Both the position numbers and the translations under genes were made by a program. A stretch of 58,796 bases of DNA, taken from contig JAFRGL010000005.1 in the NCBI GenBank assembly GCA_017433825.1, positions 1 through 58,796 on the forward strand, read 5' to 3'. Of the stretch, positions 1 to 58,796 are shown piece by piece. How positions within the stretch are numbered: position 1 is the stretch's first letter; each line of letters begins with the position of its first letter. The stretch comes from Eubacterium sp. (GTDB taxonomy: Bacteria > Bacillota > Clostridia > Lachnospirales > Lachnospiraceae). The notes beneath the pieces are model-generated. The model ran no database searches, had not been told where the DNA came from, and saw only the letters and a list, made by a program, of their open reading frames with translations.

Positions 1-39
1 GGGGCGGAAACTGCGCTTACCATGCCAGGTTTCCGAGCG

Positions 40-78
40 AAAGAGGGAGAGTTGTGATCAACAGAACTCTCCCTCTTT
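40..78. repeat. Perfect 14-bp inverted repeat at the left edge
   Basis: Arms 40-53 and 65-78 pair perfectly around an 11-nt loop. Neither side continues into a proper T run, so a terminator for a gene left of the window is possible but not shown. The rest of 1-195 holds a small palindrome (CCGGTTCAACCGG, 142-154). I see no gene or tRNA there. Confidence 0.5.
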
Positions 79-195
79 GAGCGGTACCCGAAATCGGGCT
101 TCGAATATTCGGTATATTTCTTTCTGCGAAGCGACCTACGGCCGGTTCAACCGGTTGATTTGCCGCAAAACAAATAATTCCACATGCTATATGTT

Positions 196-2205
196 TTATA
201 CACTTCTTCTGTAAATGGCTTCACCTACAATGGTGCCGCCCAGGGAAATGGACTCCCGGGCATTGGAATGGCCCTTGACGAAAGTCCTGACCTCCGGTTC
301 ATCCGGCGCGCCGCGGCGGATGGCCTCCGCACGCGCCGTATCATGGGCTGTTTTATGGCCCAGGGCAAACGCTTCGTCCAGGTCATAGGTAGTAAGGGAA
401 CCGTCGGGAGTATGGATAATGTAGAGGAAGCTTCCGTCCACAACACGCATGTTCACGTCGATTTCCACCGTAACGTCAATATCAGCCTTTAAAGCGCCCA
501 GGGCATTGGCCACCTCCGCATGCATCGGGATGATGCACTGCGTACCCAGGGCCTTTGCCACCTCCGGCAGGAAAACGTGGGTAGGCGCGCCTACGCCCAC
601 CAGGGCCAGGTCGGTGGTGAAACCGAAACGGCCGATGGAGAAGCCCTCCTCATGCCGGCGGTTCCAGCACTGCTCGATGATAAAGGCCATCTGGCCTTCC
701 GCATCGCCGTCGAACTCCTTCGGATACAGCCTGGTCAGAAGGATACGGACAAGGTTCCTGTACATCCGAAGCCCGATGCGGTCGTAGGCGTCATCCGCCA
801 GCTGCATTACAGAATCGTCGTCGAAAGGCAGGTTCCAGGCATGCAGCATGCAGCGGGCGGCCAGCATGGAAGCTTCGCGGTCGTATTCCGTGTAATCACC
901 CTTGATATGCATGAAGTCCGTGGGCGTCATGGCACAGCGCATGACCACGCCTTCCGATTCCAGCCTTTCCGTATCCAGGGCATACAGCTCGATGCCGATT
1001 TTGGACGGGAAATCCCGGATCATCACCGGCTTAATCTTCAAAGCTTCGATAACCTGCTGCTCCCGCTTTGTGTACCGCTCAATGTTTGCCGGCTCCTTGA
1101 CCAGGTAAAGAAATTCATAGTAGGAATTCCGCTCATACAGGTTTATTTCCAGCTCACGCGCCAGGTCTTCCTTAATCTGCGGCCAGGTTACCGCAGCCGC
1201 GCACAGCGGCGTGGCTTTACGGGTGAGCACGCTGACGCCCTGTTTTTCCAGGCGGATGGTGGTATCGCCGCCCAGGGCAAAGGTATCCACGAAGACGCCG
1301 TTTACCAGGGTGCGCCAGCTTCCGATGTTGATGCCGGTTCCGGCGGTTACCGGACGGTTGTTCCGGACAACAGACACGTCGGTGGTGGTGCCGCCCATGT
1401 CAATGATCATATAATCGGTGGAATCTGTCAGGAATTTGCCTGCGGAAATACTGGCGGAGGGTCCTGAAAGGATGGTTTCCACCGGCCGGGTATTGGAAAG
1501 GGCGGAGGACATCAGCGTACCGTCGCTTCGCACCACCGTAATCGGCGCGGTGCAGCCCCGCTCTTCAAAATCCTTCTCCGCAGCGGCAATGAATTCCCGG
1601 ATGATCGGGAAAAGCCTGGCATTTAAAAGGGCGGTGGCGCCGCGGGCCAGGACGTTGATCTTGTTGCTGATTTCATTGGCGCAGACGCATTCGATGCCCA
1701 GACGTTCTTCCACCAGCTTTTTCAGTTTTTTCTCACAGGGGGCACCGGTATTCGTGCCGTACAGTTCCGCCGCGGTCAGCGCGTCTGCGTCCTCCATCCA
1801 GCTGCCGTAATCCTCAAAAAGCTTTTCCCAGTCCGGCTCATCGATGGTAAGTCCGTCGGCGCTGGAGTGGGTGTCGATACCCCTTAAATATTCCTTCTGC
1901 AGGCCGTATTTTCCGGCATTTAAGGAAGCCAGGTGTTCGTCGCCCATGCCGAAAATGAAAAGCTTCGCCCGGCAGCCTTTGTTTTCCACGCAGGCATTGG
2001 TGGCCAGGGTGGTGGAAAGGGCCACGATATTGGCATTTCTGACATATTCTGCGGGAAGCTTGTCCAGGGCATTGCTGATGCCTACGGCGAGGTTATCCTT
2101 GGTGGTCAGGGCTTTGCCCTTTGCCAGCAGGGTGTTTGTGTCATAGTCATAGGCAACGGCGTCCGTACAGGTGCCGCCGGTGTCAATTCCGATTCCGATT
2201 CGCAT
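196..2205 (-). CDS. Hydantoinase/oxoprolinase family protein (HyuA-like)
   Basis: This 669-residue protein has the layout of the HyuA/oxoprolinase-alpha family, ATP-dependent amidohydrolases that open hydantoins, 5-oxoproline or related lactams. The N-terminal domain opens with an ASKHA-type phosphate loop (GIDTGGTCTDAV). The central domain carries a SGPSAS segment and a second phosphate loop (IDMGGTTTDVSVV). Length is normal for the family. The start is supported by AGGAG six bases upstream. The usual HyuB partner is not encoded next to it, so it may act alone or with a distant partner. It is the last minus-strand gene, behind an MFS transporter but separated from it by a terminator. The substrate cannot be read from sequence. 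Confidence 0.8.
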   Translation of the reverse strand: MRIGIGIDTGGTCTDAVAYDYDTNTLLAKGKALTTKDNLAVGISNALDKLPAEYVRNANIVALSTTLATNACVENKGCRAKLFIFGMGDEHLASLNAGKYGLQKEYLRGIDTHSSADGLTIDEPDWEKLFEDYGSWMEDADALTAAELYGTNTGAPCEKKLKKLVEERLGIECVCANEISNKINVLARGATALLNARLFPIIREFIAAAEKDFEERGCTAPITVVRSDGTLMSSALSNTRPVETILSGPSASISAGKFLTDSTDYMIIDMGGTTTDVSVVRNNRPVTAGTGINIGSWRTLVNGVFVDTFALGGDTTIRLEKQGVSVLTRKATPLCAAAVTWPQIKEDLARELEINLYERNSYYEFLYLVKEPANIERYTKREQQVIEALKIKPVMIRDFPSKIGIELYALDTERLESEGVVMRCAMTPTDFMHIKGDYTEYDREASMLAARCMLHAWNLPFDDDSVMQLADDAYDRIGLRMYRNLVRILLTRLYPKEFDGDAEGQMAFIIEQCWNRRHEEGFSIGRFGFTTDLALVGVGAPTHVFLPEVAKALGTQCIIPMHAEVANALGALKADIDVTVEIDVNMRVVDGSFLYIIHTPDGSLTTYDLDEAFALGHKTAHDTARAEAIRRGAPDEPEVRTFVKGHSNARESISLGGTIVGEAIYRRSV

Positions 2206-2241
2206 TATTTCTCCTGATTAACTGCTTACATACACAACAAG

Positions 2242-2277
2242 AAAACGGTATGCGAAAGATTTTCTGCATACCGTTTT
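2242..2277 (-). terminator. Hairpin terminator between MFS gene and hyuA-like gene
   Basis: Twelve-base arms (AAAACGGTATGC and its complement) enclose a 12-nt loop. On the minus strand the stem ends in TTTTCTTGTT, so it most likely ends MFS transcription. That implies partial or separate transcription of the downstream hydantoinase-like gene. Confidence 0.65.
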
Positions 2278-2340
2278 ATAATAACGAAAACTTATCATAT
2301 TCGCAAGTGCGGAATTGCTGATATGGCATCCCGCAAAGGA

Positions 2341-3534
2341 TTATCTTCTGTCGAAGCCCACCAGGTCTTTCCGGATAATCAAAGAGTAGACAAAGGCGAT
2401 GGCCATGGGGATAATCATTACCTTGTAGACGCTGGCGTAGGAAAGCACTTCCGATACGCCTCTGGCCATGGATGCCTCGACGACCGCACCGCCGATGAGC
2501 GGGCCGGCCAGCATGGCGATATCAATGAAAATATAGTTGGTGGACGTACCCGCGCCTCTTTTGTGAACCGGTACCTTCTTCAAAGACACCGACTGAATGG
2601 CCGGGAAAGCGATGCCGTAGCCGAAGGCGGCAATGACGGCAGCCAACAGGAACATGGGAAGCGTCGTGCTGCGGCTGATCAGAAGGAAGGCGCAGGCGAA
2701 GAAAACAATGCCCGGCAGGATAACCTTGTCAAAGCCGTATTTGTCGGATATTCTTCCCGCAAAGGGCCGGATAACCAGAAGCGAGACCGCGTTGACAGTG
2801 AAATAAAAACCGATGTTTGCCACATTCCGAAGGCCCGCATAAATGGCCAGGAAGGAGGAAATGCTGGAAACCGCTATGGAGAGCATCATCAGAAGCAGGG
2901 AATAGGGGATGGCTTCCTTGGAAATAATGGTGTTCAGACGGATTCTGTAAGGCTGCTTTTCGTGCGGCACTTCTTTCAGCCGGAAGCAGGCAATCAGGCC
3001 GATGCACATAACGCCGACACCGATGAAGAAGGTCTTGTTGAAACCCAGTGCCTGGCTTAAGTTCAGACCGATGTTCGGGCCGACAGCCTGGGAAATGGAG
3101 CTGCCGATCATATAGACGCCGATGCCGCTGCCCAGTTTGTCGGGCGGCAGGGAGTCGCCGGCCATGGCCAGACAAAGCGGGGTAATACAGCCGTGGCCGA
3201 TACCCTGGATCAGTCTTGCAACGATAATGGTGCTGACGTTGTGGGCGCAGCCGTAGATCACAAAGGCAATCATAACGTCCACCAGACAGATAATCAGAAG
3301 CTTCTTCTTGCTGAAGGAGTCGAAAGCCGGGCTGGAAAAAGGCCTTACCGCCAGGGCCGTAATAGTGAACATACTGGCTACCATACCGACCACGCCTGCT
3401 GCAGCGCCAAGGGAATAGGCGAATTTCGTAATCAGTGTATTCATCATGTTCTGGCCCATGGTGATACAGAAGTTGGTAATAAATACACTGATAAAAATCG
3501 GATTCCATATCTTATCTGTTTTTGCGTTTTCCAT
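2341..3534 (-). CDS. MFS transporter
   Basis: A 397-residue, strongly hydrophobic protein with about twelve membrane spans in two six-helix halves. The loop after the sixth span (FRLKEVPHEKQ) is charged, as is usual for the major facilitator superfamily. The family uses proton or solute gradients to move small organic molecules. The gene is divergent from a sugar-type catabolic operon, sharing a 206-bp intergenic region, so it may import that operon's substrate; this is inferred from position only. The ribosome site before the chosen ATG is weak (GGGGGT). Confidence 0.85.
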   Translation of the reverse strand: MENAKTDKIWNPIFISVFITNFCITMGQNMMNTLITKFAYSLGAAAGVVGMVASMFTITALAVRPFSSPAFDSFSKKKLLIICLVDVMIAFVIYGCAHNVSTIIVARLIQGIGHGCITPLCLAMAGDSLPPDKLGSGIGVYMIGSSISQAVGPNIGLNLSQALGFNKTFFIGVGVMCIGLIACFRLKEVPHEKQPYRIRLNTIISKEAIPYSLLLMMLSIAVSSISSFLAIYAGLRNVANIGFYFTVNAVSLLVIRPFAGRISDKYGFDKVILPGIVFFACAFLLISRSTTLPMFLLAAVIAAFGYGIAFPAIQSVSLKKVPVHKRGAGTSTNYIFIDIAMLAGPLIGGAVVEASMARGVSEVLSYASVYKVMIIPMAIAFVYSLIIRKDLVGFDRR

Positions 3535-3670
3535 AAAAGAACCCCCGTTTATTCAAACCGATCGTACAAGTAACCTTAAGCGTACACCTGCGCTTTGCGG
3601 CTGTCAAATATCTTTTGCACATTTTGCATCGGATTCCCACAGCAGATTTGATGAAAATGCGCGGCTGAAT

Positions 3671-3699
3671 TTGACTTTACTGAGTACGATTTTTAAGAT
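3671..3699 (+). promoter_or_regulatory. Likely promoter of the isomerase/transketolase operon
   Basis: TTGACT (3671-3676), a 17-bp spacer and TAAGAT (3694-3699) lie about 40 bp before the first gene of the plus-strand operon, in the divergent region with the MFS gene. Confidence 0.5.
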
Positions 3700-3740
3700 A
3701 TGATAAGAAAGGATAATTATACAGACTGAGAGGTGTTCAG

Positions 3741-5141
3741 ATGAAGAAAATCAAGCTTGGTTTTGCGCCGACCAGAAGAAGCATTTTTTCCGCGCCTGCA
3801 GCGGTGGAATATGCCAATCTGACCAGGAAGAAACTGGAAGAAATGGGCGTGGAATTCGTCGACATTGACGACATTGCTGAAGACGGACTGCTGCACGACG
3901 AGAAAGACCGGCTTCTGATAGAAGAAAAGTTCAGGAAAGAGAATGTGGACGGCCTGTTCTTCCCCCATGGCAACTTCGGTACGGAATTCGAAGTGGCAAG
4001 GCTTGCGAAAAGCATGAACGTGCCGGTGCTCCTGTGGGGGCCCAGGGACGAGTGCCCGGATGAAAAGGGCATCCGCTTAAGGGACAGCCAGTGCGGTCTT
4101 TTCGCCACGGGCAAGGTGCTGCGCCGTTTCCGCGTGCCCTTTACGTATCTGACCAACTGCAATCTTGAGGACGCAGCCTTTGAAGAAGGCATCCGCCGGT
4201 TCCTGGCGGTCTGCAGTGTGGTGAAAACCTTCCGGAAGATCCGGATTCTGCAGATTGGCCCCAGACCGAACGAGTTCTGGTCCACCATGTGCAATGAGGG
4301 CGAGCTTCTGGAGAAATTCAATATCCAGCTTTCGCCCATCCCGCTGTCCGAGCTGACCGCAGCCATGAAAACCGCCAGGGAAGAGGGCACGAAGGTGGCG
4401 GAAACCGTGGCATTCTGCCGTGAGAATTTCGAGATTAAGGTAACTGACGCCGAACTGGAAACGATAGCGGCCCTGAAGGTTGCCATGAAAAACCTGGCGG
4501 ACAAATACGGCTGCAATGCGGGCGCCATCCAGTGCTGGAACGCCTTGCAGACGGAAATCGGCATTATGCCCTGCGCGGCGAACTCCCTGTTGAACGAAGA
4601 AGGCTTCCCGGTGGTCTGTGAGACAGATATCCACGGCGCGGTGACCGCCCTTCTGGTGGAGGCGGCAAGCCTTTCGGATACCAGGAGCTTTTTCGCGGAC
4701 TGGACGGTAAGGCATCCCTTCAACGATAACGGCGAGCTTCTGCAGCACTGCGGGCCCTGGCCGGCTTCCTGTGCGGCCTGCAAGCCTGCCATCGGCTATC
4801 CCCTGGCCTTCTCTCATCCGGGCGCGTTGGAAGCGGAGGCGAAAAAAGGCCTTCTTACCATTGCCCGGTTTGACGGCGACGGAGGGGAGTATTCCCTGCT
4901 TTTAGGCAATGCGAAGGGTATTGAGGGTCCTTATACCAAGGGCACCTACCTCTGGATTGAGGTGGAGAACTGGCCCAGGCTGGAAGCGAAAATCGTGGAA
5001 GGGCCTTATATCCACCACTGCGTGGGCATTCACGAGGACGTGGTGCCGGTGCTTTACGAAGCCTGCAAATACATCGGCGTGAAGCCGGACCTTTACGATG
5101 ATATTGAACAGACAGTCATTGACCGGATACACGGAATATAA
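3741..5141 (+). CDS. L-fucose/L-arabinose isomerase family protein
   Basis: This 466-residue protein fits the FucI/AraA-like aldose-ketose isomerases, Mn-dependent cytosolic enzymes. N-terminal segments such as FPHGNFGTEFEV and LLWGPRDECP resemble the substrate-recognition part of the fold. Candidate metal ligands are the Glu and Asp of CETDIHGA in the middle and a His near the C-terminus (HHCVGIHEDV). Length is typical of the shorter Firmicutes branch, whose members act on varied sugars. It is first in an operon with split transketolase and an FGGY kinase, which suggests isomerisation of an uncommon aldose before phosphorylation and C2 transfer. The substrate is unknown. Confidence 0.75.
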   Translation: MKKIKLGFAPTRRSIFSAPAAVEYANLTRKKLEEMGVEFVDIDDIAEDGLLHDEKDRLLIEEKFRKENVDGLFFPHGNFGTEFEVARLAKSMNVPVLLWGPRDECPDEKGIRLRDSQCGLFATGKVLRRFRVPFTYLTNCNLEDAAFEEGIRRFLAVCSVVKTFRKIRILQIGPRPNEFWSTMCNEGELLEKFNIQLSPIPLSELTAAMKTAREEGTKVAETVAFCRENFEIKVTDAELETIAALKVAMKNLADKYGCNAGAIQCWNALQTEIGIMPCAANSLLNEEGFPVVCETDIHGAVTALLVEAASLSDTRSFFADWTVRHPFNDNGELLQHCGPWPASCAACKPAIGYPLAFSHPGALEAEAKKGLLTIARFDGDGGEYSLLLGNAKGIEGPYTKGTYLWIEVENWPRLEAKIVEGPYIHHCVGIHEDVVPVLYEACKYIGVKPDLYDDIEQTVIDRIHGI

Positions 5142-5177
5142 TCTAAAATAACAGATACTGACGAGGTCAGATGATCA

Positions 5178-6029
5178 ATGGATAATTTAACTGCACTTGC
5201 ATATGAAGTCCGGAAGACCGCCCTGGAGATGATTATGAAATCCGGCGGCGGCCATATCGGCGGGGATTTCAGCGAAGCGGAAATCCTGACCACACTTTAT
5301 TTTCATGAGATGAATATTTCCCCTGAAAACGCGGACGACCCCGACAGAGACTATTTCGTCTTAAGCAAAGGCCATTCCGTGGAAAGCTATTACGCCGTCC
5401 TGGCGAAGAAAGGCTTCTTCCCTGAAGAAGAAGTCATTAACAGCTTTTCACAGTTCGGCAGCGAGTTTATCGGCCACCCGAACAACGTCCTTCCCGGGAT
5501 TGAGATGAATTCCGGGTCTTTGGGCCACGGGCTTCCGGTCTGTGTCGGCATGGCGCTGGCGGCCCGCATGGACGGCAGGCCCAGCCGCGTATATACCCTC
5601 ATGGGCGACGGCGAACTGGCGGAAGGCTCCGTCTGGGAAGGCTTTATGGCGGGCGGGCATTACCGCCTGGCCAATCTGTGCGCTGTGGTGGACGTAAACG
5701 GCCTGCAGATTTCGGGAACCACAAAGGAAGTTATGAACCACGAAAACCTGACTGCCCAGGTATCCTCCTTCGGCTGGAACGTGCTGGAGGTAAACGGGCA
5801 GAGCACGGAGGAACTCATCTCTGCCTTCGGCGCGGCCCGCGCCTGCACGGACAGGCCCACCTGCATCATTGCGCATACCGTAAAAGGCAGCGGCGGCGGG
5901 GAGCTGATGGAGAATAAGGCCGCATGGCACCACAAGCTGCCCTCCCAGGCGGAATATGAGGAAATATCCGCCGGGCTGGACAGGAAAATCAAAGAAGAAC
6001 AGGCAAAGGAGGGCAGCAGGCATGAATAA
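5178..6029 (+). CDS. Transketolase, N-terminal (thiamine diphosphate) subunit
   Basis: At 283 residues this is the PP half of a two-subunit transketolase. It has GHGLPVCVGMALAARM and the ThDP/Mg motif beginning GDGELAEGS and ending in DVNGLQ. Conserved His residues occur at GGHIGG and SKGHS. The reaction moves a two-carbon ketol unit between sugar phosphates. The stop overlaps the start of the C-terminal half by 8 bp, so the two are translationally coupled. Each half has its own start and ribosome site, so this is the natural split form common in Firmicutes rather than a broken gene. Confidence 0.9.
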   Translation: MDNLTALAYEVRKTALEMIMKSGGGHIGGDFSEAEILTTLYFHEMNISPENADDPDRDYFVLSKGHSVESYYAVLAKKGFFPEEEVINSFSQFGSEFIGHPNNVLPGIEMNSGSLGHGLPVCVGMALAARMDGRPSRVYTLMGDGELAEGSVWEGFMAGGHYRLANLCAVVDVNGLQISGTTKEVMNHENLTAQVSSFGWNVLEVNGQSTEELISAFGAARACTDRPTCIIAHTVKGSGGGELMENKAAWHHKLPSQAEYEEISAGLDRKIKEEQAKEGSRHE

Positions 6030-6966
6030 GATTCCCAACAGGCAGGCCATCTGCGAAGAACTGATGCGCGCCGCATCCTCTGACCGGGATATCATCGCGC
6101 TTTGCAGCGATTCCAGGGGCTCGGCATCCATGACACCCTTCTTCAATGCATTTCCGGCGCAGTCCGTGGAGGTGGGCATTGCGGAGCAGAACCTGGTCAG
6201 CATTGCCGCAGGCATGGCGCATCTGGGCAAAAAATCCTGGTGCTTCTCCCCGGCATGCTTCCTCTCCGCAAGGAGCTATGAGCAGGCGAAGATAGACGCG
6301 GCCTATTCAGACACCAACGTCAAGCTGGTGGGCATTTCCGGCGGTATCAGCTACGGCGCTTTGGGAATGAGCCATCATTCCTGCCAGGACATTGCCGCCA
6401 TGAGCGCGCTGCCCAATATGCGCGTCTACCTGCCCAGCGACCGGTTCCAGACCGCGAAGCTGGTAAATGCCCTGCTGGCGGATGAAAAGCCTGCCTACAT
6501 CAGGGTCGGCAGGAACCCGGTGGAGGATATTTACGAAGAAAACGACTGCCCCTTTGAGATGAACAGGGCAGTCCGGAAAGAGTTCGGCAGCGGACAGGAA
6601 ACGGTAGGACTTATCGCCTGCGGGGAAATGGTATATCCGGCTCTTCAGGCGGCGAAGCTGCTGGCGGAGAAGGGCCTTCGGGCCGTGGTGCTGGACATGT
6701 ACTGCGTGAAGCCCCTGGATACGGACGCGGTGCTGGCCCTGGCAAAGGAAGCAAAACTTCTGGTTACGGCAGAAGAGCATTCGCCTTTCGGCGGGCTTGG
6801 CAGCATGATCGCTTCCGTTGTCAGCGCAAACACACCGGTGAAGGTGGTGCAGGCAGCGCTGCCGGACGACCATGTCATTACAGGAAAATCCCCGGAGGTT
6901 TTCGCGTATTACGGACTGACCGGCGAGGGCATTGCAAAAAAGGCGCTGGAAGCCTTGAACGCATAA
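6022..6966 (+). CDS. Transketolase, C-terminal (pyrimidine-binding) subunit
   Basis: This is the Pyr plus C-terminal domain half of the two-subunit transketolase, 314 residues from the ATG at 6022. That ATG is chosen because it follows GGAGGGCAGCAGG and overlaps the N-half stop; the reading frame is open further upstream but without a ribosome site. The catalytic glutamate that activates ThDP lies in EVGIAEQNLVSIAAG. The C-terminal domain contains the usual EEHSPFGGLG segment. Within the operon it would work with the isomerase and FGGY kinase on a sugar phosphate of unknown identity. Confidence 0.9.
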   Translation: MNKIPNRQAICEELMRAASSDRDIIALCSDSRGSASMTPFFNAFPAQSVEVGIAEQNLVSIAAGMAHLGKKSWCFSPACFLSARSYEQAKIDAAYSDTNVKLVGISGGISYGALGMSHHSCQDIAAMSALPNMRVYLPSDRFQTAKLVNALLADEKPAYIRVGRNPVEDIYEENDCPFEMNRAVRKEFGSGQETVGLIACGEMVYPALQAAKLLAEKGLRAVVLDMYCVKPLDTDAVLALAKEAKLLVTAEEHSPFGGLGSMIASVVSANTPVKVVQAALPDDHVITGKSPEVFAYYGLTGEGIAKKALEALNA

Positions 6967-6982
6967 GGAGAACGCGTAAGAA

Positions 6983-8473
6983 GTGAACCAGAGATATATT
7001 ATCAGCATCGACCAGAGCACCCAGGGCACCAAGGCCCTGCTTCTGGACTATGAAAAGGAACTGCGGATTCTGACCCGGGCCGACCGGCCGCATGAGCAGC
7101 TGGTCAATGAAAAAGGCTGGGTCAGCCACAATCCGGAAGAAATCTATGAAAACGTTGTCGGCGTGGTGAAAGACCTGATGGAGAAGGCCTTCGTATTACC
7201 GGAGCAGGTGGCGGCCCTTGCCATATCCAACCAGCGGGAAACCTCCCTCATCTGGGATTCCAGGACCGGGAAGCCCCTGGCGGACGCAGTGGTCTGGCAG
7301 TGCAGCCGGGCTGCTGACATCTGCGGGCGGGATTATATTGCGGACAAGGCGGATATAATTGCCGCAAAAACCGGCATCCCGCTTTCTCCCTATTTTCCTG
7401 CGGCCAAGCTTTGCTGGCTGCTGGAAAATACGCCGGATGCGGTGACGCTTATGAAGGAAGGCTTCTTAAGGATGGGCACCGTGGACACGTGGCTTGTTTA
7501 CAGGCTTACCCAGGGCAGGGAATACCGGACGGACTATTCCAATGCGTCCCGCACCCAGCTTTTCAACATTCACACCCTGCAGTGGGATGAAGAAATCTGC
7601 GGGCTTTTCGGTATCGACCCGGCCTGCCTTCCTGCCGTGACGGATTCGGACGCCTGTTTCGGCATCACCTCCTGCGGCGGCCTGCTTCCGCAGGGCGTGC
7701 CCATCGCAGCGGTGCTGGGGGATTCCCATGCGGCCCTTTTCGGGCAGAACTGTGAAGCACCGGGACAGACAAAAGTGACCTACGGCACCGGATCCTCCAT
7801 TATGATGAACGTCGGAAGTACGCCGTCAGCAAGCACCAAAGGCCTGGCATCTTCCATAGGCTGGGTAAGAAGCGGCAGACCGGTTTATGTACTGGAGGGC
7901 AACCTGAACTATACTGGCGCGGTGATTACCTGGCTTACGAAGGATTTGAAGATTGCGGACAATGCCTGGGAGACCTCGCCCCTGGCGGAGGAGGCCCTGC
8001 AGGATGACGACGTGTATTTCGTTCCCGCGTTTTCGGGCCTAGGCGCGCCTTACTGGGACAGCCATGCAAAGGCCGCGATTTCCGGCATGGACCGCACCAC
8101 AGGCAGAAATGAGCTGGTCCGGGCAGCCCTGGAGAGCATTGCCTACCAGAGTGGAGACGTCATTTCCGCCATGGAAGAGGACTCCGGCGTGAGAATCAGA
8201 GAAATCCGCGTGGACGGCGGCCCGGTGGCAAACCGGTTCCTGATGCAGTTTACGGCGGATATCCTGGACTGTGCGGTCAGCATCCCGGAAGCGGAAGAGC
8301 TGTCTGCCATGGGCGTCGGGCTTCTGGCCGGGATAACCTTGAAAGTACTGCCGGAAGATATCCGGGAAACCTTTATCCGCCGCCGGAATATCACGCCTTC
8401 CATGGCGGACGGAATGCGGAGGAAGAAGCTGTCAGGCTGGAAAAAGGCCGTGGAAAGCGTACTGTCACGGTAA
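6983..8473 (+). CDS. FGGY-family carbohydrate kinase, glycerol-kinase-like
   Basis: This 496-residue protein follows the glycerol kinase pattern: N-terminal phosphate loop IDQSTQGTKALLLD, the NQRET segment with VVWQCSR, TYGTGSSIMMN, SGLGAPYWD, and VDGGPVANRFLMQF near the C-terminus. FGGY kinases transfer the ATP gamma-phosphate to polyols or ketoses. The family match is strong, but specificity is open: the glycerol kinase loop reads DQST where glycerol kinases have DQGTT, and the context is a sugar-isomerase operon. The start is GTG, 12 bases after AAGGAG, just past the transketolase stop. Confidence 0.85.
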   Translation: MNQRYIISIDQSTQGTKALLLDYEKELRILTRADRPHEQLVNEKGWVSHNPEEIYENVVGVVKDLMEKAFVLPEQVAALAISNQRETSLIWDSRTGKPLADAVVWQCSRAADICGRDYIADKADIIAAKTGIPLSPYFPAAKLCWLLENTPDAVTLMKEGFLRMGTVDTWLVYRLTQGREYRTDYSNASRTQLFNIHTLQWDEEICGLFGIDPACLPAVTDSDACFGITSCGGLLPQGVPIAAVLGDSHAALFGQNCEAPGQTKVTYGTGSSIMMNVGSTPSASTKGLASSIGWVRSGRPVYVLEGNLNYTGAVITWLTKDLKIADNAWETSPLAEEALQDDDVYFVPAFSGLGAPYWDSHAKAAISGMDRTTGRNELVRAALESIAYQSGDVISAMEEDSGVRIREIRVDGGPVANRFLMQFTADILDCAVSIPEAEELSAMGVGLLAGITLKVLPEDIRETFIRRRNITPSMADGMRRKKLSGWKKAVESVLSR

Positions 8474-8530
8474 TGTTGAAAAACGTCAGGAGTGCTGCAC
8501 GGCAATGAACTGTAAAGGAGAAGAAACACT

Positions 8531-9661
8531 ATGGCGGAGAAAATCCTGATTGCCACCGGCGACATCGGCCCGAACCGGCCGGATGCGGGGGAAATGTTCG
8601 AACAGGTGAAAGGCGTACTTAAGGAAGCGGACCTGGTCTTCGGCCAGCTGGAGCCCTGCCTGGCCTCCACCGGAAGCCCTGCGGCCCAGCCCAGGCTTCC
8701 CATGCGCTGCAGGCCGGAAAATGCGAAGGTGATAGCGGATGCGGGTTACGACGTGATTTCCTTCGCCACAAATCACTGCATGGACTGGGGAAGGCCCGCG
8801 TTTTTCCAGACCATTTCCCTCATCAATGAGAATGGCATGGCCGCCGTCGGCGCAGGGGCGAACCTTGCGGAAGCCAGGAAACCGGTGATTAAAGTCCTGG
8901 ACGACGGCACGAGGGTCGGATTTCTGGCCTACTGCTCGATCCTGCCCCAGGATTACTGGGCAAATTCCGAGCGGCCCGGGGCGAATCCCTTACGAGGCGT
9001 GACCGCCTATGTGCCCAAAGAGCACGACCAGCCGGAGACCCCGGTGCGGATGTTTTCCTTCCCGCATCCGGACGATCTGGACAACATGCTGGAGGATATT
9101 GCCCGTTTAAGGCCGCAGGTGGATATCCTTGCGGTTTCCTTCCACTGGGGCATTCATTTCATCCCCGCGGTCATCGCCTATTACCAGAAATACGCGGCCC
9201 GCTTTGCCATTGACGCCGGCGCGGACATCATTATCGGCCACCATGAGCATATCCTGAAGCCGATAGAGGTGTACAAAGGAAAGGCGATCATTTACGGCAT
9301 GGCCAACTTCGCGCTGGAGGGCCCGGAGCGGTTCTTTGAAGGAGAAGGGGATTTGAGGGATTCCGCTTCCCATAAGGATATCGCCGCACTGAATCCGGAC
9401 ATGGCGGTAAAGAAACGCACAATGCCCGACGATTCTTACAAATCCATGGCGGTGAAGTGTTATATAGAAGACAAAAGAATTAAAAAAGTGACCTTCCTGC
9501 CAGTGCAGCTGGATTTCGAAACCAACATTCCCCGGTTCCTGAAACGGTCGGATCCGGAATTTGACGAAATCGTGCGCTACATGACGGATATCACCATTGA
9601 CCAGAAAATAACGCCGCATTTCGCTGTTGAAGGCGACGAGGTACGGATAGTTACGGATTAG
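8531..9661 (+). CDS. CapA-family metallophosphoesterase-like protein
   Basis: This 376-residue protein has the CapA/PgsA calcineurin-like fold motifs in order: ATGDIGPN, GQLEPCL, FATNHCMDWG, SFHWGIHF and GHHEHILKP. The His/Asp/Asn set matches the di-metal site of the family. No signal peptide or membrane anchor is visible, unlike the poly-gamma-glutamate CapA proteins, so it is probably cytosolic. Its place between the sugar kinase and a glycyl radical enzyme suggests it processes a phosphorylated or esterified intermediate. That role is inference. Confidence 0.75.
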   Translation: MAEKILIATGDIGPNRPDAGEMFEQVKGVLKEADLVFGQLEPCLASTGSPAAQPRLPMRCRPENAKVIADAGYDVISFATNHCMDWGRPAFFQTISLINENGMAAVGAGANLAEARKPVIKVLDDGTRVGFLAYCSILPQDYWANSERPGANPLRGVTAYVPKEHDQPETPVRMFSFPHPDDLDNMLEDIARLRPQVDILAVSFHWGIHFIPAVIAYYQKYAARFAIDAGADIIIGHHEHILKPIEVYKGKAIIYGMANFALEGPERFFEGEGDLRDSASHKDIAALNPDMAVKKRTMPDDSYKSMAVKCYIEDKRIKKVTFLPVQLDFETNIPRFLKRSDPEFDEIVRYMTDITIDQKITPHFAVEGDEVRIVTD

Positions 9662-9673
9662 GAGGAGCAGACT

Positions 9674-12076
9674 ATGTGGGAAAGAGTACAGAAACTGAAA
9701 AAAAGGGTTACCGTGGATCACTATCCGATATGCATCGAAAAATACCGGATTTACGCGGACGTTACCGAGAAGAACAAAAATGACGCTTCCATCATCCAGC
9801 GGGCAAAGGTTTTGAAAGCCTGGACCGAAAGAATGCCCATCGACATTGCGGAAGACGAGCTTCTGGTGGGCATCGGCGCCTCCAAATATCTGGGCCTGGA
9901 GATTGACCCGAACTACGGCATCTGGACCCAGGACGAGATTGATTCCCTGGTGGAGGACGGCTACCTTATTGACGAGCAGGACCAGATTGACCTGCAGGAG
10001 CTGAACAAGAAGCATAATCCTGCCACCCAGACAGGCATGCAGGGGGATATTTATTACGAGCAGGCGGACCAGCACATCATAAAGCTTCTGAAAGCGGGCC
10101 TGGTGCTGCCGCCCTGGAAAGAAAAGGCAGCAGGCGGCGGCGTAGGCGGCGGCTATGCCCAGTCAGGCCTGGGCCTGGGACCCTCGCTGGTGCTTCTGTG
10201 CCCGGAATACGACAAGATTATGACGAAAGGCACCATGGCGCTCATCGAACAGTGCAGGAAGCTGCAGGGTGAATTGCGCTTTACCTGTGCCGAAAATATC
10301 GAAAAATTCCGTTATTACCAGGCGGTTATCCTTTCTTTTGAGGCAATGAATACCCTGGCGGACCGGTATTCCGCCCTTGCCGCAGCCCAGGCGGAAGCCT
10401 GCACGGACGGAAGAAGGAAGGCGGAGCTTGAGTCAATTGCGGAAATCTGCGCGAAAGTGCCGAAATACCCCTGCGAAACCTTCCGGGAGGCCATGCAGTG
10501 CTTCTGGTTCCAGATGCTGATGCTTTCACCCTCCACAACCCTTCCCGGCGGACGGTTCGACCAACTGATGTATCCGTATTACAAGGCGGACCTGGACGCG
10601 GGCAGGATCACCCGGGACGAAGCGCTGGAGCTTTTATGCCTGCTGCGGTTAAAAGACATGGAGCTTAACCGCACCAGCGGCAAGAACAACCGGAAAAAGA
10701 ATGCAGGCTTTGCCAAATGGCATAATTTCCTCATCGGCGGCGTGAAAGCCGACGGCACGGACGCCACCAATGACATTTCCTACATGCTGTTGGACGCTGC
10801 GCTCATTACCAGGACACCGCACCACACCATTACCATCTGCGTGGCGGATTCCACTCCGAAGGAGCTCATTTTAAAGGGTGTGGAATGCCAGGTGCAGGGG
10901 CTGTCCATGCCGGCCTTCATTTCCGACAGGAGCTATACGAACTTCTTCACCATGCACGGCGTGGACATCGAAGACGCCAGGGAATACGCCATTACCGGCT
11001 GCCTGGACGCCAACATGCCCGGCAAATCCAGAACCGGCCCGGTGCCCATGACCATTATGACCGTCATTTTCGATCTGATGCGCCACAACGGCGTAAGCTC
11101 CAAAACCGGCGAGCTGGCCTCCATCGAAACCGGTGATTTCCGTGAATTCAAATCCTACGAAGAGCTGTGGGAGGCCTGGGAAAAACAGTTTAAGTACTGC
11201 ATCTCTGTGGTAGGCGAGAGAAATAACGTGGAGCTGAAAATCACCCAGGAGATCCTGCAGGATCCCTTAAGAAGCGCGCTGATGCAGAACGGCATCGAAA
11301 GCGGTACGGACATCTGGTGCCGGCACGACATCCCCTTTGACAATACCGCCAGCGTGTGTACCATCGGCATGGTAAATGTGGGAGATTCCCTGGCTGCGGT
11401 GAAAAAACTGGTCTTTGACGAGAAAAAATACACCATGACCGAGCTGTATGACGCCCTAGAGGCGGACTGGGCCGGTTACGAGGATATGCGCAAGGACTTC
11501 CTTGATGCGCCGAAGTTCGGCAACAACGATCCTTATGTGGACGATATCGTGGCGGACTGCTACAGGCTGTTCACCGATTTCGTGCCCACCATGAAGACCA
11601 TTACCGGCGGCATTACCGTACCCTGCGGCATTTCCATCACCAGTCACCAGCCGGGCGGCGGGCTGACCGGCGCCACACCTGACGGCAGGAAAGCGGGTTC
11701 GCTTCTGGCGGACGGCACCATGAGCCCCATGCAGGGCTGTGACCACTGCGGACCGGTGGCGGTCATGCAGTCAGCCATGCGGGTGGACCAGGATCCCTTC
11801 CAGGCCACCCTGCTGAACATGAAATTTACGCCCGCGACCCTGAAGACAGACGCGGACAAGGAGAAGCTTGCTTCCCTGATAACCACTTATCTGTCCAACG
11901 GCGGCAAGCATGTGCAGTTCAACGTGGTTTCCCAGGAAACCCTGATTGCAGCCCATGAAAAGCCGCAGGAGCATAAAGATCTGATTATCCGGATTGCCGG
12001 CTATTCCGCGTATTTCGTGCAGCTGAACAACGAAATGCAGGAAGAGGTCATTAACCGGAATTCCCTGGAACTGTAA
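9674..12076 (+). CDS. Glycyl radical enzyme of the pyruvate formate-lyase family
   Basis: This 800-residue protein has both hallmarks of the family. The radical-bearing glycine is Gly776 in RIAGYSAYF near the C-terminus, and the thiyl cysteine is Cys443 in ITGCLDANMPG. The spacing between them is that of diol/glycerol dehydratase-type members. Most eliminase-type members carry Cys-x-Glu, where the Glu is the base; here the motif is Cys-Leu-Asp, so the class is unclear. It is not a classical PFL, which has a Cys-Cys pair. The enzyme must be activated by a radical SAM activase, and none is encoded beside it. The anaerobic reaction and substrate are unknown; a C-O, C-S or C-C cleavage late in this sugar pathway is plausible. 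Confidence 0.88.
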   Translation: MWERVQKLKKRVTVDHYPICIEKYRIYADVTEKNKNDASIIQRAKVLKAWTERMPIDIAEDELLVGIGASKYLGLEIDPNYGIWTQDEIDSLVEDGYLIDEQDQIDLQELNKKHNPATQTGMQGDIYYEQADQHIIKLLKAGLVLPPWKEKAAGGGVGGGYAQSGLGLGPSLVLLCPEYDKIMTKGTMALIEQCRKLQGELRFTCAENIEKFRYYQAVILSFEAMNTLADRYSALAAAQAEACTDGRRKAELESIAEICAKVPKYPCETFREAMQCFWFQMLMLSPSTTLPGGRFDQLMYPYYKADLDAGRITRDEALELLCLLRLKDMELNRTSGKNNRKKNAGFAKWHNFLIGGVKADGTDATNDISYMLLDAALITRTPHHTITICVADSTPKELILKGVECQVQGLSMPAFISDRSYTNFFTMHGVDIEDAREYAITGCLDANMPGKSRTGPVPMTIMTVIFDLMRHNGVSSKTGELASIETGDFREFKSYEELWEAWEKQFKYCISVVGERNNVELKITQEILQDPLRSALMQNGIESGTDIWCRHDIPFDNTASVCTIGMVNVGDSLAAVKKLVFDEKKYTMTELYDALEADWAGYEDMRKDFLDAPKFGNNDPYVDDIVADCYRLFTDFVPTMKTITGGITVPCGISITSHQPGGGLTGATPDGRKAGSLLADGTMSPMQGCDHCGPVAVMQSAMRVDQDPFQATLLNMKFTPATLKTDADKEKLASLITTYLSNGGKHVQFNVVSQETLIAAHEKPQEHKDLIIRIAGYSAYFVQLNNEMQEEVINRNSLEL

Positions 12077-12077
12077 A

Positions 12078-12908
12078 ATGAGCGACATTCTGAAAAAAGA
12101 GGATTATGAAGAACCCCGGTGCCTGCTGTGCGACGAGCCGGAGGAGGCGGAAACCGTCCATCCGGTGCCCCAGCAGCGCATCATTGAGAAAATGGACGAA
12201 TACATGAGCCGCAGGGATTACGCCGGGGCGGAGCGGCACCTTAAGTACTGGCTTGAGGAAGCCAAAGCCGGCAATGATCTGCGGGGGCAGCTGATGCTGT
12301 ACAATGAGCTGACCGGCCACTACCGGAAGACCGGGGAGAAGGACAATTCCCTTTCCGCGGCGGAAAACGCGCTTCAGACGGTGGAAAAGCTGGGCATGGC
12401 GGGAACGGTAAGCGCAGGTACTGCTTACGTAAATGCGGCTACCGCGTATTCGGCCTTCGGCGAAAAGGAGAGGGCCCTGGAGCTGTTTGAACAGGCGGAA
12501 AAGCATTATGAAGAAGCCGGAAACGTCCCGCCGCATCTTCTGGGCGGACTGTACAACAACATGGCCTTGGTCCTGGTGGCCCTGAAGCGTTTCCGAAAGG
12601 CGCATGAGCGGTATGACAGGGCCATGGAGCTGATGGCGAAGGTGGAAGGCGGCGTGCTGGAGCAGGCGATTACCTGCCTGAACCGGGCGGATGCCTGGGC
12701 GGCGGAGCTCGGGGAAGAGGACGCCGAACCGAAGATTTTCCCGCTCCTGGATGAGGCTTACGATCTTTTAAAGACGCCGGAGGTGCCCAGGGACGGCTAC
12801 TATGCCTTTGTGCTGGAGAAATGCGCGCCCGGTTTTGCGTATTACGGCTATTTTGCCGCAGCGGAGGAGTTTAAAAAGGAGTCGGAAAGAATCTATGAAG
12901 GGGCTTGA
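12078..12908 (+). CDS. Tetratricopeptide-repeat protein
   Basis: A 276-residue helical protein starting one base after the glycyl radical enzyme stop. Between about residues 40 and 200 it shows helix pairs with TPR spacing and residues, for example AYVNAATAYSAFGEKERALELF and GLYNNMALVLVALKRFRKAHERYD (given in part). The N-terminus has a CLLC pair of unknown role. TPR proteins are protein-protein scaffolds. It overlaps the next gene by 14 bp, so the two are probably made together and may form a complex. Confidence 0.7.
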   Translation: MSDILKKEDYEEPRCLLCDEPEEAETVHPVPQQRIIEKMDEYMSRRDYAGAERHLKYWLEEAKAGNDLRGQLMLYNELTGHYRKTGEKDNSLSAAENALQTVEKLGMAGTVSAGTAYVNAATAYSAFGEKERALELFEQAEKHYEEAGNVPPHLLGGLYNNMALVLVALKRFRKAHERYDRAMELMAKVEGGVLEQAITCLNRADAWAAELGEEDAEPKIFPLLDEAYDLLKTPEVPRDGYYAFVLEKCAPGFAYYGYFAAAEEFKKESERIYEGA

Positions 12909-13836
12909 GCTGGCAAAAGCGTATTTCGAAGAATGCGGCAGACCGGTTTTTGAAGAGCAGTTTGCAGGTCTGATGCCGTATCTGGCCTTCGGCCTTTTCG
13001 GCAGCGGTTCCGAATGCTTCGGCTTTGACGACGAACTGTCGCGGGATCATGATTTTGAGCCGGGCTTCATGGTGCTCCTGCCCGGTGAGGACGTGGTCAG
13101 CCGCCGGGATGCCTTCCTTCTGGAACGTGCCTACGCAAAGCTTCCCAAATCCTTCAAAGGCTTCGAAAGACAGCCGGTATCGCCCGTGGGCGGAGACCGG
13201 CACGGCGTCTTAAGGTATGCGGACGTGTTCATGAACAGCACGGGAACCCCGGACGGCTGCCTCACACAGGCCGCCTGGCTGACGCTTCCGGGCTACGCCT
13301 TGGCGGAGGCGGTGAACGGTGAAATCTTCCTGGACAATTACGGCGAAGTAACCCGCATCCGGAAATCCCTGGCCGGCTGGCCGGAGGATGTGCGGTTCAA
13401 GAAGCTGGCCGGGCATCTGCTTTTGATGGCCCAGGCAGGGCAGTACAATTACCCCCGCTGCATCGCGCGGGGCGAAACCGGCGCGGCCCAGCTGGCAGCG
13501 GTGAAATTTGCCGAAAGCGCCATGGAAGCGGCCTTCCTCTTCGCGGACAGGTATATGCCTTATTATAAATGGTGTTTCAGGGCCCTTAAGGGACTTCCCG
13601 TATTCGAAGGGCTGGCGGAAAAGCTGGAATATCTGATTTCCACGGGAAATGACCCGGACACAGCAGAAGAGAAGACCGGGCTGATTGAGACAGTGGCTTC
13701 TTCCTTTATAAGGGAACTGCAGGAACGCGGCTGGACGAAGGCGGACTGCGGCGATCTGGAGAAGCATGCGTATTCCGTCAATGACCGCATCGCGGACGCA
13801 CAGCTTCGGAACCGGCATATCCTGGCGGCAGTCTGA
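12895..13836 (+). CDS. DUF4037-like, nucleotidyltransferase-type protein
   Basis: This 313-residue protein starts at the ATG inside the end of the TPR gene; the frame is open further upstream, but this start has AGGAG 13 bases before it. GLFGSGSECFGFDDELSRDHDFE resembles the GS...DxD loop of nucleotidyltransferase-fold proteins. The later RYMPYYKWCFRALKGLP segment resembles what I remember of DUF4037. The assignment is by eye. The family has no established function. Pairing with a TPR protein behind a glycyl radical enzyme suggests a regulatory or modifying role for the operon, which is inference. Confidence 0.5.
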   Translation: MKGLELAKAYFEECGRPVFEEQFAGLMPYLAFGLFGSGSECFGFDDELSRDHDFEPGFMVLLPGEDVVSRRDAFLLERAYAKLPKSFKGFERQPVSPVGGDRHGVLRYADVFMNSTGTPDGCLTQAAWLTLPGYALAEAVNGEIFLDNYGEVTRIRKSLAGWPEDVRFKKLAGHLLLMAQAGQYNYPRCIARGETGAAQLAAVKFAESAMEAAFLFADRYMPYYKWCFRALKGLPVFEGLAEKLEYLISTGNDPDTAEEKTGLIETVASSFIRELQERGWTKADCGDLEKHAYSVNDRIADAQLRNRHILAAV

Positions 13837-13861
13837 GGAGCGGAAGCGGAAATAAATATAA

Positions 13862-13923
13862 AAAAAGAACCTCCTGTCTGAGGCCTGCACAAACTGCAGC
13901 GCTTCGTAAAGGAGGCTCTTTTT
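13862..13923. terminator. Bidirectional terminator between convergent genes
   Basis: A-rich and T-rich arms pair outside CCTCCT/AGGAGG, with one mismatch. The T run lies after the plus-strand arm, and an A run precedes the hairpin, so it can stop both the plus-strand operon and the minus-strand MaoC gene. Confidence 0.65.
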
Positions 13924-13935
13924 GATCTGCGGGAA

Positions 13936-14352
13936 TTATTCCGCTGCGGGAGGCATAACGACAGCCTTGCCCTTGATGACCACATCACCCTTCTGGTTGG
14001 TGCAGATGGTCTCCAGAACCAGACGGTTCTTCTCTTCGATCTTCTCTACAACCGTAGCGGTAGCGGTAACGGTATCGTTGATGTAAACGGGCTTGGTGAA
14101 CTTAAGCTCCTGGCTTAAATAGATGGTGCCCGGTCCCGGAAGCTTCATGCCCAGTACATTGGAGATGAAACCTGCGGAAAGCATACCGTGGGCGATGCGG
14201 CCCTTGAACATGGAAGAGTTGGCGTACTCGGCGTTGATGTGAGCGGGGTTGAAGTCACCGCTGACACCGGCGTAAAGCGCGATATCGGCTTCCGTTACGG
14301 TCTTGGTAAAGGAAGCGGAATCGCCTACATTGATTTTGTCGATGGTAAGCAT
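13936..14352 (-). CDS. MaoC-type (R)-specific enoyl-CoA hydratase / hot-dog dehydratase
   Basis: From the chosen ATG the protein has 138 residues, the usual size of single hot-dog-fold MaoC hydratases. The hydratase motif is clear: an Asp/His pair in GDFNPAHINAEYA, then KGRIAHGMLSAGFISNVLG. Such enzymes hydrate trans-2-enoyl-CoA to (R)-3-hydroxyacyl-CoA or act on related acyl thioesters. An upstream in-frame ATG exists, but AAAGGA precedes the internal one. It is divergent from a Liv-type transporter with which it shares operator-like sequences. Confidence 0.8.
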   Translation of the reverse strand: MLTIDKINVGDSASFTKTVTEADIALYAGVSGDFNPAHINAEYANSSMFKGRIAHGMLSAGFISNVLGMKLPGPGTIYLSQELKFTKPVYINDTVTATATVVEKIEEKNRLVLETICTNQKGDVVIKGKAVVMPPAAE

Positions 14353-14380
14353 GGCAATTGTCCTTTTCTTTAATGAATTG

Positions 14381-14402
14381 TGATTCATATTTCTAAATAT
14401 GA
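14381..14402. promoter_or_regulatory. Operator-like inverted repeat upstream of maoC-type gene
   Basis: CATATTT and AAATATG (14386-14401) are perfect arms around two bases. The 13-nt half TGATTCATATTTC recurs, in opposite orientation, at 14595-14607 by the liv promoter. This is a likely binding site for a shared repressor or activator. Confidence 0.4.
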
Positions 14403-14557
14403 CTATATTCCTGGCAGGTCAGAAAGTCAAGACTCAAAAAGATAAAAAAACAAAGCCGTTTTTCGTGGAATATTTCCAAAATAAAATACTTCATAACTGT
14501 TACGAAAATCTTTTTGTCGTTGTGCAGTATTCTGTAAAAAACAGCCAAAAGATTTAC

Positions 14558-14587
14558 TTGACAGCCCCCTGTTATTTATTATATATT
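14558..14587 (+). promoter_or_regulatory. Promoter of the livHMGF operon
   Basis: Consensus TTGACA (14558-14563), an 18-bp spacer and TATATT (14582-14587) lie 63 bp before livH. The second operator-like copy overlaps the end of the -10 region. Confidence 0.6.
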
Positions 14588-14607
14588 CATAATGGAAATA
14601 TGAATCA
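14586..14607. promoter_or_regulatory. Second copy of the operator-like sequence at the liv promoter
   Basis: TTCATA and TATGAA flank the likely liv transcription start. Read on the minus strand, its first 13 bases are identical to the copy next to the maoC-type gene. Protein bound here would block RNA polymerase. Confidence 0.4.
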
Positions 14608-14649
14608 ATATTCAAGATACAGACAAATAACAACGAAAGAGGTTTATTC

Positions 14650-15585
14650 ATGTTTGCAGTCTTTCTCTCCACCATGTGCGGTACGCTCTTAAGTGTCTGC
14701 ATAACGGCGCTGGCCGCTTTCGCGGTGACGCTGATATTCCGGACATCCACGACGACCAACTTCGCCCAGGGCTCCATCGCAGCGCTGGGCTGTTATGTTA
14801 CCGCCACACTTTTCAACAAGGCAGGTGTTCCTGTCGCGCTGGGTGTCATACCCGGTGTACTGGTGGGCATCGGTGTCGGCCTGTTCGTGGATATCGTGAT
14901 TTTCCGTAACGGCAAAAGCGTAACACCCGTCGGAAAACAGATCATCACCATGGGCCTGGTATCCATCATCTTCGGCGGTCTGCCGCTTATCTTCGGCAAC
15001 GCAGAGTCCATTGCCTTCGAGCCTTTCTACAATACCGTAAAGAAAGGTGTGAAACCCAACTTTATCATCGAGGCTTTCGGAGGAAGAATCGTCATCACCA
15101 AGCATGCGCTCATCTGTGTGATTATCACCGTGGCTGTGCTGGGCGTGCTGTTCTTCCTGTTAAAGCATTCCAAATGGGGACTGGGCGTGCGCTGCACGGC
15201 TTCCAATGAGTTTACCGCAGAGCTTATGGGCATCAACACCCATGTCATTACGGCGGTATCCTGGGGCATTGCAGGCGGCCTGGGCGTGCTTGCGGCCGTC
15301 ATGTATGCCGGCGGCGGTACCATGATTTCCCCCAGCTTCATGACCACGGTGCAGGTAAATGCCTTCCTGGCCGGTATCCTGGGCGGCTTCTCCACCTTCC
15401 ACGGACCGGTTATCGGCGCCATCCTGATTCCCATCGGCGCCAGCTTCGTAGGCTTCCTGGCCAACTTCCCGGGCATGTCCGGCATTTCCCGCTGGAACAT
15501 GGTTATCGTCTATGTGGCCATGATGATTGTCATACTGATTAAGCCGCAGGGCCTTCTGGGCAAGAAGATCCTGAAGAAGGTATAA
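14650..15585 (+). CDS. livH: Branched-chain-amino-acid-type ABC transporter permease LivH
   Basis: A 311-residue membrane protein of the LivH family with about eight spans. The cytoplasmic coupling segment around MGINTHVITAVSWGIAGG is the family's EAA-like loop. The N-terminus (FAQGSIAALGCYVT) matches the usual FaqGeflmlGAY pattern. With LivM it forms the membrane channel of a high-affinity importer. It is first of five transporter genes. Substrates of Liv-type systems vary (branched amino acids, amides, urea, aromatic or aliphatic acids). The neighbouring MaoC hydratase and hydrolases make a non-amino-acid carboxylate possible. Confidence 0.88.
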   Translation: MFAVFLSTMCGTLLSVCITALAAFAVTLIFRTSTTTNFAQGSIAALGCYVTATLFNKAGVPVALGVIPGVLVGIGVGLFVDIVIFRNGKSVTPVGKQIITMGLVSIIFGGLPLIFGNAESIAFEPFYNTVKKGVKPNFIIEAFGGRIVITKHALICVIITVAVLGVLFFLLKHSKWGLGVRCTASNEFTAELMGINTHVITAVSWGIAGGLGVLAAVMYAGGGTMISPSFMTTVQVNAFLAGILGGFSTFHGPVIGAILIPIGASFVGFLANFPGMSGISRWNMVIVYVAMMIVILIKPQGLLGKKILKKV

Positions 15586-15595
15586 GGAGGGCAGG

Positions 15596-16636
15596 ATGAG
15601 TACAGAGAATAAAAAATCCTTTACCAGCAATCCGCTCGCCCAGGTCCTGGTCTTCGCCGTCGTGCTGATCATATTGCAGATACTGTCCATCAACGGCATT
15701 GTTTCCTCTGCGTTTACCTACGCGCTGGGCAACACCCTTATCTACGCCATCATTGCCATCGGCTTCTGCCTGCTGCTGGGCTATTCCGGCCTGGCTTCCC
15801 TGGGCACCGCCGGTTTTATCGGCCTGGGCGCCTATCTTGGGTACTACATCATCCAGGAATATGGCATGCCCTTTATCCTGGCGCTGATCATCACCGTGGC
15901 CGTGGCCCTTATCATCGGTTCGCTGGTCGGCTTCATTTCCTTAAGAATAGAAGGCATCTACCTGGCTATCCTGACCCTGGGCCTGGCGGAAATCATCCGG
16001 AACCTGCTGATGGTTATCAAGGCCACCATCAAGATTGACATCAACAATGTCAAGCTGTTCGGCGTAACCCTGTCCGACAAAGGTGTCTACTTCCTGATTC
16101 TGGCGGTGTTCTGCGTACTGCTGCTGGTGACCAGCCATCTGATCAACAGCCCCACCGGCCGGGCCATGGTGGCCATGAAGAATTCCACTTCAGCTGCCCA
16201 GGCCATGGGCGTATCCCTGATGAAATACCGTCTGATGGCCTTCGTTATCGCCACGATTTATGCAGCCATCGGCGGACTGCTTTACATGATGTATGTACGG
16301 ACCATGACCACTTCCTCTTCCCTGCTGTTAACCCTGTCCACATCCCTTAACATTCTGGGCGCGGTTATCATCGGCGGCGCGAAGAGCCTGTGGGGAACCA
16401 CCCTGGGCGCCTTCATCATCTACGGCATCCAGTCCATGTTCCTGTCGAAGATTCCGTTCTTCGTCAAGCATCCGGCCTTTATCACCATGGTGACCGGCGT
16501 GCTGATTATCATCGTGGTTATGTTCTTCCCCGGCGGCATCGCGCAGATTTTCTCGAACATCGGCATGAAGCTGAAGGCGAGAAAGGCTGCAGCCGCGGCA
16601 GCTGCTGCTGCAGCAGACGGAAAGGAGGAGGCATAA
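15596..16636 (+). CDS. livM: Branched-chain-amino-acid-type ABC transporter permease LivM
   Basis: A 346-residue polytopic permease with the LivM features GYSGLASLGTAGFIGLGAYLG near the N-terminus (given in part) and the cytoplasmic loop GRAMVAMKNSTSAAQAMGVS that contacts the ATPases. The C-terminus ends in an Ala-rich charged tail. AAGGAGGGCAGG precedes the start, ten bases after livH. The stop is directly followed by the livG start. Confidence 0.88.
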   Translation: MSTENKKSFTSNPLAQVLVFAVVLIILQILSINGIVSSAFTYALGNTLIYAIIAIGFCLLLGYSGLASLGTAGFIGLGAYLGYYIIQEYGMPFILALIITVAVALIIGSLVGFISLRIEGIYLAILTLGLAEIIRNLLMVIKATIKIDINNVKLFGVTLSDKGVYFLILAVFCVLLLVTSHLINSPTGRAMVAMKNSTSAAQAMGVSLMKYRLMAFVIATIYAAIGGLLYMMYVRTMTTSSSLLLTLSTSLNILGAVIIGGAKSLWGTTLGAFIIYGIQSMFLSKIPFFVKHPAFITMVTGVLIIIVVMFFPGGIAQIFSNIGMKLKARKAAAAAAAAAADGKEEA

Positions 16637-17626
16637 ATGGCTGTTTCCTACGCAAAGGTTGACAAACTCCGCCGCAGGGCCGAACTGTACGAGGAACTCG
16701 GTGTTCTGGAGAATACGGACAAATACAAAGCCCAGGCGGAAAAATACAGGAAACTGTATGAGGAAGGAAATGCACAGCTCCCCGGAACCGGCATGGACCT
16801 TCCGGGCGACCTGCTTCTGGAAGTGAAGGATCTGTGCATGTACTTCGGCGGCGTCAAAGCCGTGGACGGCCTTTCCTTCGACGTGAAAAAAGGCGAAATC
16901 TTCGGCCTTATCGGCCCCAACGGCGCCGGCAAAACCACCGTTTTCAACTGCATCACCCAGTTCTACAAGCCCACCTCCGGAACCCTGCTTTTCGAAAACA
17001 AATCCGGCCAGGTGGTAGACCTGAACAAGCAGGCGGTGCACGATGTGATCCTGCAGGGCATTGTCCGTACCTTCCAGAACGTGGAAGTGGTACGGGAGCT
17101 TTCCGTACTGGACAATCTGCTGATTGCGGGCCACAGGCAGTTTACCTCAGGCCTGTTCACCCAGGCCCTCCACCTTCCCTTCCTGAAAAAGGAAGAAAAG
17201 GTGGTCCGGGAGAGAGCGCTGAAGGTCCTGGATTTCATGGGCCTGACCCAGTATAAAGACTGGTATGCCATGGGCCTTCCCTACGGCGTACTGAAGAAAA
17301 TCGAAATTGCCCGTACCCTGATGTGCGAACCGCAGCTCATCATCCTGGATGAGCCGGCCGCGGGCTTAAACGATACCGAAACCGCGGAGCTGGCCAAGCT
17401 CATCCGCCGGATTAAGGAAGAGTATGAATGCACCATCCTCCTGGTGGAGCACGACATGGGCCTGGTCATGGATATCTGCGACCGGATCTGCGCGATTTCC
17501 TTCGGCAAGCTGCTGATTACCGGCACGCCGGCCGAGGTACAGGCAGATACAAACGTACAGGCGGCTTATCTGGGAGTCGGCGGCGACGACGACTATGACG
17601 ACGATGATGAAGAGGAGGAGGACTGA
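16637..17626 (+). CDS. livG: Liv-type ABC transporter ATP-binding protein LivG with extensions
   Basis: The nucleotide-binding core has Walker A GPNGAGKTTVF, signature region LPYGVLKKIEIARTL, Walker B LIILDEPAAGLND and the switch His in LLVEHDMG. Two features are unusual. About 55 extra residues at the N-terminus form a charged helix (KLRRRAELYEELG onward), and the C-terminus is a run of Asp/Glu with two Tyr. At 329 residues it is some 70 longer than normal LivG. In the signature, Leu replaces the usual Gln (YGxQ). It should pair with LivF to drive import. Confidence 0.88.
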   Translation: MAVSYAKVDKLRRRAELYEELGVLENTDKYKAQAEKYRKLYEEGNAQLPGTGMDLPGDLLLEVKDLCMYFGGVKAVDGLSFDVKKGEIFGLIGPNGAGKTTVFNCITQFYKPTSGTLLFENKSGQVVDLNKQAVHDVILQGIVRTFQNVEVVRELSVLDNLLIAGHRQFTSGLFTQALHLPFLKKEEKVVRERALKVLDFMGLTQYKDWYAMGLPYGVLKKIEIARTLMCEPQLIILDEPAAGLNDTETAELAKLIRRIKEEYECTILLVEHDMGLVMDICDRICAISFGKLLITGTPAEVQADTNVQAAYLGVGGDDDYDDDDEEEED

Positions 17627-17628
17627 TT

Positions 17629-18345
<717 letters not shown>

Positions 18346-18413
18346 GTATAAACAAATAAGGCATTGTTCAGCTGTAAGACATAGAAAAATCATACAATTA
18401 AGCAATGCAGAGA

Positions 18414-18442
18414 TTGCACTTTCCGACAAAGGAGAGTATAAT
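18414..18442 (+). promoter_or_regulatory. Strong promoter of livK
   Basis: TTGCAC (18414-18419), a 17-bp spacer and a perfect TATAAT (18437-18442) give livK its own transcript, so binding protein can exceed permease in amount. Confidence 0.7.
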
Positions 18443-18459
18443 CTGGAGTAATCTCAAGC

Positions 18460-18477
18460 AAATCCCCCGAGGGGTTT
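18460..18477 (+). other. 5' leader hairpin of livK
   Basis: AAATCCC and GGGGTTT close a CCGA loop just before the ribosome site AAAGGAGA. The flanking sequence (CTCAAG...CCCCCGA...GGGTTT) closely resembles the oppA leader. A stabilising or regulatory 5' hairpin is likely. Confidence 0.45.
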
Positions 18478-18499
18478 GAAATATGAAAGGAGACAAAAT

Positions 18500-19918
18500 A
18501 TGAAAAATGTAAAGAAATTTGCAGCTCTTGCAGTTGCCGCGGTCATGACCATGGCACTGGCAGCCTGCGGAAATTCCGGCGGCGGCGCGGAAGAGAAAGC
18601 TTCTAGCGCGGCTGAAGAAGTTTCTTCCGTTGTTGCAGAGGCTTCCTCTGCTGCTTCTGAAGTTGCATCCGTGGTTTCCGAAGCTGAAGAGCCTGCAGCA
18701 GGAACCGTGCAGGGCGTTACCGCCGACAAGATCCTTATCGGCAACACCGCTGCCACCACAGGCGCTTTCGCGACCGTAGGCGTACCCTTCAATGCCGGCC
18801 TTGAGGCTGCACTGAAGGAGTACAACGATGCCGGCGGCTTCCGCGGTGCAAAGATCGAGCTTATTCACTATGATGACGGCTTTGATGCCGCCCAGGGCCT
18901 GACCTACACCAAGACCCTGGTTGAGACCGACAAAGTCTTCGCCCTGGTAGGTCATTTCGGAACCAATACCGTAGGCGCTACCCTTGACTACATCAAGAGC
19001 ATCGGCGTTCCGATGGTTTATGCCGCTACCGGTATTTCCGCCCTGTATCAGGAAGGCGCAACCGGCAAGGATGCCTGCGTATTCCCCGTACAGCCCATTT
19101 ACAACGCTGAAGGCCGTGTACTTCTGGCCAGAGCCCTGGCCGGCGGCGACATGGGCCTTGGCGGCACCAAGATTGGTGTTATCTCCACCACCGATGATGC
19201 CGGCGAAGGTATGCTGGCCGGTATCAAGCGTCAGGCAGAAGAAGGAAGCTTTGACATTGTTTACCAGGAAGTTCAGGCAGATGCCACGGATTACACCGCA
19301 GCAGCTACCGTACTGATGAACAGCGGCTGTGACGTTGTCATCGCTGCCTGCAACCAGGCCCCCCTGGTAAAGGTTATGAATGCTCTGCGTGATGTTGATT
19401 TCAATGTAAAGGTTGTTACTTCTTACGTTAACGCATCTGCAGTTACCCTTGGTGATCTGGTAGACAGCGGTGCTGTTACTGCAGACCGTCCGATTTATGC
19501 CACTTCCTGGCTTGATACCAGTACGGAAGAAGGCATGAATGATTATCTTGCATTTGCAGGTGTTATGGCTGCATGGGAAGCTGAAAATGACATTGCTCCG
19601 GAAAACACATACGCGCTTAACTCCTACGCTATGGCTGGTTACATTGCCGGCAACATCTTCATCCAGGGCCTGAAAGAATTGGATGCCAAGGGCCTTGACC
19701 TGACCTGGGAGAACTACATTGCCACAATGGAATCCTTCGAAGTTAATCTTCCTATGGGTGGTTCTCTGAATTATGCTAACGGTGACAGACTTGGTATTAC
19801 AGATCTTGCTTTCAATACCATTTCTCTGGAAAAAGATGAAACCACAGGTGTTCATACTCTTGTCACTGCAGGCCCCATCACTTCTCTTGATGATGTATGG
19901 GCTGCTGTTCAGCAGTAA
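18500..19918 (+). CDS. livK: Liv-type ABC transporter substrate-binding lipoprotein
   Basis: From the ATG after AAAGGAGA the protein has 472 residues. A type II signal peptide ends in the lipobox MALAAC, followed by a long Ser/Ala/Glu/Val spacer and then a type I periplasmic-binding fold (ILIGNTAATTGAFA, PVQPIYNAEGR). It would be lipid-anchored outside the membrane and deliver ligand to LivHM. It is longer than classical LivK, mostly because of the spacer. Codon use changes: the last third favours T-ending codons (GTT, CTT, GGT) far more than the first part. Confidence 0.88.
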   Translation: MKNVKKFAALAVAAVMTMALAACGNSGGGAEEKASSAAEEVSSVVAEASSAASEVASVVSEAEEPAAGTVQGVTADKILIGNTAATTGAFATVGVPFNAGLEAALKEYNDAGGFRGAKIELIHYDDGFDAAQGLTYTKTLVETDKVFALVGHFGTNTVGATLDYIKSIGVPMVYAATGISALYQEGATGKDACVFPVQPIYNAEGRVLLARALAGGDMGLGGTKIGVISTTDDAGEGMLAGIKRQAEEGSFDIVYQEVQADATDYTAAATVLMNSGCDVVIAACNQAPLVKVMNALRDVDFNVKVVTSYVNASAVTLGDLVDSGAVTADRPIYATSWLDTSTEEGMNDYLAFAGVMAAWEAENDIAPENTYALNSYAMAGYIAGNIFIQGLKELDAKGLDLTWENYIATMESFEVNLPMGGSLNYANGDRLGITDLAFNTISLEKDETTGVHTLVTAGPITSLDDVWAAVQQ

Positions 19919-19956
19919 TTCAACAAAACAGTTAATCTGTAAAAAAGTATTTTAAG

Positions 19957-19982
19957 ATACGGAGGACTTCGGTCCTCCGTAT
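19957..19982 (+). terminator. UUCG hairpin after livK
   Basis: A perfect 11-bp stem closed by a TTCG tetraloop. No T run follows, so it may act as an mRNA 3' stabiliser or partial stop, allowing some readthrough into the hydrolase genes. Confidence 0.5.
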
Positions 19983-20021
19983 TGACTAAAGAGACATTTT
20001 AAGAAAACAGGAGTGAAAAAC

Positions 20022-20849
20022 ATGCCATATTTTGAATACACAAAGGAAATCAGCCTGTACTATGAGGAGCACGGCAATCCGGAGGGAAAGGAAACCGTAG
20101 TCTTCATGAACGGAGTCATGGCTTCCGCCAACAGCTGGTCGGTGCTCTGGCCGGCATTTGAAAAAGCCGGTTTCCGGGTCATTGCCCATGATTTCAAGGG
20201 CCAGCTCAGATCCTCCAAACCGGCGGGGCCTTACACATTTGCCCAGCACAGCGAGGAAACGAAGGCGCTTCTGGAATACCTGCACGTGGAGAAGGCACAT
20301 TTCGTGGGAACCTCCTACGGCGGCGAGGTGGCCATGAAATTCGCGGCCATGTTCCCAGAGATGACCGCGTCCATCTCCATAATCGATTCGGTAAGCGAGC
20401 TGGATCCGGTCTGCAAGGGTTTCGTAACCAGCTGGAAAGTACTCTGCGATACCGGGGATGCGGAAACCTTTTTCTGGGGAATGCTTCCCTCCATCTACGG
20501 CGCGGAATTCATCGAGAACAACATGGAAATGCTTTCCGCTCGTGCCGCGGCCATGAAGGCTGCTCCCGCAGATTATCTGGAAGGCCAGAAAATCCTCTAT
20601 GATACCTTCGCCGATGATGTGTATATGACGGACGAACTGCCGAAGATCCAGTGCCCGGCACTGATTATCTGCGCGGAAAACGATATCCTGAAACCGCCGA
20701 AATTCTCGAAAATCATCGCGGACAATATTCCGGACTCGGAATACATCACCATTCCCGGCGCGGCCCACGTGGTTTTCCTGGAGAAAACCAGGGAGGTTGA
20801 AACCGCAATTTTCGGCTTCATCATGAAACACTGCGGCGCTTTCATATAA
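20022..20849 (+). CDS. Alpha/beta hydrolase 1
   Basis: A 275-residue alpha/beta-hydrolase-fold protein. The nucleophile elbow is GTSYGGEVA, a candidate acid Asp lies in CAENDILKPP, and the catalytic His is in PGAAHVVFLE. The ATG at 20022 is preferred over the GTG nine bases earlier because AGGAG lies eight bases upstream. No signal peptide, so it is cytosolic. It is the first of three consecutive hydrolases and resembles the second (shared YGGEVA and overall layout). Likely ester, thioester or lactone substrate; specificity unknown. Confidence 0.82.
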   Translation: MPYFEYTKEISLYYEEHGNPEGKETVVFMNGVMASANSWSVLWPAFEKAGFRVIAHDFKGQLRSSKPAGPYTFAQHSEETKALLEYLHVEKAHFVGTSYGGEVAMKFAAMFPEMTASISIIDSVSELDPVCKGFVTSWKVLCDTGDAETFFWGMLPSIYGAEFIENNMEMLSARAAAMKAAPADYLEGQKILYDTFADDVYMTDELPKIQCPALIICAENDILKPPKFSKIIADNIPDSEYITIPGAAHVVFLEKTREVETAIFGFIMKHCGAFI

Positions 20850-20924
20850 AACCCCCGGATTCCGAAGACGGGGCGGATGCGCAGTCCGGAAACAAATGAA
20901 CAAAAAGACAAAGGAATGAACGAA

Positions 20925-21740
20925 ATGGCATTTTTTAACTTTAACGGAAAAAATCTTTATTATGAAATCCACGGGGAAGGCAAACCTTTGCTGCTGCTGA
21001 ACGGCATCATGATGTCCACAGCCAGCTGGAAGGAATTTATCGAGCCTTTCTCCGCAAATAATAAACTGGTGCTGCTGGATATGCTGGACCAGGGACAGTC
21101 CGACCACATGGAAGAGCCTTTTACCCAGGCCCTGCAGGTGGAGGCGGTTTACGCCTTTATCAAAGAAATGCAGCTGGATAATCTGTGCATCATGGGCATT
21201 TCCTACGGCGGGGAAGTGGCACTGCAGCTTATCGTCAGATACCCGGATGCATGCGAGCGTCTGGTCCTCTTCAATACCACCGCCTGCACCGGCCCGTGGC
21301 TGGGGGATATCGGCGACGCCTGGAACCTGGCGGCGGATAACTGGGAATCCTACTACATGACCACGATTCCGGTCATTTATTCCCCGAAATTCTACAAGGA
21401 CCACAATGACTGGATGACCAACCGGAAGAAGGCGCTGGAGCCGGTATTCTCCAATAAGGTGTTCATCGATGCGATGATAAGGCTCACCAATTCCGCGCGG
21501 GATTACGATGTAACTGACAGGCTGGGCGAAATTAAAATCCCCGTGCTGGTGGTTTCCTGCCAGGAGGATTATCTGACCCCCATGCCGGAGCAGGAAGTAA
21601 TCGCGGCCGGCATCCCGGACGCGCACAGGGTGATTATCCCCGGCAGCGGCCATGCCTCCATGTATGAGCAGCCCCTGCTTTTTGCCAGCCTGGTGCTCGG
21701 CTTTGCGAACAATGTGAAAACGAAGTATACGATTGTCTGA
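20925..21740 (+). CDS. Alpha/beta hydrolase 2
   Basis: A 271-residue cytosolic hydrolase with nucleophile elbow GISYGGEVALQL, candidate acid Asp in SCQEDYLTPM and His in PGSGHASMYEQ. The start at 20925 has AAGGA nine bases upstream. Similarity to the preceding hydrolase through the elbow and C-terminal half suggests an old duplication. It may process what the Liv-type transporter brings in. Confidence 0.82.
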   Translation: MAFFNFNGKNLYYEIHGEGKPLLLLNGIMMSTASWKEFIEPFSANNKLVLLDMLDQGQSDHMEEPFTQALQVEAVYAFIKEMQLDNLCIMGISYGGEVALQLIVRYPDACERLVLFNTTACTGPWLGDIGDAWNLAADNWESYYMTTIPVIYSPKFYKDHNDWMTNRKKALEPVFSNKVFIDAMIRLTNSARDYDVTDRLGEIKIPVLVVSCQEDYLTPMPEQEVIAAGIPDAHRVIIPGSGHASMYEQPLLFASLVLGFANNVKTKYTIV

Positions 21741-21799
21741 ATACCTGAAAAACGTAAGAAGGGGTTCCGACACGTGAATTAAAGAACGAGGAAAGAAAG

Positions 21800-22822
21800 A
21801 TGAAGTACGAGAAGAAGTATCTGACAACTGACAGACTGAACACGGCCTATATCCATACCGGGAAACCCGGCGGGGAAAAGCTGGTGCTGGTGCACGGCAA
21901 TGTATCCGATTCGGCGTTTTTCTCCGCGCTCTTCCCGCTGCTGGGAAATGATTTCGAGATTATCGCGCCGGATCTTCGCTGCTTCGGGGATTCCGAGGCG
22001 AAGGTGATCGACGGCACCCGCGGCTACCGGGATTACTCGGATGACGTGCACGCGCTGCTGAAAGCCCTTGGCTGGGAGAAGTTTTATCTGGCCGGCTGGT
22101 CCATGGGCGGCGGCGTTGTCATGCAGTATGCCATTGACCATCCGGAAGAACTGAAGGGGCTGGTGCTTCTGAATCCCAGCTCACCCTACGGCTTCGGCGG
22201 CACCTACGGCGAGGACGGCAAGATGCTGGAACCGGCGGGACTGGGCACCGGCGGCGCCTGCCAGAACCCGAATACCGTGGCAGCGCTGGTCAATCAGGAC
22301 AAGGAAGCCATGAAGGCCTCCTTAAATGCTTCGATTTTCGCGCCGGATTTCTTTATCAGTGACGAGGACAGGGAAATGTATGCGGAAGGCATGCTGAAAA
22401 CCAAGGTGGGAGACGGCATGTATCCCGGTGATTTTATCCAGGTAGGCGTGTGGCCCATGGTGGCCGCCGGCACGAAAGGCGTGAACAATACCATGTCCGC
22501 CACCTACGGCAATGTGTCCGGCATCGTGGACATTGCCGATAAACCGCCCATCCTCTGGGTGCATGGCGCCAGGGACCTTATCGTCAGCGACACCTCCTAC
22601 GGCGATTTCGGCACCCTCGGCAAAGCGGGCATGCTGCCCGGCTGGCCGGGTGAAGACGTGTATCCGCCCCAGCCGATGGTAAGCCAGACCCGCTACGTCC
22701 TGAAGAAATACCAGGAGGCGGGCGGAAAGTTTACCGAACTGCTTCAGGCCGGCGCCCACGGCTGCTTTATCGAAGACGCGGATGAGTTTGTAAAGGCCCT
22801 GAAGGAATTCACAGGCGTCTGA
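21800..22822 (+). CDS. Alpha/beta hydrolase 3
   Basis: A 340-residue alpha/beta hydrolase, larger than the two before it and less similar to them. The oxyanion strand is LVLVHGNVSDSAFF, the nucleophile elbow GWSMGGGVVMQYA, the candidate acid Asp VHGARDLIVSD and the catalytic His GAHGCFIED. Extra residues sit in the cap region (about 130-240). A strong terminator follows, marking the end of this unit. Confidence 0.82.
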   Translation: MKYEKKYLTTDRLNTAYIHTGKPGGEKLVLVHGNVSDSAFFSALFPLLGNDFEIIAPDLRCFGDSEAKVIDGTRGYRDYSDDVHALLKALGWEKFYLAGWSMGGGVVMQYAIDHPEELKGLVLLNPSSPYGFGGTYGEDGKMLEPAGLGTGGACQNPNTVAALVNQDKEAMKASLNASIFAPDFFISDEDREMYAEGMLKTKVGDGMYPGDFIQVGVWPMVAAGTKGVNNTMSATYGNVSGIVDIADKPPILWVHGARDLIVSDTSYGDFGTLGKAGMLPGWPGEDVYPPQPMVSQTRYVLKKYQEAGGKFTELLQAGAHGCFIEDADEFVKALKEFTGV

Positions 22823-22872
22823 GGAAATCCGTTTCTGACACATCCTGAAATCTGTCGGTTTGCTTTTTAACT

Positions 22873-22911
22873 GCCGTGATGTTACAATTTACCGTAACAT
22901 CACGGCTTTTT
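22873..22911 (+). terminator. Terminator after the hydrolase genes
   Basis: A perfect 13-bp stem (GCCGTGATGTTAC) with an 8-nt loop, followed by TTTTTAT. Confidence 0.8.
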
Positions 22912-22967
22912 ATGTACCGTATAAAAGCCGGGATTAGATCTGAGAAAAACGGGGTTCAGGCAGAATA

Positions 22968-23828
22968 ATGGGTAAAATCGGACTGCTTCTGGAAGGCGGC
23001 GGCATGAAATGCGCTTACGGCGCAGGCGTGCTGGATAAATTCAATGACGACAATGTGACTTTCGACTATGTGATCGGCGTGTCAGCCGGCAGCGCCAACG
23101 GGGCATCTTATCTGGCTGGGCAGCGGGGAAGAAACATACGGTTTTATACCGAGCTGATTTCAGACCCGGATTATATGGGTATCAGATGTTTTTTAAGGAA
23201 CGGGGAGATGTTCGGCATCCGCTATATTTACGCAGATCTTTCCAATGAAGGCGGCAAGGCTCCTCTGGATTATGAGAAAGTCCTGGAAAACCCGGCGGAA
23301 TATTATGTGGTGGCCACCAATGCCATTACGGGAAAGCCGGAATATTTCACCAAAACGGACATGAAAAAGAATGACTACCGGGCCATCATGTGCTCATCGG
23401 CCATTCCTGCGGCCTGCAGGCCGGTCTTTTTCAAAAACCGGTATTATTTCGACGGCGGGGTATCGGATCCTCTGCCGGTGAAAAAGATGCTGGAGGACGG
23501 CTGCGACAGGATAGTGGCCATCCTTTCCAAGCCCAGGGGCTATGTGAAAAAGCCGGAAAGCTTCCGTACCTTCTATCATCTGAAGCTGGGAAAGTATCCG
23601 AAAATGAAGGAGGCCCTGGACAACAGGCACATCCTTTACACGGAAGAGCAGAAAGAGCTGTACAGACTGGAGGAAGAGGGGAAGGCTTTCATCTTCGCGC
23701 CTTCCGCCCAGATTAAAATGGGCACCTTTTCCACAGACAGCAAAACCCAGGAAAAGCTTTATCAGCTGGGACTTGACGATTACGGGGAACTGAAGGAGGG
23801 CCTTGCGGCGTTTATGGCTGCGGAATAA
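22968..23828 (+). CDS. Patatin-like phospholipase/acylhydrolase
   Basis: A 286-residue patatin-family protein with the full motif set: Gly-rich oxyanion loop LEGGGMKCAYGAGVL, Ser nucleophile in GVSAGSANGASY, and the Asp of the Ser-Asp dyad in YFDGGVSDPLPVKK. No signal peptide, so it is cytosolic like the bacterial YjjU/RssA-type group. It probably hydrolyses acyl chains from lipids. The ribosome site is poor. It forms its own unit between a terminator and a pair of repeats. Confidence 0.85.
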   Translation: MGKIGLLLEGGGMKCAYGAGVLDKFNDDNVTFDYVIGVSAGSANGASYLAGQRGRNIRFYTELISDPDYMGIRCFLRNGEMFGIRYIYADLSNEGGKAPLDYEKVLENPAEYYVVATNAITGKPEYFTKTDMKKNDYRAIMCSSAIPAACRPVFFKNRYYFDGGVSDPLPVKKMLEDGCDRIVAILSKPRGYVKKPESFRTFYHLKLGKYPKMKEALDNRHILYTEEQKELYRLEEEGKAFIFAPSAQIKMGTFSTDSKTQEKLYQLGLDDYGELKEGLAAFMAAE

Positions 23829-23833
23829 AAAAA

Positions 23834-23954
23834 CCTTCCCCCCGAGGGGAAGGTATGCGAACGGATGTAAACCCGGATGAGGTACTGTGTATTACTAAAA
23901 GCCTTCCCCTTGAGGGGAAGGTATGCGAACGATTGTGAGCCCGGATGAGGTGCT
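23834..23954. repeat. Two direct 53-bp repeats, each headed by a hairpin
   Basis: Copies at 23834-23886 and 23902-23954 match at 46 of 53 positions, period 68 bp. Each begins with CCTTCCCC-nn-GAGGGGAAGG. On the minus strand both hairpins run into T-rich sequence, so they can terminate the GNAT gene. The rest of the unit (TATGCGAACG...CCCGGATGAGG) is unexplained and may be a dispersed genomic repeat. Confidence 0.65.
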
Positions 23955-23956
23955 TT

Positions 23957-24448
23957 TTACTTCATCCACTCATATGCCACCCGCGGGGTTCCGTCGTGGC
24001 AGATGATAACACCCTGGTAAGTAAAACCGTCGCGTTTAAGGGCGCCCTGCATGGGCAGGTTGTCCTTATGGGTATCGACGCGGATATGATCATGGCTTTC
24101 CCGGACGAAAGCCATGATTTTTTGTACCATGCCCTTCTCCTTCCGGTCGCTGACCACCGCATGAATGGCCGCGTAGGGCGTATCGGAAAGCCAGGCGCCG
24201 TCGTAGATGACCGCGTAGGTGGGGTCCGGTTCGGTGAGCATGGAAAATGCCCCGGCTATCCGTCCGGGATCTTCATCGCTTTCCACGGTGTATAACAGCC
24301 CTTTTTCCAGGTCCGACGTCAGGGACTCCAGGTTCGGGTACCCGCCGGCCCACTGGGTCGGATTGCCGTTTTCGTGCATGAAGACCTTCGCGTCTTCGTA
24401 GATTTCAGCCAGGCGGGGCAAATCCGTTATCTGTGCAGGTCGTATCAT
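23957..24448 (-). CDS. GNAT-family N-acetyltransferase
   Basis: About 163 residues from the internal ATG, preferred because CGGAG lies just before it; a start 15 bases earlier lacks a ribosome site. The GNAT fold is seen in MIRPAQITDLPRLAEIYEDA at the N-terminus and the central strand plus helix region HAVVSDRKEKGMVQKIM, where motif A binds acetyl-CoA. The C-terminal strand is GFTYQGVIICHDGTPR. The acceptor is unknown. Confidence 0.75.
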   Translation of the reverse strand: MIRPAQITDLPRLAEIYEDAKVFMHENGNPTQWAGGYPNLESLTSDLEKGLLYTVESDEDPGRIAGAFSMLTEPDPTYAVIYDGAWLSDTPYAAIHAVVSDRKEKGMVQKIMAFVRESHDHIRVDTHKDNLPMQGALKRDGFTYQGVIICHDGTPRVAYEWMK

Positions 24449-24576
24449 TTTATTCTCCGTCATTTATAAACCAGTAAAACACAGCAGCATCGTCCGGAAC
24501 CGGAGGCGCCGGACGGTTACGGTGAATCATATCATTTCACCGGGTACAAGTCAACCTTTCCCGCGGGACGAATCTG

Positions 24577-24585
24577 TGATATACT
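24577..24585 (+). promoter_or_regulatory. Extended -10 promoter before the zinc-ribbon gene
   Basis: TG-A-TATACT forms an extended -10 element 75 bp before the gene. No good -35 is seen. Confidence 0.4.
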
Positions 24586-24658
24586 TCCGTTGAGATGCTT
24601 CAAATGTTTTGACGGCGGGGAAATCCGCTTTCCTGATATGAATTTCCGGAGGTTATTT

Positions 24659-25210
24659 ATGAAAACACTGTGCAGCTGCTGCGGCTCGGAAATCACAGGC
24701 GAAGTCTGTGACTACTGCGGGATGCTCATTCCGTCCACCACCGCGACTTCAGATGACAATGAAGCCGGAAATGCGGACGGTGCGCTGGCGGATTATGCCG
24801 AAAAATACAGAAAAGCCCTGCTTTCCTCCGTGAAGAATTTCTCGGTGGAATCCGAAAGCTTCCGTTTAAATGACAGGCGGACCGGCTTTGATGCGGGACC
24901 CGGCCGCAGCCTGTTCGGAAACCTGAAAGACGGCAATGCCTGCCGCGGCCGCATCTTCTGGTCAGAGGACTGGATTGCCAATCCTTCCGCATTGGGGATT
25001 GAAGGAAAGGAGCAGGAGATTGCCGTTGCATACCAGGTGGGTCAGAGAAAGGAAGAGGCTGTCTTCCGCCTGGTTCCGGAAAACAGCGAGGGTGTTGTCT
25101 GCCGGCTGGGCCTGATGATAGATGAAGGCCTGCAGCTGGTCCTGGTGCTGGGAAATGAAGAAAGAACCGTTGCAAGCGATCGGGCAAGGATAAAATGGAG
25201 AAAACAATGA
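24659..25210 (+). CDS. Zinc-ribbon protein with C-terminal beta domain (cluster left flank)
   Basis: A 183-residue protein from the ATG after GGAGG. The N-terminus is a zinc ribbon, C5-x2-C8 and C17-x2-C20. A linker and a probable beta-rich domain follow. The end (CRLGLMIDEGLQLVLVLGN) aligns with the same place in the zinc-ribbon protein at 38013 (WRIGLLKKDRELKLALGS), and both are almost the same length, so they are probably homologues bracketing the cluster. I do not recognise the family. It has its own promoter and terminator. Confidence 0.6.
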   Translation: MKTLCSCCGSEITGEVCDYCGMLIPSTTATSDDNEAGNADGALADYAEKYRKALLSSVKNFSVESESFRLNDRRTGFDAGPGRSLFGNLKDGNACRGRIFWSEDWIANPSALGIEGKEQEIAVAYQVGQRKEEAVFRLVPENSEGVVCRLGLMIDEGLQLVLVLGNEERTVASDRARIKWRKQ

Positions 25211-25215
25211 CTGTG

Positions 25216-25243
25216 CCGCCGGAGATAATCCGGCGGTTTTTTT
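25216..25243 (+). terminator. Terminator after the first zinc-ribbon gene
   Basis: CCGCCGGA and TCCGGCGG pair around a 5-nt loop and are followed by seven T. This separates the gene from the Hsp70 operon. Confidence 0.85.
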
Positions 25244-25305
25244 GCCGGAAAACGGAAAAAGTTTGCCTGACAGGATGATTCTTTAGTGATCTTTTCGGAA
25301 ATTTG

Positions 25306-25314
25306 TGATAAAAT
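25306..25314 (+). promoter_or_regulatory. Probable promoter of the Hsp70 operon
   Basis: TG-A-TAAAAT gives an extended -10; no clear -35 is present. There is no CIRCE-type HrcA site. Confidence 0.35.
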
Positions 25315-25353
25315 ACGTTATATTATGTGCTTATTGTATGCTGGGATAGTTAT

Positions 25354-25372
25354 AGGCGGCTGACAGCCGCCT
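25354..25372 (+). other. Tight hairpin in the Hsp70 operon leader
   Basis: AGGCGGCT-GAC-AGCCGCCT, an 8-bp perfect stem with a 3-nt loop, lies 28 bases before the start codon. No T run follows, so it is more likely an operator or mRNA structure than a terminator. Confidence 0.5.
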
Positions 25373-25400
25373 GACAGCAGCGCATTTTCAGGGGGAAACA

Positions 25401-27149
25401 ATGCTGAATGTAGGAATAGATTTCGGAAGCACCTATACCATGGTTTCGGTTTACCGGCAGCATCTGGGCCAGCCGGAAGTGGTGGGGCTTACCGAAGGCG
25501 GAAACAAAAACATACCCACGGTACTTTCCTGCAGGCCCGACGGCAGCAGGGTGCGTATCGGCGAGTCTGCAAAGGCGGGAATGGCCGGCAACAACCGGAA
25601 ATTCCGGGCATTTAAGATGATGCTGCCCGAGGACGATCCGGAAAGACTGGCAGCCAGGGGCTATGACAGCACCTTTACGCCCGAGGAGATTACCAGGAAG
25701 TTCCTGAACGAAGTCATGGACAAGGTGCTGGACCGGGAAGACGACAAGGAGATCGGAAGCCTGGTTATCGGCGCGCCGGAGGTCTGGTATGACGCCTTTG
25801 CCACCATGGACGGACGGACAAAGCTGAGGGATATCTGCCGTGAGCTGCCCTATTTCGGCACAACCGCGCCCAAGGACGCAGTGCAGGTGGTCAGCGAACC
25901 CACGGCGGCCAGCGCGTATTTCGCCTATAAATACCTGCAGCTGAAAAACCAGCCGTTTTCCGGTCATTTCCTTCTGATTGACTACGGCGGCGGCACCCTG
26001 GACATTTCCCTTACCGAGGTCTCCCAGGGCAAAAAGCGGGAGGACGGCAACACCCTGGAAATCCGCGTGCTGGATCATTTCGGCGTGGGCGAGAACGAAC
26101 AGCGGGGCGAAGTGGGCAACGCGGGCATTATTTACATGGAAAGCCTGACGAAGGAAGTGATAAAAAGCGCCTATCCGGAGATGGAGAATATTCCTCTGGA
26201 CAATGATTTCTTCGAGTCCGTGGATGCCGTGGAAAAGGGCCTCATGAACAACGTGGACGAGATTGAGGAAATCCTGGACGAATTCGGCACCGACCCGGAA
26301 GGCCTGACCGCGGACCGCATGGACGGGGAAGAAATCTTCATGAAGATACCCTACGGCGACGGCAAGAAGATAGACCTGACCTACAGGATGATGGTGGATG
26401 TGTACAACCGGGTTATCCGGCCCGTCTTCCAGGCGAAGATGGAAGAAGCGCAGCAGACCATGGACCGGCTGGGCATCGACTGGCGGAACAAAACCTCCGA
26501 CAGGTTCAAGCTGGTGCTGGTAGGCGGCTTCGGCAACTTCTACCTGGTCAAGGCCCACATGAAGGAGGCCTTCGACATCCGGCATAATGACAAGAGAGAC
26601 CAGGACATCGGCCTGAATGAGAATACCCGGGAACTGGCGGTATCCTTAGGCTGCTCGATTCTGTCCGCGGGCGTTATCCGTATCCGGAACACCGCGCCCA
26701 TCGGCATCGGCGTGATGACCCTGATGACCAAGAACGGCAAACAGCAGTGTACCCTGTCCTACGGGCTGCGGTATCACAATGACATAGAATACGACAAGGA
26801 ATATCTCCAGACCAAGGGCAAGGGAAATGCCCTGGACTACGTATTGATAAGCTCGCTGGAATATTTCCTGGTGGATATGGGCAAGGGCCCCATGCCCCTG
26901 GTGCCCAAGCAGAAATTCCTGGATATCTTAAGGGATGCGGCGGAGAACCGGGCGCTGGTGTACTTCGGCTTTTCCATGGATGCCTCCGGTGTCATCACCC
27001 TGTATATCCATGACTATGACCATGTGGAGGAAAGGGAGGTATCCTGCACCTCTTATGAGCTGACCAGCTACAAGAGCCTGTTTGACACCCAGAGCGTGGA
27101 TCCCAGGGTCTTAAAGCTTATCAAAGAGTCGGTTAACGCGAAAAGATAA
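25401..27149 (+). CDS. Hsp70-family chaperone lacking the lid
   Basis: A 582-residue Hsp70-type ATPase. Seen are phosphate loop 1 (GIDFGSTYTMVSVY), the signature EPTAASAYFAY, phosphate loop 2 (LLIDYGGGTLDISL) and an adenosine-type loop (LVLVGGFGNFYLV). After the ATPase domain a short divergent substrate-binding beta domain can be traced (TAPIGIGVMTLMTKNG and FGFSMDASGVITLYIHD, like DnaK's FDIDADGILHVSA). The helical lid and the EEVD-like tail are absent. No DnaJ or GrpE is nearby. It is first of eleven closely spaced genes, so it probably serves a dedicated complex rather than general folding. Confidence 0.85.
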   Translation: MLNVGIDFGSTYTMVSVYRQHLGQPEVVGLTEGGNKNIPTVLSCRPDGSRVRIGESAKAGMAGNNRKFRAFKMMLPEDDPERLAARGYDSTFTPEEITRKFLNEVMDKVLDREDDKEIGSLVIGAPEVWYDAFATMDGRTKLRDICRELPYFGTTAPKDAVQVVSEPTAASAYFAYKYLQLKNQPFSGHFLLIDYGGGTLDISLTEVSQGKKREDGNTLEIRVLDHFGVGENEQRGEVGNAGIIYMESLTKEVIKSAYPEMENIPLDNDFFESVDAVEKGLMNNVDEIEEILDEFGTDPEGLTADRMDGEEIFMKIPYGDGKKIDLTYRMMVDVYNRVIRPVFQAKMEEAQQTMDRLGIDWRNKTSDRFKLVLVGGFGNFYLVKAHMKEAFDIRHNDKRDQDIGLNENTRELAVSLGCSILSAGVIRIRNTAPIGIGVMTLMTKNGKQQCTLSYGLRYHNDIEYDKEYLQTKGKGNALDYVLISSLEYFLVDMGKGPMPLVPKQKFLDILRDAAENRALVYFGFSMDASGVITLYIHDYDHVEEREVSCTSYELTSYKSLFDTQSVDPRVLKLIKESVNAKR

Positions 27150-27161
27150 AGGAGAAGATTT

Positions 27162-28529
27162 ATGAGTTTTCAGAACACGAAGGATGCGCTGGAAAATCTG
27201 AAATCGTACGATGAAGTTCCCCTGGAGAACGTGCTGGGGCTGTTCCTGGATTTCTGTGATGACTGCATGAAGGGCGGCCGGGTGGACAAGCTTCCGGTAA
27301 GCGACCCGGTGGATTTCGTCCGGAATCTTCGGAAATGCAACCGCGTCATGCTGGACATCATGAACGCCAAAAGCCTGGAGCTTTCGGACGCGGATGCTGA
27401 AGGTAGGACGGAGAAGCAGAAGGCTTCCCTGACCGAACTGGAAAACACCCTGGCCGTGGAGGAGCAGAAACTGACTGCCGCTGCGGAAAGCGTGGCGCAG
27501 CAGAGGGCTGCCCTGGACAGGAGACGGGCGGCAGCCAAAGAGAAAGCGGACAAAATCAAGGCGGCTGAGGACGAGCTGAAGGCGGAGAACGACCGGCTGA
27601 AAAGGGAATCCGAAAGCCTGGCCCTGGCCAATGTGTCCCTGCAGGAGGAGAACCTGGACCTGCAGCGGCTGATTCCCGAGCGGGAGAAGCAGAAAAATGC
27701 CATGGAGGAAAAACAGCGTGAACTGACGCTGACCAGGGACGCCCTGCTGGCGGAAATCAACGCACTGTCCGCCAATGCCATGGAACTGGACAATAAAATC
27801 AACAGGGAGCTGGAACCGGCCAGGAAGAAGGCGGAGGCAAACAACCTGACGCTCACCAACCAGGCGGCGGAGCTGACCATAAAAATCCAGGAACTGAAAG
27901 AAAAGAACGAAACCCTGCAGAACATGCAGGAGCAGAAATCCCTGATTGTCACCGACCTGGAAAAGGAACGCAACGGACTGCTTACCGATATTTCCGAAAC
28001 CAACGACAACCTGGCCCGCCTGCGTAAGGAGATAGCGGACCTGCAGGCATCCGTGAACGAGGGCGACGTATCCAGACAGGAGAAAGAGCTGGAGAAACGC
28101 AAAAACACCCTGACGGAAGCGAAGGCGGCCCTGGAAAGGCTGACTGCGGACAACGAGTCCCTGGACGGCAGCATTAAGGAAAAGGAAGCGGACATCCGCA
28201 GGGCCGAGGCAGAGACAGCTTCCTTAAGCGCCAGATGGGAAGAGCTGGAAGAGCGGGAGTCGCAGATTAAGAAAAAACTGGCCGGTGTAACCGAACGGAC
28301 GAAGGATGTAACCGCCGTGGAAGAACGGCTGGCCCGGCTTTTGAATATTTCGACAGCTCTGGAAGCGGACAGCCGCATCCTTGCGGAACGCACCGGCATG
28401 AGCGGCTTTTCCGTGGCAAATGATATCAAGAACAGCGCACAGGAGGCGGAAAACATCATGCGCCGGCTGAAGAACGATATTGACAGTTACAACAAGGAAA
28501 TGAACCTGAAACTGAACACCAACCTGTAA
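27162..28529 (+). CDS. Long coiled-coil protein of unknown function
   Basis: 455 residues. About 75 N-terminal residues look globular (PLENVLGLFLDFCDDC, NLRKCNRVMLDI). From there to about residue 430 the sequence is a near-continuous heptad coiled coil rich in Glu, Lys, Leu and Ala. No signal peptide or membrane span. It starts 12 bases after the Hsp70 gene. A scaffold or tether role is inferred; the family is not recognised. Confidence 0.7.
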   Translation: MSFQNTKDALENLKSYDEVPLENVLGLFLDFCDDCMKGGRVDKLPVSDPVDFVRNLRKCNRVMLDIMNAKSLELSDADAEGRTEKQKASLTELENTLAVEEQKLTAAAESVAQQRAALDRRRAAAKEKADKIKAAEDELKAENDRLKRESESLALANVSLQEENLDLQRLIPEREKQKNAMEEKQRELTLTRDALLAEINALSANAMELDNKINRELEPARKKAEANNLTLTNQAAELTIKIQELKEKNETLQNMQEQKSLIVTDLEKERNGLLTDISETNDNLARLRKEIADLQASVNEGDVSRQEKELEKRKNTLTEAKAALERLTADNESLDGSIKEKEADIRRAEAETASLSARWEELEERESQIKKKLAGVTERTKDVTAVEERLARLLNISTALEADSRILAERTGMSGFSVANDIKNSAQEAENIMRRLKNDIDSYNKEMNLKLNTNL

Positions 28530-28545
28530 GAGAAGAGGAAAACGC

Positions 28546-30225
28546 ATGTTTTCAGACCACAAGCCCTTGTATCTGCTGTTCCGGAACGAAGGCGAAACCT
28601 ATTTCCTGAACAGCACGCTGCAGCTGGGCTATAACGATTATGTCTGGTACAGGCTGAAGGAGGCGGGATATAAATACATTTATTTCCTGAACCTCCTGTC
28701 CCAGGACAATGCCGGCCTGATGATTCCCGACAGAAATTCCTATACCAAAAACACCTATGGCCAGGGCTTCTTCAAAAAGAAGCTGTGGGATGCGGACAAG
28801 GGCTTCCGCCCCGGCGTGGAGATAAATGCCCCGGCGGCAAACGTCACCACCTGGACGGCCGAGCGCCTGGCGGACCCGGAATGCGCGGTGGTGGCGGATG
28901 TGCGGGCCTTAAGCCTTCTTTTCCCGGCGGCCTATCCGGAGAAGCTGAACGCCTTAATCGGCACGAGGAAAGACGGTGCCGGCACTTTGGCGGTTACCTG
29001 CCCGATGACGCTTTCGGCGGACGAGCTGGCACTGTTCATCGGCAAAAACAGCATTTTTGCCAAAAGAGAAGGCGGACGCTGCCTGCTGCAGCCTCTGTAC
29101 ACCCTCATCAGCACCGGCAATGAGGAAGCGCTGCTTTTCGACGAACTGAAGAAGGGCGCCGCGGATCAGATGATTGAGCTGGGCAACATTGATTTCGACA
29201 GAATCAAAAGCCTGATGTTCCAGGTGGAAACCGCCCGGGATGAGGTCTGGGGGGAAGAGGAAAGACTGGACCGGTCCAATTACCTGTATTACTGGCTGAC
29301 GAACGATGCGGTGCGGATTAAATCCGGCGGCCTGTTCGACAAGATAACCGGTACGGTAACCACGAAGAAGCTTTTTGACAGCCTGACCGGCAGCGGCATG
29401 GCAGCCATGATGGAGCGGGTAAACCGGGTGAAGGACGAGTACCGGAAGAAATACCCGGAGAAAACCGCGAAGATACCCTTGTCCCGGATGCTTTTCGAGT
29501 TCTACGGCCCCAGGGAATCCCAGAAAAACGCCAGCCGGATTACGCTGGAGGAAGCGGCTTTGCTGAAGCTGTCCGAGGAGGCATGGCCTTCCGGCTGCGA
29601 CAGCAGTGAAAGTGCCTTCGACAGCCTGATACGGGTGACCAAGGCCGACTGGGACGAAATGCGCAGGAAGATCTTAAAGCCCAGAAACAAGCTTCTTGAG
29701 AAAAAAAGGCTGAAATGGCTGGAGGCCTGCCTCACCTACATGGACCCGGCCAGGAACAAGGGCGATTTCGACACCCTGCGCCGGACCGTGAACATGCTGA
29801 TGTACTGCGGCAACAACCTGTACACCGGCAGCGCGGACCAGTATGAGGACTACTGCAGGAAGGGCCGGATTTACCTGGACGCCTCCGGGCAGTATTTCGA
29901 CCTGACGCAGACCCTGAAGAAGCTGCAGGGCATGGCGAATGCCTCCAGCGTAGGCGTAAAGGCTCAGATCGTGAAGATCAAGACCGAGATGATGAAGCTG
30001 GAAAAGCTGCTGACCGATCTGGACGGTATCTTCGTCAGCGTATTCACCGTCTCCGACCGGATATCCGAGGATACCTTCCTGATGCTGGAAAACCTTTCCG
30101 AGGACGCGGAAGGCAACATCGATTTCGGACAGGAAGCGGAGAAGCCTGCGGTAAAGGCGCCTACCCTGGACGAACTGATGGAAGGCATGTCGGAAGAGGA
30201 CGCCTACAGCCTGCTGGAGAACTGA
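28546..30225 (+). CDS. Unrecognised 559-residue alpha/beta protein
   Basis: I do not recognise this family. The first 200 residues alternate strands and helices (PLYLLFRNEGETYFL; AECAVVADVRALSLLFP; TLAVTCPMTLSADEL in essence), a pattern like an AAA-type core without a Walker A loop. This is an impression only. The C-terminal half is helical and ends in a short acidic tail (LDELMEGMSEEDAYSLLEN). The gene sits between the coiled-coil gene and the paralogous helical pair, with a 16-bp gap upstream, so it belongs to the operon. Confidence 0.6.
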   Translation: MFSDHKPLYLLFRNEGETYFLNSTLQLGYNDYVWYRLKEAGYKYIYFLNLLSQDNAGLMIPDRNSYTKNTYGQGFFKKKLWDADKGFRPGVEINAPAANVTTWTAERLADPECAVVADVRALSLLFPAAYPEKLNALIGTRKDGAGTLAVTCPMTLSADELALFIGKNSIFAKREGGRCLLQPLYTLISTGNEEALLFDELKKGAADQMIELGNIDFDRIKSLMFQVETARDEVWGEEERLDRSNYLYYWLTNDAVRIKSGGLFDKITGTVTTKKLFDSLTGSGMAAMMERVNRVKDEYRKKYPEKTAKIPLSRMLFEFYGPRESQKNASRITLEEAALLKLSEEAWPSGCDSSESAFDSLIRVTKADWDEMRRKILKPRNKLLEKKRLKWLEACLTYMDPARNKGDFDTLRRTVNMLMYCGNNLYTGSADQYEDYCRKGRIYLDASGQYFDLTQTLKKLQGMANASSVGVKAQIVKIKTEMMKLEKLLTDLDGIFVSVFTVSDRISEDTFLMLENLSEDAEGNIDFGQEAEKPAVKAPTLDELMEGMSEEDAYSLLEN

Positions 30226-30334
30226 CGGTCATTTTAGGGAAAACAAAACGGAAGGCGGCGCGGGCCGTCCGGCCGTATTTATATAAATGCAATTAACCAT
30301 ATCCAAATACTCATATCAGGAGGAGCATGAATTT

Positions 30335-31594
30335 ATGGCTCAGAAAAAGAAAACCGGAATCGCGGGCGTAGTGGACAATGTAGCTGTAAAGCTGGGCATC
30401 AAGAAGAAAGAAGAGAAGACCCCGGCGAAAATCATTGAAGAAAACCGCGCGAAGGGCAACGAGATAGCTTCCTACCTCAAGGCCATTGATTTCTATCACG
30501 GTGCGTACAAGGGCAAAACAGAAGCGGACAGCCCGGAGAACATGCAGAAGAAGGTTGCAGCCATGGTGCGCATCATCGACAAGGCCCACACCATCAGCGA
30601 CGATATTTCCAAGATTGACGAGGTTCTGCTGTACGCGGCCAAGGCCTTGAATGCCGCCATTGCCGACGGCGATTACAACAAGGCCATCTGGGCGAAGAAT
30701 GCCCTTTCCGCCGGCGTGCTGTATCTGCGTGACAACGTCCCGGCCGACCATGAGGAACAGCATGACGAGATCCTGGATGCCAGAGGCAAATACCTGCAGA
30801 ACTACAAAGCCATCATCCAGCTGTACGAAAAAGCCGACCAGAAGAAGAAGGCTGTGGAAGATTTTGACAAGCGGATCAATGAAGTCCATACGGATTACGA
30901 CCCGAAGGTTACGAAGATCAAAGCCCTGAAGGATTCCCCGGAAGGCCGTCTGATGTACGGCAACATCAAGATCCACGAGGACGAGCCGGGCAAGCTGGGC
31001 GAGGAAGAGAAGAAATTCCTGTCATTCATCCGTGAAGCGGCCGCCCAGGCCCACACCATTTTCCGCATGGATTCCATGCGCGATGCCACCCAGCTGGAGT
31101 ATGAACAGTCCATGTACCAGGCGGAGGACGTGCGAACCACCCTGATGAACAAGCCCTATGTGTACAACAAAGAGCTTTCCGCCTACCATGCCCTGGTGCT
31201 GCAGGACCAGATTAATACCATCGCCAGGGTATACTCGGAATATGCCACCTATCTGGATAACATTCAGAGAAGCGATGCCGAACTGAGGAGTGTCATGAAC
31301 GGCGCCGATGCCCAGGACATTGCCATTCATTCCGTAAAATTTATGGATGATATCATCAACGGTGAGACCAGCGACCTGGCTGGAGCCGCAGTTGAAGGCA
31401 ACCGGATGGCCACCCGGGCCAACAAGGCCATTGCCGAAAGCAGGGAAGCTTTGAAGGCTGCGGCGGAGGAAATGCAGAAGGCGCCGCATTACGAGGAAAA
31501 TGAAGACCTTTCCGAGCTTTTCTCCGAGATGCTGAACGAAGTGACAGAAGAAGTGGAGAATTTCGAAGACAACGTCAACTACAACTTTACCTGA
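30335..31594 (+). CDS. All-helical protein, paralogue 1
   Basis: A 419-residue helical protein, starting at the ATG 11 bases after AGGAGG; the frame is open upstream without a ribosome site. Lys-rich N-terminus (MAQKKKTGIAG), then long helices. It is a clear paralogue of the next gene across the length: both share KGNEIA/MGNEIA, IADGDYNKA-WAKNAL, YLRDNVP, YKAIIQLYEK and LEYEQS--QAEDVR. The C-terminal 40 residues are acidic. No enzyme motif or membrane span. A structural subunit is likely; family unknown. Confidence 0.65.
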   Translation: MAQKKKTGIAGVVDNVAVKLGIKKKEEKTPAKIIEENRAKGNEIASYLKAIDFYHGAYKGKTEADSPENMQKKVAAMVRIIDKAHTISDDISKIDEVLLYAAKALNAAIADGDYNKAIWAKNALSAGVLYLRDNVPADHEEQHDEILDARGKYLQNYKAIIQLYEKADQKKKAVEDFDKRINEVHTDYDPKVTKIKALKDSPEGRLMYGNIKIHEDEPGKLGEEEKKFLSFIREAAAQAHTIFRMDSMRDATQLEYEQSMYQAEDVRTTLMNKPYVYNKELSAYHALVLQDQINTIARVYSEYATYLDNIQRSDAELRSVMNGADAQDIAIHSVKFMDDIINGETSDLAGAAVEGNRMATRANKAIAESREALKAAAEEMQKAPHYEENEDLSELFSEMLNEVTEEVENFEDNVNYNFT

Positions 31595-31659
31595 TTATTT
31601 ACGAAGAAATCCCGCCCGCTTGTATGCCGGCGGAGGAAAGATAACAGGCGGACATAACT

Positions 31660-32802
31660 ATGGCACAGAAAAGAAATTTCCGGATGCCGGAAGCCCTGTC
31701 CGGCCTGGCCGAAAGGCTGGGGCTGAAAAACGGGGATGAGAATTCACCGGAAGCGGTGATAGAGGCAAACCGGAAGATGGGAAATGAAATCGCCTTCTGC
31801 CTGAGGGCCATCGATTTCGACCGCTGCGCTTACAAAGGCCAGACGCCGGAGGATTCCGCGGAAAAGCTGAAGGTGAAAACCGCGGCCATGGTGAAATTCC
31901 TGGAAAGCTCCCGGACCATTACCGACAACATTTCCGGTATCAACGAGATGCTGCTGTACGCGGCCCGCGCCTTCCGGTCGGCCATAGCCGACGGGGATTA
32001 CAACAAGGCGGTCTGGGCGAAAAACGCGCTGCAGGAAGGCATCCTGTACCTGAGGGACAACGTGCCGGAGGAAAGGCAGGACTTAAGGGAGCAGATCATT
32101 GCGGCCCGGGCGGAATACCTGCAGCATTACAAGGCCATCATCCAGCTGTACGAAAAGGTGGACCACCAGAAGAGGACGGTGGACGAGCTGGACAAAAGGC
32201 TTTCCCAGATGCATGCGGAGTATGACCCCAGGAAGGAGAAAATCCGGGCTTTAAAGGATACGCCGGAAGGCATTGCCATGTACGGCAACCTGAAGCTGCA
32301 CGAATTCGAACCGGATCTTCTGAACGCGAAGGAGAAGCAGTTCCTGGAATTTATCCGTACCACTGCCCTGCAGGCTCACAATATTTACGTGGCGGATGCC
32401 AACCGGCTGGCCAACAGGCTGGAATATGAACAGTCCCTTTCCCAGGCTGAGGACGTGCGGGTGACCATCATCAAACGGCCGGATGTCTTCAATCCGGAGC
32501 TTACCGCCATCCATGCCTCCCTCCTGAAAGAGCAGGTGGCGGACGTGGCCAAGACCCTCAACGAGTACGTTTCCTACACGGAAACCTTAAGGATGCATGA
32601 CGCGGCCCTGCAGCAGCTTCTGGAAAGCGCGGAGGCCCAGGGCATCGTCGTGGACAGCCTGAAGAAGGCTTCCATGGAAAAGGAAGAGGATATCATGGCG
32701 GACGAGGCGTTTGTAACCGGCGAAAAGATGGCCGCAAAGGTGAAAGAGGCCGAGGAAAGAAACCGTCTGGCTGAAGAAGAGCTTTACAACTACAATACGT
32801 AA
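31660..32802 (+). CDS. All-helical protein, paralogue 2
   Basis: A 380-residue paralogue of the preceding gene, with conserved blocks in the same order and a shorter C-terminus lacking most of the acidic tail. By eye about half of the aligned residues agree in the best blocks. Tandem retention of two diverged copies suggests hetero-oligomer subunits. The N-terminal MAQKRNFRMPEAL keeps the basic start. Function unknown. Confidence 0.65.
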   Translation: MAQKRNFRMPEALSGLAERLGLKNGDENSPEAVIEANRKMGNEIAFCLRAIDFDRCAYKGQTPEDSAEKLKVKTAAMVKFLESSRTITDNISGINEMLLYAARAFRSAIADGDYNKAVWAKNALQEGILYLRDNVPEERQDLREQIIAARAEYLQHYKAIIQLYEKVDHQKRTVDELDKRLSQMHAEYDPRKEKIRALKDTPEGIAMYGNLKLHEFEPDLLNAKEKQFLEFIRTTALQAHNIYVADANRLANRLEYEQSLSQAEDVRVTIIKRPDVFNPELTAIHASLLKEQVADVAKTLNEYVSYTETLRMHDAALQQLLESAEAQGIVVDSLKKASMEKEEDIMADEAFVTGEKMAAKVKEAEERNRLAEEELYNYNT

Positions 32803-32850
32803 TCCATTTATACTTTACACTGTATTTCCTTAAAAGGAGAGGATAGAAAA

Positions 32851-33519
32851 ATGTCATTATTTCATCGTAAAACACCGGAAGAAAAATTCATTGCCGCGGA
32901 GATGAAAAAACTGGAAGAACGCACCAACCGCAGCATTACCCTGGCGAACTACGCCGGCGTTCTGGAAGCCGCGAAGGCTTCCTACGAGAAGGTGATTTCC
33001 CTGGAAAGGCTGGCAGCTTTGAAGCGCAGGAAAGCCCGGGTGGGCGACGACGTGCAGAAACAGCGCATTCACGACGCCTGTGTCGGCCTTCTGGCGGTGC
33101 AGGAAGCGGAATTCGAATTAAGCTCCATCCAGAGCGCCCGTGATTTCAATGCGGCCCAGAAGGACGTGGAGAAGCTTTTACGGAAGATGTTCCGCATGAG
33201 CGGCGGCAACCTTTCCATCACTTCAAAGGAATTCAAGGCCCAGCAGAACGTGGAATTCGAAAACACCAGCGAGCCGGTTACCTTCTCTGACCGCGCCGAA
33301 CTGGTGGACGAGCGTTTTGTTGAGAATATTATCTCCGGCCTTACCTTCCAGGAAGCCCTGGACAAGACCGTTCCCGGCAATGCCGGATACAACGCGGGCA
33401 CGAACTACTTTAACAACGGCGGAAACGGCGGCTTCGGCGGCATTGATTTCTCCGGCGGGGACGAAGTGGATTTTGAAAAGGACGTGGAATCATTAAAGGA
33501 AGACGCCGATACAGTCTGA
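32851..33519 (+). CDS. Small helical protein with basic N-terminus and acidic C-terminus (ESCRT-III-like?)
   Basis: 222 residues. It begins MSLFHRKTPEEKF, continues with a helical hairpin containing a basic stretch (LAALKRRKARVG), more helices (AQKDVEKLLRKMF), a Gly/Asn-rich linker around 185-205, and an acidic end (DEVDFEKDVESLKED). This size and charge layout is what ESCRT-III/Snf7 proteins show, and the next gene encodes a Vps4-like ATPase with an MIT-like domain. The resemblance is weak at residue level and could be chance in a helical protein. No annotated family recognised. Confidence 0.5.
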   Translation: MSLFHRKTPEEKFIAAEMKKLEERTNRSITLANYAGVLEAAKASYEKVISLERLAALKRRKARVGDDVQKQRIHDACVGLLAVQEAEFELSSIQSARDFNAAQKDVEKLLRKMFRMSGGNLSITSKEFKAQQNVEFENTSEPVTFSDRAELVDERFVENIISGLTFQEALDKTVPGNAGYNAGTNYFNNGGNGGFGGIDFSGGDEVDFEKDVESLKEDADTV

Positions 33520-33536
33520 ACTGACGGAGGAACAAG

Positions 33537-34838
33537 ATGAACATTTCCAATATTAACCGACTGAATAACGAATACCGGGCCTTGCGGAACCAGGCCGAGG
33601 CCGTTTACGTGGAAAACGGCATGGTGCATTCCAATGAAGAAGGCCTGTGCTACCAGAAGGCAGCCAATATCGCCGGCCAGCTGGCCAGCATGAATATCGG
33701 AGCCGAATCCAATCACTGGGTGGAAGAGCAACAGAAATGCCAGCAGCAGATGCGGCTTATCTGGAATGCCCTGCATCCCGGCAAACCGCTGAAGGCGGCC
33801 GGCAGCGGCAGCGCTTCCGCGTCCGATGATACGGAAGAAACCGCCGGCGAAGAGGGCAAAGGCACCTCCGAATCCTCCGGAAAGCCGAAGACCGCGAAGA
33901 ATACCGCGGGCAAGACCAGCCCCGACGGCATCAAGCAGGAAATGGTGGATTCCTGGTTCAAGGACGACCCGGGCTACGGCTTTGAGGCAGTCGTGGGCAT
34001 GGAAGACGTAATCCAGACCCTGAAAAGCTGCGTGCGTGACGACAAGATGCGCGCCTTGGTGGAATTCTTAGGCCTGCCCACCGTCCAGTCCTTCTTCTTC
34101 TACGGACCGCCCGGATGCGGCAAAACCTTCGTTATCGAGGCCTTTGTTCACGAGCTGATGCAGCAGGGCTACAAATACATGTCCCTGGCCAGCGCGGACA
34201 TCCACAGCAAGTTCTCCGGCGAGGCCGACAAGATTCTGAAAAGGGTGTTCAAGGAAGCGGTGGACAACGCTCCCTGCATCCTGTTCATGGATGAAATCGA
34301 CGGCGTGGCCCAGTCCAGGGAACTGCCGAACCTTTCCGACTTCAATATGCAGCTGACCACCACCTTCCTTACCAGCTTCGGCGAGCTGGTGAAGGCGGAC
34401 AGAGAGCATAAATCCGTGATTTTCATCGCGGCCACCAACTATCCTTCCAACGTGGATACCGCCATGCTGGACAGAATGGAACTGATCCCCATCCCCATGC
34501 CCGACGACAGTGTCAGGGAGCAGGTGCTCCGCAAGGGTCTGGAGAAGATGATCGACGTGGACGATACCATCAGCTGGCCGGAAATCTCCGCCCTGACGGA
34601 AGGCTGCAGCCAGCGTGACCTGAAGAGACTGATCCAGAAGCTTCTGATGCTGGTGTTCCAGCGGGTAAGCGACTGCGTCGGCCAGGATGAAGGCGCGGCG
34701 GAGAAAGGCGTGGACCTTCTGAAGAGAAAGGATTTCCGCCTTACCAGGGAAATGGTGGACGAGGTCTTCGGCGCCTACAAGCCGAAACCCAACGCGGATA
34801 TTGAACGCTCACTGAATGAATTTGAGGCGAAGACGTAA
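33537..34838 (+). CDS. AAA ATPase, Vps4/meiotic-clade-like, with MIT-like N-terminus
   Basis: 433 residues. Residues 8-80 form three helices with an MIT-like pattern (LCYQKAANIAGQLA, then KCQQQMRLIWNAL). A Ser/Glu/Lys-rich linker spans 87-140. The AAA domain has Walker A GPPGCGKT (190-197), the pore-loop region following SADIHSKFSGEADK, Walker B ILFMDEID (248-255), sensor Asn301 in AATNYP and an Arg-finger region near LDRME. A C-terminal helix (LTREMVDEVFGAYKP) resembles the family's C-terminal segment. Such ATPases pull on protein polymers. It overlaps the next AAA gene by one base. Confidence 0.75.
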   Translation: MNISNINRLNNEYRALRNQAEAVYVENGMVHSNEEGLCYQKAANIAGQLASMNIGAESNHWVEEQQKCQQQMRLIWNALHPGKPLKAAGSGSASASDDTEETAGEEGKGTSESSGKPKTAKNTAGKTSPDGIKQEMVDSWFKDDPGYGFEAVVGMEDVIQTLKSCVRDDKMRALVEFLGLPTVQSFFFYGPPGCGKTFVIEAFVHELMQQGYKYMSLASADIHSKFSGEADKILKRVFKEAVDNAPCILFMDEIDGVAQSRELPNLSDFNMQLTTTFLTSFGELVKADREHKSVIFIAATNYPSNVDTAMLDRMELIPIPMPDDSVREQVLRKGLEKMIDVDDTISWPEISALTEGCSQRDLKRLIQKLLMLVFQRVSDCVGQDEGAAEKGVDLLKRKDFRLTREMVDEVFGAYKPKPNADIERSLNEFEAKT

Positions 34839-35899
34839 TGACTCCTGAAGAATGGGCAGTAAAAGTCCAGGATTTGTATGACATGATGGGAGAAGAAGGC
34901 GCGAAGCTGGAGGACCTGCCGGATTCCTTTGTCTGGAAGAACCTCCTGACAAACATGCTCTCTGCATTCCATTATGAACATCTGCAGATACCGAAATACA
35001 AGGGTATCCTGCTTTCCGGCCCGTCCGGGAACGGAAAACGCACCCTGATGAGGGCCTATATCCAGTCTTTGTGCAAAGCCGAGCAGTGCTTCGGGGATGC
35101 TTCCTTTGTGCGCCTGCGGGCGGAGGATTTCACGGAAGAGAAATTTTCCTCCGACGAAGATATGGGCAGTTTTATAGATGTCCTGTATCAGATAGGTGAA
35201 AACAACGGGCAGATCGGCATTATCGTATTTGACCAGATAGACACCTATCCCCGGCTTGACGTATTCTGCAACCTGATAGCGGATTACTGCGACGATGAGG
35301 CGTTTTCTTCCATACACGTCATCTGCATCTGCGAGGACGAGGACTGCATCAACAGCGAACTGTCCGCGAAGCTTCTGCACTGCCGCTGCACAAATCCGAC
35401 GGCAAAGGAGCGGGAGAAGTACCTGAATGCAAACCTGACCTGGGACGTGCCCGACTGGGAGACTTATGAAGGCCTGATAAAGACAGTTACACTTTCGGTG
35501 GAAGGCAGGAGCAATGCGAAGCTGGCGGAGCAGACCGAAGGATTCTCCTTCGGCGAGCTGGCCGACCTGGTGCAGTACATGAAGATGGAAGCGGCAGGAA
35601 AAACCTTCGGCAGCGCCAGTGCCTTAAACATAAAGATTTCCGAAGACAAGGCAGACGAATTCATCAACCTGGCACACAGAAAAGCGAAAGCTTCCGGCGG
35701 CGGTACGGTGGTTTACCAGGCCGGCGCGGCGTTTGCGGTACCGCAGGCGGCCGGCGGCATGCCCGTATCCGCGGAAGATGCACGGAAGAACCGTGCGAGG
35801 GAGCTGACCAGCAAGGGAGACGACGAGCGTACCGTGGACGAAAACCTGGAGCTCATCGACCTGGTTCCCACGCTTGAGGAAGCGAAAGCGGCGGGTTGA
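34838..35899 (+). CDS. AAA-like protein with degenerate Walker motifs
   Basis: 353 residues, start codon overlapping the previous stop (TAATG), so coupled to the active AAA gene. The P-loop reads GPSGNGKRT (61-69), with Arg in place of the Ser/Thr after the Lys. Walker B reads IIVFDQID with Gln133 where the catalytic Glu should be. It may bind nucleotide poorly and probably does not hydrolyse it. The C-terminal 80 residues hold an Ala/Gly-rich linker and an acidic helix. Most likely a regulatory or structural partner in a mixed AAA assembly. Confidence 0.65.
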   Translation: MTPEEWAVKVQDLYDMMGEEGAKLEDLPDSFVWKNLLTNMLSAFHYEHLQIPKYKGILLSGPSGNGKRTLMRAYIQSLCKAEQCFGDASFVRLRAEDFTEEKFSSDEDMGSFIDVLYQIGENNGQIGIIVFDQIDTYPRLDVFCNLIADYCDDEAFSSIHVICICEDEDCINSELSAKLLHCRCTNPTAKEREKYLNANLTWDVPDWETYEGLIKTVTLSVEGRSNAKLAEQTEGFSFGELADLVQYMKMEAAGKTFGSASALNIKISEDKADEFINLAHRKAKASGGGTVVYQAGAAFAVPQAAGGMPVSAEDARKNRARELTSKGDDERTVDENLELIDLVPTLEEAKAAG

Positions 35900-35915
35900 T
35901 TAAGGAGGACATGTT

Positions 35916-38009
35916 TTGAAGAAAGCAAAAACACAGACTGCGGCATCCGCAAAGGCCAAAGGCCAGAAGTATTTCGAAGACGGTGCCGTAAACATTTTAG
36001 ATAAAGAGACGAGGGACGGCCTGCAGATCCTGAAAGGCAAGGTGCTCTGCAACTTCGGTTTCATTCATTATCCGAAGGCAGCGGTTGCCGACAGGGGAGG
36101 AATTGTGCTGGCTTCTTCCGCCTGCGACTGCTACGAATCCAATGCGGAGGCCAATGTATGCTCCCACGTATACGGCCTTTTAAACGCGGCGGGCTATACC
36201 GGCACGATTGCCGTCCGCAAGGACCCGGCGGTTTATCTGAACGATGAAGACGAGGAGAAGGGCGGAGCGGATTTCAAGCTGGAAATCACCGAAGATACGA
36301 CGGACGAAAACGGCCTTCGGAAGGTATCCGGCAAGGCGGTCTGCAATTTCAACTTTATTCACCGCCCGGTGATTACCATTGAAGGCGGCGTGGTGAAGGA
36401 CTATACCTGCGACTGCTACATGGCGGCGGATTCGGAAGAACCCTGCCCCCACTGCAAGGCGCTGACCGCCAAAGCCCTGGGCCTGAAGACGGTGAAAAAG
36501 ACCCGGCCCGTCAAACCTTCGGCATCTGCGATGCCTTCTGCCGGGCAGGCAGAAGACCTTCCTTCTTTTGAGAGCATGGATTTTTCGGAAGAAGGCGGAC
36601 AGACAATTCCTTCCGGGGATGACAAACGGAAAATCACCGATGCGTTAAATGACCTGGCAGACGACCTGGCAGCCATCAATACGGACGACGCAGCCGGAAG
36701 CATCGCTTCGCAGATGACAAAGGCGGCCGTTGCGTTTATGGACGGCATCCTGGGAGATGACGCGAAGACCATGACGGAAGAAGGCTTCGAAGAAGAAGAA
36801 CCTGAGGAAGAGGAACCGGAAGAGCCGGTGGATGAGTACTACAATCCGGACAGGGAACCCGGCACCATGACCCTGGTGTTCGGCGCGACGGATGAAGGAG
36901 AGCCCGTACTGTGGCAGCCCAACGACACCAGCCGCCTGTTCCACACCAATACCGGCATCATCGGCACCATGGGCACCGGCAAAACCCAGTTTACCAAGTC
37001 CATGATTACCCAGCTGTACCGCGAGCAGGGCAATAACTTCTCCGGACAGTCCTTAGGCATCCTTATCTTCGACTATAAGGGTGATTACAATGAAAGCAAG
37101 GCGGATTTCGTGGAAGCCACCAATGCAAAGGTGCACAAGCTGTACCGGCTGCCCTTCAATCCGTTTTCCTTAAAAGGCTTCATGAAGAAGCCCCAGCTGC
37201 CGCTGCATGCCGCCAGCACCTTTACGGATATTATCCAGAAGATTTACAAGCTGGGACCGAAGCAGAGCGCCATCCTGACGCACTGTATCGCTGCGGCCTA
37301 CCGCCAAAGAGGCATTATTGCCGGCGACCCTGCCACCTGGGACAAAACACCGCCCACTTTCGAGGACGTTTACGAAATTTACAGCGAAGATGAAACCATC
37401 GCGAAAAACGACGTGCTTTTCGCAGCCATGGACAAACTGCATTCCTTTGAGATTTTCGAAGGCGACCCGGCCAAGACGGAATCCCTGTACGAAATGCTTA
37501 AAGGTGTGGTGGTCATCGACCTTTCCGGCTACGATTCCGCCATCCAGAACCTGGTGGTGGCCTTCATGCTGGAGCTGTTCTATTCCCAGATGCAGAATGC
37601 GGGTTCCAGCCTGATGAGCGGCAAATACCGCCAGCTGCGCAAGTTCATCCTGGTGGACGAGGCGGACAACTTCATGTCCCAGGGCTTCCCGGCCATCAAG
37701 AAGATCCTGAAGGAAGGCAGGGAATTCGGCGTGGGCGTTATCCTGTCCACCCAGTTCCTGAAGCATTTCGTTTCAAAGGAAGAGGATTATTCCAAATATA
37801 TCCTGACCTGGGTCGTGCACAATGTGGCCGACCTGAAGCGCCGCGATGTGGAATTCGTGTTTAATACGGAATCCTCCGGAGATGAAACCGAAAAACTGTT
37901 CCACGATATCAAAGAGCTGGAAAGCCATACCAGTATTGTAAAAATCGGCAATGAAGATGTGGTGAAGATGAACGATCTTCCCTTCTTCCGCCTGATAGAG
38001 GAAGGTTAA
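35916..38009 (+). CDS. Double SWIM-finger HerA/FtsK-type ATPase
   Basis: 697 residues. Two SWIM-type zinc fingers: Cys70-x-Cys72...Cys82-x-His84, and Cys165-x-Cys167...Cys177-x-His179, each behind a similar CNFxFIH strand, so an internal duplication. An acidic linker follows (residues 285-305 almost all Glu/Pro). The ATPase has Walker A GTMGTGKT (350-357), the HerA-type IFDYKGDYN strand, Walker B ILVDEADNF (578-586) and a late LSTQF sensor segment. HerA-class motors move DNA or protein. The start is TTG, seven bases after AAGGAGG; the nearer ATG opens only ATG-TTT-TGA. Confidence 0.75.
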   Translation: MKKAKTQTAASAKAKGQKYFEDGAVNILDKETRDGLQILKGKVLCNFGFIHYPKAAVADRGGIVLASSACDCYESNAEANVCSHVYGLLNAAGYTGTIAVRKDPAVYLNDEDEEKGGADFKLEITEDTTDENGLRKVSGKAVCNFNFIHRPVITIEGGVVKDYTCDCYMAADSEEPCPHCKALTAKALGLKTVKKTRPVKPSASAMPSAGQAEDLPSFESMDFSEEGGQTIPSGDDKRKITDALNDLADDLAAINTDDAAGSIASQMTKAAVAFMDGILGDDAKTMTEEGFEEEEPEEEEPEEPVDEYYNPDREPGTMTLVFGATDEGEPVLWQPNDTSRLFHTNTGIIGTMGTGKTQFTKSMITQLYREQGNNFSGQSLGILIFDYKGDYNESKADFVEATNAKVHKLYRLPFNPFSLKGFMKKPQLPLHAASTFTDIIQKIYKLGPKQSAILTHCIAAAYRQRGIIAGDPATWDKTPPTFEDVYEIYSEDETIAKNDVLFAAMDKLHSFEIFEGDPAKTESLYEMLKGVVVIDLSGYDSAIQNLVVAFMLELFYSQMQNAGSSLMSGKYRQLRKFILVDEADNFMSQGFPAIKKILKEGREFGVGVILSTQFLKHFVSKEEDYSKYILTWVVHNVADLKRRDVEFVFNTESSGDETEKLFHDIKELESHTSIVKIGNEDVVKMNDLPFFRLIEEG

Positions 38010-38012
38010 TCT

Positions 38013-38570
38013 ATGTCGACCGAAATCAAATGCCTGGTCTGCGGAAATATCCTTTCCGAAGACGATGCCGTCTGCCCGGTATGTAAATTCCCGCATATCA
38101 GCATGCTGTACGGCAGCGAGGAAGAAAAAGCAAAGATCCTGGCCATGGCCGAGGAATACAGGAAGGAACACTGGATTCCGCCTGCCTTTTCCGTCTATCT
38201 GATGGTTTATACCAATGCGCCGGTACCCGGGGAAACGGTCTACGTGCCGGAGGCAATGGAAACCTGGACGGGAATCCGGCAGGAGAAGGAGGAATTCATC
38301 CTTTTAGGTGAAACGGACAAGCTGACAGACGGTATTATCAGCTGGTATCCGGAAACCTTTGCCCGCCAGTCGGAAGACATTTCCGTGAAAATCCGCATGG
38401 AGGCAGCGGAAGGCGGAAAGACACTGTATTATTCCGTACGGATGACCAGGCCGTCACTGGATGATTTCTGGAGGATCGGCCTTCTGAAAAAAGACAGGGA
38501 ACTGAAGCTTGCTCTGGGTTCGCCCATAAGCTACACCCTTTCCAATCCGATACCGTACGACAAAGGATAA
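38013..38570 (+). CDS. Zinc-ribbon protein with C-terminal beta domain (homologue of 24659 gene)
   Basis: 185 residues. Zinc ribbon C7-x2-C10 and C21-x2-C24, a short helix, then a strand-rich domain (FSVYLMVYTNAPVPG onward). The end WRIGLLKKDRELKLALGS aligns with the C-terminus of the zinc-ribbon protein before the Hsp70 gene. It starts three bases after the ATPase stop and ends three bases before the next gene. Family unknown. Confidence 0.6.
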   Translation: MSTEIKCLVCGNILSEDDAVCPVCKFPHISMLYGSEEEKAKILAMAEEYRKEHWIPPAFSVYLMVYTNAPVPGETVYVPEAMETWTGIRQEKEEFILLGETDKLTDGIISWYPETFARQSEDISVKIRMEAAEGGKTLYYSVRMTRPSLDDFWRIGLLKKDRELKLALGSPISYTLSNPIPYDKG

Positions 38571-38573
38571 GGT

Positions 38574-39257
38574 ATGTGGAAATGTATTATCTGCGGAAGG
38601 CAGCATGACGAAGCAGCGATGTCCTGCAAATGCGGGCTGAAGAGAAGCAGGGACGTGATATCCCTGCGAACACTGGCGCCTGCGTCCTCTGCGGACAAGG
38701 ACTATATCCGTCTGCGCCGCACGGAATATGTGCTGAACATGACGCAGATCTGGCAGAACCAGCAGGCGGAAGAACTGAAAGAGCTCCGGGCCCGGGAACA
38801 GCAGCAGGCAGAAGCGAAACGCCAGGCTGAGGAAAAGCGTAAAGCAGAAGAACAGCTCCAGGCGGAAGAGAAACGGAAAGCCGAAGAAAAACGCCTGGCC
38901 GAAGAGAAAAAGCAGGCTGAGGCAAAAAAGCAGGCTGAGGCGAAACGCCAGGCGGAGCTGAAAAAGCAGGCCGAAGAGAAGCGCCAGGCTGAGGAAAAAC
39001 GAAAAGCAGAAGAACAGCAGCAGGCTGCGCTGAAGCAGCAGGAAGAACAGCAGGCGGCAGCGGGACAGCAGAGCAGTTCAGGCTGCGGCAGCTGTGTATT
39101 TTATTTTCTTGGCTTTATCTTCCTGTGCCTCGGCATTACCGGCATTGCGAGTAAAGATGCGAATGTTCCCGTCTGGGGAATCATTCTACTGTTTGCCCTC
39201 TTCATTTTATTCATTGCCCTGCCGGGCGCTTTAAGCAAGACGAACAAAAAACAGTAA
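38574..39257 (+). CDS. Zinc-finger/coiled-coil/two-span membrane protein 1
   Basis: 227 residues. A small zinc finger of RanBP2-like shape (WKCIIC...CKCG), a long Lys/Glu/Gln/Ala coiled coil made of AEEKRKAEE-type units (about residues 62-165), then two membrane spans (VFYFLGFIFLCLGI and WGIILLFALFILFIAL). The finger and coil are therefore probably cytoplasmic and tethered to the membrane at the C-terminus. It is paralogous to the next gene through the finger and the SLRTLAP/SSRTLAP segment. Function unknown. Confidence 0.65.
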   Translation: MWKCIICGRQHDEAAMSCKCGLKRSRDVISLRTLAPASSADKDYIRLRRTEYVLNMTQIWQNQQAEELKELRAREQQQAEAKRQAEEKRKAEEQLQAEEKRKAEEKRLAEEKKQAEAKKQAEAKRQAELKKQAEEKRQAEEKRKAEEQQQAALKQQEEQQAAAGQQSSSGCGSCVFYFLGFIFLCLGITGIASKDANVPVWGIILLFALFILFIALPGALSKTNKKQ

Positions 39258-39272
39258 TAATGGTGATTTCTT

Positions 39273-40391
39273 ATGTGGAAATGCAGTATCTGCGGCACCG
39301 TAAATGCCGAGGACAACAGAATATGCAGATGCGGGGCGGAACGCAGCCGGAACTATTTTTCCAGCAGGACCCTGGCACCGCTGTCAGAGACGGATAAGAA
39401 GGATACCCTGCAAATCCGGGCGGCCTATCTTCAGGGCCGCATAAAGGCGCAGGATGACGCCTACAGAAAGTCCCAGCAGGAGCTGGCTGAAAGTATCGCC
39501 GCCCGCCGGAAGCAGGAGGAAGAAGCGGAACGCCGCCGGCAGCAGGAAGCCTGGGCAAAACAGGAGGCTGAAAGGCTCGCCGAACAAAGGAGACAGCAGG
39601 AAGCGGCCCGCCAGGCGGAACTGAGGAGACAGCAGGAAGCAGCCCGTCAGGCGGAGATGAGGAGGCAGCAGGAAGCGGCCCGCCAGGCGGAGATGAGGAG
39701 GCAGCAGGAAACGGCAAGGCAGCAGCTGCCCGCTGATTTCTGGAGAACGCGGCTTCCCGCCGTGCTGACCAATGACAGCGCCACTTACTTTGCCCCTGCA
39801 ATCCCGGCCAATTTGATGTCCAATGCCATGAAACACATCGCCAAAGGCCAGGCCGGACCGGAAGATGTGCTGGTACTGGTGGCATTGAAATCCACCGGCA
39901 GTTTTCCCTACGGACAGGCCTCGGACGGCAGGGAGGGCTTCCTCATTACGAAAGACCTCCGGTTCATTTTTTCCGGCAATACCACGGCGATGAATGAATC
40001 TGCCGCAGATCTTGTGAACATGCAGATGCGCAGCGCCCATACCGTGGAAACAACCACCAGAACCGGCGTAAGAAACATTGTTTTTCCCAATTATATCGAT
40101 ATAAGGAAACTGCTTCCCGCGATTGCGGACGCGCAGAGGCAGCTTCTCGGCAGACAGCCCATGACCTTCACACTTCTTACGGGAAGTGAGGAAGCGGCAA
40201 TTGAGCAGACCGCCAGGAAAAGCGCACAATCCGCAAAAACAGGGTTCCTGGTGGGGATAATTATCTTTATTATTATTGCGGTCCTGACGGCGCCTGTGCT
40301 GCCCGGTATCACCATATTCTGTGTGATCATGGCGGTTATGTTTATTGCGCTCAGGTCAAAAATATCCAAAGACAACCCTGCCGGGCCGTAG
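39273..40391 (+). CDS. Zinc-finger/coiled-coil/two-span membrane protein 2
   Basis: 372 residues, paralogue of the preceding gene with an added domain. N-terminal finger WKCSICGTVNAEDNRICRCG, coiled coil of 12-residue units (RRQQEAARQAEM) around 106-150, then a globular domain of about 165 residues (FWRTRLPAVLTNDSATYF; GREGFLITKDLRFIFSG), which may be a PH-like or ligand-sensing fold. Two membrane spans near the C-terminus (FLVGIIIFIIIAVLTAPVL and ITIFCVIMAVMFIAL). Last gene of the cluster. Confidence 0.65.
   Translation: MWKCSICGTVNAEDNRICRCGAERSRNYFSSRTLAPLSETDKKDTLQIRAAYLQGRIKAQDDAYRKSQQELAESIAARRKQEEEAERRRQQEAWAKQEAERLAEQRRQQEAARQAELRRQQEAARQAEMRRQQEAARQAEMRRQQETARQQLPADFWRTRLPAVLTNDSATYFAPAIPANLMSNAMKHIAKGQAGPEDVLVLVALKSTGSFPYGQASDGREGFLITKDLRFIFSGNTTAMNESAADLVNMQMRSAHTVETTTRTGVRNIVFPNYIDIRKLLPAIADAQRQLLGRQPMTFTLLTGSEEAAIEQTARKSAQSAKTGFLVGIIIFIIIAVLTAPVLPGITIFCVIMAVMFIALRSKISKDNPAGP
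39588..39716 (+). repeat. 36-bp coding tandem repeat
   Basis: Units at 39588-39623, 39624-39659 and 39660-39695 plus a partial fourth encode 12-residue coiled-coil steps. Units differ by a few bases. The array is a likely site of copy-number variation. Confidence 0.8.
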
Positions 40392-40449
40392 CGGACGGCA
40401 AAACCTGCCTTCTTTTCCGGTTTAACGCTTTATTTATTTAAATTAGTGC

Positions 40450-40478
40450 TTGACCGGGAAAGAAACCTGTGATATGAT
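40450..40478 (+). promoter_or_regulatory. Promoter of the lysine operon
   Basis: TTGACC (40450-40455), a 17-bp spacer and TATGAT (40473-40478), with TG one base before the -10. Transcription would start a few bases before the riboswitch. Confidence 0.7.
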
Positions 40479-40499
40479 TCCTGCAATTAAATATTCAGT

Positions 40500-40672
40500 T
40501 GATGGATAGAGGCGCGGCCGACATCAGTAACCGGAGGATAAATGGTATCGCAAAACCGTATGCTTCCGGCGAAAGGGAGAGCCGCCGAAGGAAGGAGAAG
40601 GCGTTCTTCTTTCCTGGGCCCGGGGTTAATACCCTAGGGACTGTCGCAGCTTATGCGGAGAGCTATGTATTG
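40500..40672 (+). ncRNA. Lysine riboswitch (L box)
   Basis: The conserved L-box blocks occur in order: AGAGGCGCGG, the AGTAACC bulge, a GAAAGGGAGAGCCGCCGAAGG segment, GGGGTTAATACCC, ACTGTCGC and finally GGAGAGCTATG. Lysine binding folds the aptamer and favours the terminator that follows. It stands 150 bp before dapA and fits the four lysine genes downstream. The gene-free 40392-40820 region is explained by this element, its promoter and its terminator. Confidence 0.93.
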
Positions 40673-40710
40673 ATTGTGAAAGAGATAAGTTGATTATTTC
40701 GATTGTTCAT

Positions 40711-40737
40711 GACCGATGCGTATGCGTCGGTCTTTCT
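40711..40737 (+). terminator. Riboswitch-controlled terminator
   Basis: GACCGATGCG-TA-TGCGTCGGTC folds into a hairpin of up to ten pairs, including two G-U pairs, and is followed by TTTCTT, the expression platform of the lysine riboswitch. Confidence 0.8.
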
Positions 40738-40820
40738 TGATAAAAGGCTTATTTCGGACACGAAACGACAATCCGTGACGAACAAACCGGAAAACAAAAC
40801 AGACCAAGGAGGAACCAGAC

Positions 40821-41708
40821 ATGTCAAACAATTCTATTTTTACCGGAGCAGCAACTGCCATTATCACTCCCATGAACGCGGCGGGCGTGGATTACGAGGC
40901 TTTCGGAAGGCTTCTTGACTGGCAGATTGCCGAGGGCATCGACGCCCTGGTTATCGCCGGCACCACAGGCGAGGGCTCAACCCTTTCCGACGAAGAGCAC
41001 CGGGAAGTTTTAAAATTTGCGGTGGAAAGAATCGCCGGCCGGGTTCCGGTGATTGCCGGCACCGGCTCCAATGATACCAATTACGCCATTGACCTGACGA
41101 AATTTGCCTGCGACATCGGCGCGGATGCCATGCTGGTGGTAACCCCTTACTACAACAAAGCCACCCAGAAGGGCCTGATTGCCATGTACAACGCCATTGC
41201 GGACGCATCAACCAAGCCCCTGATTCTTTACAACGTACCTTCCAGGACCGGAGTGAACATCGAGCCTTCCACCTACGTGGAGCTGGCGAAGCATGAAAAT
41301 ATCCGGGCCATCAAGGAGGCCAACAGCAATATTTCCAAGATCGTGGAAGCCTTCGCGCTTCTGGACGGCGCTTTGGATATCTATTCCGGCAATGACGACC
41401 AGATCGTGCCCATCCTTTCCATGGGCGGCAATGGTGTCATTTCCGTACTTTCCAACTGCTGTCCGAAAGCCACGTCCCGGCTCTGCCACGCATGGTTTGA
41501 GGGAAATACGGCGGAAGCGGTTGCCCTGCAGTGCGAGTACCTGCCGCTTATCAACGCCCTGTTTTCCGAAGTAAACCCGATTCCGGTGAAGGCTGCCATG
41601 GCTGCCATGGGCTTCGCGGAAGAATACATCCGCCTTCCCTTAACCCCGATGGACGAAGGCAAGAAGGCAGCCCTTCTTGAAATCATGAAGGGCCGCGGCC
41701 TGATTTGA
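40821..41708 (+). CDS. dapA: 4-hydroxy-tetrahydrodipicolinate synthase
   Basis: A 295-residue TIM-barrel aldolase that condenses pyruvate with aspartate semialdehyde, the first committed step to lysine and diaminopimelate. Seen are the substrate loop GTTGEGSTLSDEEH, the catalytic Tyr in VVTPYYNK and the Schiff-base Lys in IRAIKEANSN. Length is normal. AAGGAGG lies nine bases before the start. It is first in the riboswitch-controlled operon. Confidence 0.96.
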   Translation: MSNNSIFTGAATAIITPMNAAGVDYEAFGRLLDWQIAEGIDALVIAGTTGEGSTLSDEEHREVLKFAVERIAGRVPVIAGTGSNDTNYAIDLTKFACDIGADAMLVVTPYYNKATQKGLIAMYNAIADASTKPLILYNVPSRTGVNIEPSTYVELAKHENIRAIKEANSNISKIVEAFALLDGALDIYSGNDDQIVPILSMGGNGVISVLSNCCPKATSRLCHAWFEGNTAEAVALQCEYLPLINALFSEVNPIPVKAAMAAMGFAEEYIRLPLTPMDEGKKAALLEIMKGRGLI

Positions 41709-41732
41709 TTTTGAAAATACAGGAGGCAGACC

Positions 41733-42476
41733 ATGAGAATACTGATAAGCGGTTACTGCGGCCAGATGGGCAGGGAAATTGCCCGGCTGGCGGCAGGCAG
41801 AAATATCGAAGTTGCCTGCGGCGTGGATGTGAACGCCCCGGAAAACGATCCGGTGTGCGTACGTTCCTTTGACGAGGTGACGGTCCCGGTGGACTGTGTT
41901 GTGGATTTTTCCTTTCACACCAATGCCTTTGCGGTAACGGATTTCGCGGTAAAAAACAATCTGCCCCTGGCCATGGGCACCACCGGCCTTACACAGGAGG
42001 AAAAGGCAGCCGTTGAAGCTGCCTCTGAGAAAATCCCGGTGCTTTTCACCTCGAATTTCTCCCTGGGAGTAGCCCTGATGAACGAGCTGGTGAAAATCGC
42101 GGCCAGGGTAATGCCGGATACGGAAATCGAAATTATCGAAGCCCACCACAACCGCAAGGCGGACGCCCCCAGCGGAACCGCGGCAACCCTGGCGGAAAGC
42201 ATTATATCCGTACGTCCGGAGCTTCACGTAAACTGCGGCAGAAGCGGTATGTGCAAAAGGCAGCCGGACGAAATCGGCGTTAATTCCATCCGCATGGGCA
42301 ATATCGTGGGGATGCACGAGGTGATGTTCGGCACCGAAAACCAGACCATAACCATCAAACACGAAGCCCATTCCAGAAGCCTGTTCGCGGAAGGCGCGCT
42401 GTCCGCGGCCGTTTTCCTCTGCGGAAAGGCCCCCGGCGCCTATACCATGCAGGATCTGGTGGAGGGCAGCCTGTAA
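41733..42476 (+). CDS. dapB: 4-hydroxy-tetrahydrodipicolinate reductase
   Basis: This 247-residue enzyme reduces the DapA product to tetrahydrodipicolinate with NAD(P)H. The Rossmann loop is GYCGQMGREIARLA. The catalytic signature EAHHNRKADAPSGTA is intact, with His-His and the Lys of the active site. The GTTG loop appears as MGTTGLTQEE. Second gene of the operon. Confidence 0.95.
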   Translation: MRILISGYCGQMGREIARLAAGRNIEVACGVDVNAPENDPVCVRSFDEVTVPVDCVVDFSFHTNAFAVTDFAVKNNLPLAMGTTGLTQEEKAAVEAASEKIPVLFTSNFSLGVALMNELVKIAARVMPDTEIEIIEAHHNRKADAPSGTAATLAESIISVRPELHVNCGRSGMCKRQPDEIGVNSIRMGNIVGMHEVMFGTENQTITIKHEAHSRSLFAEGALSAAVFLCGKAPGAYTMQDLVEGSL

Positions 42477-42551
42477 AACCAAAGCAGGCAGCCTTAAAAA
42501 GATGCGGGAAACATACAGACAAGCAGTAAAGAAATAAGGAAGTAAAGCAAT

Positions 42552-43529
42552 ATGAAGACAGCAATTTACGGTTACGGAAACTTAGGAAAGGGCGTGGAAG
42601 CCGCCTGCCTGCAGAACCCGGATATTGAACTGACAGGTGTATTTACCAGAAGAAATCCCGAAAGCATCACGACCAGGACCGGCGTGCCGGTTTACGCCGC
42701 TTCGGACATTGCCGCCCATGCGGCGGATATAGACGTGCTGATTATCTGCGGCGGCAGCGCCACGGACCTGCCGGAAATGACCCCGGCGCTGGCGAAAAGC
42801 TTCTGCGTGGTGGACAGCTTTGACCATCATGCGAAGATTCCGGAGCATTTCGCAAATGTGGACGCGGCGGCAAAAGAGGGCGGAAACCTGGCGCTGATTT
42901 CCTGCGGCTGGGATCCGGGGCTTTTCTCCTTAAACCGTCTGCTGGCCTCTTCGGTCCTGCCGGAGGGCAAAGACTATACCTTCTGGGGCCGGGGCGTAAG
43001 CCAGGGCCATTCCGACGCGGTCAGAAGGATTGAAGGTGTCCTGGACGCCAGGCAGTATACGATTCCCGTGGAAGAAGCCATGGAAGCCGCAAGGTCCGGC
43101 AAAAACGCCGAGCTTTCCACCCGCCAGAAGCACACCAGGTACTGCTACGTGGTGGCGGAAGAAGGCGCTGACAGGGAGCGGATTACAAGGGAAATCGTAA
43201 CCATGCCGGATTATTTCGCGGATTACGATACCACGGTGGAGTTTATCTCCATGGAGGAAATGCAGGCAAATCATTCAGGCCTGCCCCATGGCGGCGTGGT
43301 TATCAGGAACGGCTGTACCGGCATTGAACGGGAGCACCGGGAAGTCATCGAATTTTCCCTGACACTGGATTCCAACCCGGAATTTACATCCAGCGTGCTG
43401 GTGGCCTATGCCCGGGCCGTATACCGGATGCATCAGAGGGGAAGATGCGGCTGCCTTACCATTTTTGACGTGGCGCCGGCGGATATTTCCCCGATGACAC
43501 CGGAAGAAATCAGAAGGACGATGCTGTAA
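42552..43529 (+). CDS. ddh: meso-Diaminopimelate D-dehydrogenase
   Basis: A 325-residue NADPH-dependent dehydrogenase that converts tetrahydrodipicolinate plus ammonia directly to meso-diaminopimelate. N-terminal loop YGYGNLGKGVEAA; later family segments SFDHHAKIPEHFANVD, CGWDPGLFSLNRLL and FWGRGVSQGHSDA. Its presence here, with no acetylase or succinylase genes in the operon, shows the one-step branch of the pathway and fits a meso-diaminopimelate cell wall. The final A of the stop is the first base of the lysA start. Confidence 0.94.
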   Translation: MKTAIYGYGNLGKGVEAACLQNPDIELTGVFTRRNPESITTRTGVPVYAASDIAAHAADIDVLIICGGSATDLPEMTPALAKSFCVVDSFDHHAKIPEHFANVDAAAKEGGNLALISCGWDPGLFSLNRLLASSVLPEGKDYTFWGRGVSQGHSDAVRRIEGVLDARQYTIPVEEAMEAARSGKNAELSTRQKHTRYCYVVAEEGADRERITREIVTMPDYFADYDTTVEFISMEEMQANHSGLPHGGVVIRNGCTGIEREHREVIEFSLTLDSNPEFTSSVLVAYARAVYRMHQRGRCGCLTIFDVAPADISPMTPEEIRRTML

Positions 43530-44842
43530 TGGAAGAAAGAACATTTATCTGTGACAATATTTCCGTCAATGAGGATGGACATCTCTGCTTTGCAGGCAGG
43601 GATGTCCTTACTCTTGCAGCGGAATACAAAACACCTTTATATCTTTTTGACGAAAAGAAAATCCGGGAAAACATGCGCCGTTACAAGAATGCTTTTGCAA
43701 AATATTATCCCGGGACTGCACGGATTTCCTACGCTTCCAAGGCCTGTGCCTTTAAGCAGATGTACCGGATTGCGGCGGAAGAGGGCATCGGCATTGATAC
43801 CGTTTCCTGCGGCGAGATTTATACTGCCGCTTCGGCCGGCTTTCCGCTGGAAAACGCCTTTTTCCACGGCAATGCCAAGACGGACGAAGACATCGCCTAC
43901 GCCTGCGGCGCGGGCACCGGGTATTTTGTGGCGGACAATACGGAAGAGCTTATCGCGCTGGAGGCTGAGGCGGAAAGACTGGGCATCACCCAGAAAATCC
44001 TCCTCCGCATCACCCCGGGCATCGATCCCCACACCTACGAAGCGGTAAGTACCGGCAAGGTGGATTCCAAATTCGGAAATGCCATTGAAACCGGCGCGGC
44101 GGAGGAAATCGTAAGGCTGGCCCTTTCCATGCAGCATATCGCGCTTTGCGGCTATCACTGCCATGTGGGTTCCCAGGTGTTCGGCGAAGACGTTTTTGAA
44201 AGGGCAGCGGAGAAAATGCTGGACTTTGCCGCGGATATCCGGGAAAAAACCGGCTATGTACCGGAAATCCTGAACCTGGGCGGCGGCATCGGCGTACGTT
44301 ACGTCTCTTCCGATCCGGAGGTGGATTTTGACGGCATCATTCAGAGACTCTGCAGCCGTATCGTGACCTGCTGCGAAAAAAGCGGCCTTCCCCTTCCGGA
44401 ATTCATCATGGAGCCCGGCAGAAGTATCGCGGCGGATGCGGGAATGACCCTGTATACCCTATCTTCCGTGAAGAAAATCGAGGGCTTCAGGAATTATGCT
44501 GCGGTTGACGGCGGCATGACGGACAACCCCCGGTACGCGCTTTACGGTTCCTCCTATACCGTTTATGCCGCGGGAAGGATGAACGAAAAAACGGAAGAGA
44601 AGTTTACGGTGGCCGGACGCTGCTGCGAAAGCGGCGACATCATCCAGAAGGATGTGCCCCTGCCCTCCGGTATCGCAAGAGGGGATATCCTGGCGGTCTG
44701 CACCACCGGCGCCTACAACTATTCCATGGCATCCAACTACAACCGGATCGGCCGGCCCGCCGTCGTGTTTGTGAATGAAGGAGGCTCCTATATTGCAGTT
44801 AAGAGGGAGACACTCGCCGATCTTGCAGCCCTGGACTGCTGA
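43529..44842 (+). CDS. lysA: Diaminopimelate decarboxylase
   Basis: A 437-residue PLP enzyme of fold III that decarboxylates meso-diaminopimelate to L-lysine. PLP lysine in ISYASKACAF, HCHVGSQV, the Gly-rich phosphate loop LNLGGGIGV, EPGRSIAADAG and the C-terminal CCESGDI segment are present. The start overlaps the ddh stop by one base, so the genes are coupled. A terminator follows. Confidence 0.95.
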   Translation: MEERTFICDNISVNEDGHLCFAGRDVLTLAAEYKTPLYLFDEKKIRENMRRYKNAFAKYYPGTARISYASKACAFKQMYRIAAEEGIGIDTVSCGEIYTAASAGFPLENAFFHGNAKTDEDIAYACGAGTGYFVADNTEELIALEAEAERLGITQKILLRITPGIDPHTYEAVSTGKVDSKFGNAIETGAAEEIVRLALSMQHIALCGYHCHVGSQVFGEDVFERAAEKMLDFAADIREKTGYVPEILNLGGGIGVRYVSSDPEVDFDGIIQRLCSRIVTCCEKSGLPLPEFIMEPGRSIAADAGMTLYTLSSVKKIEGFRNYAAVDGGMTDNPRYALYGSSYTVYAAGRMNEKTEEKFTVAGRCCESGDIIQKDVPLPSGIARGDILAVCTTGAYNYSMASNYNRIGRPAVVFVNEGGSYIAVKRETLADLAALDC

Positions 44843-44882
44843 ACGAAAAAGAACTGTATAAAAAAATGAAGGAAACACCATG

Positions 44883-44909
44883 AAAAACCGTCATTTCTGA
44901 CGGTTTTTT
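44883..44909 (+). terminator. Terminator of the lysine operon
   Basis: AAAAACCGTCA and TGACGGTTTTT pair around TTTC, and further T follow. Confidence 0.85.
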
Positions 44910-45041
44910 ACTCCTTTAGCAAATCAAAGCAAAAAAATCTTGTATTCAAAGAAGAAAACTGTTATTCTAAAATATCATACCTTACCATGCCGTATTTATA
45001 TGGTTATGGAAGGAGCTATTATCAATCGATGAGGTTGCATT

Positions 45042-45983
45042 ATGGTATTCTACATTATCAAGCGCGTGGTCGCGGCTATCTATACGCTGTTGATTATCAT
45101 GGCAATAACCTTCTTCCTGATGAATGCAATTCCGGGAAGTCCGTTCCTGACCGAGAAATCCACACCGAAGCAGATCGAACTCGCCAATGCCAAGTACGGG
45201 CTGGACAAGCCGCTTATCGTCCAGTTCAAAAATTACGTTGTCAATTACCTGAAAGGCGATCTCGGCACGTCCTTAAAGATGCAGGAAGGCACGCCCGTGA
45301 AGACTATCATCTTCAACCAGGGCAAGTTCACCCTGTCCATCAAGCTGGGCATCAGTGCCCTGGTACTCGCTGTATGTATAGGCATCCCTCTGGGGTGTAT
45401 AGCTGCTTACCGGAGAGGAGGGGCCCTGGACGGTTTCTTAAGGGTAATAACCACAGTGGGCGTAGCCATACCGGGCTTCGTTCTGGCAACCCTGCTGCTG
45501 GTTCTGTTTGCCGTTAAACTGAAATGGGCGCCCACTATATCAGGCAGCCTGGAGGATATCAGAAGCTGCATTCTCCCGGTTATATCCATGTCTTTCTATT
45601 ATACCTGTTATATAGCCAAGCTGATGCGTACCAGCATGCTGGACGCCATCAACCAGGACTATATCCGTACGGCGAGGGCCAAGGGTGTGAAAACCAGGGC
45701 CATCGTTTTAAAGCATGCCCTGCGTAACTCCCTGATTCCGGTTATCACCTATCTGGGACCGGTTATCGCGGGTATCATCACCGGCAGCTTCGTTATCGAG
45801 TCCACCTTCTCCATTCCCGGACTGGGCAAGTACTATGTACAGTGCGTTTTAAGCCGTGACTATCCGATTATCATGGCGACCACGGTTGTACTGTCCGCCC
45901 TGGTTATCATCATGAACCTGGTGGTGGACGTTGCCTACAAGATTGTAGATCCGCGTATCTCGCTGACGACGAAGGAGGATTGA
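45042..45983 (+). CDS. oppB: Oligopeptide-type ABC transporter permease OppB
   Basis: A 313-residue six-span permease of the OppB/DppB type. The N-terminus MVFYIIKRVVAAIYTLLIIM and the PGSPF segment are typical. The cytoplasmic EAA loop is DYIRTARAKGVKTRAIVLKHAL, followed by FVIESTFSIPGLG. With OppC it forms the peptide or nickel channel. GAGG lies seven bases before the start. A weak TTGTAT/TATTCT pair 75-100 bp upstream could be the promoter. Confidence 0.88.
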   Translation: MVFYIIKRVVAAIYTLLIIMAITFFLMNAIPGSPFLTEKSTPKQIELANAKYGLDKPLIVQFKNYVVNYLKGDLGTSLKMQEGTPVKTIIFNQGKFTLSIKLGISALVLAVCIGIPLGCIAAYRRGGALDGFLRVITTVGVAIPGFVLATLLLVLFAVKLKWAPTISGSLEDIRSCILPVISMSFYYTCYIAKLMRTSMLDAINQDYIRTARAKGVKTRAIVLKHALRNSLIPVITYLGPVIAGIITGSFVIESTFSIPGLGKYYVQCVLSRDYPIIMATTVVLSALVIIMNLVVDVAYKIVDPRISLTTKED

Positions 45984-45987
45984 CGAC

Positions 45988-47355
45988 ATGAAAGACCCGT
46001 TTGCAAAATTCAGTCCTTTCCACGTCGATCCGAAGCCGATCATGGAAGAATTCAACCTGAGCGATGACGATTTTGCCCAAGCCTCCTCTGATGAGAAGGA
46101 ATCCATGGTCGAAACCCACAAGAGCGTGGGCTTCTGGGCGGACGCTTTCCGGCGTTTCAAGGCCAATACCGTATCCATGGTGGCGCTGTTCATCTTCATT
46201 GCCATGCTGGTGTTTGCCTTCCTGGGACCGAAGCTGATTCCGTATGGTTATGCGGACCAGTACAGAAGCTCCCAGAAACTGGCGCCTTTTGAGTACTCGG
46301 ACAATGAACTTCTGGCCAAATCCCTGGAGAAGAAATACGATGGCTTCTATGCCACCGCCCTTCTTCCGGGCAGCCTGACCGCCATCAAGCGCGGTGACTA
46401 CTACATCAACAACAAAGGCACCATTTATGCCTTCACCGTGACGAAAGCCATGGAAAAAGTAGTGCTCATCGTTGACAATGATGCCGCTGATCCCTTTATC
46501 AAGGTAAAGGAAAAAGACATTGACGGAAACGGAAACTTCACGGAATACGAAGTGATGGAGTATACGTCAGCACCGGCGGAAGGCGCGACCGAGCTGAAGC
46601 TGTCCACAAAGGTCTTCCCGCATGTGTTCGGCACCGACTCCGCAGGCCGTGATATCATGGCACGTACCATGTACGGCGCACGGGTGTCCATCATCATCGG
46701 TATCGTGGCAGCCATTATCGTGCTTATTATCGGCAGCATCTACGGCTCCATTGCCGGCTTCATCGGCGGCAAGGCCGACTTTATCATGATGCGTATCGTG
46801 GAACTGATATATTCCATTCCCGAGGTGCTCATCGTACTGCTGCTGCAGGTGGTGCTGAAAGATCCCCTGCAGGCCTGGTTTGACGCCGGCAGATCCGGCT
46901 TCGCCCTGGCCATGAAAGACCTGGGTGCCGGTATCGTCAGTATCTTCATTACCTTCGCCGTACTGTACTGGGTTACCATGGCCCGTATCGTCCGCGGCCA
47001 GGTACTGCAGCTGAAGCAGCAGGAATACGTAACCGCGGCTACCGCGCTGGGCGCTTCCAGCGGCCGTATCATAAGACGGCACCTGCTTCCCAACTGTGTA
47101 GGCTCCCTGGTTATCACCACATGCCTGCAGATTCCTTCAGCTATTTTCCTGGAATCCTTCCTGTCCTTCTTAGGCCTGGGTGTTTCGGCCCCCATGGCGT
47201 CCCTGGGCTCACTTTGCTCGGATGCGCTGGAGACGATTACGCTGTATCCCTACAGGCTGGTATTCCCGGCTATTATCCTGACCATTATCGTACTGACCCT
47301 GAACCTGGTAGGCGACGGACTTCGTGACGCGCTTGACCCGCGTCTGAAACAGTAA
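45988..47355 (+). CDS. oppC: Oligopeptide-type ABC transporter permease OppC with large external insertion
   Basis: 455 residues, about 150 more than a standard OppC. After a soluble N-terminus and the first span (about residues 57-80), an extra stretch of roughly 115 residues (about 85-200), rich in charged and aromatic residues, precedes the conserved HVFGTDSAGRDIMARTMYG. The rest is canonical, with the EAA loop VTAATALGASSGRIIRRHLLPN and five spans. The insertion would face outside and could contact the binding protein. Extended OppC proteins of this type are known in Firmicutes, to my recollection. Confidence 0.86.
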   Translation: MKDPFAKFSPFHVDPKPIMEEFNLSDDDFAQASSDEKESMVETHKSVGFWADAFRRFKANTVSMVALFIFIAMLVFAFLGPKLIPYGYADQYRSSQKLAPFEYSDNELLAKSLEKKYDGFYATALLPGSLTAIKRGDYYINNKGTIYAFTVTKAMEKVVLIVDNDAADPFIKVKEKDIDGNGNFTEYEVMEYTSAPAEGATELKLSTKVFPHVFGTDSAGRDIMARTMYGARVSIIIGIVAAIIVLIIGSIYGSIAGFIGGKADFIMMRIVELIYSIPEVLIVLLLQVVLKDPLQAWFDAGRSGFALAMKDLGAGIVSIFITFAVLYWVTMARIVRGQVLQLKQQEYVTAATALGASSGRIIRRHLLPNCVGSLVITTCLQIPSAIFLESFLSFLGLGVSAPMASLGSLCSDALETITLYPYRLVFPAIILTIIVLTLNLVGDGLRDALDPRLKQ

Positions 47356-47372
47356 AGGAGGAGTGCTTTATT

Positions 47373-48377
47373 ATGGAAGAAAAAAAGAATCTTCTTGAAA
47401 TAAAAGACCTGAGAGTTTCCTTCTTTACCCCCGCAGGTGAAGTAAAGGCAGTTAACGGTATTTCCTACACCCTGGGATACGACGAAGTAATGGGCATTGT
47501 AGGCGAGTCCGGCTCCGGCAAGAGCGTGGAAGCCTATGCCATTATCGGCCTCCTGCAGAACCCCGGCCGTGTTATCGGCGGTTCGATTACCTTTGAAGGT
47601 GAAGACGTCCTGGCTTTCTCTGCTGAACAGATGCGTCAGTTCCGGGGCAACAAAGTCAGTATGATTTTCCAGAACCCCATGACCTGCCTGAACCCGGTTT
47701 ATACCATCGGCGACCAGCTGTCTGAGGCGCTGACCTGCCACGACAGTTCGATTTCCAAGGAGGATGCGCTGAAAAGGGCGGTGGAGATGCTGGAACTGGT
47801 CGGCATCAACAACGCCGAAAAACGTGTAAAGCAGTATCCCCATGAATTCTCCGGCGGCATGCGTCAGCGTGCCATGATTGCCATGGCCCTGATTACCAAG
47901 CCGAAGCTTCTGATAGCGGACGAGCCGACAACGGCCCTGGACGTAACCATCCAGGCCCAGATTCTGGACCTGATGAAGAACCTGCAGGAAACCGAAGGCA
48001 CTTCCATTATCTTCATTACCCACAACCTGGGTGTTGTGGCGGAAATCTGCGACCGTGTATCCGTTATGTATGCGGGCCACATCGTGGAGCAGGGCAAGGT
48101 TAATGACATTTTCTACAACCCGCAGCATCCCTATACCAAGGGCCTGCTGGCCTCCGTGCCGCGGCTGGACGAGGATACGCCGGCCAAGCTGATCCCCATT
48201 GAAGGTACGCCCATCGACCTTCTGAACCCGCCCCAGGGCTGCAATTTCGGACCCCGCTGCCGCGACTGCATGAAGATTTGTCTCAGGGAAAAACCGCCTT
48301 ACGTCGAACTCGGGGAAGGCCACATTTCCGCCTGCTGGCTGCATTTTAAGGAAGCAAAGGAGGCCGCAAATGCCTGA
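47373..48377 (+). CDS. oppD: Oligopeptide-type ABC transporter ATPase OppD
   Basis: 334 residues with Walker [15 protein letters not shown], signature [15 protein letters not shown], Walker [15 protein letters not shown] and the C-terminal Cys-rich tail ([14 protein letters not shown]) characteristic of OppD/DppD proteins, which can hold an iron-sulfur cluster in some members. The stop overlaps oppF by 8 bp. Confidence 0.9.
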
Positions 48378-49359
48378 ACAGACAAAACTGGTAGAAGTGA
48401 AAAACCTCAAGAAGTATTTTCCGGTGAAAAGCACCGGCCTGAAGAAGACCTTCGTCCAGGCAGTGGAAGCCGCCAACTTCGATATTTACAAGGGTGAAAC
48501 CTTCGGCCTGGTAGGAGAGTCAGGCTGCGGCAAGACCACTCTGGGCAGAACCATCATCCGGCTGTACGAGCCCACCAGCGGCGCGATTATCTACGACGGG
48601 AAGGTCATTTACGACAGTGAAAAGCGCATCGCGGAAAAGATGCTTCCCTACCGCCGCAAGATGCAGATTATTTTCCAGGATCCTTCCGCTTCCCTGGACC
48701 CCCGTATGACGGTAGGCGAGATTGTAGGCGAAGCCCTGGATATCCATAAGCTGACAAGCAGCAAGGAAGAAAGAACCGAGCGTATTAAGACCCTGCTGGA
48801 CCAGGTAGGCCTGAACACCGAGCACGCGAACCGCTTCCCCCACGAGTTTTCCGGCGGACAGCAGCAGCGTGTCGGCATTGCCAGGGCCCTGGCCGTGGAA
48901 CCGGAATTCATCGTCTGCGACGAGCCGATTTCCGCGCTGGACGTATCCATACAGTCCCAGGTGGTCAATATGCTGGAGGATCTGCAGGAAAACCTGGGAC
49001 TGACGTACCTGTTCATCGCCCATGATATCTCCGTCGTAAGGCATATTTCCAACCGTATCGGCGTTATGTACCTGGGCTGTATGGTGGAAATGGCGGAAAG
49101 CTACGAGCTCTGCAGCCATCCCATCCATCCCTACACCCAGACTCTGATTTCCGCCGTGCCGCTGCCGGATCCGGAGAAGAACAAAACCCGTCAGCGTATC
49201 CTTCTGGAAGGTGATATTCCAAGCCCCATCAACCCGCCTTCCGGCTGCCGTTTCCATACCAGATGCCCGTACGCAACGGAAAAATGCAGCCAGGCCATGC
49301 CGGAATTTAAGGAATATTCACCCGGCCATTACGCCGCGTGCCATATGCTGGATAACTGA
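48370..49359 (+). CDS. oppF: Oligopeptide-type ABC transporter ATPase OppF
   Basis: 329 residues with Walker A GESGCGKTTLGRTIIR, signature FSGGQQQRVGIARAL, Walker B FIVCDEPISALDVS and a C-terminal Cys tail (CRFHTRCPYATEKC). It pairs with OppD. The start lies within the oppD end. The binding-protein gene follows after 150 bp with its own promoter. Confidence 0.9.
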   Translation: MPEQTKLVEVKNLKKYFPVKSTGLKKTFVQAVEAANFDIYKGETFGLVGESGCGKTTLGRTIIRLYEPTSGAIIYDGKVIYDSEKRIAEKMLPYRRKMQIIFQDPSASLDPRMTVGEIVGEALDIHKLTSSKEERTERIKTLLDQVGLNTEHANRFPHEFSGGQQQRVGIARALAVEPEFIVCDEPISALDVSIQSQVVNMLEDLQENLGLTYLFIAHDISVVRHISNRIGVMYLGCMVEMAESYELCSHPIHPYTQTLISAVPLPDPEKNKTRQRILLEGDIPSPINPPSGCRFHTRCPYATEKCSQAMPEFKEYSPGHYAACHMLDN

Positions 49360-49429
49360 TTTCCGGATACATTTATGAAAATTAACCGCATTTAGCGGAT
49401 GATTTCCGCAGATTTCATTCATTTTACCG

Positions 49430-49458
49430 TTGTAGAATCGGGAAAATGTATGTATAAT
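49430..49458 (+). promoter_or_regulatory. Promoter of oppA
   Basis: TTGTAG (49430-49435), a 17-bp spacer and a perfect TATAAT (49453-49458) would give extra oppA mRNA relative to oppBCDF. Confidence 0.65.
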
Positions 49459-49468
49459 TACTCAAGAT

Positions 49469-49486
49469 AAACCCCCGAAAGGGTTT
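49469..49486 (+). other. 5' leader hairpin of oppA
   Basis: AAACCC and GGGTTT pair around CCGAAA, directly after the sequence CTCAAG. The element closely matches the livK leader in sequence and in its position between promoter and ribosome site. Confidence 0.45.
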
Positions 49487-49511
49487 ATAAAATAAGAAGG
49501 AGGAGTAACTT

Positions 49512-51320
49512 ATGAAAAAGTTAACCGCAATGCTTCTTGCAGCAGCCATGGTTGTCAGCCTTACCGCCTGCGGCGGCGGCGGAGCAGACTCTACCGAGGA
49601 AAAGTCCAGCTCAGCAGCCTCTTCTGTTGTATCTGAAGCAGCAAGCTCTTCTGCGGTCAGCGAAGCTTCTGCAGTTTCCGAGACTTCCGAAACCTCTGAA
49701 GTTGAAGCGCCCGTAACTGAAGGCTTTACCGTAAACGCTTGTATCGCTTCCGAGCCCGAGACCATCGATCCGGCCCTCATCAGCTCTGTAGACGGTTCTG
49801 CATATACCCAGCATCAGTTTGAAAACCTGATGAAGTATGGCATGACCGATACCGTAGTTGACCAGGATGGACATATGTTCATGACTGAGATCGTTCCCGG
49901 CCAGGCTGCAAGCTACACTGTAAGCGAAGACCTTACCGTCTACACCTTCACCCTTCGTGATGACATCTTCTGGTCAGACGGCGTTCCCGTAAAGGCCCAG
50001 GATTTCGTTTACGCATGGCAGAGAGTTGTTAATCCCGATACCGCTTCCGATTACGGCTACTTCCTGAACGACATCGTTCTGAACGCCACCGCAATCCAGA
50101 ACGGCGAGATGGATCCTTCCGAGCTTGGTATCAAGGCTCTTGACGACAAGACCGTTGAAATCACCCTGGAAGCTCCCTGTGCTTACTTCCTTGAGATCTG
50201 TGCTTTCGCTTCCCTGATGCCCGAACGTCAGGACGTTGTGGAAGGCAGCGACAACTGGACAGAGCCCGAGAACATCGTAGTAAACGGACCTTACAAGGTA
50301 ACCGAGTGGAAGCATGATGCCTACATCGTTATGCAGCCCAACGAGTATTACTATGATTATGAGAACCTCGGACCCGACACCATCGTTTGGTGGCTGTCCG
50401 ACTCCGAAACCGCTATTTACCAGAACTATGAGAGCGGCACCTTTGACTTCATCGAAAGCTTCCCGACCGACCTGATCGCAAGCCTTCAGGATTCCGGCGA
50501 CTGCTTCATCAACCCCTATGTAGGCACCTACTATCTGTACCTCAACTGTGACAAGATCACAGACTGGAGAGTACGTGCGGCCATGGTTCTTTCCGTTGAC
50601 CGTGACAACATCGTTGAAAACGTAACCCAGGGCGGACAGGTTCCGGCTACCGGTCTTGTTGCCTCCGGCATTCTGGATTCCACCGGCGCTGATTTCGCTT
50701 ACGGTGCATCCGAGCTCGGTGCTGTTTACAACTGGCTGTCACAGCAGTATCCGGATTACGATCTGGAGACCTACGCCGGCAAGTGTGAACTTGCCCAGGA
50801 TCTGTACCAGGCAGCTGTTGACGACGGTTCATGGGATCCCAACACCACCGTTGTTTACAACTTCAACACTTCCGATACCCACAAGGCCATCGCAGAAGCC
50901 TGCGGCCATGACTGGAAGGATGTTCTCGGCATGGATATCACCACCGAGAACCAGGAGTGGGCTACTTACACCAACGGTCTTGGCGAGCATGCATTCGGCG
51001 TTGCCCGTCTTGGCTGGATCGCTGACTACAATGACCCGGTTACCTATCTTGAGCTGTTCGTAACAGGCAACTCCTACAACTACGGTCTGTATTCAGATGA
51101 GAACTACGACAATGCCATCAAGACCGCCAAGGGAATGCTGGCAGGTACTGATCGTGATGCTACCCTGTATGCTGCTGAAGAAGCCATGTTCAGCGAAGGC
51201 GGCTTCCCGGTTTGCCCGATCTACTACTACACCAACCTGTACTGCGCACAGGGCCTTGACAACATGGGCTACACCCCGATGGGTTACTTCTTCTTCTGGT
51301 ATGTAACTCCGGCTGAATAA
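49512..51320 (+). CDS. oppA: Oligopeptide-type ABC transporter substrate-binding lipoprotein
   Basis: 602 residues. Signal peptide with lipobox SLTAC, a long Ser/Ala/Glu spacer, then the SBP family 5 fold: EPETIDPALISSVDGS, YTFTLRDDIFWSDGVPVKAQDFVYAWQR (given in part), a D-N-P-V-T-Y region near the C-terminus and CPIYYYTNLY. Length and layout match OppA/DppA. Codon use is biased to a small set with many GTT, GCT and AAG, as expected for an abundant protein. AGGAGGAG precedes the start. Confidence 0.9.
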   Translation: MKKLTAMLLAAAMVVSLTACGGGGADSTEEKSSSAASSVVSEAASSSAVSEASAVSETSETSEVEAPVTEGFTVNACIASEPETIDPALISSVDGSAYTQHQFENLMKYGMTDTVVDQDGHMFMTEIVPGQAASYTVSEDLTVYTFTLRDDIFWSDGVPVKAQDFVYAWQRVVNPDTASDYGYFLNDIVLNATAIQNGEMDPSELGIKALDDKTVEITLEAPCAYFLEICAFASLMPERQDVVEGSDNWTEPENIVVNGPYKVTEWKHDAYIVMQPNEYYYDYENLGPDTIVWWLSDSETAIYQNYESGTFDFIESFPTDLIASLQDSGDCFINPYVGTYYLYLNCDKITDWRVRAAMVLSVDRDNIVENVTQGGQVPATGLVASGILDSTGADFAYGASELGAVYNWLSQQYPDYDLETYAGKCELAQDLYQAAVDDGSWDPNTTVVYNFNTSDTHKAIAEACGHDWKDVLGMDITTENQEWATYTNGLGEHAFGVARLGWIADYNDPVTYLELFVTGNSYNYGLYSDENYDNAIKTAKGMLAGTDRDATLYAAEEAMFSEGGFPVCPIYYYTNLYCAQGLDNMGYTPMGYFFFWYVTPAE

Positions 51321-51356
51321 AGCTTAAGTTGAAAGACAGTTAAAGCGTTAAGAAGG

Positions 51357-51385
51357 ATCCCCCGCCTGCAAGGCGGGGGATTTTT
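51357..51385 (+). terminator. Terminator of oppA
   Basis: ATCCCCCGCC and GGCGGGGGAT pair around TGCAA and are followed by TTTTT. Confidence 0.9.
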
Positions 51386-51399
51386 CGGAAAGGAGGGAA

Positions 51400-52326
51400 A
51401 TGTCCGGCTGTACCTTATGCCCCAGAAACTGCGGGGCGGACAGAGTCAAATCAAAAGGATACTGCGGCGAGAGCACGGCGGTGCGCGTTGCCCGGGCAGC
51501 CCTGCATTTCTGGGAGGAACCCTGTATTTCCGGTGTTTCCGGTTCGGGCACGGTGTTTTTCACCGGCTGTTCCTTAAAATGCGTGTTCTGCCAGAATTAC
51601 GCGCTGTCTGACGCCGGCACGGGATGGACCGTGAGCGCACAGAAGCTGGCGGACATCTTTCTTGCGCTGCAGGATAAAGGCGCGTCCAATATCAACCTGG
51701 TGACACCCTCGCATTTCGTGCCGCAGATTGCTGAAGCGCTGGAAAAAGCGAAAGGGCAGGGGCTTCTGCTTCCGGTGGTGTACAACACGGGAAGCTATGA
51801 GAATGTCAGTACGGTTAAAATGATGGAGGGCCTTGCGGATATTTACCTGCCGGATTTGAAGTTTTATTCCCCGGATCTGTCCGCGCGGTACGCAAACGCC
51901 CCGGATTATTTCGAAAAGGCGTCGGAAGCCATCGCCGAAATGGTGCGGCAGACCGGGCCGGCCGTTTTCGCAGAAGAAAGCATCCTTACGGAAGACGGTG
52001 AAGAAATCCGGCTGATGAAGAAAGGCACTGTCGTACGTCATATGGTGCTGCCCGGCTGTACGAAGGATTCGAAGCAAATCCTGGAATACCTGTACCGGAC
52101 ATACGGTGACGGCATTTATATCAGCATCATGAACCAGTACACGCCCATGCTTTCCACCGGGCAGCTGGAGGGCTTCCCGGAGCTTGAAAGGCCTGTGACT
52201 TCCAGGGAATACAGCCGTGTGGTGGGCTTTGCCCTCAAGCTGGGTATTGAGAACGCCTTCATCCAGGAGGGCGGGACGGATAAGGACAGCTTTATCCCTT
52301 CCTTTAACGGTGATGGAGTGCTGTAA
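51400..52326 (+). CDS. Radical SAM protein of the PflX (COG1313) type
   Basis: 308 residues. An N-terminal Cys cluster (CTLCPRNCGADR...GYCG) precedes the radical SAM motif Cys-x3-Cys-x2-Cys in FTGCSLKCVFCQN. The SAM-binding part follows (INLVTPSHFVPQI). This is the group annotated PflX or AmmeMemoRadiSam-like. It is related to pyruvate formate-lyase activases but lacks the extra ferredoxin-type insertion that many glycyl-radical activases carry. It is the only radical SAM gene in the window, yet lies 39 kb from the glycyl radical enzyme, so a functional link is not indicated. Function unknown. Confidence 0.78.
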   Translation: MSGCTLCPRNCGADRVKSKGYCGESTAVRVARAALHFWEEPCISGVSGSGTVFFTGCSLKCVFCQNYALSDAGTGWTVSAQKLADIFLALQDKGASNINLVTPSHFVPQIAEALEKAKGQGLLLPVVYNTGSYENVSTVKMMEGLADIYLPDLKFYSPDLSARYANAPDYFEKASEAIAEMVRQTGPAVFAEESILTEDGEEIRLMKKGTVVRHMVLPGCTKDSKQILEYLYRTYGDGIYISIMNQYTPMLSTGQLEGFPELERPVTSREYSRVVGFALKLGIENAFIQEGGTDKDSFIPSFNGDGVL

Positions 52327-52381
52327 ATCTCAAAAGAGGGACTTGACGAACCGGAAAAAGACAGTTAAACTGTTTCCTCGT

Positions 52382-52437
52382 AAAGAGCAAAGATATTTGC
52401 GGATCATAACGGTCTGTGAATACCTTTGCTCTTTTTT
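52382..52437 (+). terminator. Terminator with long loop after the radical SAM gene
   Basis: AAAGAGCAAAG pairs with CTTTGCTCTTT across a 31-nt loop and ends in a T run. A second hairpin AAGGCC-GTTCC-GGCCTT (52450-52466) lies just before the next ribosome site. Confidence 0.6.
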
Positions 52438-52488
52438 GTCTGTAAATACAAGGCCGTTCCGGCCTTTTCCATAACAGGAGGAGGGCAA

Positions 52489-53391
52489 ATGAAGAAGAAA
52501 AAAAACAGCATGAGAATGGTTTTAAAAGATCCTGCGCTGCGGAAGAAGTGGCTCAGGGAGGAAACAACGGACATCGGTGCGGAAATCGCGGGAAATCTTC
52601 TGATATCCCTGGCCATCTGCAGTTTTGTGCTGCAGGCGGATATCCCCTTAAGCGGGTTTTCCGGCGTGGCGCTTCTGCTGTACCGCTTTTTCAGGCTGCC
52701 CATCGGTGTGACCACCCTGGTGATGAACATTCCGGTGGCACTCATCTGCTATAAGCTTATCGGCCGGAAATTTATCATCAAATCCTTCCGGTGCATGGTT
52801 ATCTCAACCATCATGGTGGACGTGCTGGGCCGCTTCATGCCCGTATATTCCGGAAACAGGCTGATTGCCACGCTGCTTACCGGTGTGTGCTATGGCGTAG
52901 GCTACGGGCTGATTTACATGCGGCATTCCTCCACAGGCGGGGCGGATTTCATCCTGATGGCGGTGCGCAAGGTCAAACCCCACCTGAAGCTGGGAACCAT
53001 CATTTTCATCATGGACACGGTGGTCGTGGTAATCGGCGGCATCATTATGCGCACCTTTGACGGCATCGTTTACGGCATGATCGTCATTTTCCTGACTTCA
53101 ACTGTGGTGGACAAGGTCATGTACAATGCAAACGCGGGCCGGATAGGGCTTATTGTCACGGACAACGGCGCTGATATCTGCAGATGCATCGACAAAGTCT
53201 CAAGCCGCGGTTCCACAATCCTTGCGGCAAAAGGCGGCTATACCGGCGCGGAAAAAGCCGTTGTCATGGTAGCCTCAAGCCCGAAGGAAATGTACAGCAT
53301 CAGCGAGGCCGTGAAGAGGACGGACGAAGCTTCATTTATGATCATTATGAATTCCAACGAGGTACACGGCGAAGGGTTCCGGGTGATTTAG
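52489..53391 (+). CDS. YitT-family membrane protein
   Basis: 300 residues from the ATG after GGAGGAGGG. Five to six membrane spans fill residues 30-200 (IGVTTLVMNIPVALICYKLI; STGGADFILMAVRK), followed by a cytoplasmic C-terminal domain (GRIGLIVTDNGADIC...HGEGFRVI) of the DUF2179 type. This is the usual layout of the YitT/YqfU family, whose transport or signalling role is not established. Confidence 0.85.
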   Translation: MKKKKNSMRMVLKDPALRKKWLREETTDIGAEIAGNLLISLAICSFVLQADIPLSGFSGVALLLYRFFRLPIGVTTLVMNIPVALICYKLIGRKFIIKSFRCMVISTIMVDVLGRFMPVYSGNRLIATLLTGVCYGVGYGLIYMRHSSTGGADFILMAVRKVKPHLKLGTIIFIMDTVVVVIGGIIMRTFDGIVYGMIVIFLTSTVVDKVMYNANAGRIGLIVTDNGADICRCIDKVSSRGSTILAAKGGYTGAEKAVVMVASSPKEMYSISEAVKRTDEASFMIIMNSNEVHGEGFRVI

Positions 53392-53432
53392 CTGAAATTC
53401 GCTAAAAACTGCCCAAAAAGACGGATTTAAAC

Positions 53433-53461
53433 TTGTGAACTTATCACGGTTATGCTAATAT
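53433..53461 (+). promoter_or_regulatory. Promoter of the met transporter genes
   Basis: TTGTGA (53433-53438), a 17-bp spacer with TG one base before TAATAT (53456-53461). A hairpin with CAGG/CCTG arms (about 53477-53493) follows in the leader. No S-box or T-box is visible. Confidence 0.55.
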
Positions 53462-53526
53462 ATATAGTCATAATCGGCAGGATGTATCCCTGCGGATAAG
53501 TTATGAAAAAGAAAAGGAGAAACAAG

Positions 53527-54402
53527 ATGAAGAAGGTATTGTCAAAGGTACTGGCAATTGCCCTTGCTGCCATTTGCGTGGCCGGCTTTGCTGCCTGCGG
53601 CGGCGGTTCCGGTTCAGGTTCCGCATCCGGCGAGAAGATTACCATTGCCGTTCCGAACGATACAACAAACGAGGCCAGAGCACTGATGCTGCTGGAATCC
53701 TTAGGGCTTATCAAACTCAAAGACGGCGCGGGCATTACCGCTACCATTATGGACATCGCGGAGAATCCCCACAATATCGAGTTCAATGAAGTAGAGGCTG
53801 CCCAGCTTCCCAACGTTTTAAAGGACGTGAACTTTGCAGTTATTAACTCCAACTATGCGATTGAAGCCAAACTGAATCCTGTGAAAGATTCCCTCGGCAT
53901 GGAAGGCTCCTATTCCGCATATGCCAACATCCTGGCCGTGAAGGAAGGCAGGGAGAATGACCCGATTATCCTCGCGCTGGTTGCCGCCCTGGAAAGCCAG
54001 CAGGTAGCTGATTTCATCGCCGAGAAGTATGACGGCGCCGTGGTCTCAACCGTGGAAAATCCCACCGACGGCTATGACGCTTCCATCGACTATGACGCCC
54101 TTGCAGGTTCCAAGGTAAGCGTTGCCGCTTCCCCGACCCCGCACGCGGAAATCCTTGCCATCGCGAAGGATATCCTGGCTGCGAAGAACATCACCCTTGA
54201 AATTGTGGAATTCACCGATTACGTGCAGCCCAACAATGTGGTGGAGAGCGGCGAGCTGGATGCCAACTACTTCCAGCATGTACCGTACATGGACGATTTC
54301 AACAGGGAAAACGGCACACATATCGTATCCGTTGCCCCCATCCATGTAGAGCCCATGGGCATTTACGGCGGCAAATCCGCAAGCCTTGAAGACATCAAAT
54401 AA
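53527..54402 (+). CDS. metQ: Methionine-type (MetQ/NlpA) binding lipoprotein, circularly permuted
   Basis: 291 residues from the ATG six bases after AAAGGAGA. Signal peptide with lipobox FAAC (Cys24). The order of the mature protein is unlike normal MetQ. Residues 37-180 match what is usually the second half (ITIAVPNDTTNEARALMLL, GLIKLKDGAGI, VEAAQLP, AVINSNYA). Residues 195-291 match what is usually the first half (VSVAASPTPHAEIL, EFTDYVQPNNVV, ELDANYFQHVPYMDDFN, VEPMGIYGGKSASLEDIK). The old termini are joined by a linker near 176-194. MetN and MetI downstream are normal, so it probably still binds methionine or a similar ligand. Confidence 0.88.
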   Translation: MKKVLSKVLAIALAAICVAGFAACGGGSGSGSASGEKITIAVPNDTTNEARALMLLESLGLIKLKDGAGITATIMDIAENPHNIEFNEVEAAQLPNVLKDVNFAVINSNYAIEAKLNPVKDSLGMEGSYSAYANILAVKEGRENDPIILALVAALESQQVADFIAEKYDGAVVSTVENPTDGYDASIDYDALAGSKVSVAASPTPHAEILAIAKDILAAKNITLEIVEFTDYVQPNNVVESGELDANYFQHVPYMDDFNRENGTHIVSVAPIHVEPMGIYGGKSASLEDIK

Positions 54403-54456
54403 TTATTCTGAACAGGAACTGCCGGGGACGGCAGTTCCTGTTCCCCGAGGAACCCC

Positions 54457-55470
54457 ATGATTGAGATTAAAAATGTGTCAAAAACATTCAATACGGCGGA
54501 CGGCGATGTGAGAGCGCTGAAAAACGTCACACTGTCTATCGGCGACGGCGATATTTACGGAATCATCGGTATGAGCGGAGCGGGCAAAAGCACCCTGGTC
54601 CGCTGCATTAACATGCTGGAAAGACCGACGGCAGGTTCCGTGGAAATCGATGGCGTGGATCTGACAAAGCTGACCGATGCCCAGCTGCGGATGATCAGAA
54701 GGGAAATTACCATGATCTTCCAGGGCTTCAACCTGCTGATGCAGCGCACCTGCCTGAAGAACGTCTGCTTCCCGCTGGAACTGGCGGGCGTGAACAAACA
54801 GGATGCGAGAAAACGCGCGCTGGAGCTTCTGGACCTTATCGGCCTGAAAGACAAGGCCAATGCCTATCCGGCACAGCTGTCCGGCGGCCAGCAGCAGCGT
54901 GTTGCCATCGCCAGGGCCCTGGCCACCAATCCGAAGGTGCTTCTGTGCGACGAAGCCACCAGCGCCCTCGACCCGAATACGACACATTCCATCCTGGAGC
55001 TCATCCGGGAAATCAACCAGAAGATGGGCATTACCGCTGTGGTAATCACCCACCAGATGAGCGTTGTGGAGGAAATCTGCAATAAAGTCGCCATCCTGGA
55101 CCACGGTGAAGTGGTGGAACAGGGTGAAGTGGGAGAGGTTTTCTCCAATCCCAGATCCGCTGCCGGCAAACGCCTGGTTTATCCGGCGGGCGAAGAAGAC
55201 ACCGCCGTGGTCACCGGTTCCGGCAAACCGGTTATCCGGGTGGTATTCAACGGCGCGGACGCCACGGCTACGCCCCTTATCGCGCGGATGGCGGTATCTA
55301 CAGGCGTGGAGGCCAGTATCGCCTATGCGGCCACCAGGAGCCTGGGCAGCAAGATTTACGGTACGATGCTTCTGAATGTCAGCAGCCGGGAAGAAGCGGA
55401 AAAGGCGATTGCCTTTATTTCCGAGAGAGAAAACGTGATTGCGGAGGAGGTGGTTTCGGATGTTCGTTAA
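54457..55470 (+). CDS. metN: Methionine-type ABC transporter ATPase MetN
   Basis: 337 residues. ATPase core with Walker A GMSGAGKSTLVRCIN, signature LSGGQQQRVAIARAL, Walker B VLLCDEATSALDPN and VVITHQMSVVEEIC. The C-terminal 90 residues form the NIL regulatory domain (VIRVVFNGADATATPLIARMA), which in this family binds methionine and inhibits transport. The stop overlaps metI. Confidence 0.92.
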   Translation: MIEIKNVSKTFNTADGDVRALKNVTLSIGDGDIYGIIGMSGAGKSTLVRCINMLERPTAGSVEIDGVDLTKLTDAQLRMIRREITMIFQGFNLLMQRTCLKNVCFPLELAGVNKQDARKRALELLDLIGLKDKANAYPAQLSGGQQQRVAIARALATNPKVLLCDEATSALDPNTTHSILELIREINQKMGITAVVITHQMSVVEEICNKVAILDHGEVVEQGEVGEVFSNPRSAAGKRLVYPAGEEDTAVVTGSGKPVIRVVFNGADATATPLIARMAVSTGVEASIAYAATRSLGSKIYGTMLLNVSSREEAEKAIAFISERENVIAEEVVSDVR

Positions 55471-56167
55471 CGCATTTACCAGCGAAGCGTGGCAGGAAGC
55501 CCTGCAGATTCTCAAAACACAGTTTCCGCTGGCCATCTGGGAAACCATCTATGTAACCCTGCTTTCCGCGGCCATCGCCATCATCATCGGCCTTCCCTTG
55601 GGCGTCATCTTCGTAACGGGGGAAAAAGGCGGCATCCTGCCTATTCCCGCCCCCATCATGAAGATCCTGAACCTTATCATCAACATCCTGCGGTCCATCC
55701 CGTTCCTGATCCTGATGATTCTGGTATTCCCGCTCACCAGGGCTATCGTGGGCACGGTTGTGGGTACGCCCGCCACGGTGGTGCCGCTGGTTATCGCGGC
55801 GTTTCCCTTCATCTCCAGGCTTGTGGAAGGAAGCCTCAGGGAGGTCAATCCGAATACCATTGAAATGGCCCAGAGCATGGGCGCCTCGCCGATGCAGATC
55901 ATTACCAAGGTAATGATTCCCGAAAGCGTGCCCTCCCTGATCTCCAACGCCACCAATGCGATTATCACCATCCTGGGATATTCCGCCATGAGCGGCATTA
56001 TCGGCGGCGGAGGCTTAGGCAAAATCGCCATCAACTACGGTTATTACAGGTATAAAACCCTGATAATGATATTTGCGGTTATTCTGCTGGTTGTCATTGT
56101 ACAGGTGCTGCAGTCTATCGGCACCAGGCTGGCAGTAAAGGCAGACAAGAGGCTTAAAAATAAATAA
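55460..56167 (+). CDS. metI: Methionine-type ABC transporter permease MetI
   Basis: 235 residues from the ATG that overlaps the metN stop by 11 bp and has GGAGGAGG nine bases upstream. Five spans. The coupling loop IEMAQSMGASPMQIITKVMIPE is the MetI EAA motif. SIPFLILMILVFPLTR is typical. Length is slightly above the family norm because of a short hydrophilic N-terminus. Confidence 0.92.
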   Translation: MFVNAFTSEAWQEALQILKTQFPLAIWETIYVTLLSAAIAIIIGLPLGVIFVTGEKGGILPIPAPIMKILNLIINILRSIPFLILMILVFPLTRAIVGTVVGTPATVVPLVIAAFPFISRLVEGSLREVNPNTIEMAQSMGASPMQIITKVMIPESVPSLISNATNAIITILGYSAMSGIIGGGGLGKIAINYGYYRYKTLIMIFAVILLVVIVQVLQSIGTRLAVKADKRLKNK

Positions 56168-56209
56168 TCTTCGGTGCATTAAGGCATACGGACGGAAAGG
56201 AGACGGAAA

Positions 56210-56977
56210 ATGGGTTTATTTGACAAGAAATACTGTGATATCTGCGGTGAGAAGATCGGTCTTTTAGGCAACAGGAAGCTGGCGGATGCCAACATGTGCA
56301 AGAAATGCGCGGCAAAGCTTTCCCGCTGGTTTACCGGCAGAAGGAAAAGCAGCCTGGAGGACATCAAGGCGCAGCTTGCCTACCGGGAAGCAAACCAGGC
56401 GAGAGTGGATGCCTTTAAGGTAACCCGTACACTGGGCAACAATGACAAGGTGCTTCTGGATGAGGATGCCGGCACATTCGTCGTGGTGGACCGTTCCAAC
56501 TGGAAGGAAACCAACCCGGATGTGATCTCCTTCTCCCAGGTGACCGGCTGCCGGGTGGATACCTCCGAAAGCAGGGACGAAGACAAGAGGAAAATGCCCG
56601 ACGGCAAGGAAGTCAGCTTCAATCCGCCGCATTACAACTATTCCTACAATTTTAAAATGACGATTTATGTCAACCATGATTATTTCGATGAGATGACCCT
56701 TGATCTGAACGACCGGAGCATCCGTGTGGCCCATCCCGAAGTCCTGCGTCACGGAAGCGCTGGCGCGGCCCTGCAGTATAACGCCGAGTACAACCAGACC
56801 ATGCGTCTGGCTGAAGAGATCCGTGCGTCCATTACCCGCATGCATGATGAGGCCCGGGCAGCAGCGGAAGAGGCCAATACCCCGAAGCAGGCTGTTACCT
56901 GCCCGTGGTGCGGCGCGACCACCATTCCGGACGAGAACGGCAGATGCGAATACTGCGGCGGCGCGGTGAACGGCTGA
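56210..56977 (+). CDS. DUF4428-like protein with two zinc ribbons
   Basis: 255 residues. The N-terminal ribbon (C9-x2-C12...C31-x2-C34) followed by KLSRWFTGRRKSSLEDIK resembles DUF4428. A middle domain of strands (FVVVDRSNWKETNPDVISFSQV, in part) contains a pleckstrin-like pattern. The C-terminal ribbon is CPWCGATT...CEYCGG. No signal peptide. Family function unknown. It follows the met transporter after 42 bp and could be on the same transcript. Confidence 0.75.
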   Translation: MGLFDKKYCDICGEKIGLLGNRKLADANMCKKCAAKLSRWFTGRRKSSLEDIKAQLAYREANQARVDAFKVTRTLGNNDKVLLDEDAGTFVVVDRSNWKETNPDVISFSQVTGCRVDTSESRDEDKRKMPDGKEVSFNPPHYNYSYNFKMTIYVNHDYFDEMTLDLNDRSIRVAHPEVLRHGSAGAALQYNAEYNQTMRLAEEIRASITRMHDEARAAAEEANTPKQAVTCPWCGATTIPDENGRCEYCGGAVNG

Positions 56978-57054
56978 CAGCTGCCGGGATTTCCGCAAAC
57001 CTGCAGGAAAGAATATTAATTCATAAAAAAATACTTTTTAAACCGAATGATTTC

Positions 57055-57063
57055 TGATATAAT
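57055..57063 (+). promoter_or_regulatory. Extended -10 promoter upstream of the F420-ligase-like gene
   Basis: TG-A-TATAAT is a consensus extended -10 about 143 bp before the gene. The -35 is poor. Two hairpins follow in the leader. Confidence 0.6.
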
Positions 57064-57067
57064 ATCT

Positions 57068-57183
57068 GCCTGTGTGATGGATATCCTTGAAAGAGGGTAA
57101 ATGACACAGGCATTTATTTATATTTACGGTAATGCATAATTAAATAACATAATGACAGGGTCTCCGCCCATTAAAAGGGCGGA
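57068..57183 (+). other. Structured 5' leader of the F420-ligase-like gene
   Basis: At the expected transcript start, GCCTGTGT (57068-57075) pairs with ACACAGGC (57104-57111) around a purine-rich interior. A second hairpin, TCCGCCC/GGGCGGA (57163-57183), lies just before the ribosome site. I do not recognise a known riboswitch. Confidence 0.35.
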
Positions 57184-57205
57184 CAATGAAAGAAAGGCGG
57201 TTCAT

Positions 57206-58396
57206 ATGAGAACAGTTGGAGTAGTATCAAGAGGCGTTCGCTGCCCGGTATTCAAAGAGGGCGACAATCTGGTGGCCATGGTTACCGAAAGCATCGTGGA
57301 AATGGGAAAGGAGCAGAATGTAACCTTCCATCCGAATGATATCGTAGCGGTAACAGAAGCGGTCGTAGCCAGAACCCAGGGCAATTACGCGACCATCGAT
57401 GACATTGCCGCGGACTGTCAGGCGAAATTCGGTACCGATGAAATCGGCATTGTTTTCCCGATCATGAGCCGCAACCGTATCGCCATCGTGCTGAAGGGTT
57501 TTGCTAAGGCCTTTAAGAAAGCTTACATCCTGATGAGCTACCCCTCCGATGAAGTGGGCAATCACCTGTTCGATGAGGACAAGCTGGATGAAAAGGGCGT
57601 AAATCCCTATTCCGATATCCTGGATGAGAAGAAATACAGGGATACCTTCGGCTACGAAAAGCATCCCTTCACCGGCGTGGATTATGTGGAATATTACAAG
57701 GAGCTTTTTGCGGAGCAGGACTGCGAAGCGGTTTTCATTTTCGCCAATGACTGCAGGGCCATCCTGGACTATACGAAGAATGTTATCTGCTGCGATATCC
57801 ATACCCGCGAGCGTTCAAAGAGAAGGCTGCTGGCCGCCGGCGCGGAGAAGGTGCTGACCATGGCCGACATCCTGAACGCCCCGGTAAACGGCTCAGGCTG
57901 CAACGAAAAATACGGCCTTTACGGTTCCAACAAGGCCACCGAAGAGAAGGTTAAGCTCTTCCCGAACAATCCCCAGGCATTTGTGGACAGCCTGCAGGCA
58001 TCCCTGGAGGCAGCCACCGGCGTAAAAATGCACTGCATGATTTACGGCGACGGCGCGTTCAAGGACCCCGTGGGAAAGATCTGGGAGCTGGCCGATCCGG
58101 TGGTAAGCCCGGCCAAGACCGCAAGCCTGGAGGGCACTCCCAACGAACTGAAGCTCAAATACCTTGCCGACAATGATTTCAAGCATCTGTCCGGCGAGGA
58201 ACTGAAGGAGGCCATGATTAAGGCCATCTCCGAAAAAGACGGCAGCCTGGTGGGCAGAATGGCTTCTCAGGGCACCACGCCCAGAAGACTGACCGACCTT
58301 ATCGGCTCCCTGTGCGACCTGACCAGCGGCTCCGGTGACAATGGCACCCCGGTCATCTTTATCCAGGGCTATTTCGACTCCTACGCGATGCAGTAA
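57206..58396 (+). CDS. Coenzyme F420-0:L-glutamate ligase-like protein
   Basis: 396 residues from the ATG after AAAGGCGG. It has the CofE-like N-terminus (VVSRGVRCPVFKEGDNLV; NDIVAVTEAVVARTQGNY) and central acidic and Ser-rich loops (IFPIMSRNRIA-type). F420 ligases add gamma-linked glutamates to coenzyme F420. Many Firmicutes carry this branch although they are not known to make F420, so the substrate is probably different. The protein is longer than archaeal CofE (about 250 residues), with an added C-terminal part ending in GTPVIFIQGYFDSYAMQ. Confidence 0.75.
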   Translation: MRTVGVVSRGVRCPVFKEGDNLVAMVTESIVEMGKEQNVTFHPNDIVAVTEAVVARTQGNYATIDDIAADCQAKFGTDEIGIVFPIMSRNRIAIVLKGFAKAFKKAYILMSYPSDEVGNHLFDEDKLDEKGVNPYSDILDEKKYRDTFGYEKHPFTGVDYVEYYKELFAEQDCEAVFIFANDCRAILDYTKNVICCDIHTRERSKRRLLAAGAEKVLTMADILNAPVNGSGCNEKYGLYGSNKATEEKVKLFPNNPQAFVDSLQASLEAATGVKMHCMIYGDGAFKDPVGKIWELADPVVSPAKTASLEGTPNELKLKYLADNDFKHLSGEELKEAMIKAISEKDGSLVGRMASQGTTPRRLTDLIGSLCDLTSGSGDNGTPVIFIQGYFDSYAMQ

Positions 58397-58419
58397 ACCT
58401 GCGGGGCAGTTTACCATAA

Positions 58420-58468
58420 AAAAACGCCGTCAGACGGGAGGAAATATCCCCTGCCTGACGGCGTTTTT
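58420..58468. terminator. Bidirectional terminator between convergent genes
   Basis: AAAACGCCGTCAG and CTGACGGCGTTTT form a long stem with an inner CGGGAGG/CCCCTG helix. T runs occur on both strands, so it can stop both the ligase-like gene and the M18 gene. Confidence 0.85.
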
Positions 58469-58519
58469 TGTCTATATCAATATTATCAGGTGCCTGGTAT
58501 TCCCGGAAAAGACTTACGG

Positions 58520-58796
58520 TTATCCCACAATAAATGCCCGGTAAGCCCGGTAGGCTTCGTAGACGTCGGCCTTGCTGGTGACCTCGTGGGGGGAGTGCAT
58601 GGAGAGCACCGCCACGCCGAAGTCGATGACTTCGCAGCCCAGCTCCGCCAGGATATAGGCGATGGTGCCGCCGCCGCCTTCATCCACCTTGCCCAGTTCC
58701 GCAGTCTGGAAGGAAACTTTGCCTTTCTCCATCGCTGCGCGCAGGAAGGCAATGTACTCCGCGTTGGCGTCATTGGAACCGAACTTTCCGCCGGAA
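58520..58796 (-). CDS. M18-family aminopeptidase, C-terminal part (runs off the window)
   Basis: Only the last 91 residues are in the window; the frame stays open to the right edge. It reads SGGKFGSNDANAEYIAFLR, then GKVDEGGGGTIAYILAELG and FGVAVLSMHSPHEVTSKAD (given in part), which is the conserved C-terminus of M18 metallo-aminopeptidases, including the metal-site His in MHSPHE. These cytosolic dodecameric enzymes trim N-terminal residues from peptides. The ATG within this stretch is not the true start. Confidence 0.85.
   Translation of the reverse strand, partial: SGGKFGSNDANAEYIAFLRAAMEKGKVSFQTAELGKVDEGGGGTIAYILAELGCEVIDFGVAVLSMHSPHEVTSKADVYEAYRAYRAFIVG

Follow-up and report, generated by a model that had tools for sequence, protein, structure and literature searches.

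The window analysed here, a stretch of 58,796 nucleotides from Eubacterium sp. (Lachnospiraceae; contig JAFRGL010000005.1), carries at positions 25401-40391 of the plus strand twelve closely packed genes, as judged from its open reading frames. We call them g1 to g12; those marked as core belong to families shared with distant loci. The genes and their surroundings are as follows.

24659..25210, plus strand: zinc-ribbon protein, possibly a further g10-type copy, 5' of the terminator (BLASTP, alignment A14)
25215..25237, plus strand: terminator-like hairpin preceding g1, with a stem of 9 bp and a run of T (pattern match only)
25401..27149, plus strand: g1, Hsp70, core; nucleotide-binding domain and substrate-domain-like part (PF00012, E 4e-11)
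27162..28529, plus strand: g2, coiled-coil protein, core (family and profile comparison)
28546..30225, plus strand: g3, 559 aa, core, without recognised domain (orthologues 23-53% identical)
30335..31594, plus strand: g4, helical-looking protein, core (start set by paralogues)
31660..32802, plus strand: g5, paralogue of g4; of the loci read, only G000 and G001 have it (family comparison)
32851..33519, plus strand: g6, 222 aa, core (basic first half, acidic second half)
33537..34838, plus strand: g7, core, predicted active classic-AAA ATPase (CDC48/PAN/Vps4 group) bearing an extra N-terminal domain (PF00004, E 1.4e-26)
34838..35899, plus strand: g8, pseudo-AAA, core (hhalign to g7 97.6%, E 4e-12)
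35916..38009, plus strand: g9, SWIM-SWIM-HerA motor, 697 aa, core (TTG start, AAGGAGG before it)
38013..38570, plus strand: g10, zinc-ribbon protein, core (family alignment, orthologues)
38574..39257, plus strand: g11, zinc-ribbon-tagged, charged stretch, predicted C-terminal membrane spans (A18 module E 4e-20, as a row of the model itself)
39273..40391, plus strand: g12, zinc-ribbon-tagged, predicted C-terminal membrane spans (A18 module E 7e-20, as a row of the model itself)
40499..40673, plus strand: right boundary, formed by the lysine riboswitch of the dapA operon that follows (RF00168, 82.9 bits)

The first-pass annotation had spoken of eleven genes, while its own list counted twelve. 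In frames, strand and gene types that list agrees with the open reading frames of the window, and the tight one-strand packing it described is evident from the intergenic spacings between g1 and g12 (12, 16, 109, 65, 48, 17, -1, 16, 3, 3 and 15 bp). The 109-bp gap follows from placing the g4 start at 30335 (MAQ...), a start common to the g4 paralogues. Both boundaries were recovered as well, the hairpin on the left and the riboswitch followed by dapA on the right; terminator-like patterns occurred at 32 sites versus 24.0 (sd 5.1) in shuffled sequence. The frame preceding the hairpin matched g10-like proteins of L047, L048, L049, L051 and L052 (BLASTP E 2.4e-4 to 1.3e-7); in L038, a stretch of G001, nothing matched it at a cut-off of E 1e-5. 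It may belong to the cluster.

Nine core families (g1, g2, g3, g4, g6, g7, g8, g9 and g10) recur in one order at six distant clostridial loci, a few members being placed by position (g2 of L051 and L052 was assigned in this way and not by BLAST). The shared order is Hsp70, coiled coil, zinc ribbon, three unknown families, AAA, pseudo-AAA and SWIM motor. In the window g10 follows g9, whereas each of the six distant loci has it placed after g2 and ahead of g3. These nine genes travel together, a point on which the first-pass annotation had asked for a neighbourhood search, and its view of an uncharacterised unit holds for this core, no described system being recognised as this set in the available texts of the literature searched. 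For the G000-G001 pair, dN/dS was 0.10-0.44 in the eleven genes with estimable dS. From these low values and the recurrence of the nine families in one order, it can be concluded that the genes are real and constrained.

The distant loci were found by scanning genome contigs with two exact peptide patterns, so further loci may exist. The set is rare (one of 391 genomes of the class, at most four first-look candidates being scored per genome). Within the genus, it was present in four of seven genomes and at two chromosomal sites, the set-free members being 77-97% complete. Some of the carriers are gut bacteria, and the locus L050 comes from a named strain, Hominifimenecus microfluidus. The flanking genes read were mostly non-defence, with a restriction-like neighbour only in G002/G004, where the copies adjoin a PglX/type IIG gene (PADLOC) and an SbcCD named by eye.

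Such a set could have arisen by domestication from a mobile element, as a DNA transfer or packaging apparatus retained with its chaperones. HerA/FtsK motors power transfer and packaging, according to the available text of PMC10853773. Moreover, g9 matches the conjugation coupling-protein family TrwB_AAD_bind (E 2.7e-9), as other HerA-like motors may too, and a related stand-alone HerA adjoins mobI on a Vibrio plasmid. However, none of the Pfam matches obtained for the twelve genes was to a relaxase, integrase or capsid family, PHROG gave two weak matches only among ten proteins scanned, and the core genes tested were not found in the phage records, plasmids and viral contigs searched. We regard this origin as improbable.

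As for the individual products, g1 matches PDB Hsp70 chains (E 5e-15), and its signature motifs DYGGGTLD and EPxAAS are intact in 10/10 family rows. It had been described as lidless, and it is indeed too short for a lid, as judged by length and order only. The best matches of g3 were weak (Pfam E 0.0075, PDB E 0.089); a divergent nuclease fold is possible in this protein. PDB searches with g3, g4 and g6 gave nothing of note. The two helical paralogues reported earlier correspond to g4, which is helical-looking, and g5; in the g4 family, seven of eleven rows end in a C-terminal N-x-N-[ST]-type tail. Winged-helix domains are fast-evolving, and a search for them in the twelve genes yielded nothing above the cut-off, one g4 relative reaching E 0.012 against WHD_MCM8. 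The basic-to-acidic character of g6 was confirmed (net charge +4 in residues 1-111 and -12 in residues 112-222), and no Pfam or PHROG match of note was obtained for it. A comparison of g4 with g6 was negative, and they are not treated as mutual relatives.

The Walker motifs of g7 (GPPGCGKT and FMDE) are present in 9/9 rows, whereas the catalytic Glu of Walker B is missing from the g8 family (FDQ in seven rows, LED and FDA in one row each, of nine). This, together with its profile similarity to g7, supports the earlier naming of g8 as a pseudo-AAA protein. The "Vps4-like" label of g7 fared less clearly: the protein belongs to the classic AAA group and may or may not be of the Vps4 type, as NCBIfam scores are nearly tied (proteasome-activating nucleotidase 102.9, CDC48 102.0 and archaeal Vps4-type CdvC 100.9 bits). 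Higher scores against CDC48 PDB chains sum two ring domains (76 + 86 bits); a closer relation to CDC48 than to Vps4 was therefore not adopted. An initial search for g7 relatives returned mostly matches of 25-36% identity within larger proteins, FtsH-like by judgement. Matches to the PADLOC IetA models (E 5e-22) and to NCBIfam IteA_antiphage (E 1e-19), the latter lower than the g7 scores for general AAA families, were given no weight, and the bpMoxR profile was matched at E 0.031 only.

Two of the three roles put forward in the first-pass annotation involve these ATPases. In ESCRT-like membrane remodelling, g7 would act as Vps4 and g6 as ESCRT-III. Here, the classic AAA domain of g7 with its extra N-terminal domain, the CdvC score almost equal to that of CDC48, and the small g6 with its oppositely charged halves are in accord. 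Nevertheless, the matches listed for g6 include neither Snf7 nor PspA, with a limit of E<=1 for the protein of the window and of E<=0.01 for three relatives, and no MIT domain is among the best 25 of 29 Pfam matches of g7. Nothing in the sequence thus speaks for this role beyond the broad AAA class, and we consider it highly improbable. The second role, in stress response or proteostasis, is possible given an Hsp70 alongside two AAA proteins, which together could dissolve or extract complexes, with HerA as a repurposed regulator or threading motor. The intact Hsp70 signature and g7 Walker motifs, the placement of g7 in one group with the CDC48 and PAN unfoldases, and its pseudo-AAA partner agree with such a job. 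On the other hand, both motor types found behind the SWIM fingers, HerA and FtsK, are dsDNA translocases, and a function confined to proteins would hardly account for the replacement by FtsK (see below). We take this role to be quite unlikely.

Of the three zinc-finger proteins noted before, g10 is a core member, and g11 and g12 carry predicted C-terminal membrane spans (hydrophobic stretches at 168 and 194 in g11, and at 317 and 336 in g12), obtained with a simple hydropathy window of our own. In 8/10 carriers and in 0/290 other genomes of the class, a zinc-ribbon module is attached to proteins that have membrane spans or RCC1 or Sel1 parts, as detected with a model built from 12 rows that it re-finds and at most 25 first-look candidates per genome in the 290-genome search. 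The carriers G002 and G004 had no strong match to the module. RCC1 counts come from our own motif, with a Pfam check on three fusions (two RCC1, one Sel1). The zinc-ribbon-RCC1 gene is 54% identical to that of L051, versus 80-96% for the core; if the RCC1 genes are orthologous, this gene would diverge faster than the core. In the genome of the window, two TIR genes are spaced by 20 bp, and only 9 bp separate the first of them from a zinc-ribbon gene, a link seen in this one genome. The neighbours of the third zinc-ribbon gene of G001 had no Pfam match.

The HerA-type ATPase reported for g9 proved to be specifically of the DptH/DndH type (PDB 7es4, E 7e-140; PADLOC DndH model, E 4e-182), placed behind two SWIM fingers and an acidic linker that form its N-terminal part. 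In the g9 family, two CxC..CxH fingers were found in 9/9 rows, and HerA Walker A and B in 8/9. The HerA domain of g9 is 48-64% identical to DptH C-terminal domains. A first tree mixed the two motors, yet a single clade of g9 motors was not rejected (p-AU 0.485), and repeated HerA transfer between DndH and g9 is not claimed. Nor is g9 simply DptH, despite the PADLOC label: the common feature with DndFGH is the C-terminal HerA/FtsK motor, whereas DndH is a protein of about 1700 aa (1742 aa in L043 and 1767 aa in L042) with nuclease, methylase-like and target-recognition domains, in place of which the 697-aa g9 carries SWIM fingers. The DptH N-terminal domains are absent, and no DndF or DndG partner was found; g3 as DndF or DndG and g4 as DndG reached hhalign probabilities of about 0.1%, against profiles of two rows only.

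At L052, a locus of a metagenome-assembled Oscillospiraceae genome, the SWIM part is constant and the motor half duplicates the FtsK motor encoded elsewhere in the same genome (FtsK in one of nine g9 rows, HerA in the other eight). The fusion and the host FtsK share 337 identical residues (258-594), while 25/1011 bases differ within that stretch, and more differences occur in the tail. A simple assembly artefact is therefore unlikely as the source of this motor half, which by its DNA is a diverged paralogue. The dN/dS script counted three nonsynonymous steps over FtsK-core codons 258-596; these fall on residue 595 or within codons that carry two changes. Since HerA was replaced by FtsK behind a constant SWIM part, the exchangeable component would be the DNA pump, which points to DNA as the target of the machine and possibly to a role against invaders.

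Action on DNA could also serve the host itself, in a segregation or envelope-linked DNA-handling machine of few lineages, in which the SWIM motor would work at the membrane to transport chromosomal DNA under chaperone/AAA control. The captured motor is the host's own, with the protein kept identical, no copy was found in the mobile collections tested, and g11 and g12 have predicted membrane spans, all of which fit. The very patchy distribution, even inside one genus, points the other way, as do the otherwise DptH-type motor and the ordinary ftsK also present in 5/6 carriers checked (the sixth, G623, showed a 34% match only). We therefore hold a host-DNA function to be unlikely.

The recurrent capture of HerA/FtsK motors is described as a theme of counter-invader systems (Rakesh, Aravind, Krishnan 2024, PMC10853773, available text). 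Like these and the BRC systems (PMC12839542, available text), the cluster combines a constant architecture with motors of different origin, among them a cellular FtsK with its alpha domain. Those systems have an active nuclease, whereas in our cluster no nuclease or known effector domain was found, either in the Pfam matches obtained for the twelve genes or in the NCBIfam/PADLOC matches listed for ten of them (25 rows for g7). Unlike them, the cluster also lacks an Orc/CDC6, D5 or PglZ core and a firm winged-helix match, and has a new Hsp70/AAA core; neither "SWIM" nor "hsp70" occurs in the available texts of the two papers. Extended loci of type III-A CoCoNuT (PMC11090510, available text) resemble the cluster in an Hsp70-like part, coiled coils, zinc ribbons and CDC48-like AAA or FtsK/HerA ATPases nearby. 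In contrast to CoCoNuT/McrBC, a McrB-type GTPase, McrC/DUF2357 and VWA are absent among the matches listed for our cluster, which has a SWIM motor instead ("swim" does not occur in that available text). By these matches, the cluster fits neither DndFGH nor CoCoNuT. Chaperone-type ATPases, zinc ribbons and membrane proteins are likewise found in the HSP70-bearing GAP1-N2 GTPase and MoxR-vWA ternary systems (PMC7159879, available text), but no GTPase, vWA or tubulin was among the matches listed for the cluster.

What the sequence shows is a ring-type dsDNA motor (DptH-type HerA, once host FtsK) fused to a double SWIM zinc finger. Encoded with it are Hsp70, a predicted active classic AAA and its predicted catalytically dead partner, along with a coiled-coil and a zinc-ribbon protein and members of three unknown families. 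We tentatively read this as a multi-protein, ATP-driven DNA-capture machine, with a counter-invader system as the likeliest of the options. Among the roles first proposed, defence fits best because of the DptH-type motor, its exchange for FtsK and the zinc-ribbon/TIR operon. The same reading is favoured by the role of DptH as a DNA restriction component, the gene order kept in six loci, the patchy presence at two chromosomal places, the zinc-ribbon module tied to carriers and the fast-diverging zinc-ribbon-RCC1 gene. Against it stand the lack of a recognised nuclease or effector domain, the absence of mobile copies from the collections searched and the mostly non-defence flanks, as well as a TIR link limited to one genome, the two carriers without a strong zinc-ribbon match and a swap known from one metagenome-assembled genome. 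In the counter-invader machine, the SWIM part would dock the motor on other subunits or on DNA, and the motor would engage and then pump or hold foreign DNA as it enters or segregates. The zinc-ribbon proteins might serve as membrane anchors, as sensors or as effectors and contact the core via a shared docking surface, with Hsp70 and the AAA/pseudo-AAA pair assembling, gating and dismantling the complex. As no nuclease was recognised, the outcome would be DNA arrest or a signal to another effector, for example the linked TIR pair, and not cutting.

A further-reaching version of the counter-invader reading, which we find rather doubtful, would make this an immune machine of Clostridia that is categorically new and works without a nuclease. 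In it, a Hsp70/AAA-gated SWIM-HerA/FtsK pump, replaceable by the host FtsK motor, would capture invading DNA and be served by dispersed, fast-evolving zinc-ribbon-tagged receptors or effectors (membrane, RCC1, Sel1 and TIR-linked). One conserved unit unites a DNA restriction motor, Hsp70, a classic AAA unfoldase and SWIM fingers, which are familiar from unrelated settings, with three unknown families. The zinc-ribbon tag may offer a handle for finding receptors and effectors of a system whose motor is labelled DndH by PADLOC, and the recent capture of FtsK represents a natural experiment in which the reasons why such motors get captured could be tested.

The cluster in the window consists of twelve genes, all on the + strand; a terminator-like hairpin and a lysine riboswitch flank it:

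25215-25237, terminator-like hairpin, left edge of the cluster
+ strand, g1 Hsp70; g2 coiled coil; g3 unknown
+ strand, g4 and g5 helical-looking paralogues; g6 small protein, one half basic and one half acidic
+ strand, g7 AAA; g8 pseudo-AAA; g9 SWIM-HerA
+ strand, g10 zinc ribbon; g11 and g12 zinc ribbon plus membrane spans
40499-40673, lysine riboswitch, right edge of the cluster

Intergenic distances range from -1 to 65 bp, the sole exception being 109 bp upstream of g4. Between the window genome and G001, another carrier of the genus, dN/dS was lowest for g6 (0.10) and highest for g12 (0.44), with g11 left out because its dS was too high to use.

With g3 as probe, the cluster was present in four of seven genomes of the genus, the cluster-free ones being 77, 82 and 97% complete. 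G001 contained all twelve genes at the same chromosomal place as the window genome. In the carriers G002 and G004, the cluster was located at a different place and the order of g8 and g9 was swapped, while G002 had a single g4/g5 gene; the G004 cluster is split over two contigs, and some of each copy is hidden beyond contig ends. The neighbours there were read as sbcCD plus a gene for a PglX/type IIG-like methylase (L039:11663-18829), and they are the only restriction-like ones seen among the flanks. In the cluster-free members G003 and G005, the dapA site was occupied by another gene. In two genomes of the genus that lack the cluster (L078, L079), the site ahead of dapA holds another P-loop ATPase gene, which looks HerA-like by eye.

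Two exact peptide patterns of g7, run against 84,980 species genomes, hit 32 loci, nine of them orthologues: three genus members and six distant loci (L047-L052) in genomes of Oscillospiraceae, of unclassified Clostridiales and of Hominifimenecus microfluidus. The first-pass annotation described the genes as one cluster, and its core does travel together: nine core genes occurred in the order g1-g2-g10-g3-g4-g6-g7-g8-g9 in all six distant loci. In L047, L048 and L049, all nine were backed by BLASTP against the window genes (E 1e-3); g10 in L050 and g2 in both L051 and L052 were placed by position and alignment instead. L052 g10 matched solely the upstream copy at 24659, and the BLASTP match of L052 g9 to window g9 was confined to the SWIM part.

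The cluster is rare, with ten known carrier genomes. Counting the centre genomes, carriers amounted to 1 of 391 class genomes (g7 profile), 1 of 299 phylum genomes (g3) and, in g6 searches, 1 among the 99 relatives of G626 and 3 among the 128 of G622. No copy was found on viral contigs with g7, g6 or g1 as query, on plasmids with g1 or g6, or in phage records with g7 at E 1e-30. Matches to g9 on 14 plasmid records were all via the HerA part, and none covered more than 80% of its length.

As for the motor, two SWIM-type fingers are present in all nine aligned g9 orthologues, and a HerA domain in eight. The latter shares 48-64% identity with the C-terminal domain found in DptH/DndH proteins, three of them encoded in annotated dpt operons, and the g9 profile finds DptH in the PDB (E 7e-140); its FtsK matches arise because the profile includes an FtsK row. 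The g9 HerA part is either the sister of the DptH motor or closely related to it: the motor tree mixes g9 and DptH groups, but a single clade of g9 motors was not rejected. A mobilizable Vibrio plasmid also encodes a stand-alone DptH-like HerA protein of 979 aa (L103:4207-7143), with mobI and a TraG-like gene next to it.

In L052, an Oscillospiraceae metagenome-assembled genome and the one genome from which this swap is known, the SWIM part is retained, with FtsK as the motor half (FtsK_SpoIIIE E 6e-66; FtsK alpha E 1e-25):

L052:12253-14226, SWIM-FtsK fusion
L093:3090-5780, host ftsK

The closest relative of the fusion motor is the 896-aa FtsK of its own genome (92% identity over 410 residues); identity to FtsK of four other carriers was 56-63%, with only a 34% match to G623. 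Residues 258-594 (337) equal host FtsK in protein, while the DNA differs at 25 of 1011 bases, with no difference in one stretch of 447 bases. Over the final 50 residues the two proteins have diverged, and the open frame stops ahead of a gamma domain, for which Pfam gave no match. This looks like recent capture of the host chromosome pump, with selection or gene conversion apparently keeping the two copies matched afterwards. Downstream of the captured ftsK (L052:14637-14804) and of the housekeeping one (L093:2777-2944) there is a 168-bp intergenic repeat of 98% identity, with more partial and inverted copies nearby.

Hsp70 signatures are retained in all ten g1 rows, and g1 matched PDB Hsp70 chains. 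Walker motifs are intact in 9/9 rows of g7, a member of the classic AAA class. Its subgroup may be that of PAN, CDC48 or CdvC, since model scores were nearly equal (PAN 102.9, CDC48 102.0, CdvC 100.9 bits) and the higher CDC48 PDB scores sum two rings. On that account an ESCRT-type machine is rated a shade higher than it otherwise would be, and is still very improbable. The related g8 (hhalign 97.6%) lacks the catalytic glutamate in all nine rows, and in three Arg replaces the Walker A Lys; with g7 intact, the two therefore look like an active/inactive pair, which may sit in one common ring. In the g4 family (window 30335-32802 and relatives, alignment A12), 7 of 11 rows have a C-terminal N-x-N-[ST] tail, which the AAA pair may use as a recognition tag.

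The proteins g11 and g12 have a common 43-residue N-terminal zinc ribbon (alignment A18). Its profile, built from 12 rows that are themselves among the matches, gave 31 matches with E values of 1e-9 or lower across eight of ten carriers, two to six each (of the four in G625, two are possibly fragments of a single masked gene). G002 and G004 gave weak matches only (E above 1e-4), the three cluster-free genus members none, and among 291 class genomes the window's own alone had the module. Beyond the ribbon, the proteins vary, with membrane spans, RCC1 repeats or Sel1 repeats; three were assigned by Pfam, the others by motif counts and hydropathy. Some genes form tandem arrays next to the core, six in L137. 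Three related genomes were 80-96% identical to L051 in core genes and 54% in the adjacent ribbon-RCC1 gene. Judged by eye, on a G004 contig (L149, G004:C216) a g10-like ribbon is instead C-terminal on membrane proteins and on an adjoining DnaK-like Hsp70, which ends in zinc ribbons. Away from the main cluster, on another contig, the window genome contains a third ribbon gene, followed after 9 bp by a TIR gene and after another 20 bp by a second:

L144:218-2451 (G000:C13:8217-10450), - strand, apparent ribbon-TIR-TIR operon

The first product is a zinc-ribbon/coiled-coil protein of 176 aa. Each TIR gene has two matched TIR stretches, and PADLOC ties both proteins weakly to Thoeris ThsB and other TIR proteins. 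Neighbours of G001's third ribbon gene had no Pfam match.

HerA/FtsK capture is a published theme (PMC10853773, PMC12839542). SWIM and Hsp70, both parts of this cluster, are mentioned in neither text. As far as their accessible text goes, CoCoNuT loci (PMC11090510) and GTPase/MoxR systems (PMC7159879) have single parts in common with the cluster, but not the core. Because the partners or nucleases typical of the most similar known classes were looked for and not found, the cluster was not assigned to them; among the papers listed by searches of open-access full text, none was recognised as a description of the gene set.

The DptH kinship, the capture theme, the patchy distribution and the TIR operon together make a counter-invader machine the likeliest reading, if somewhat short of an even chance. 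Against it, the cluster has no recognised nuclease, its flanks are mostly ordinary genes, and it was absent from the mobile collections searched. Whereas composition, conservation, motor type, motor swap and zinc-ribbon co-occurrence were directly observed, the workings of a counter-invader machine can be put only conditionally: the SWIM part would dock a dsDNA pump, assembly, gating and recycling of the complex would fall to Hsp70 and the AAA pair, and the zinc-ribbon proteins would serve as anchors, sensors or effectors with a common docking tag, the target of the machine being presumably foreign DNA.
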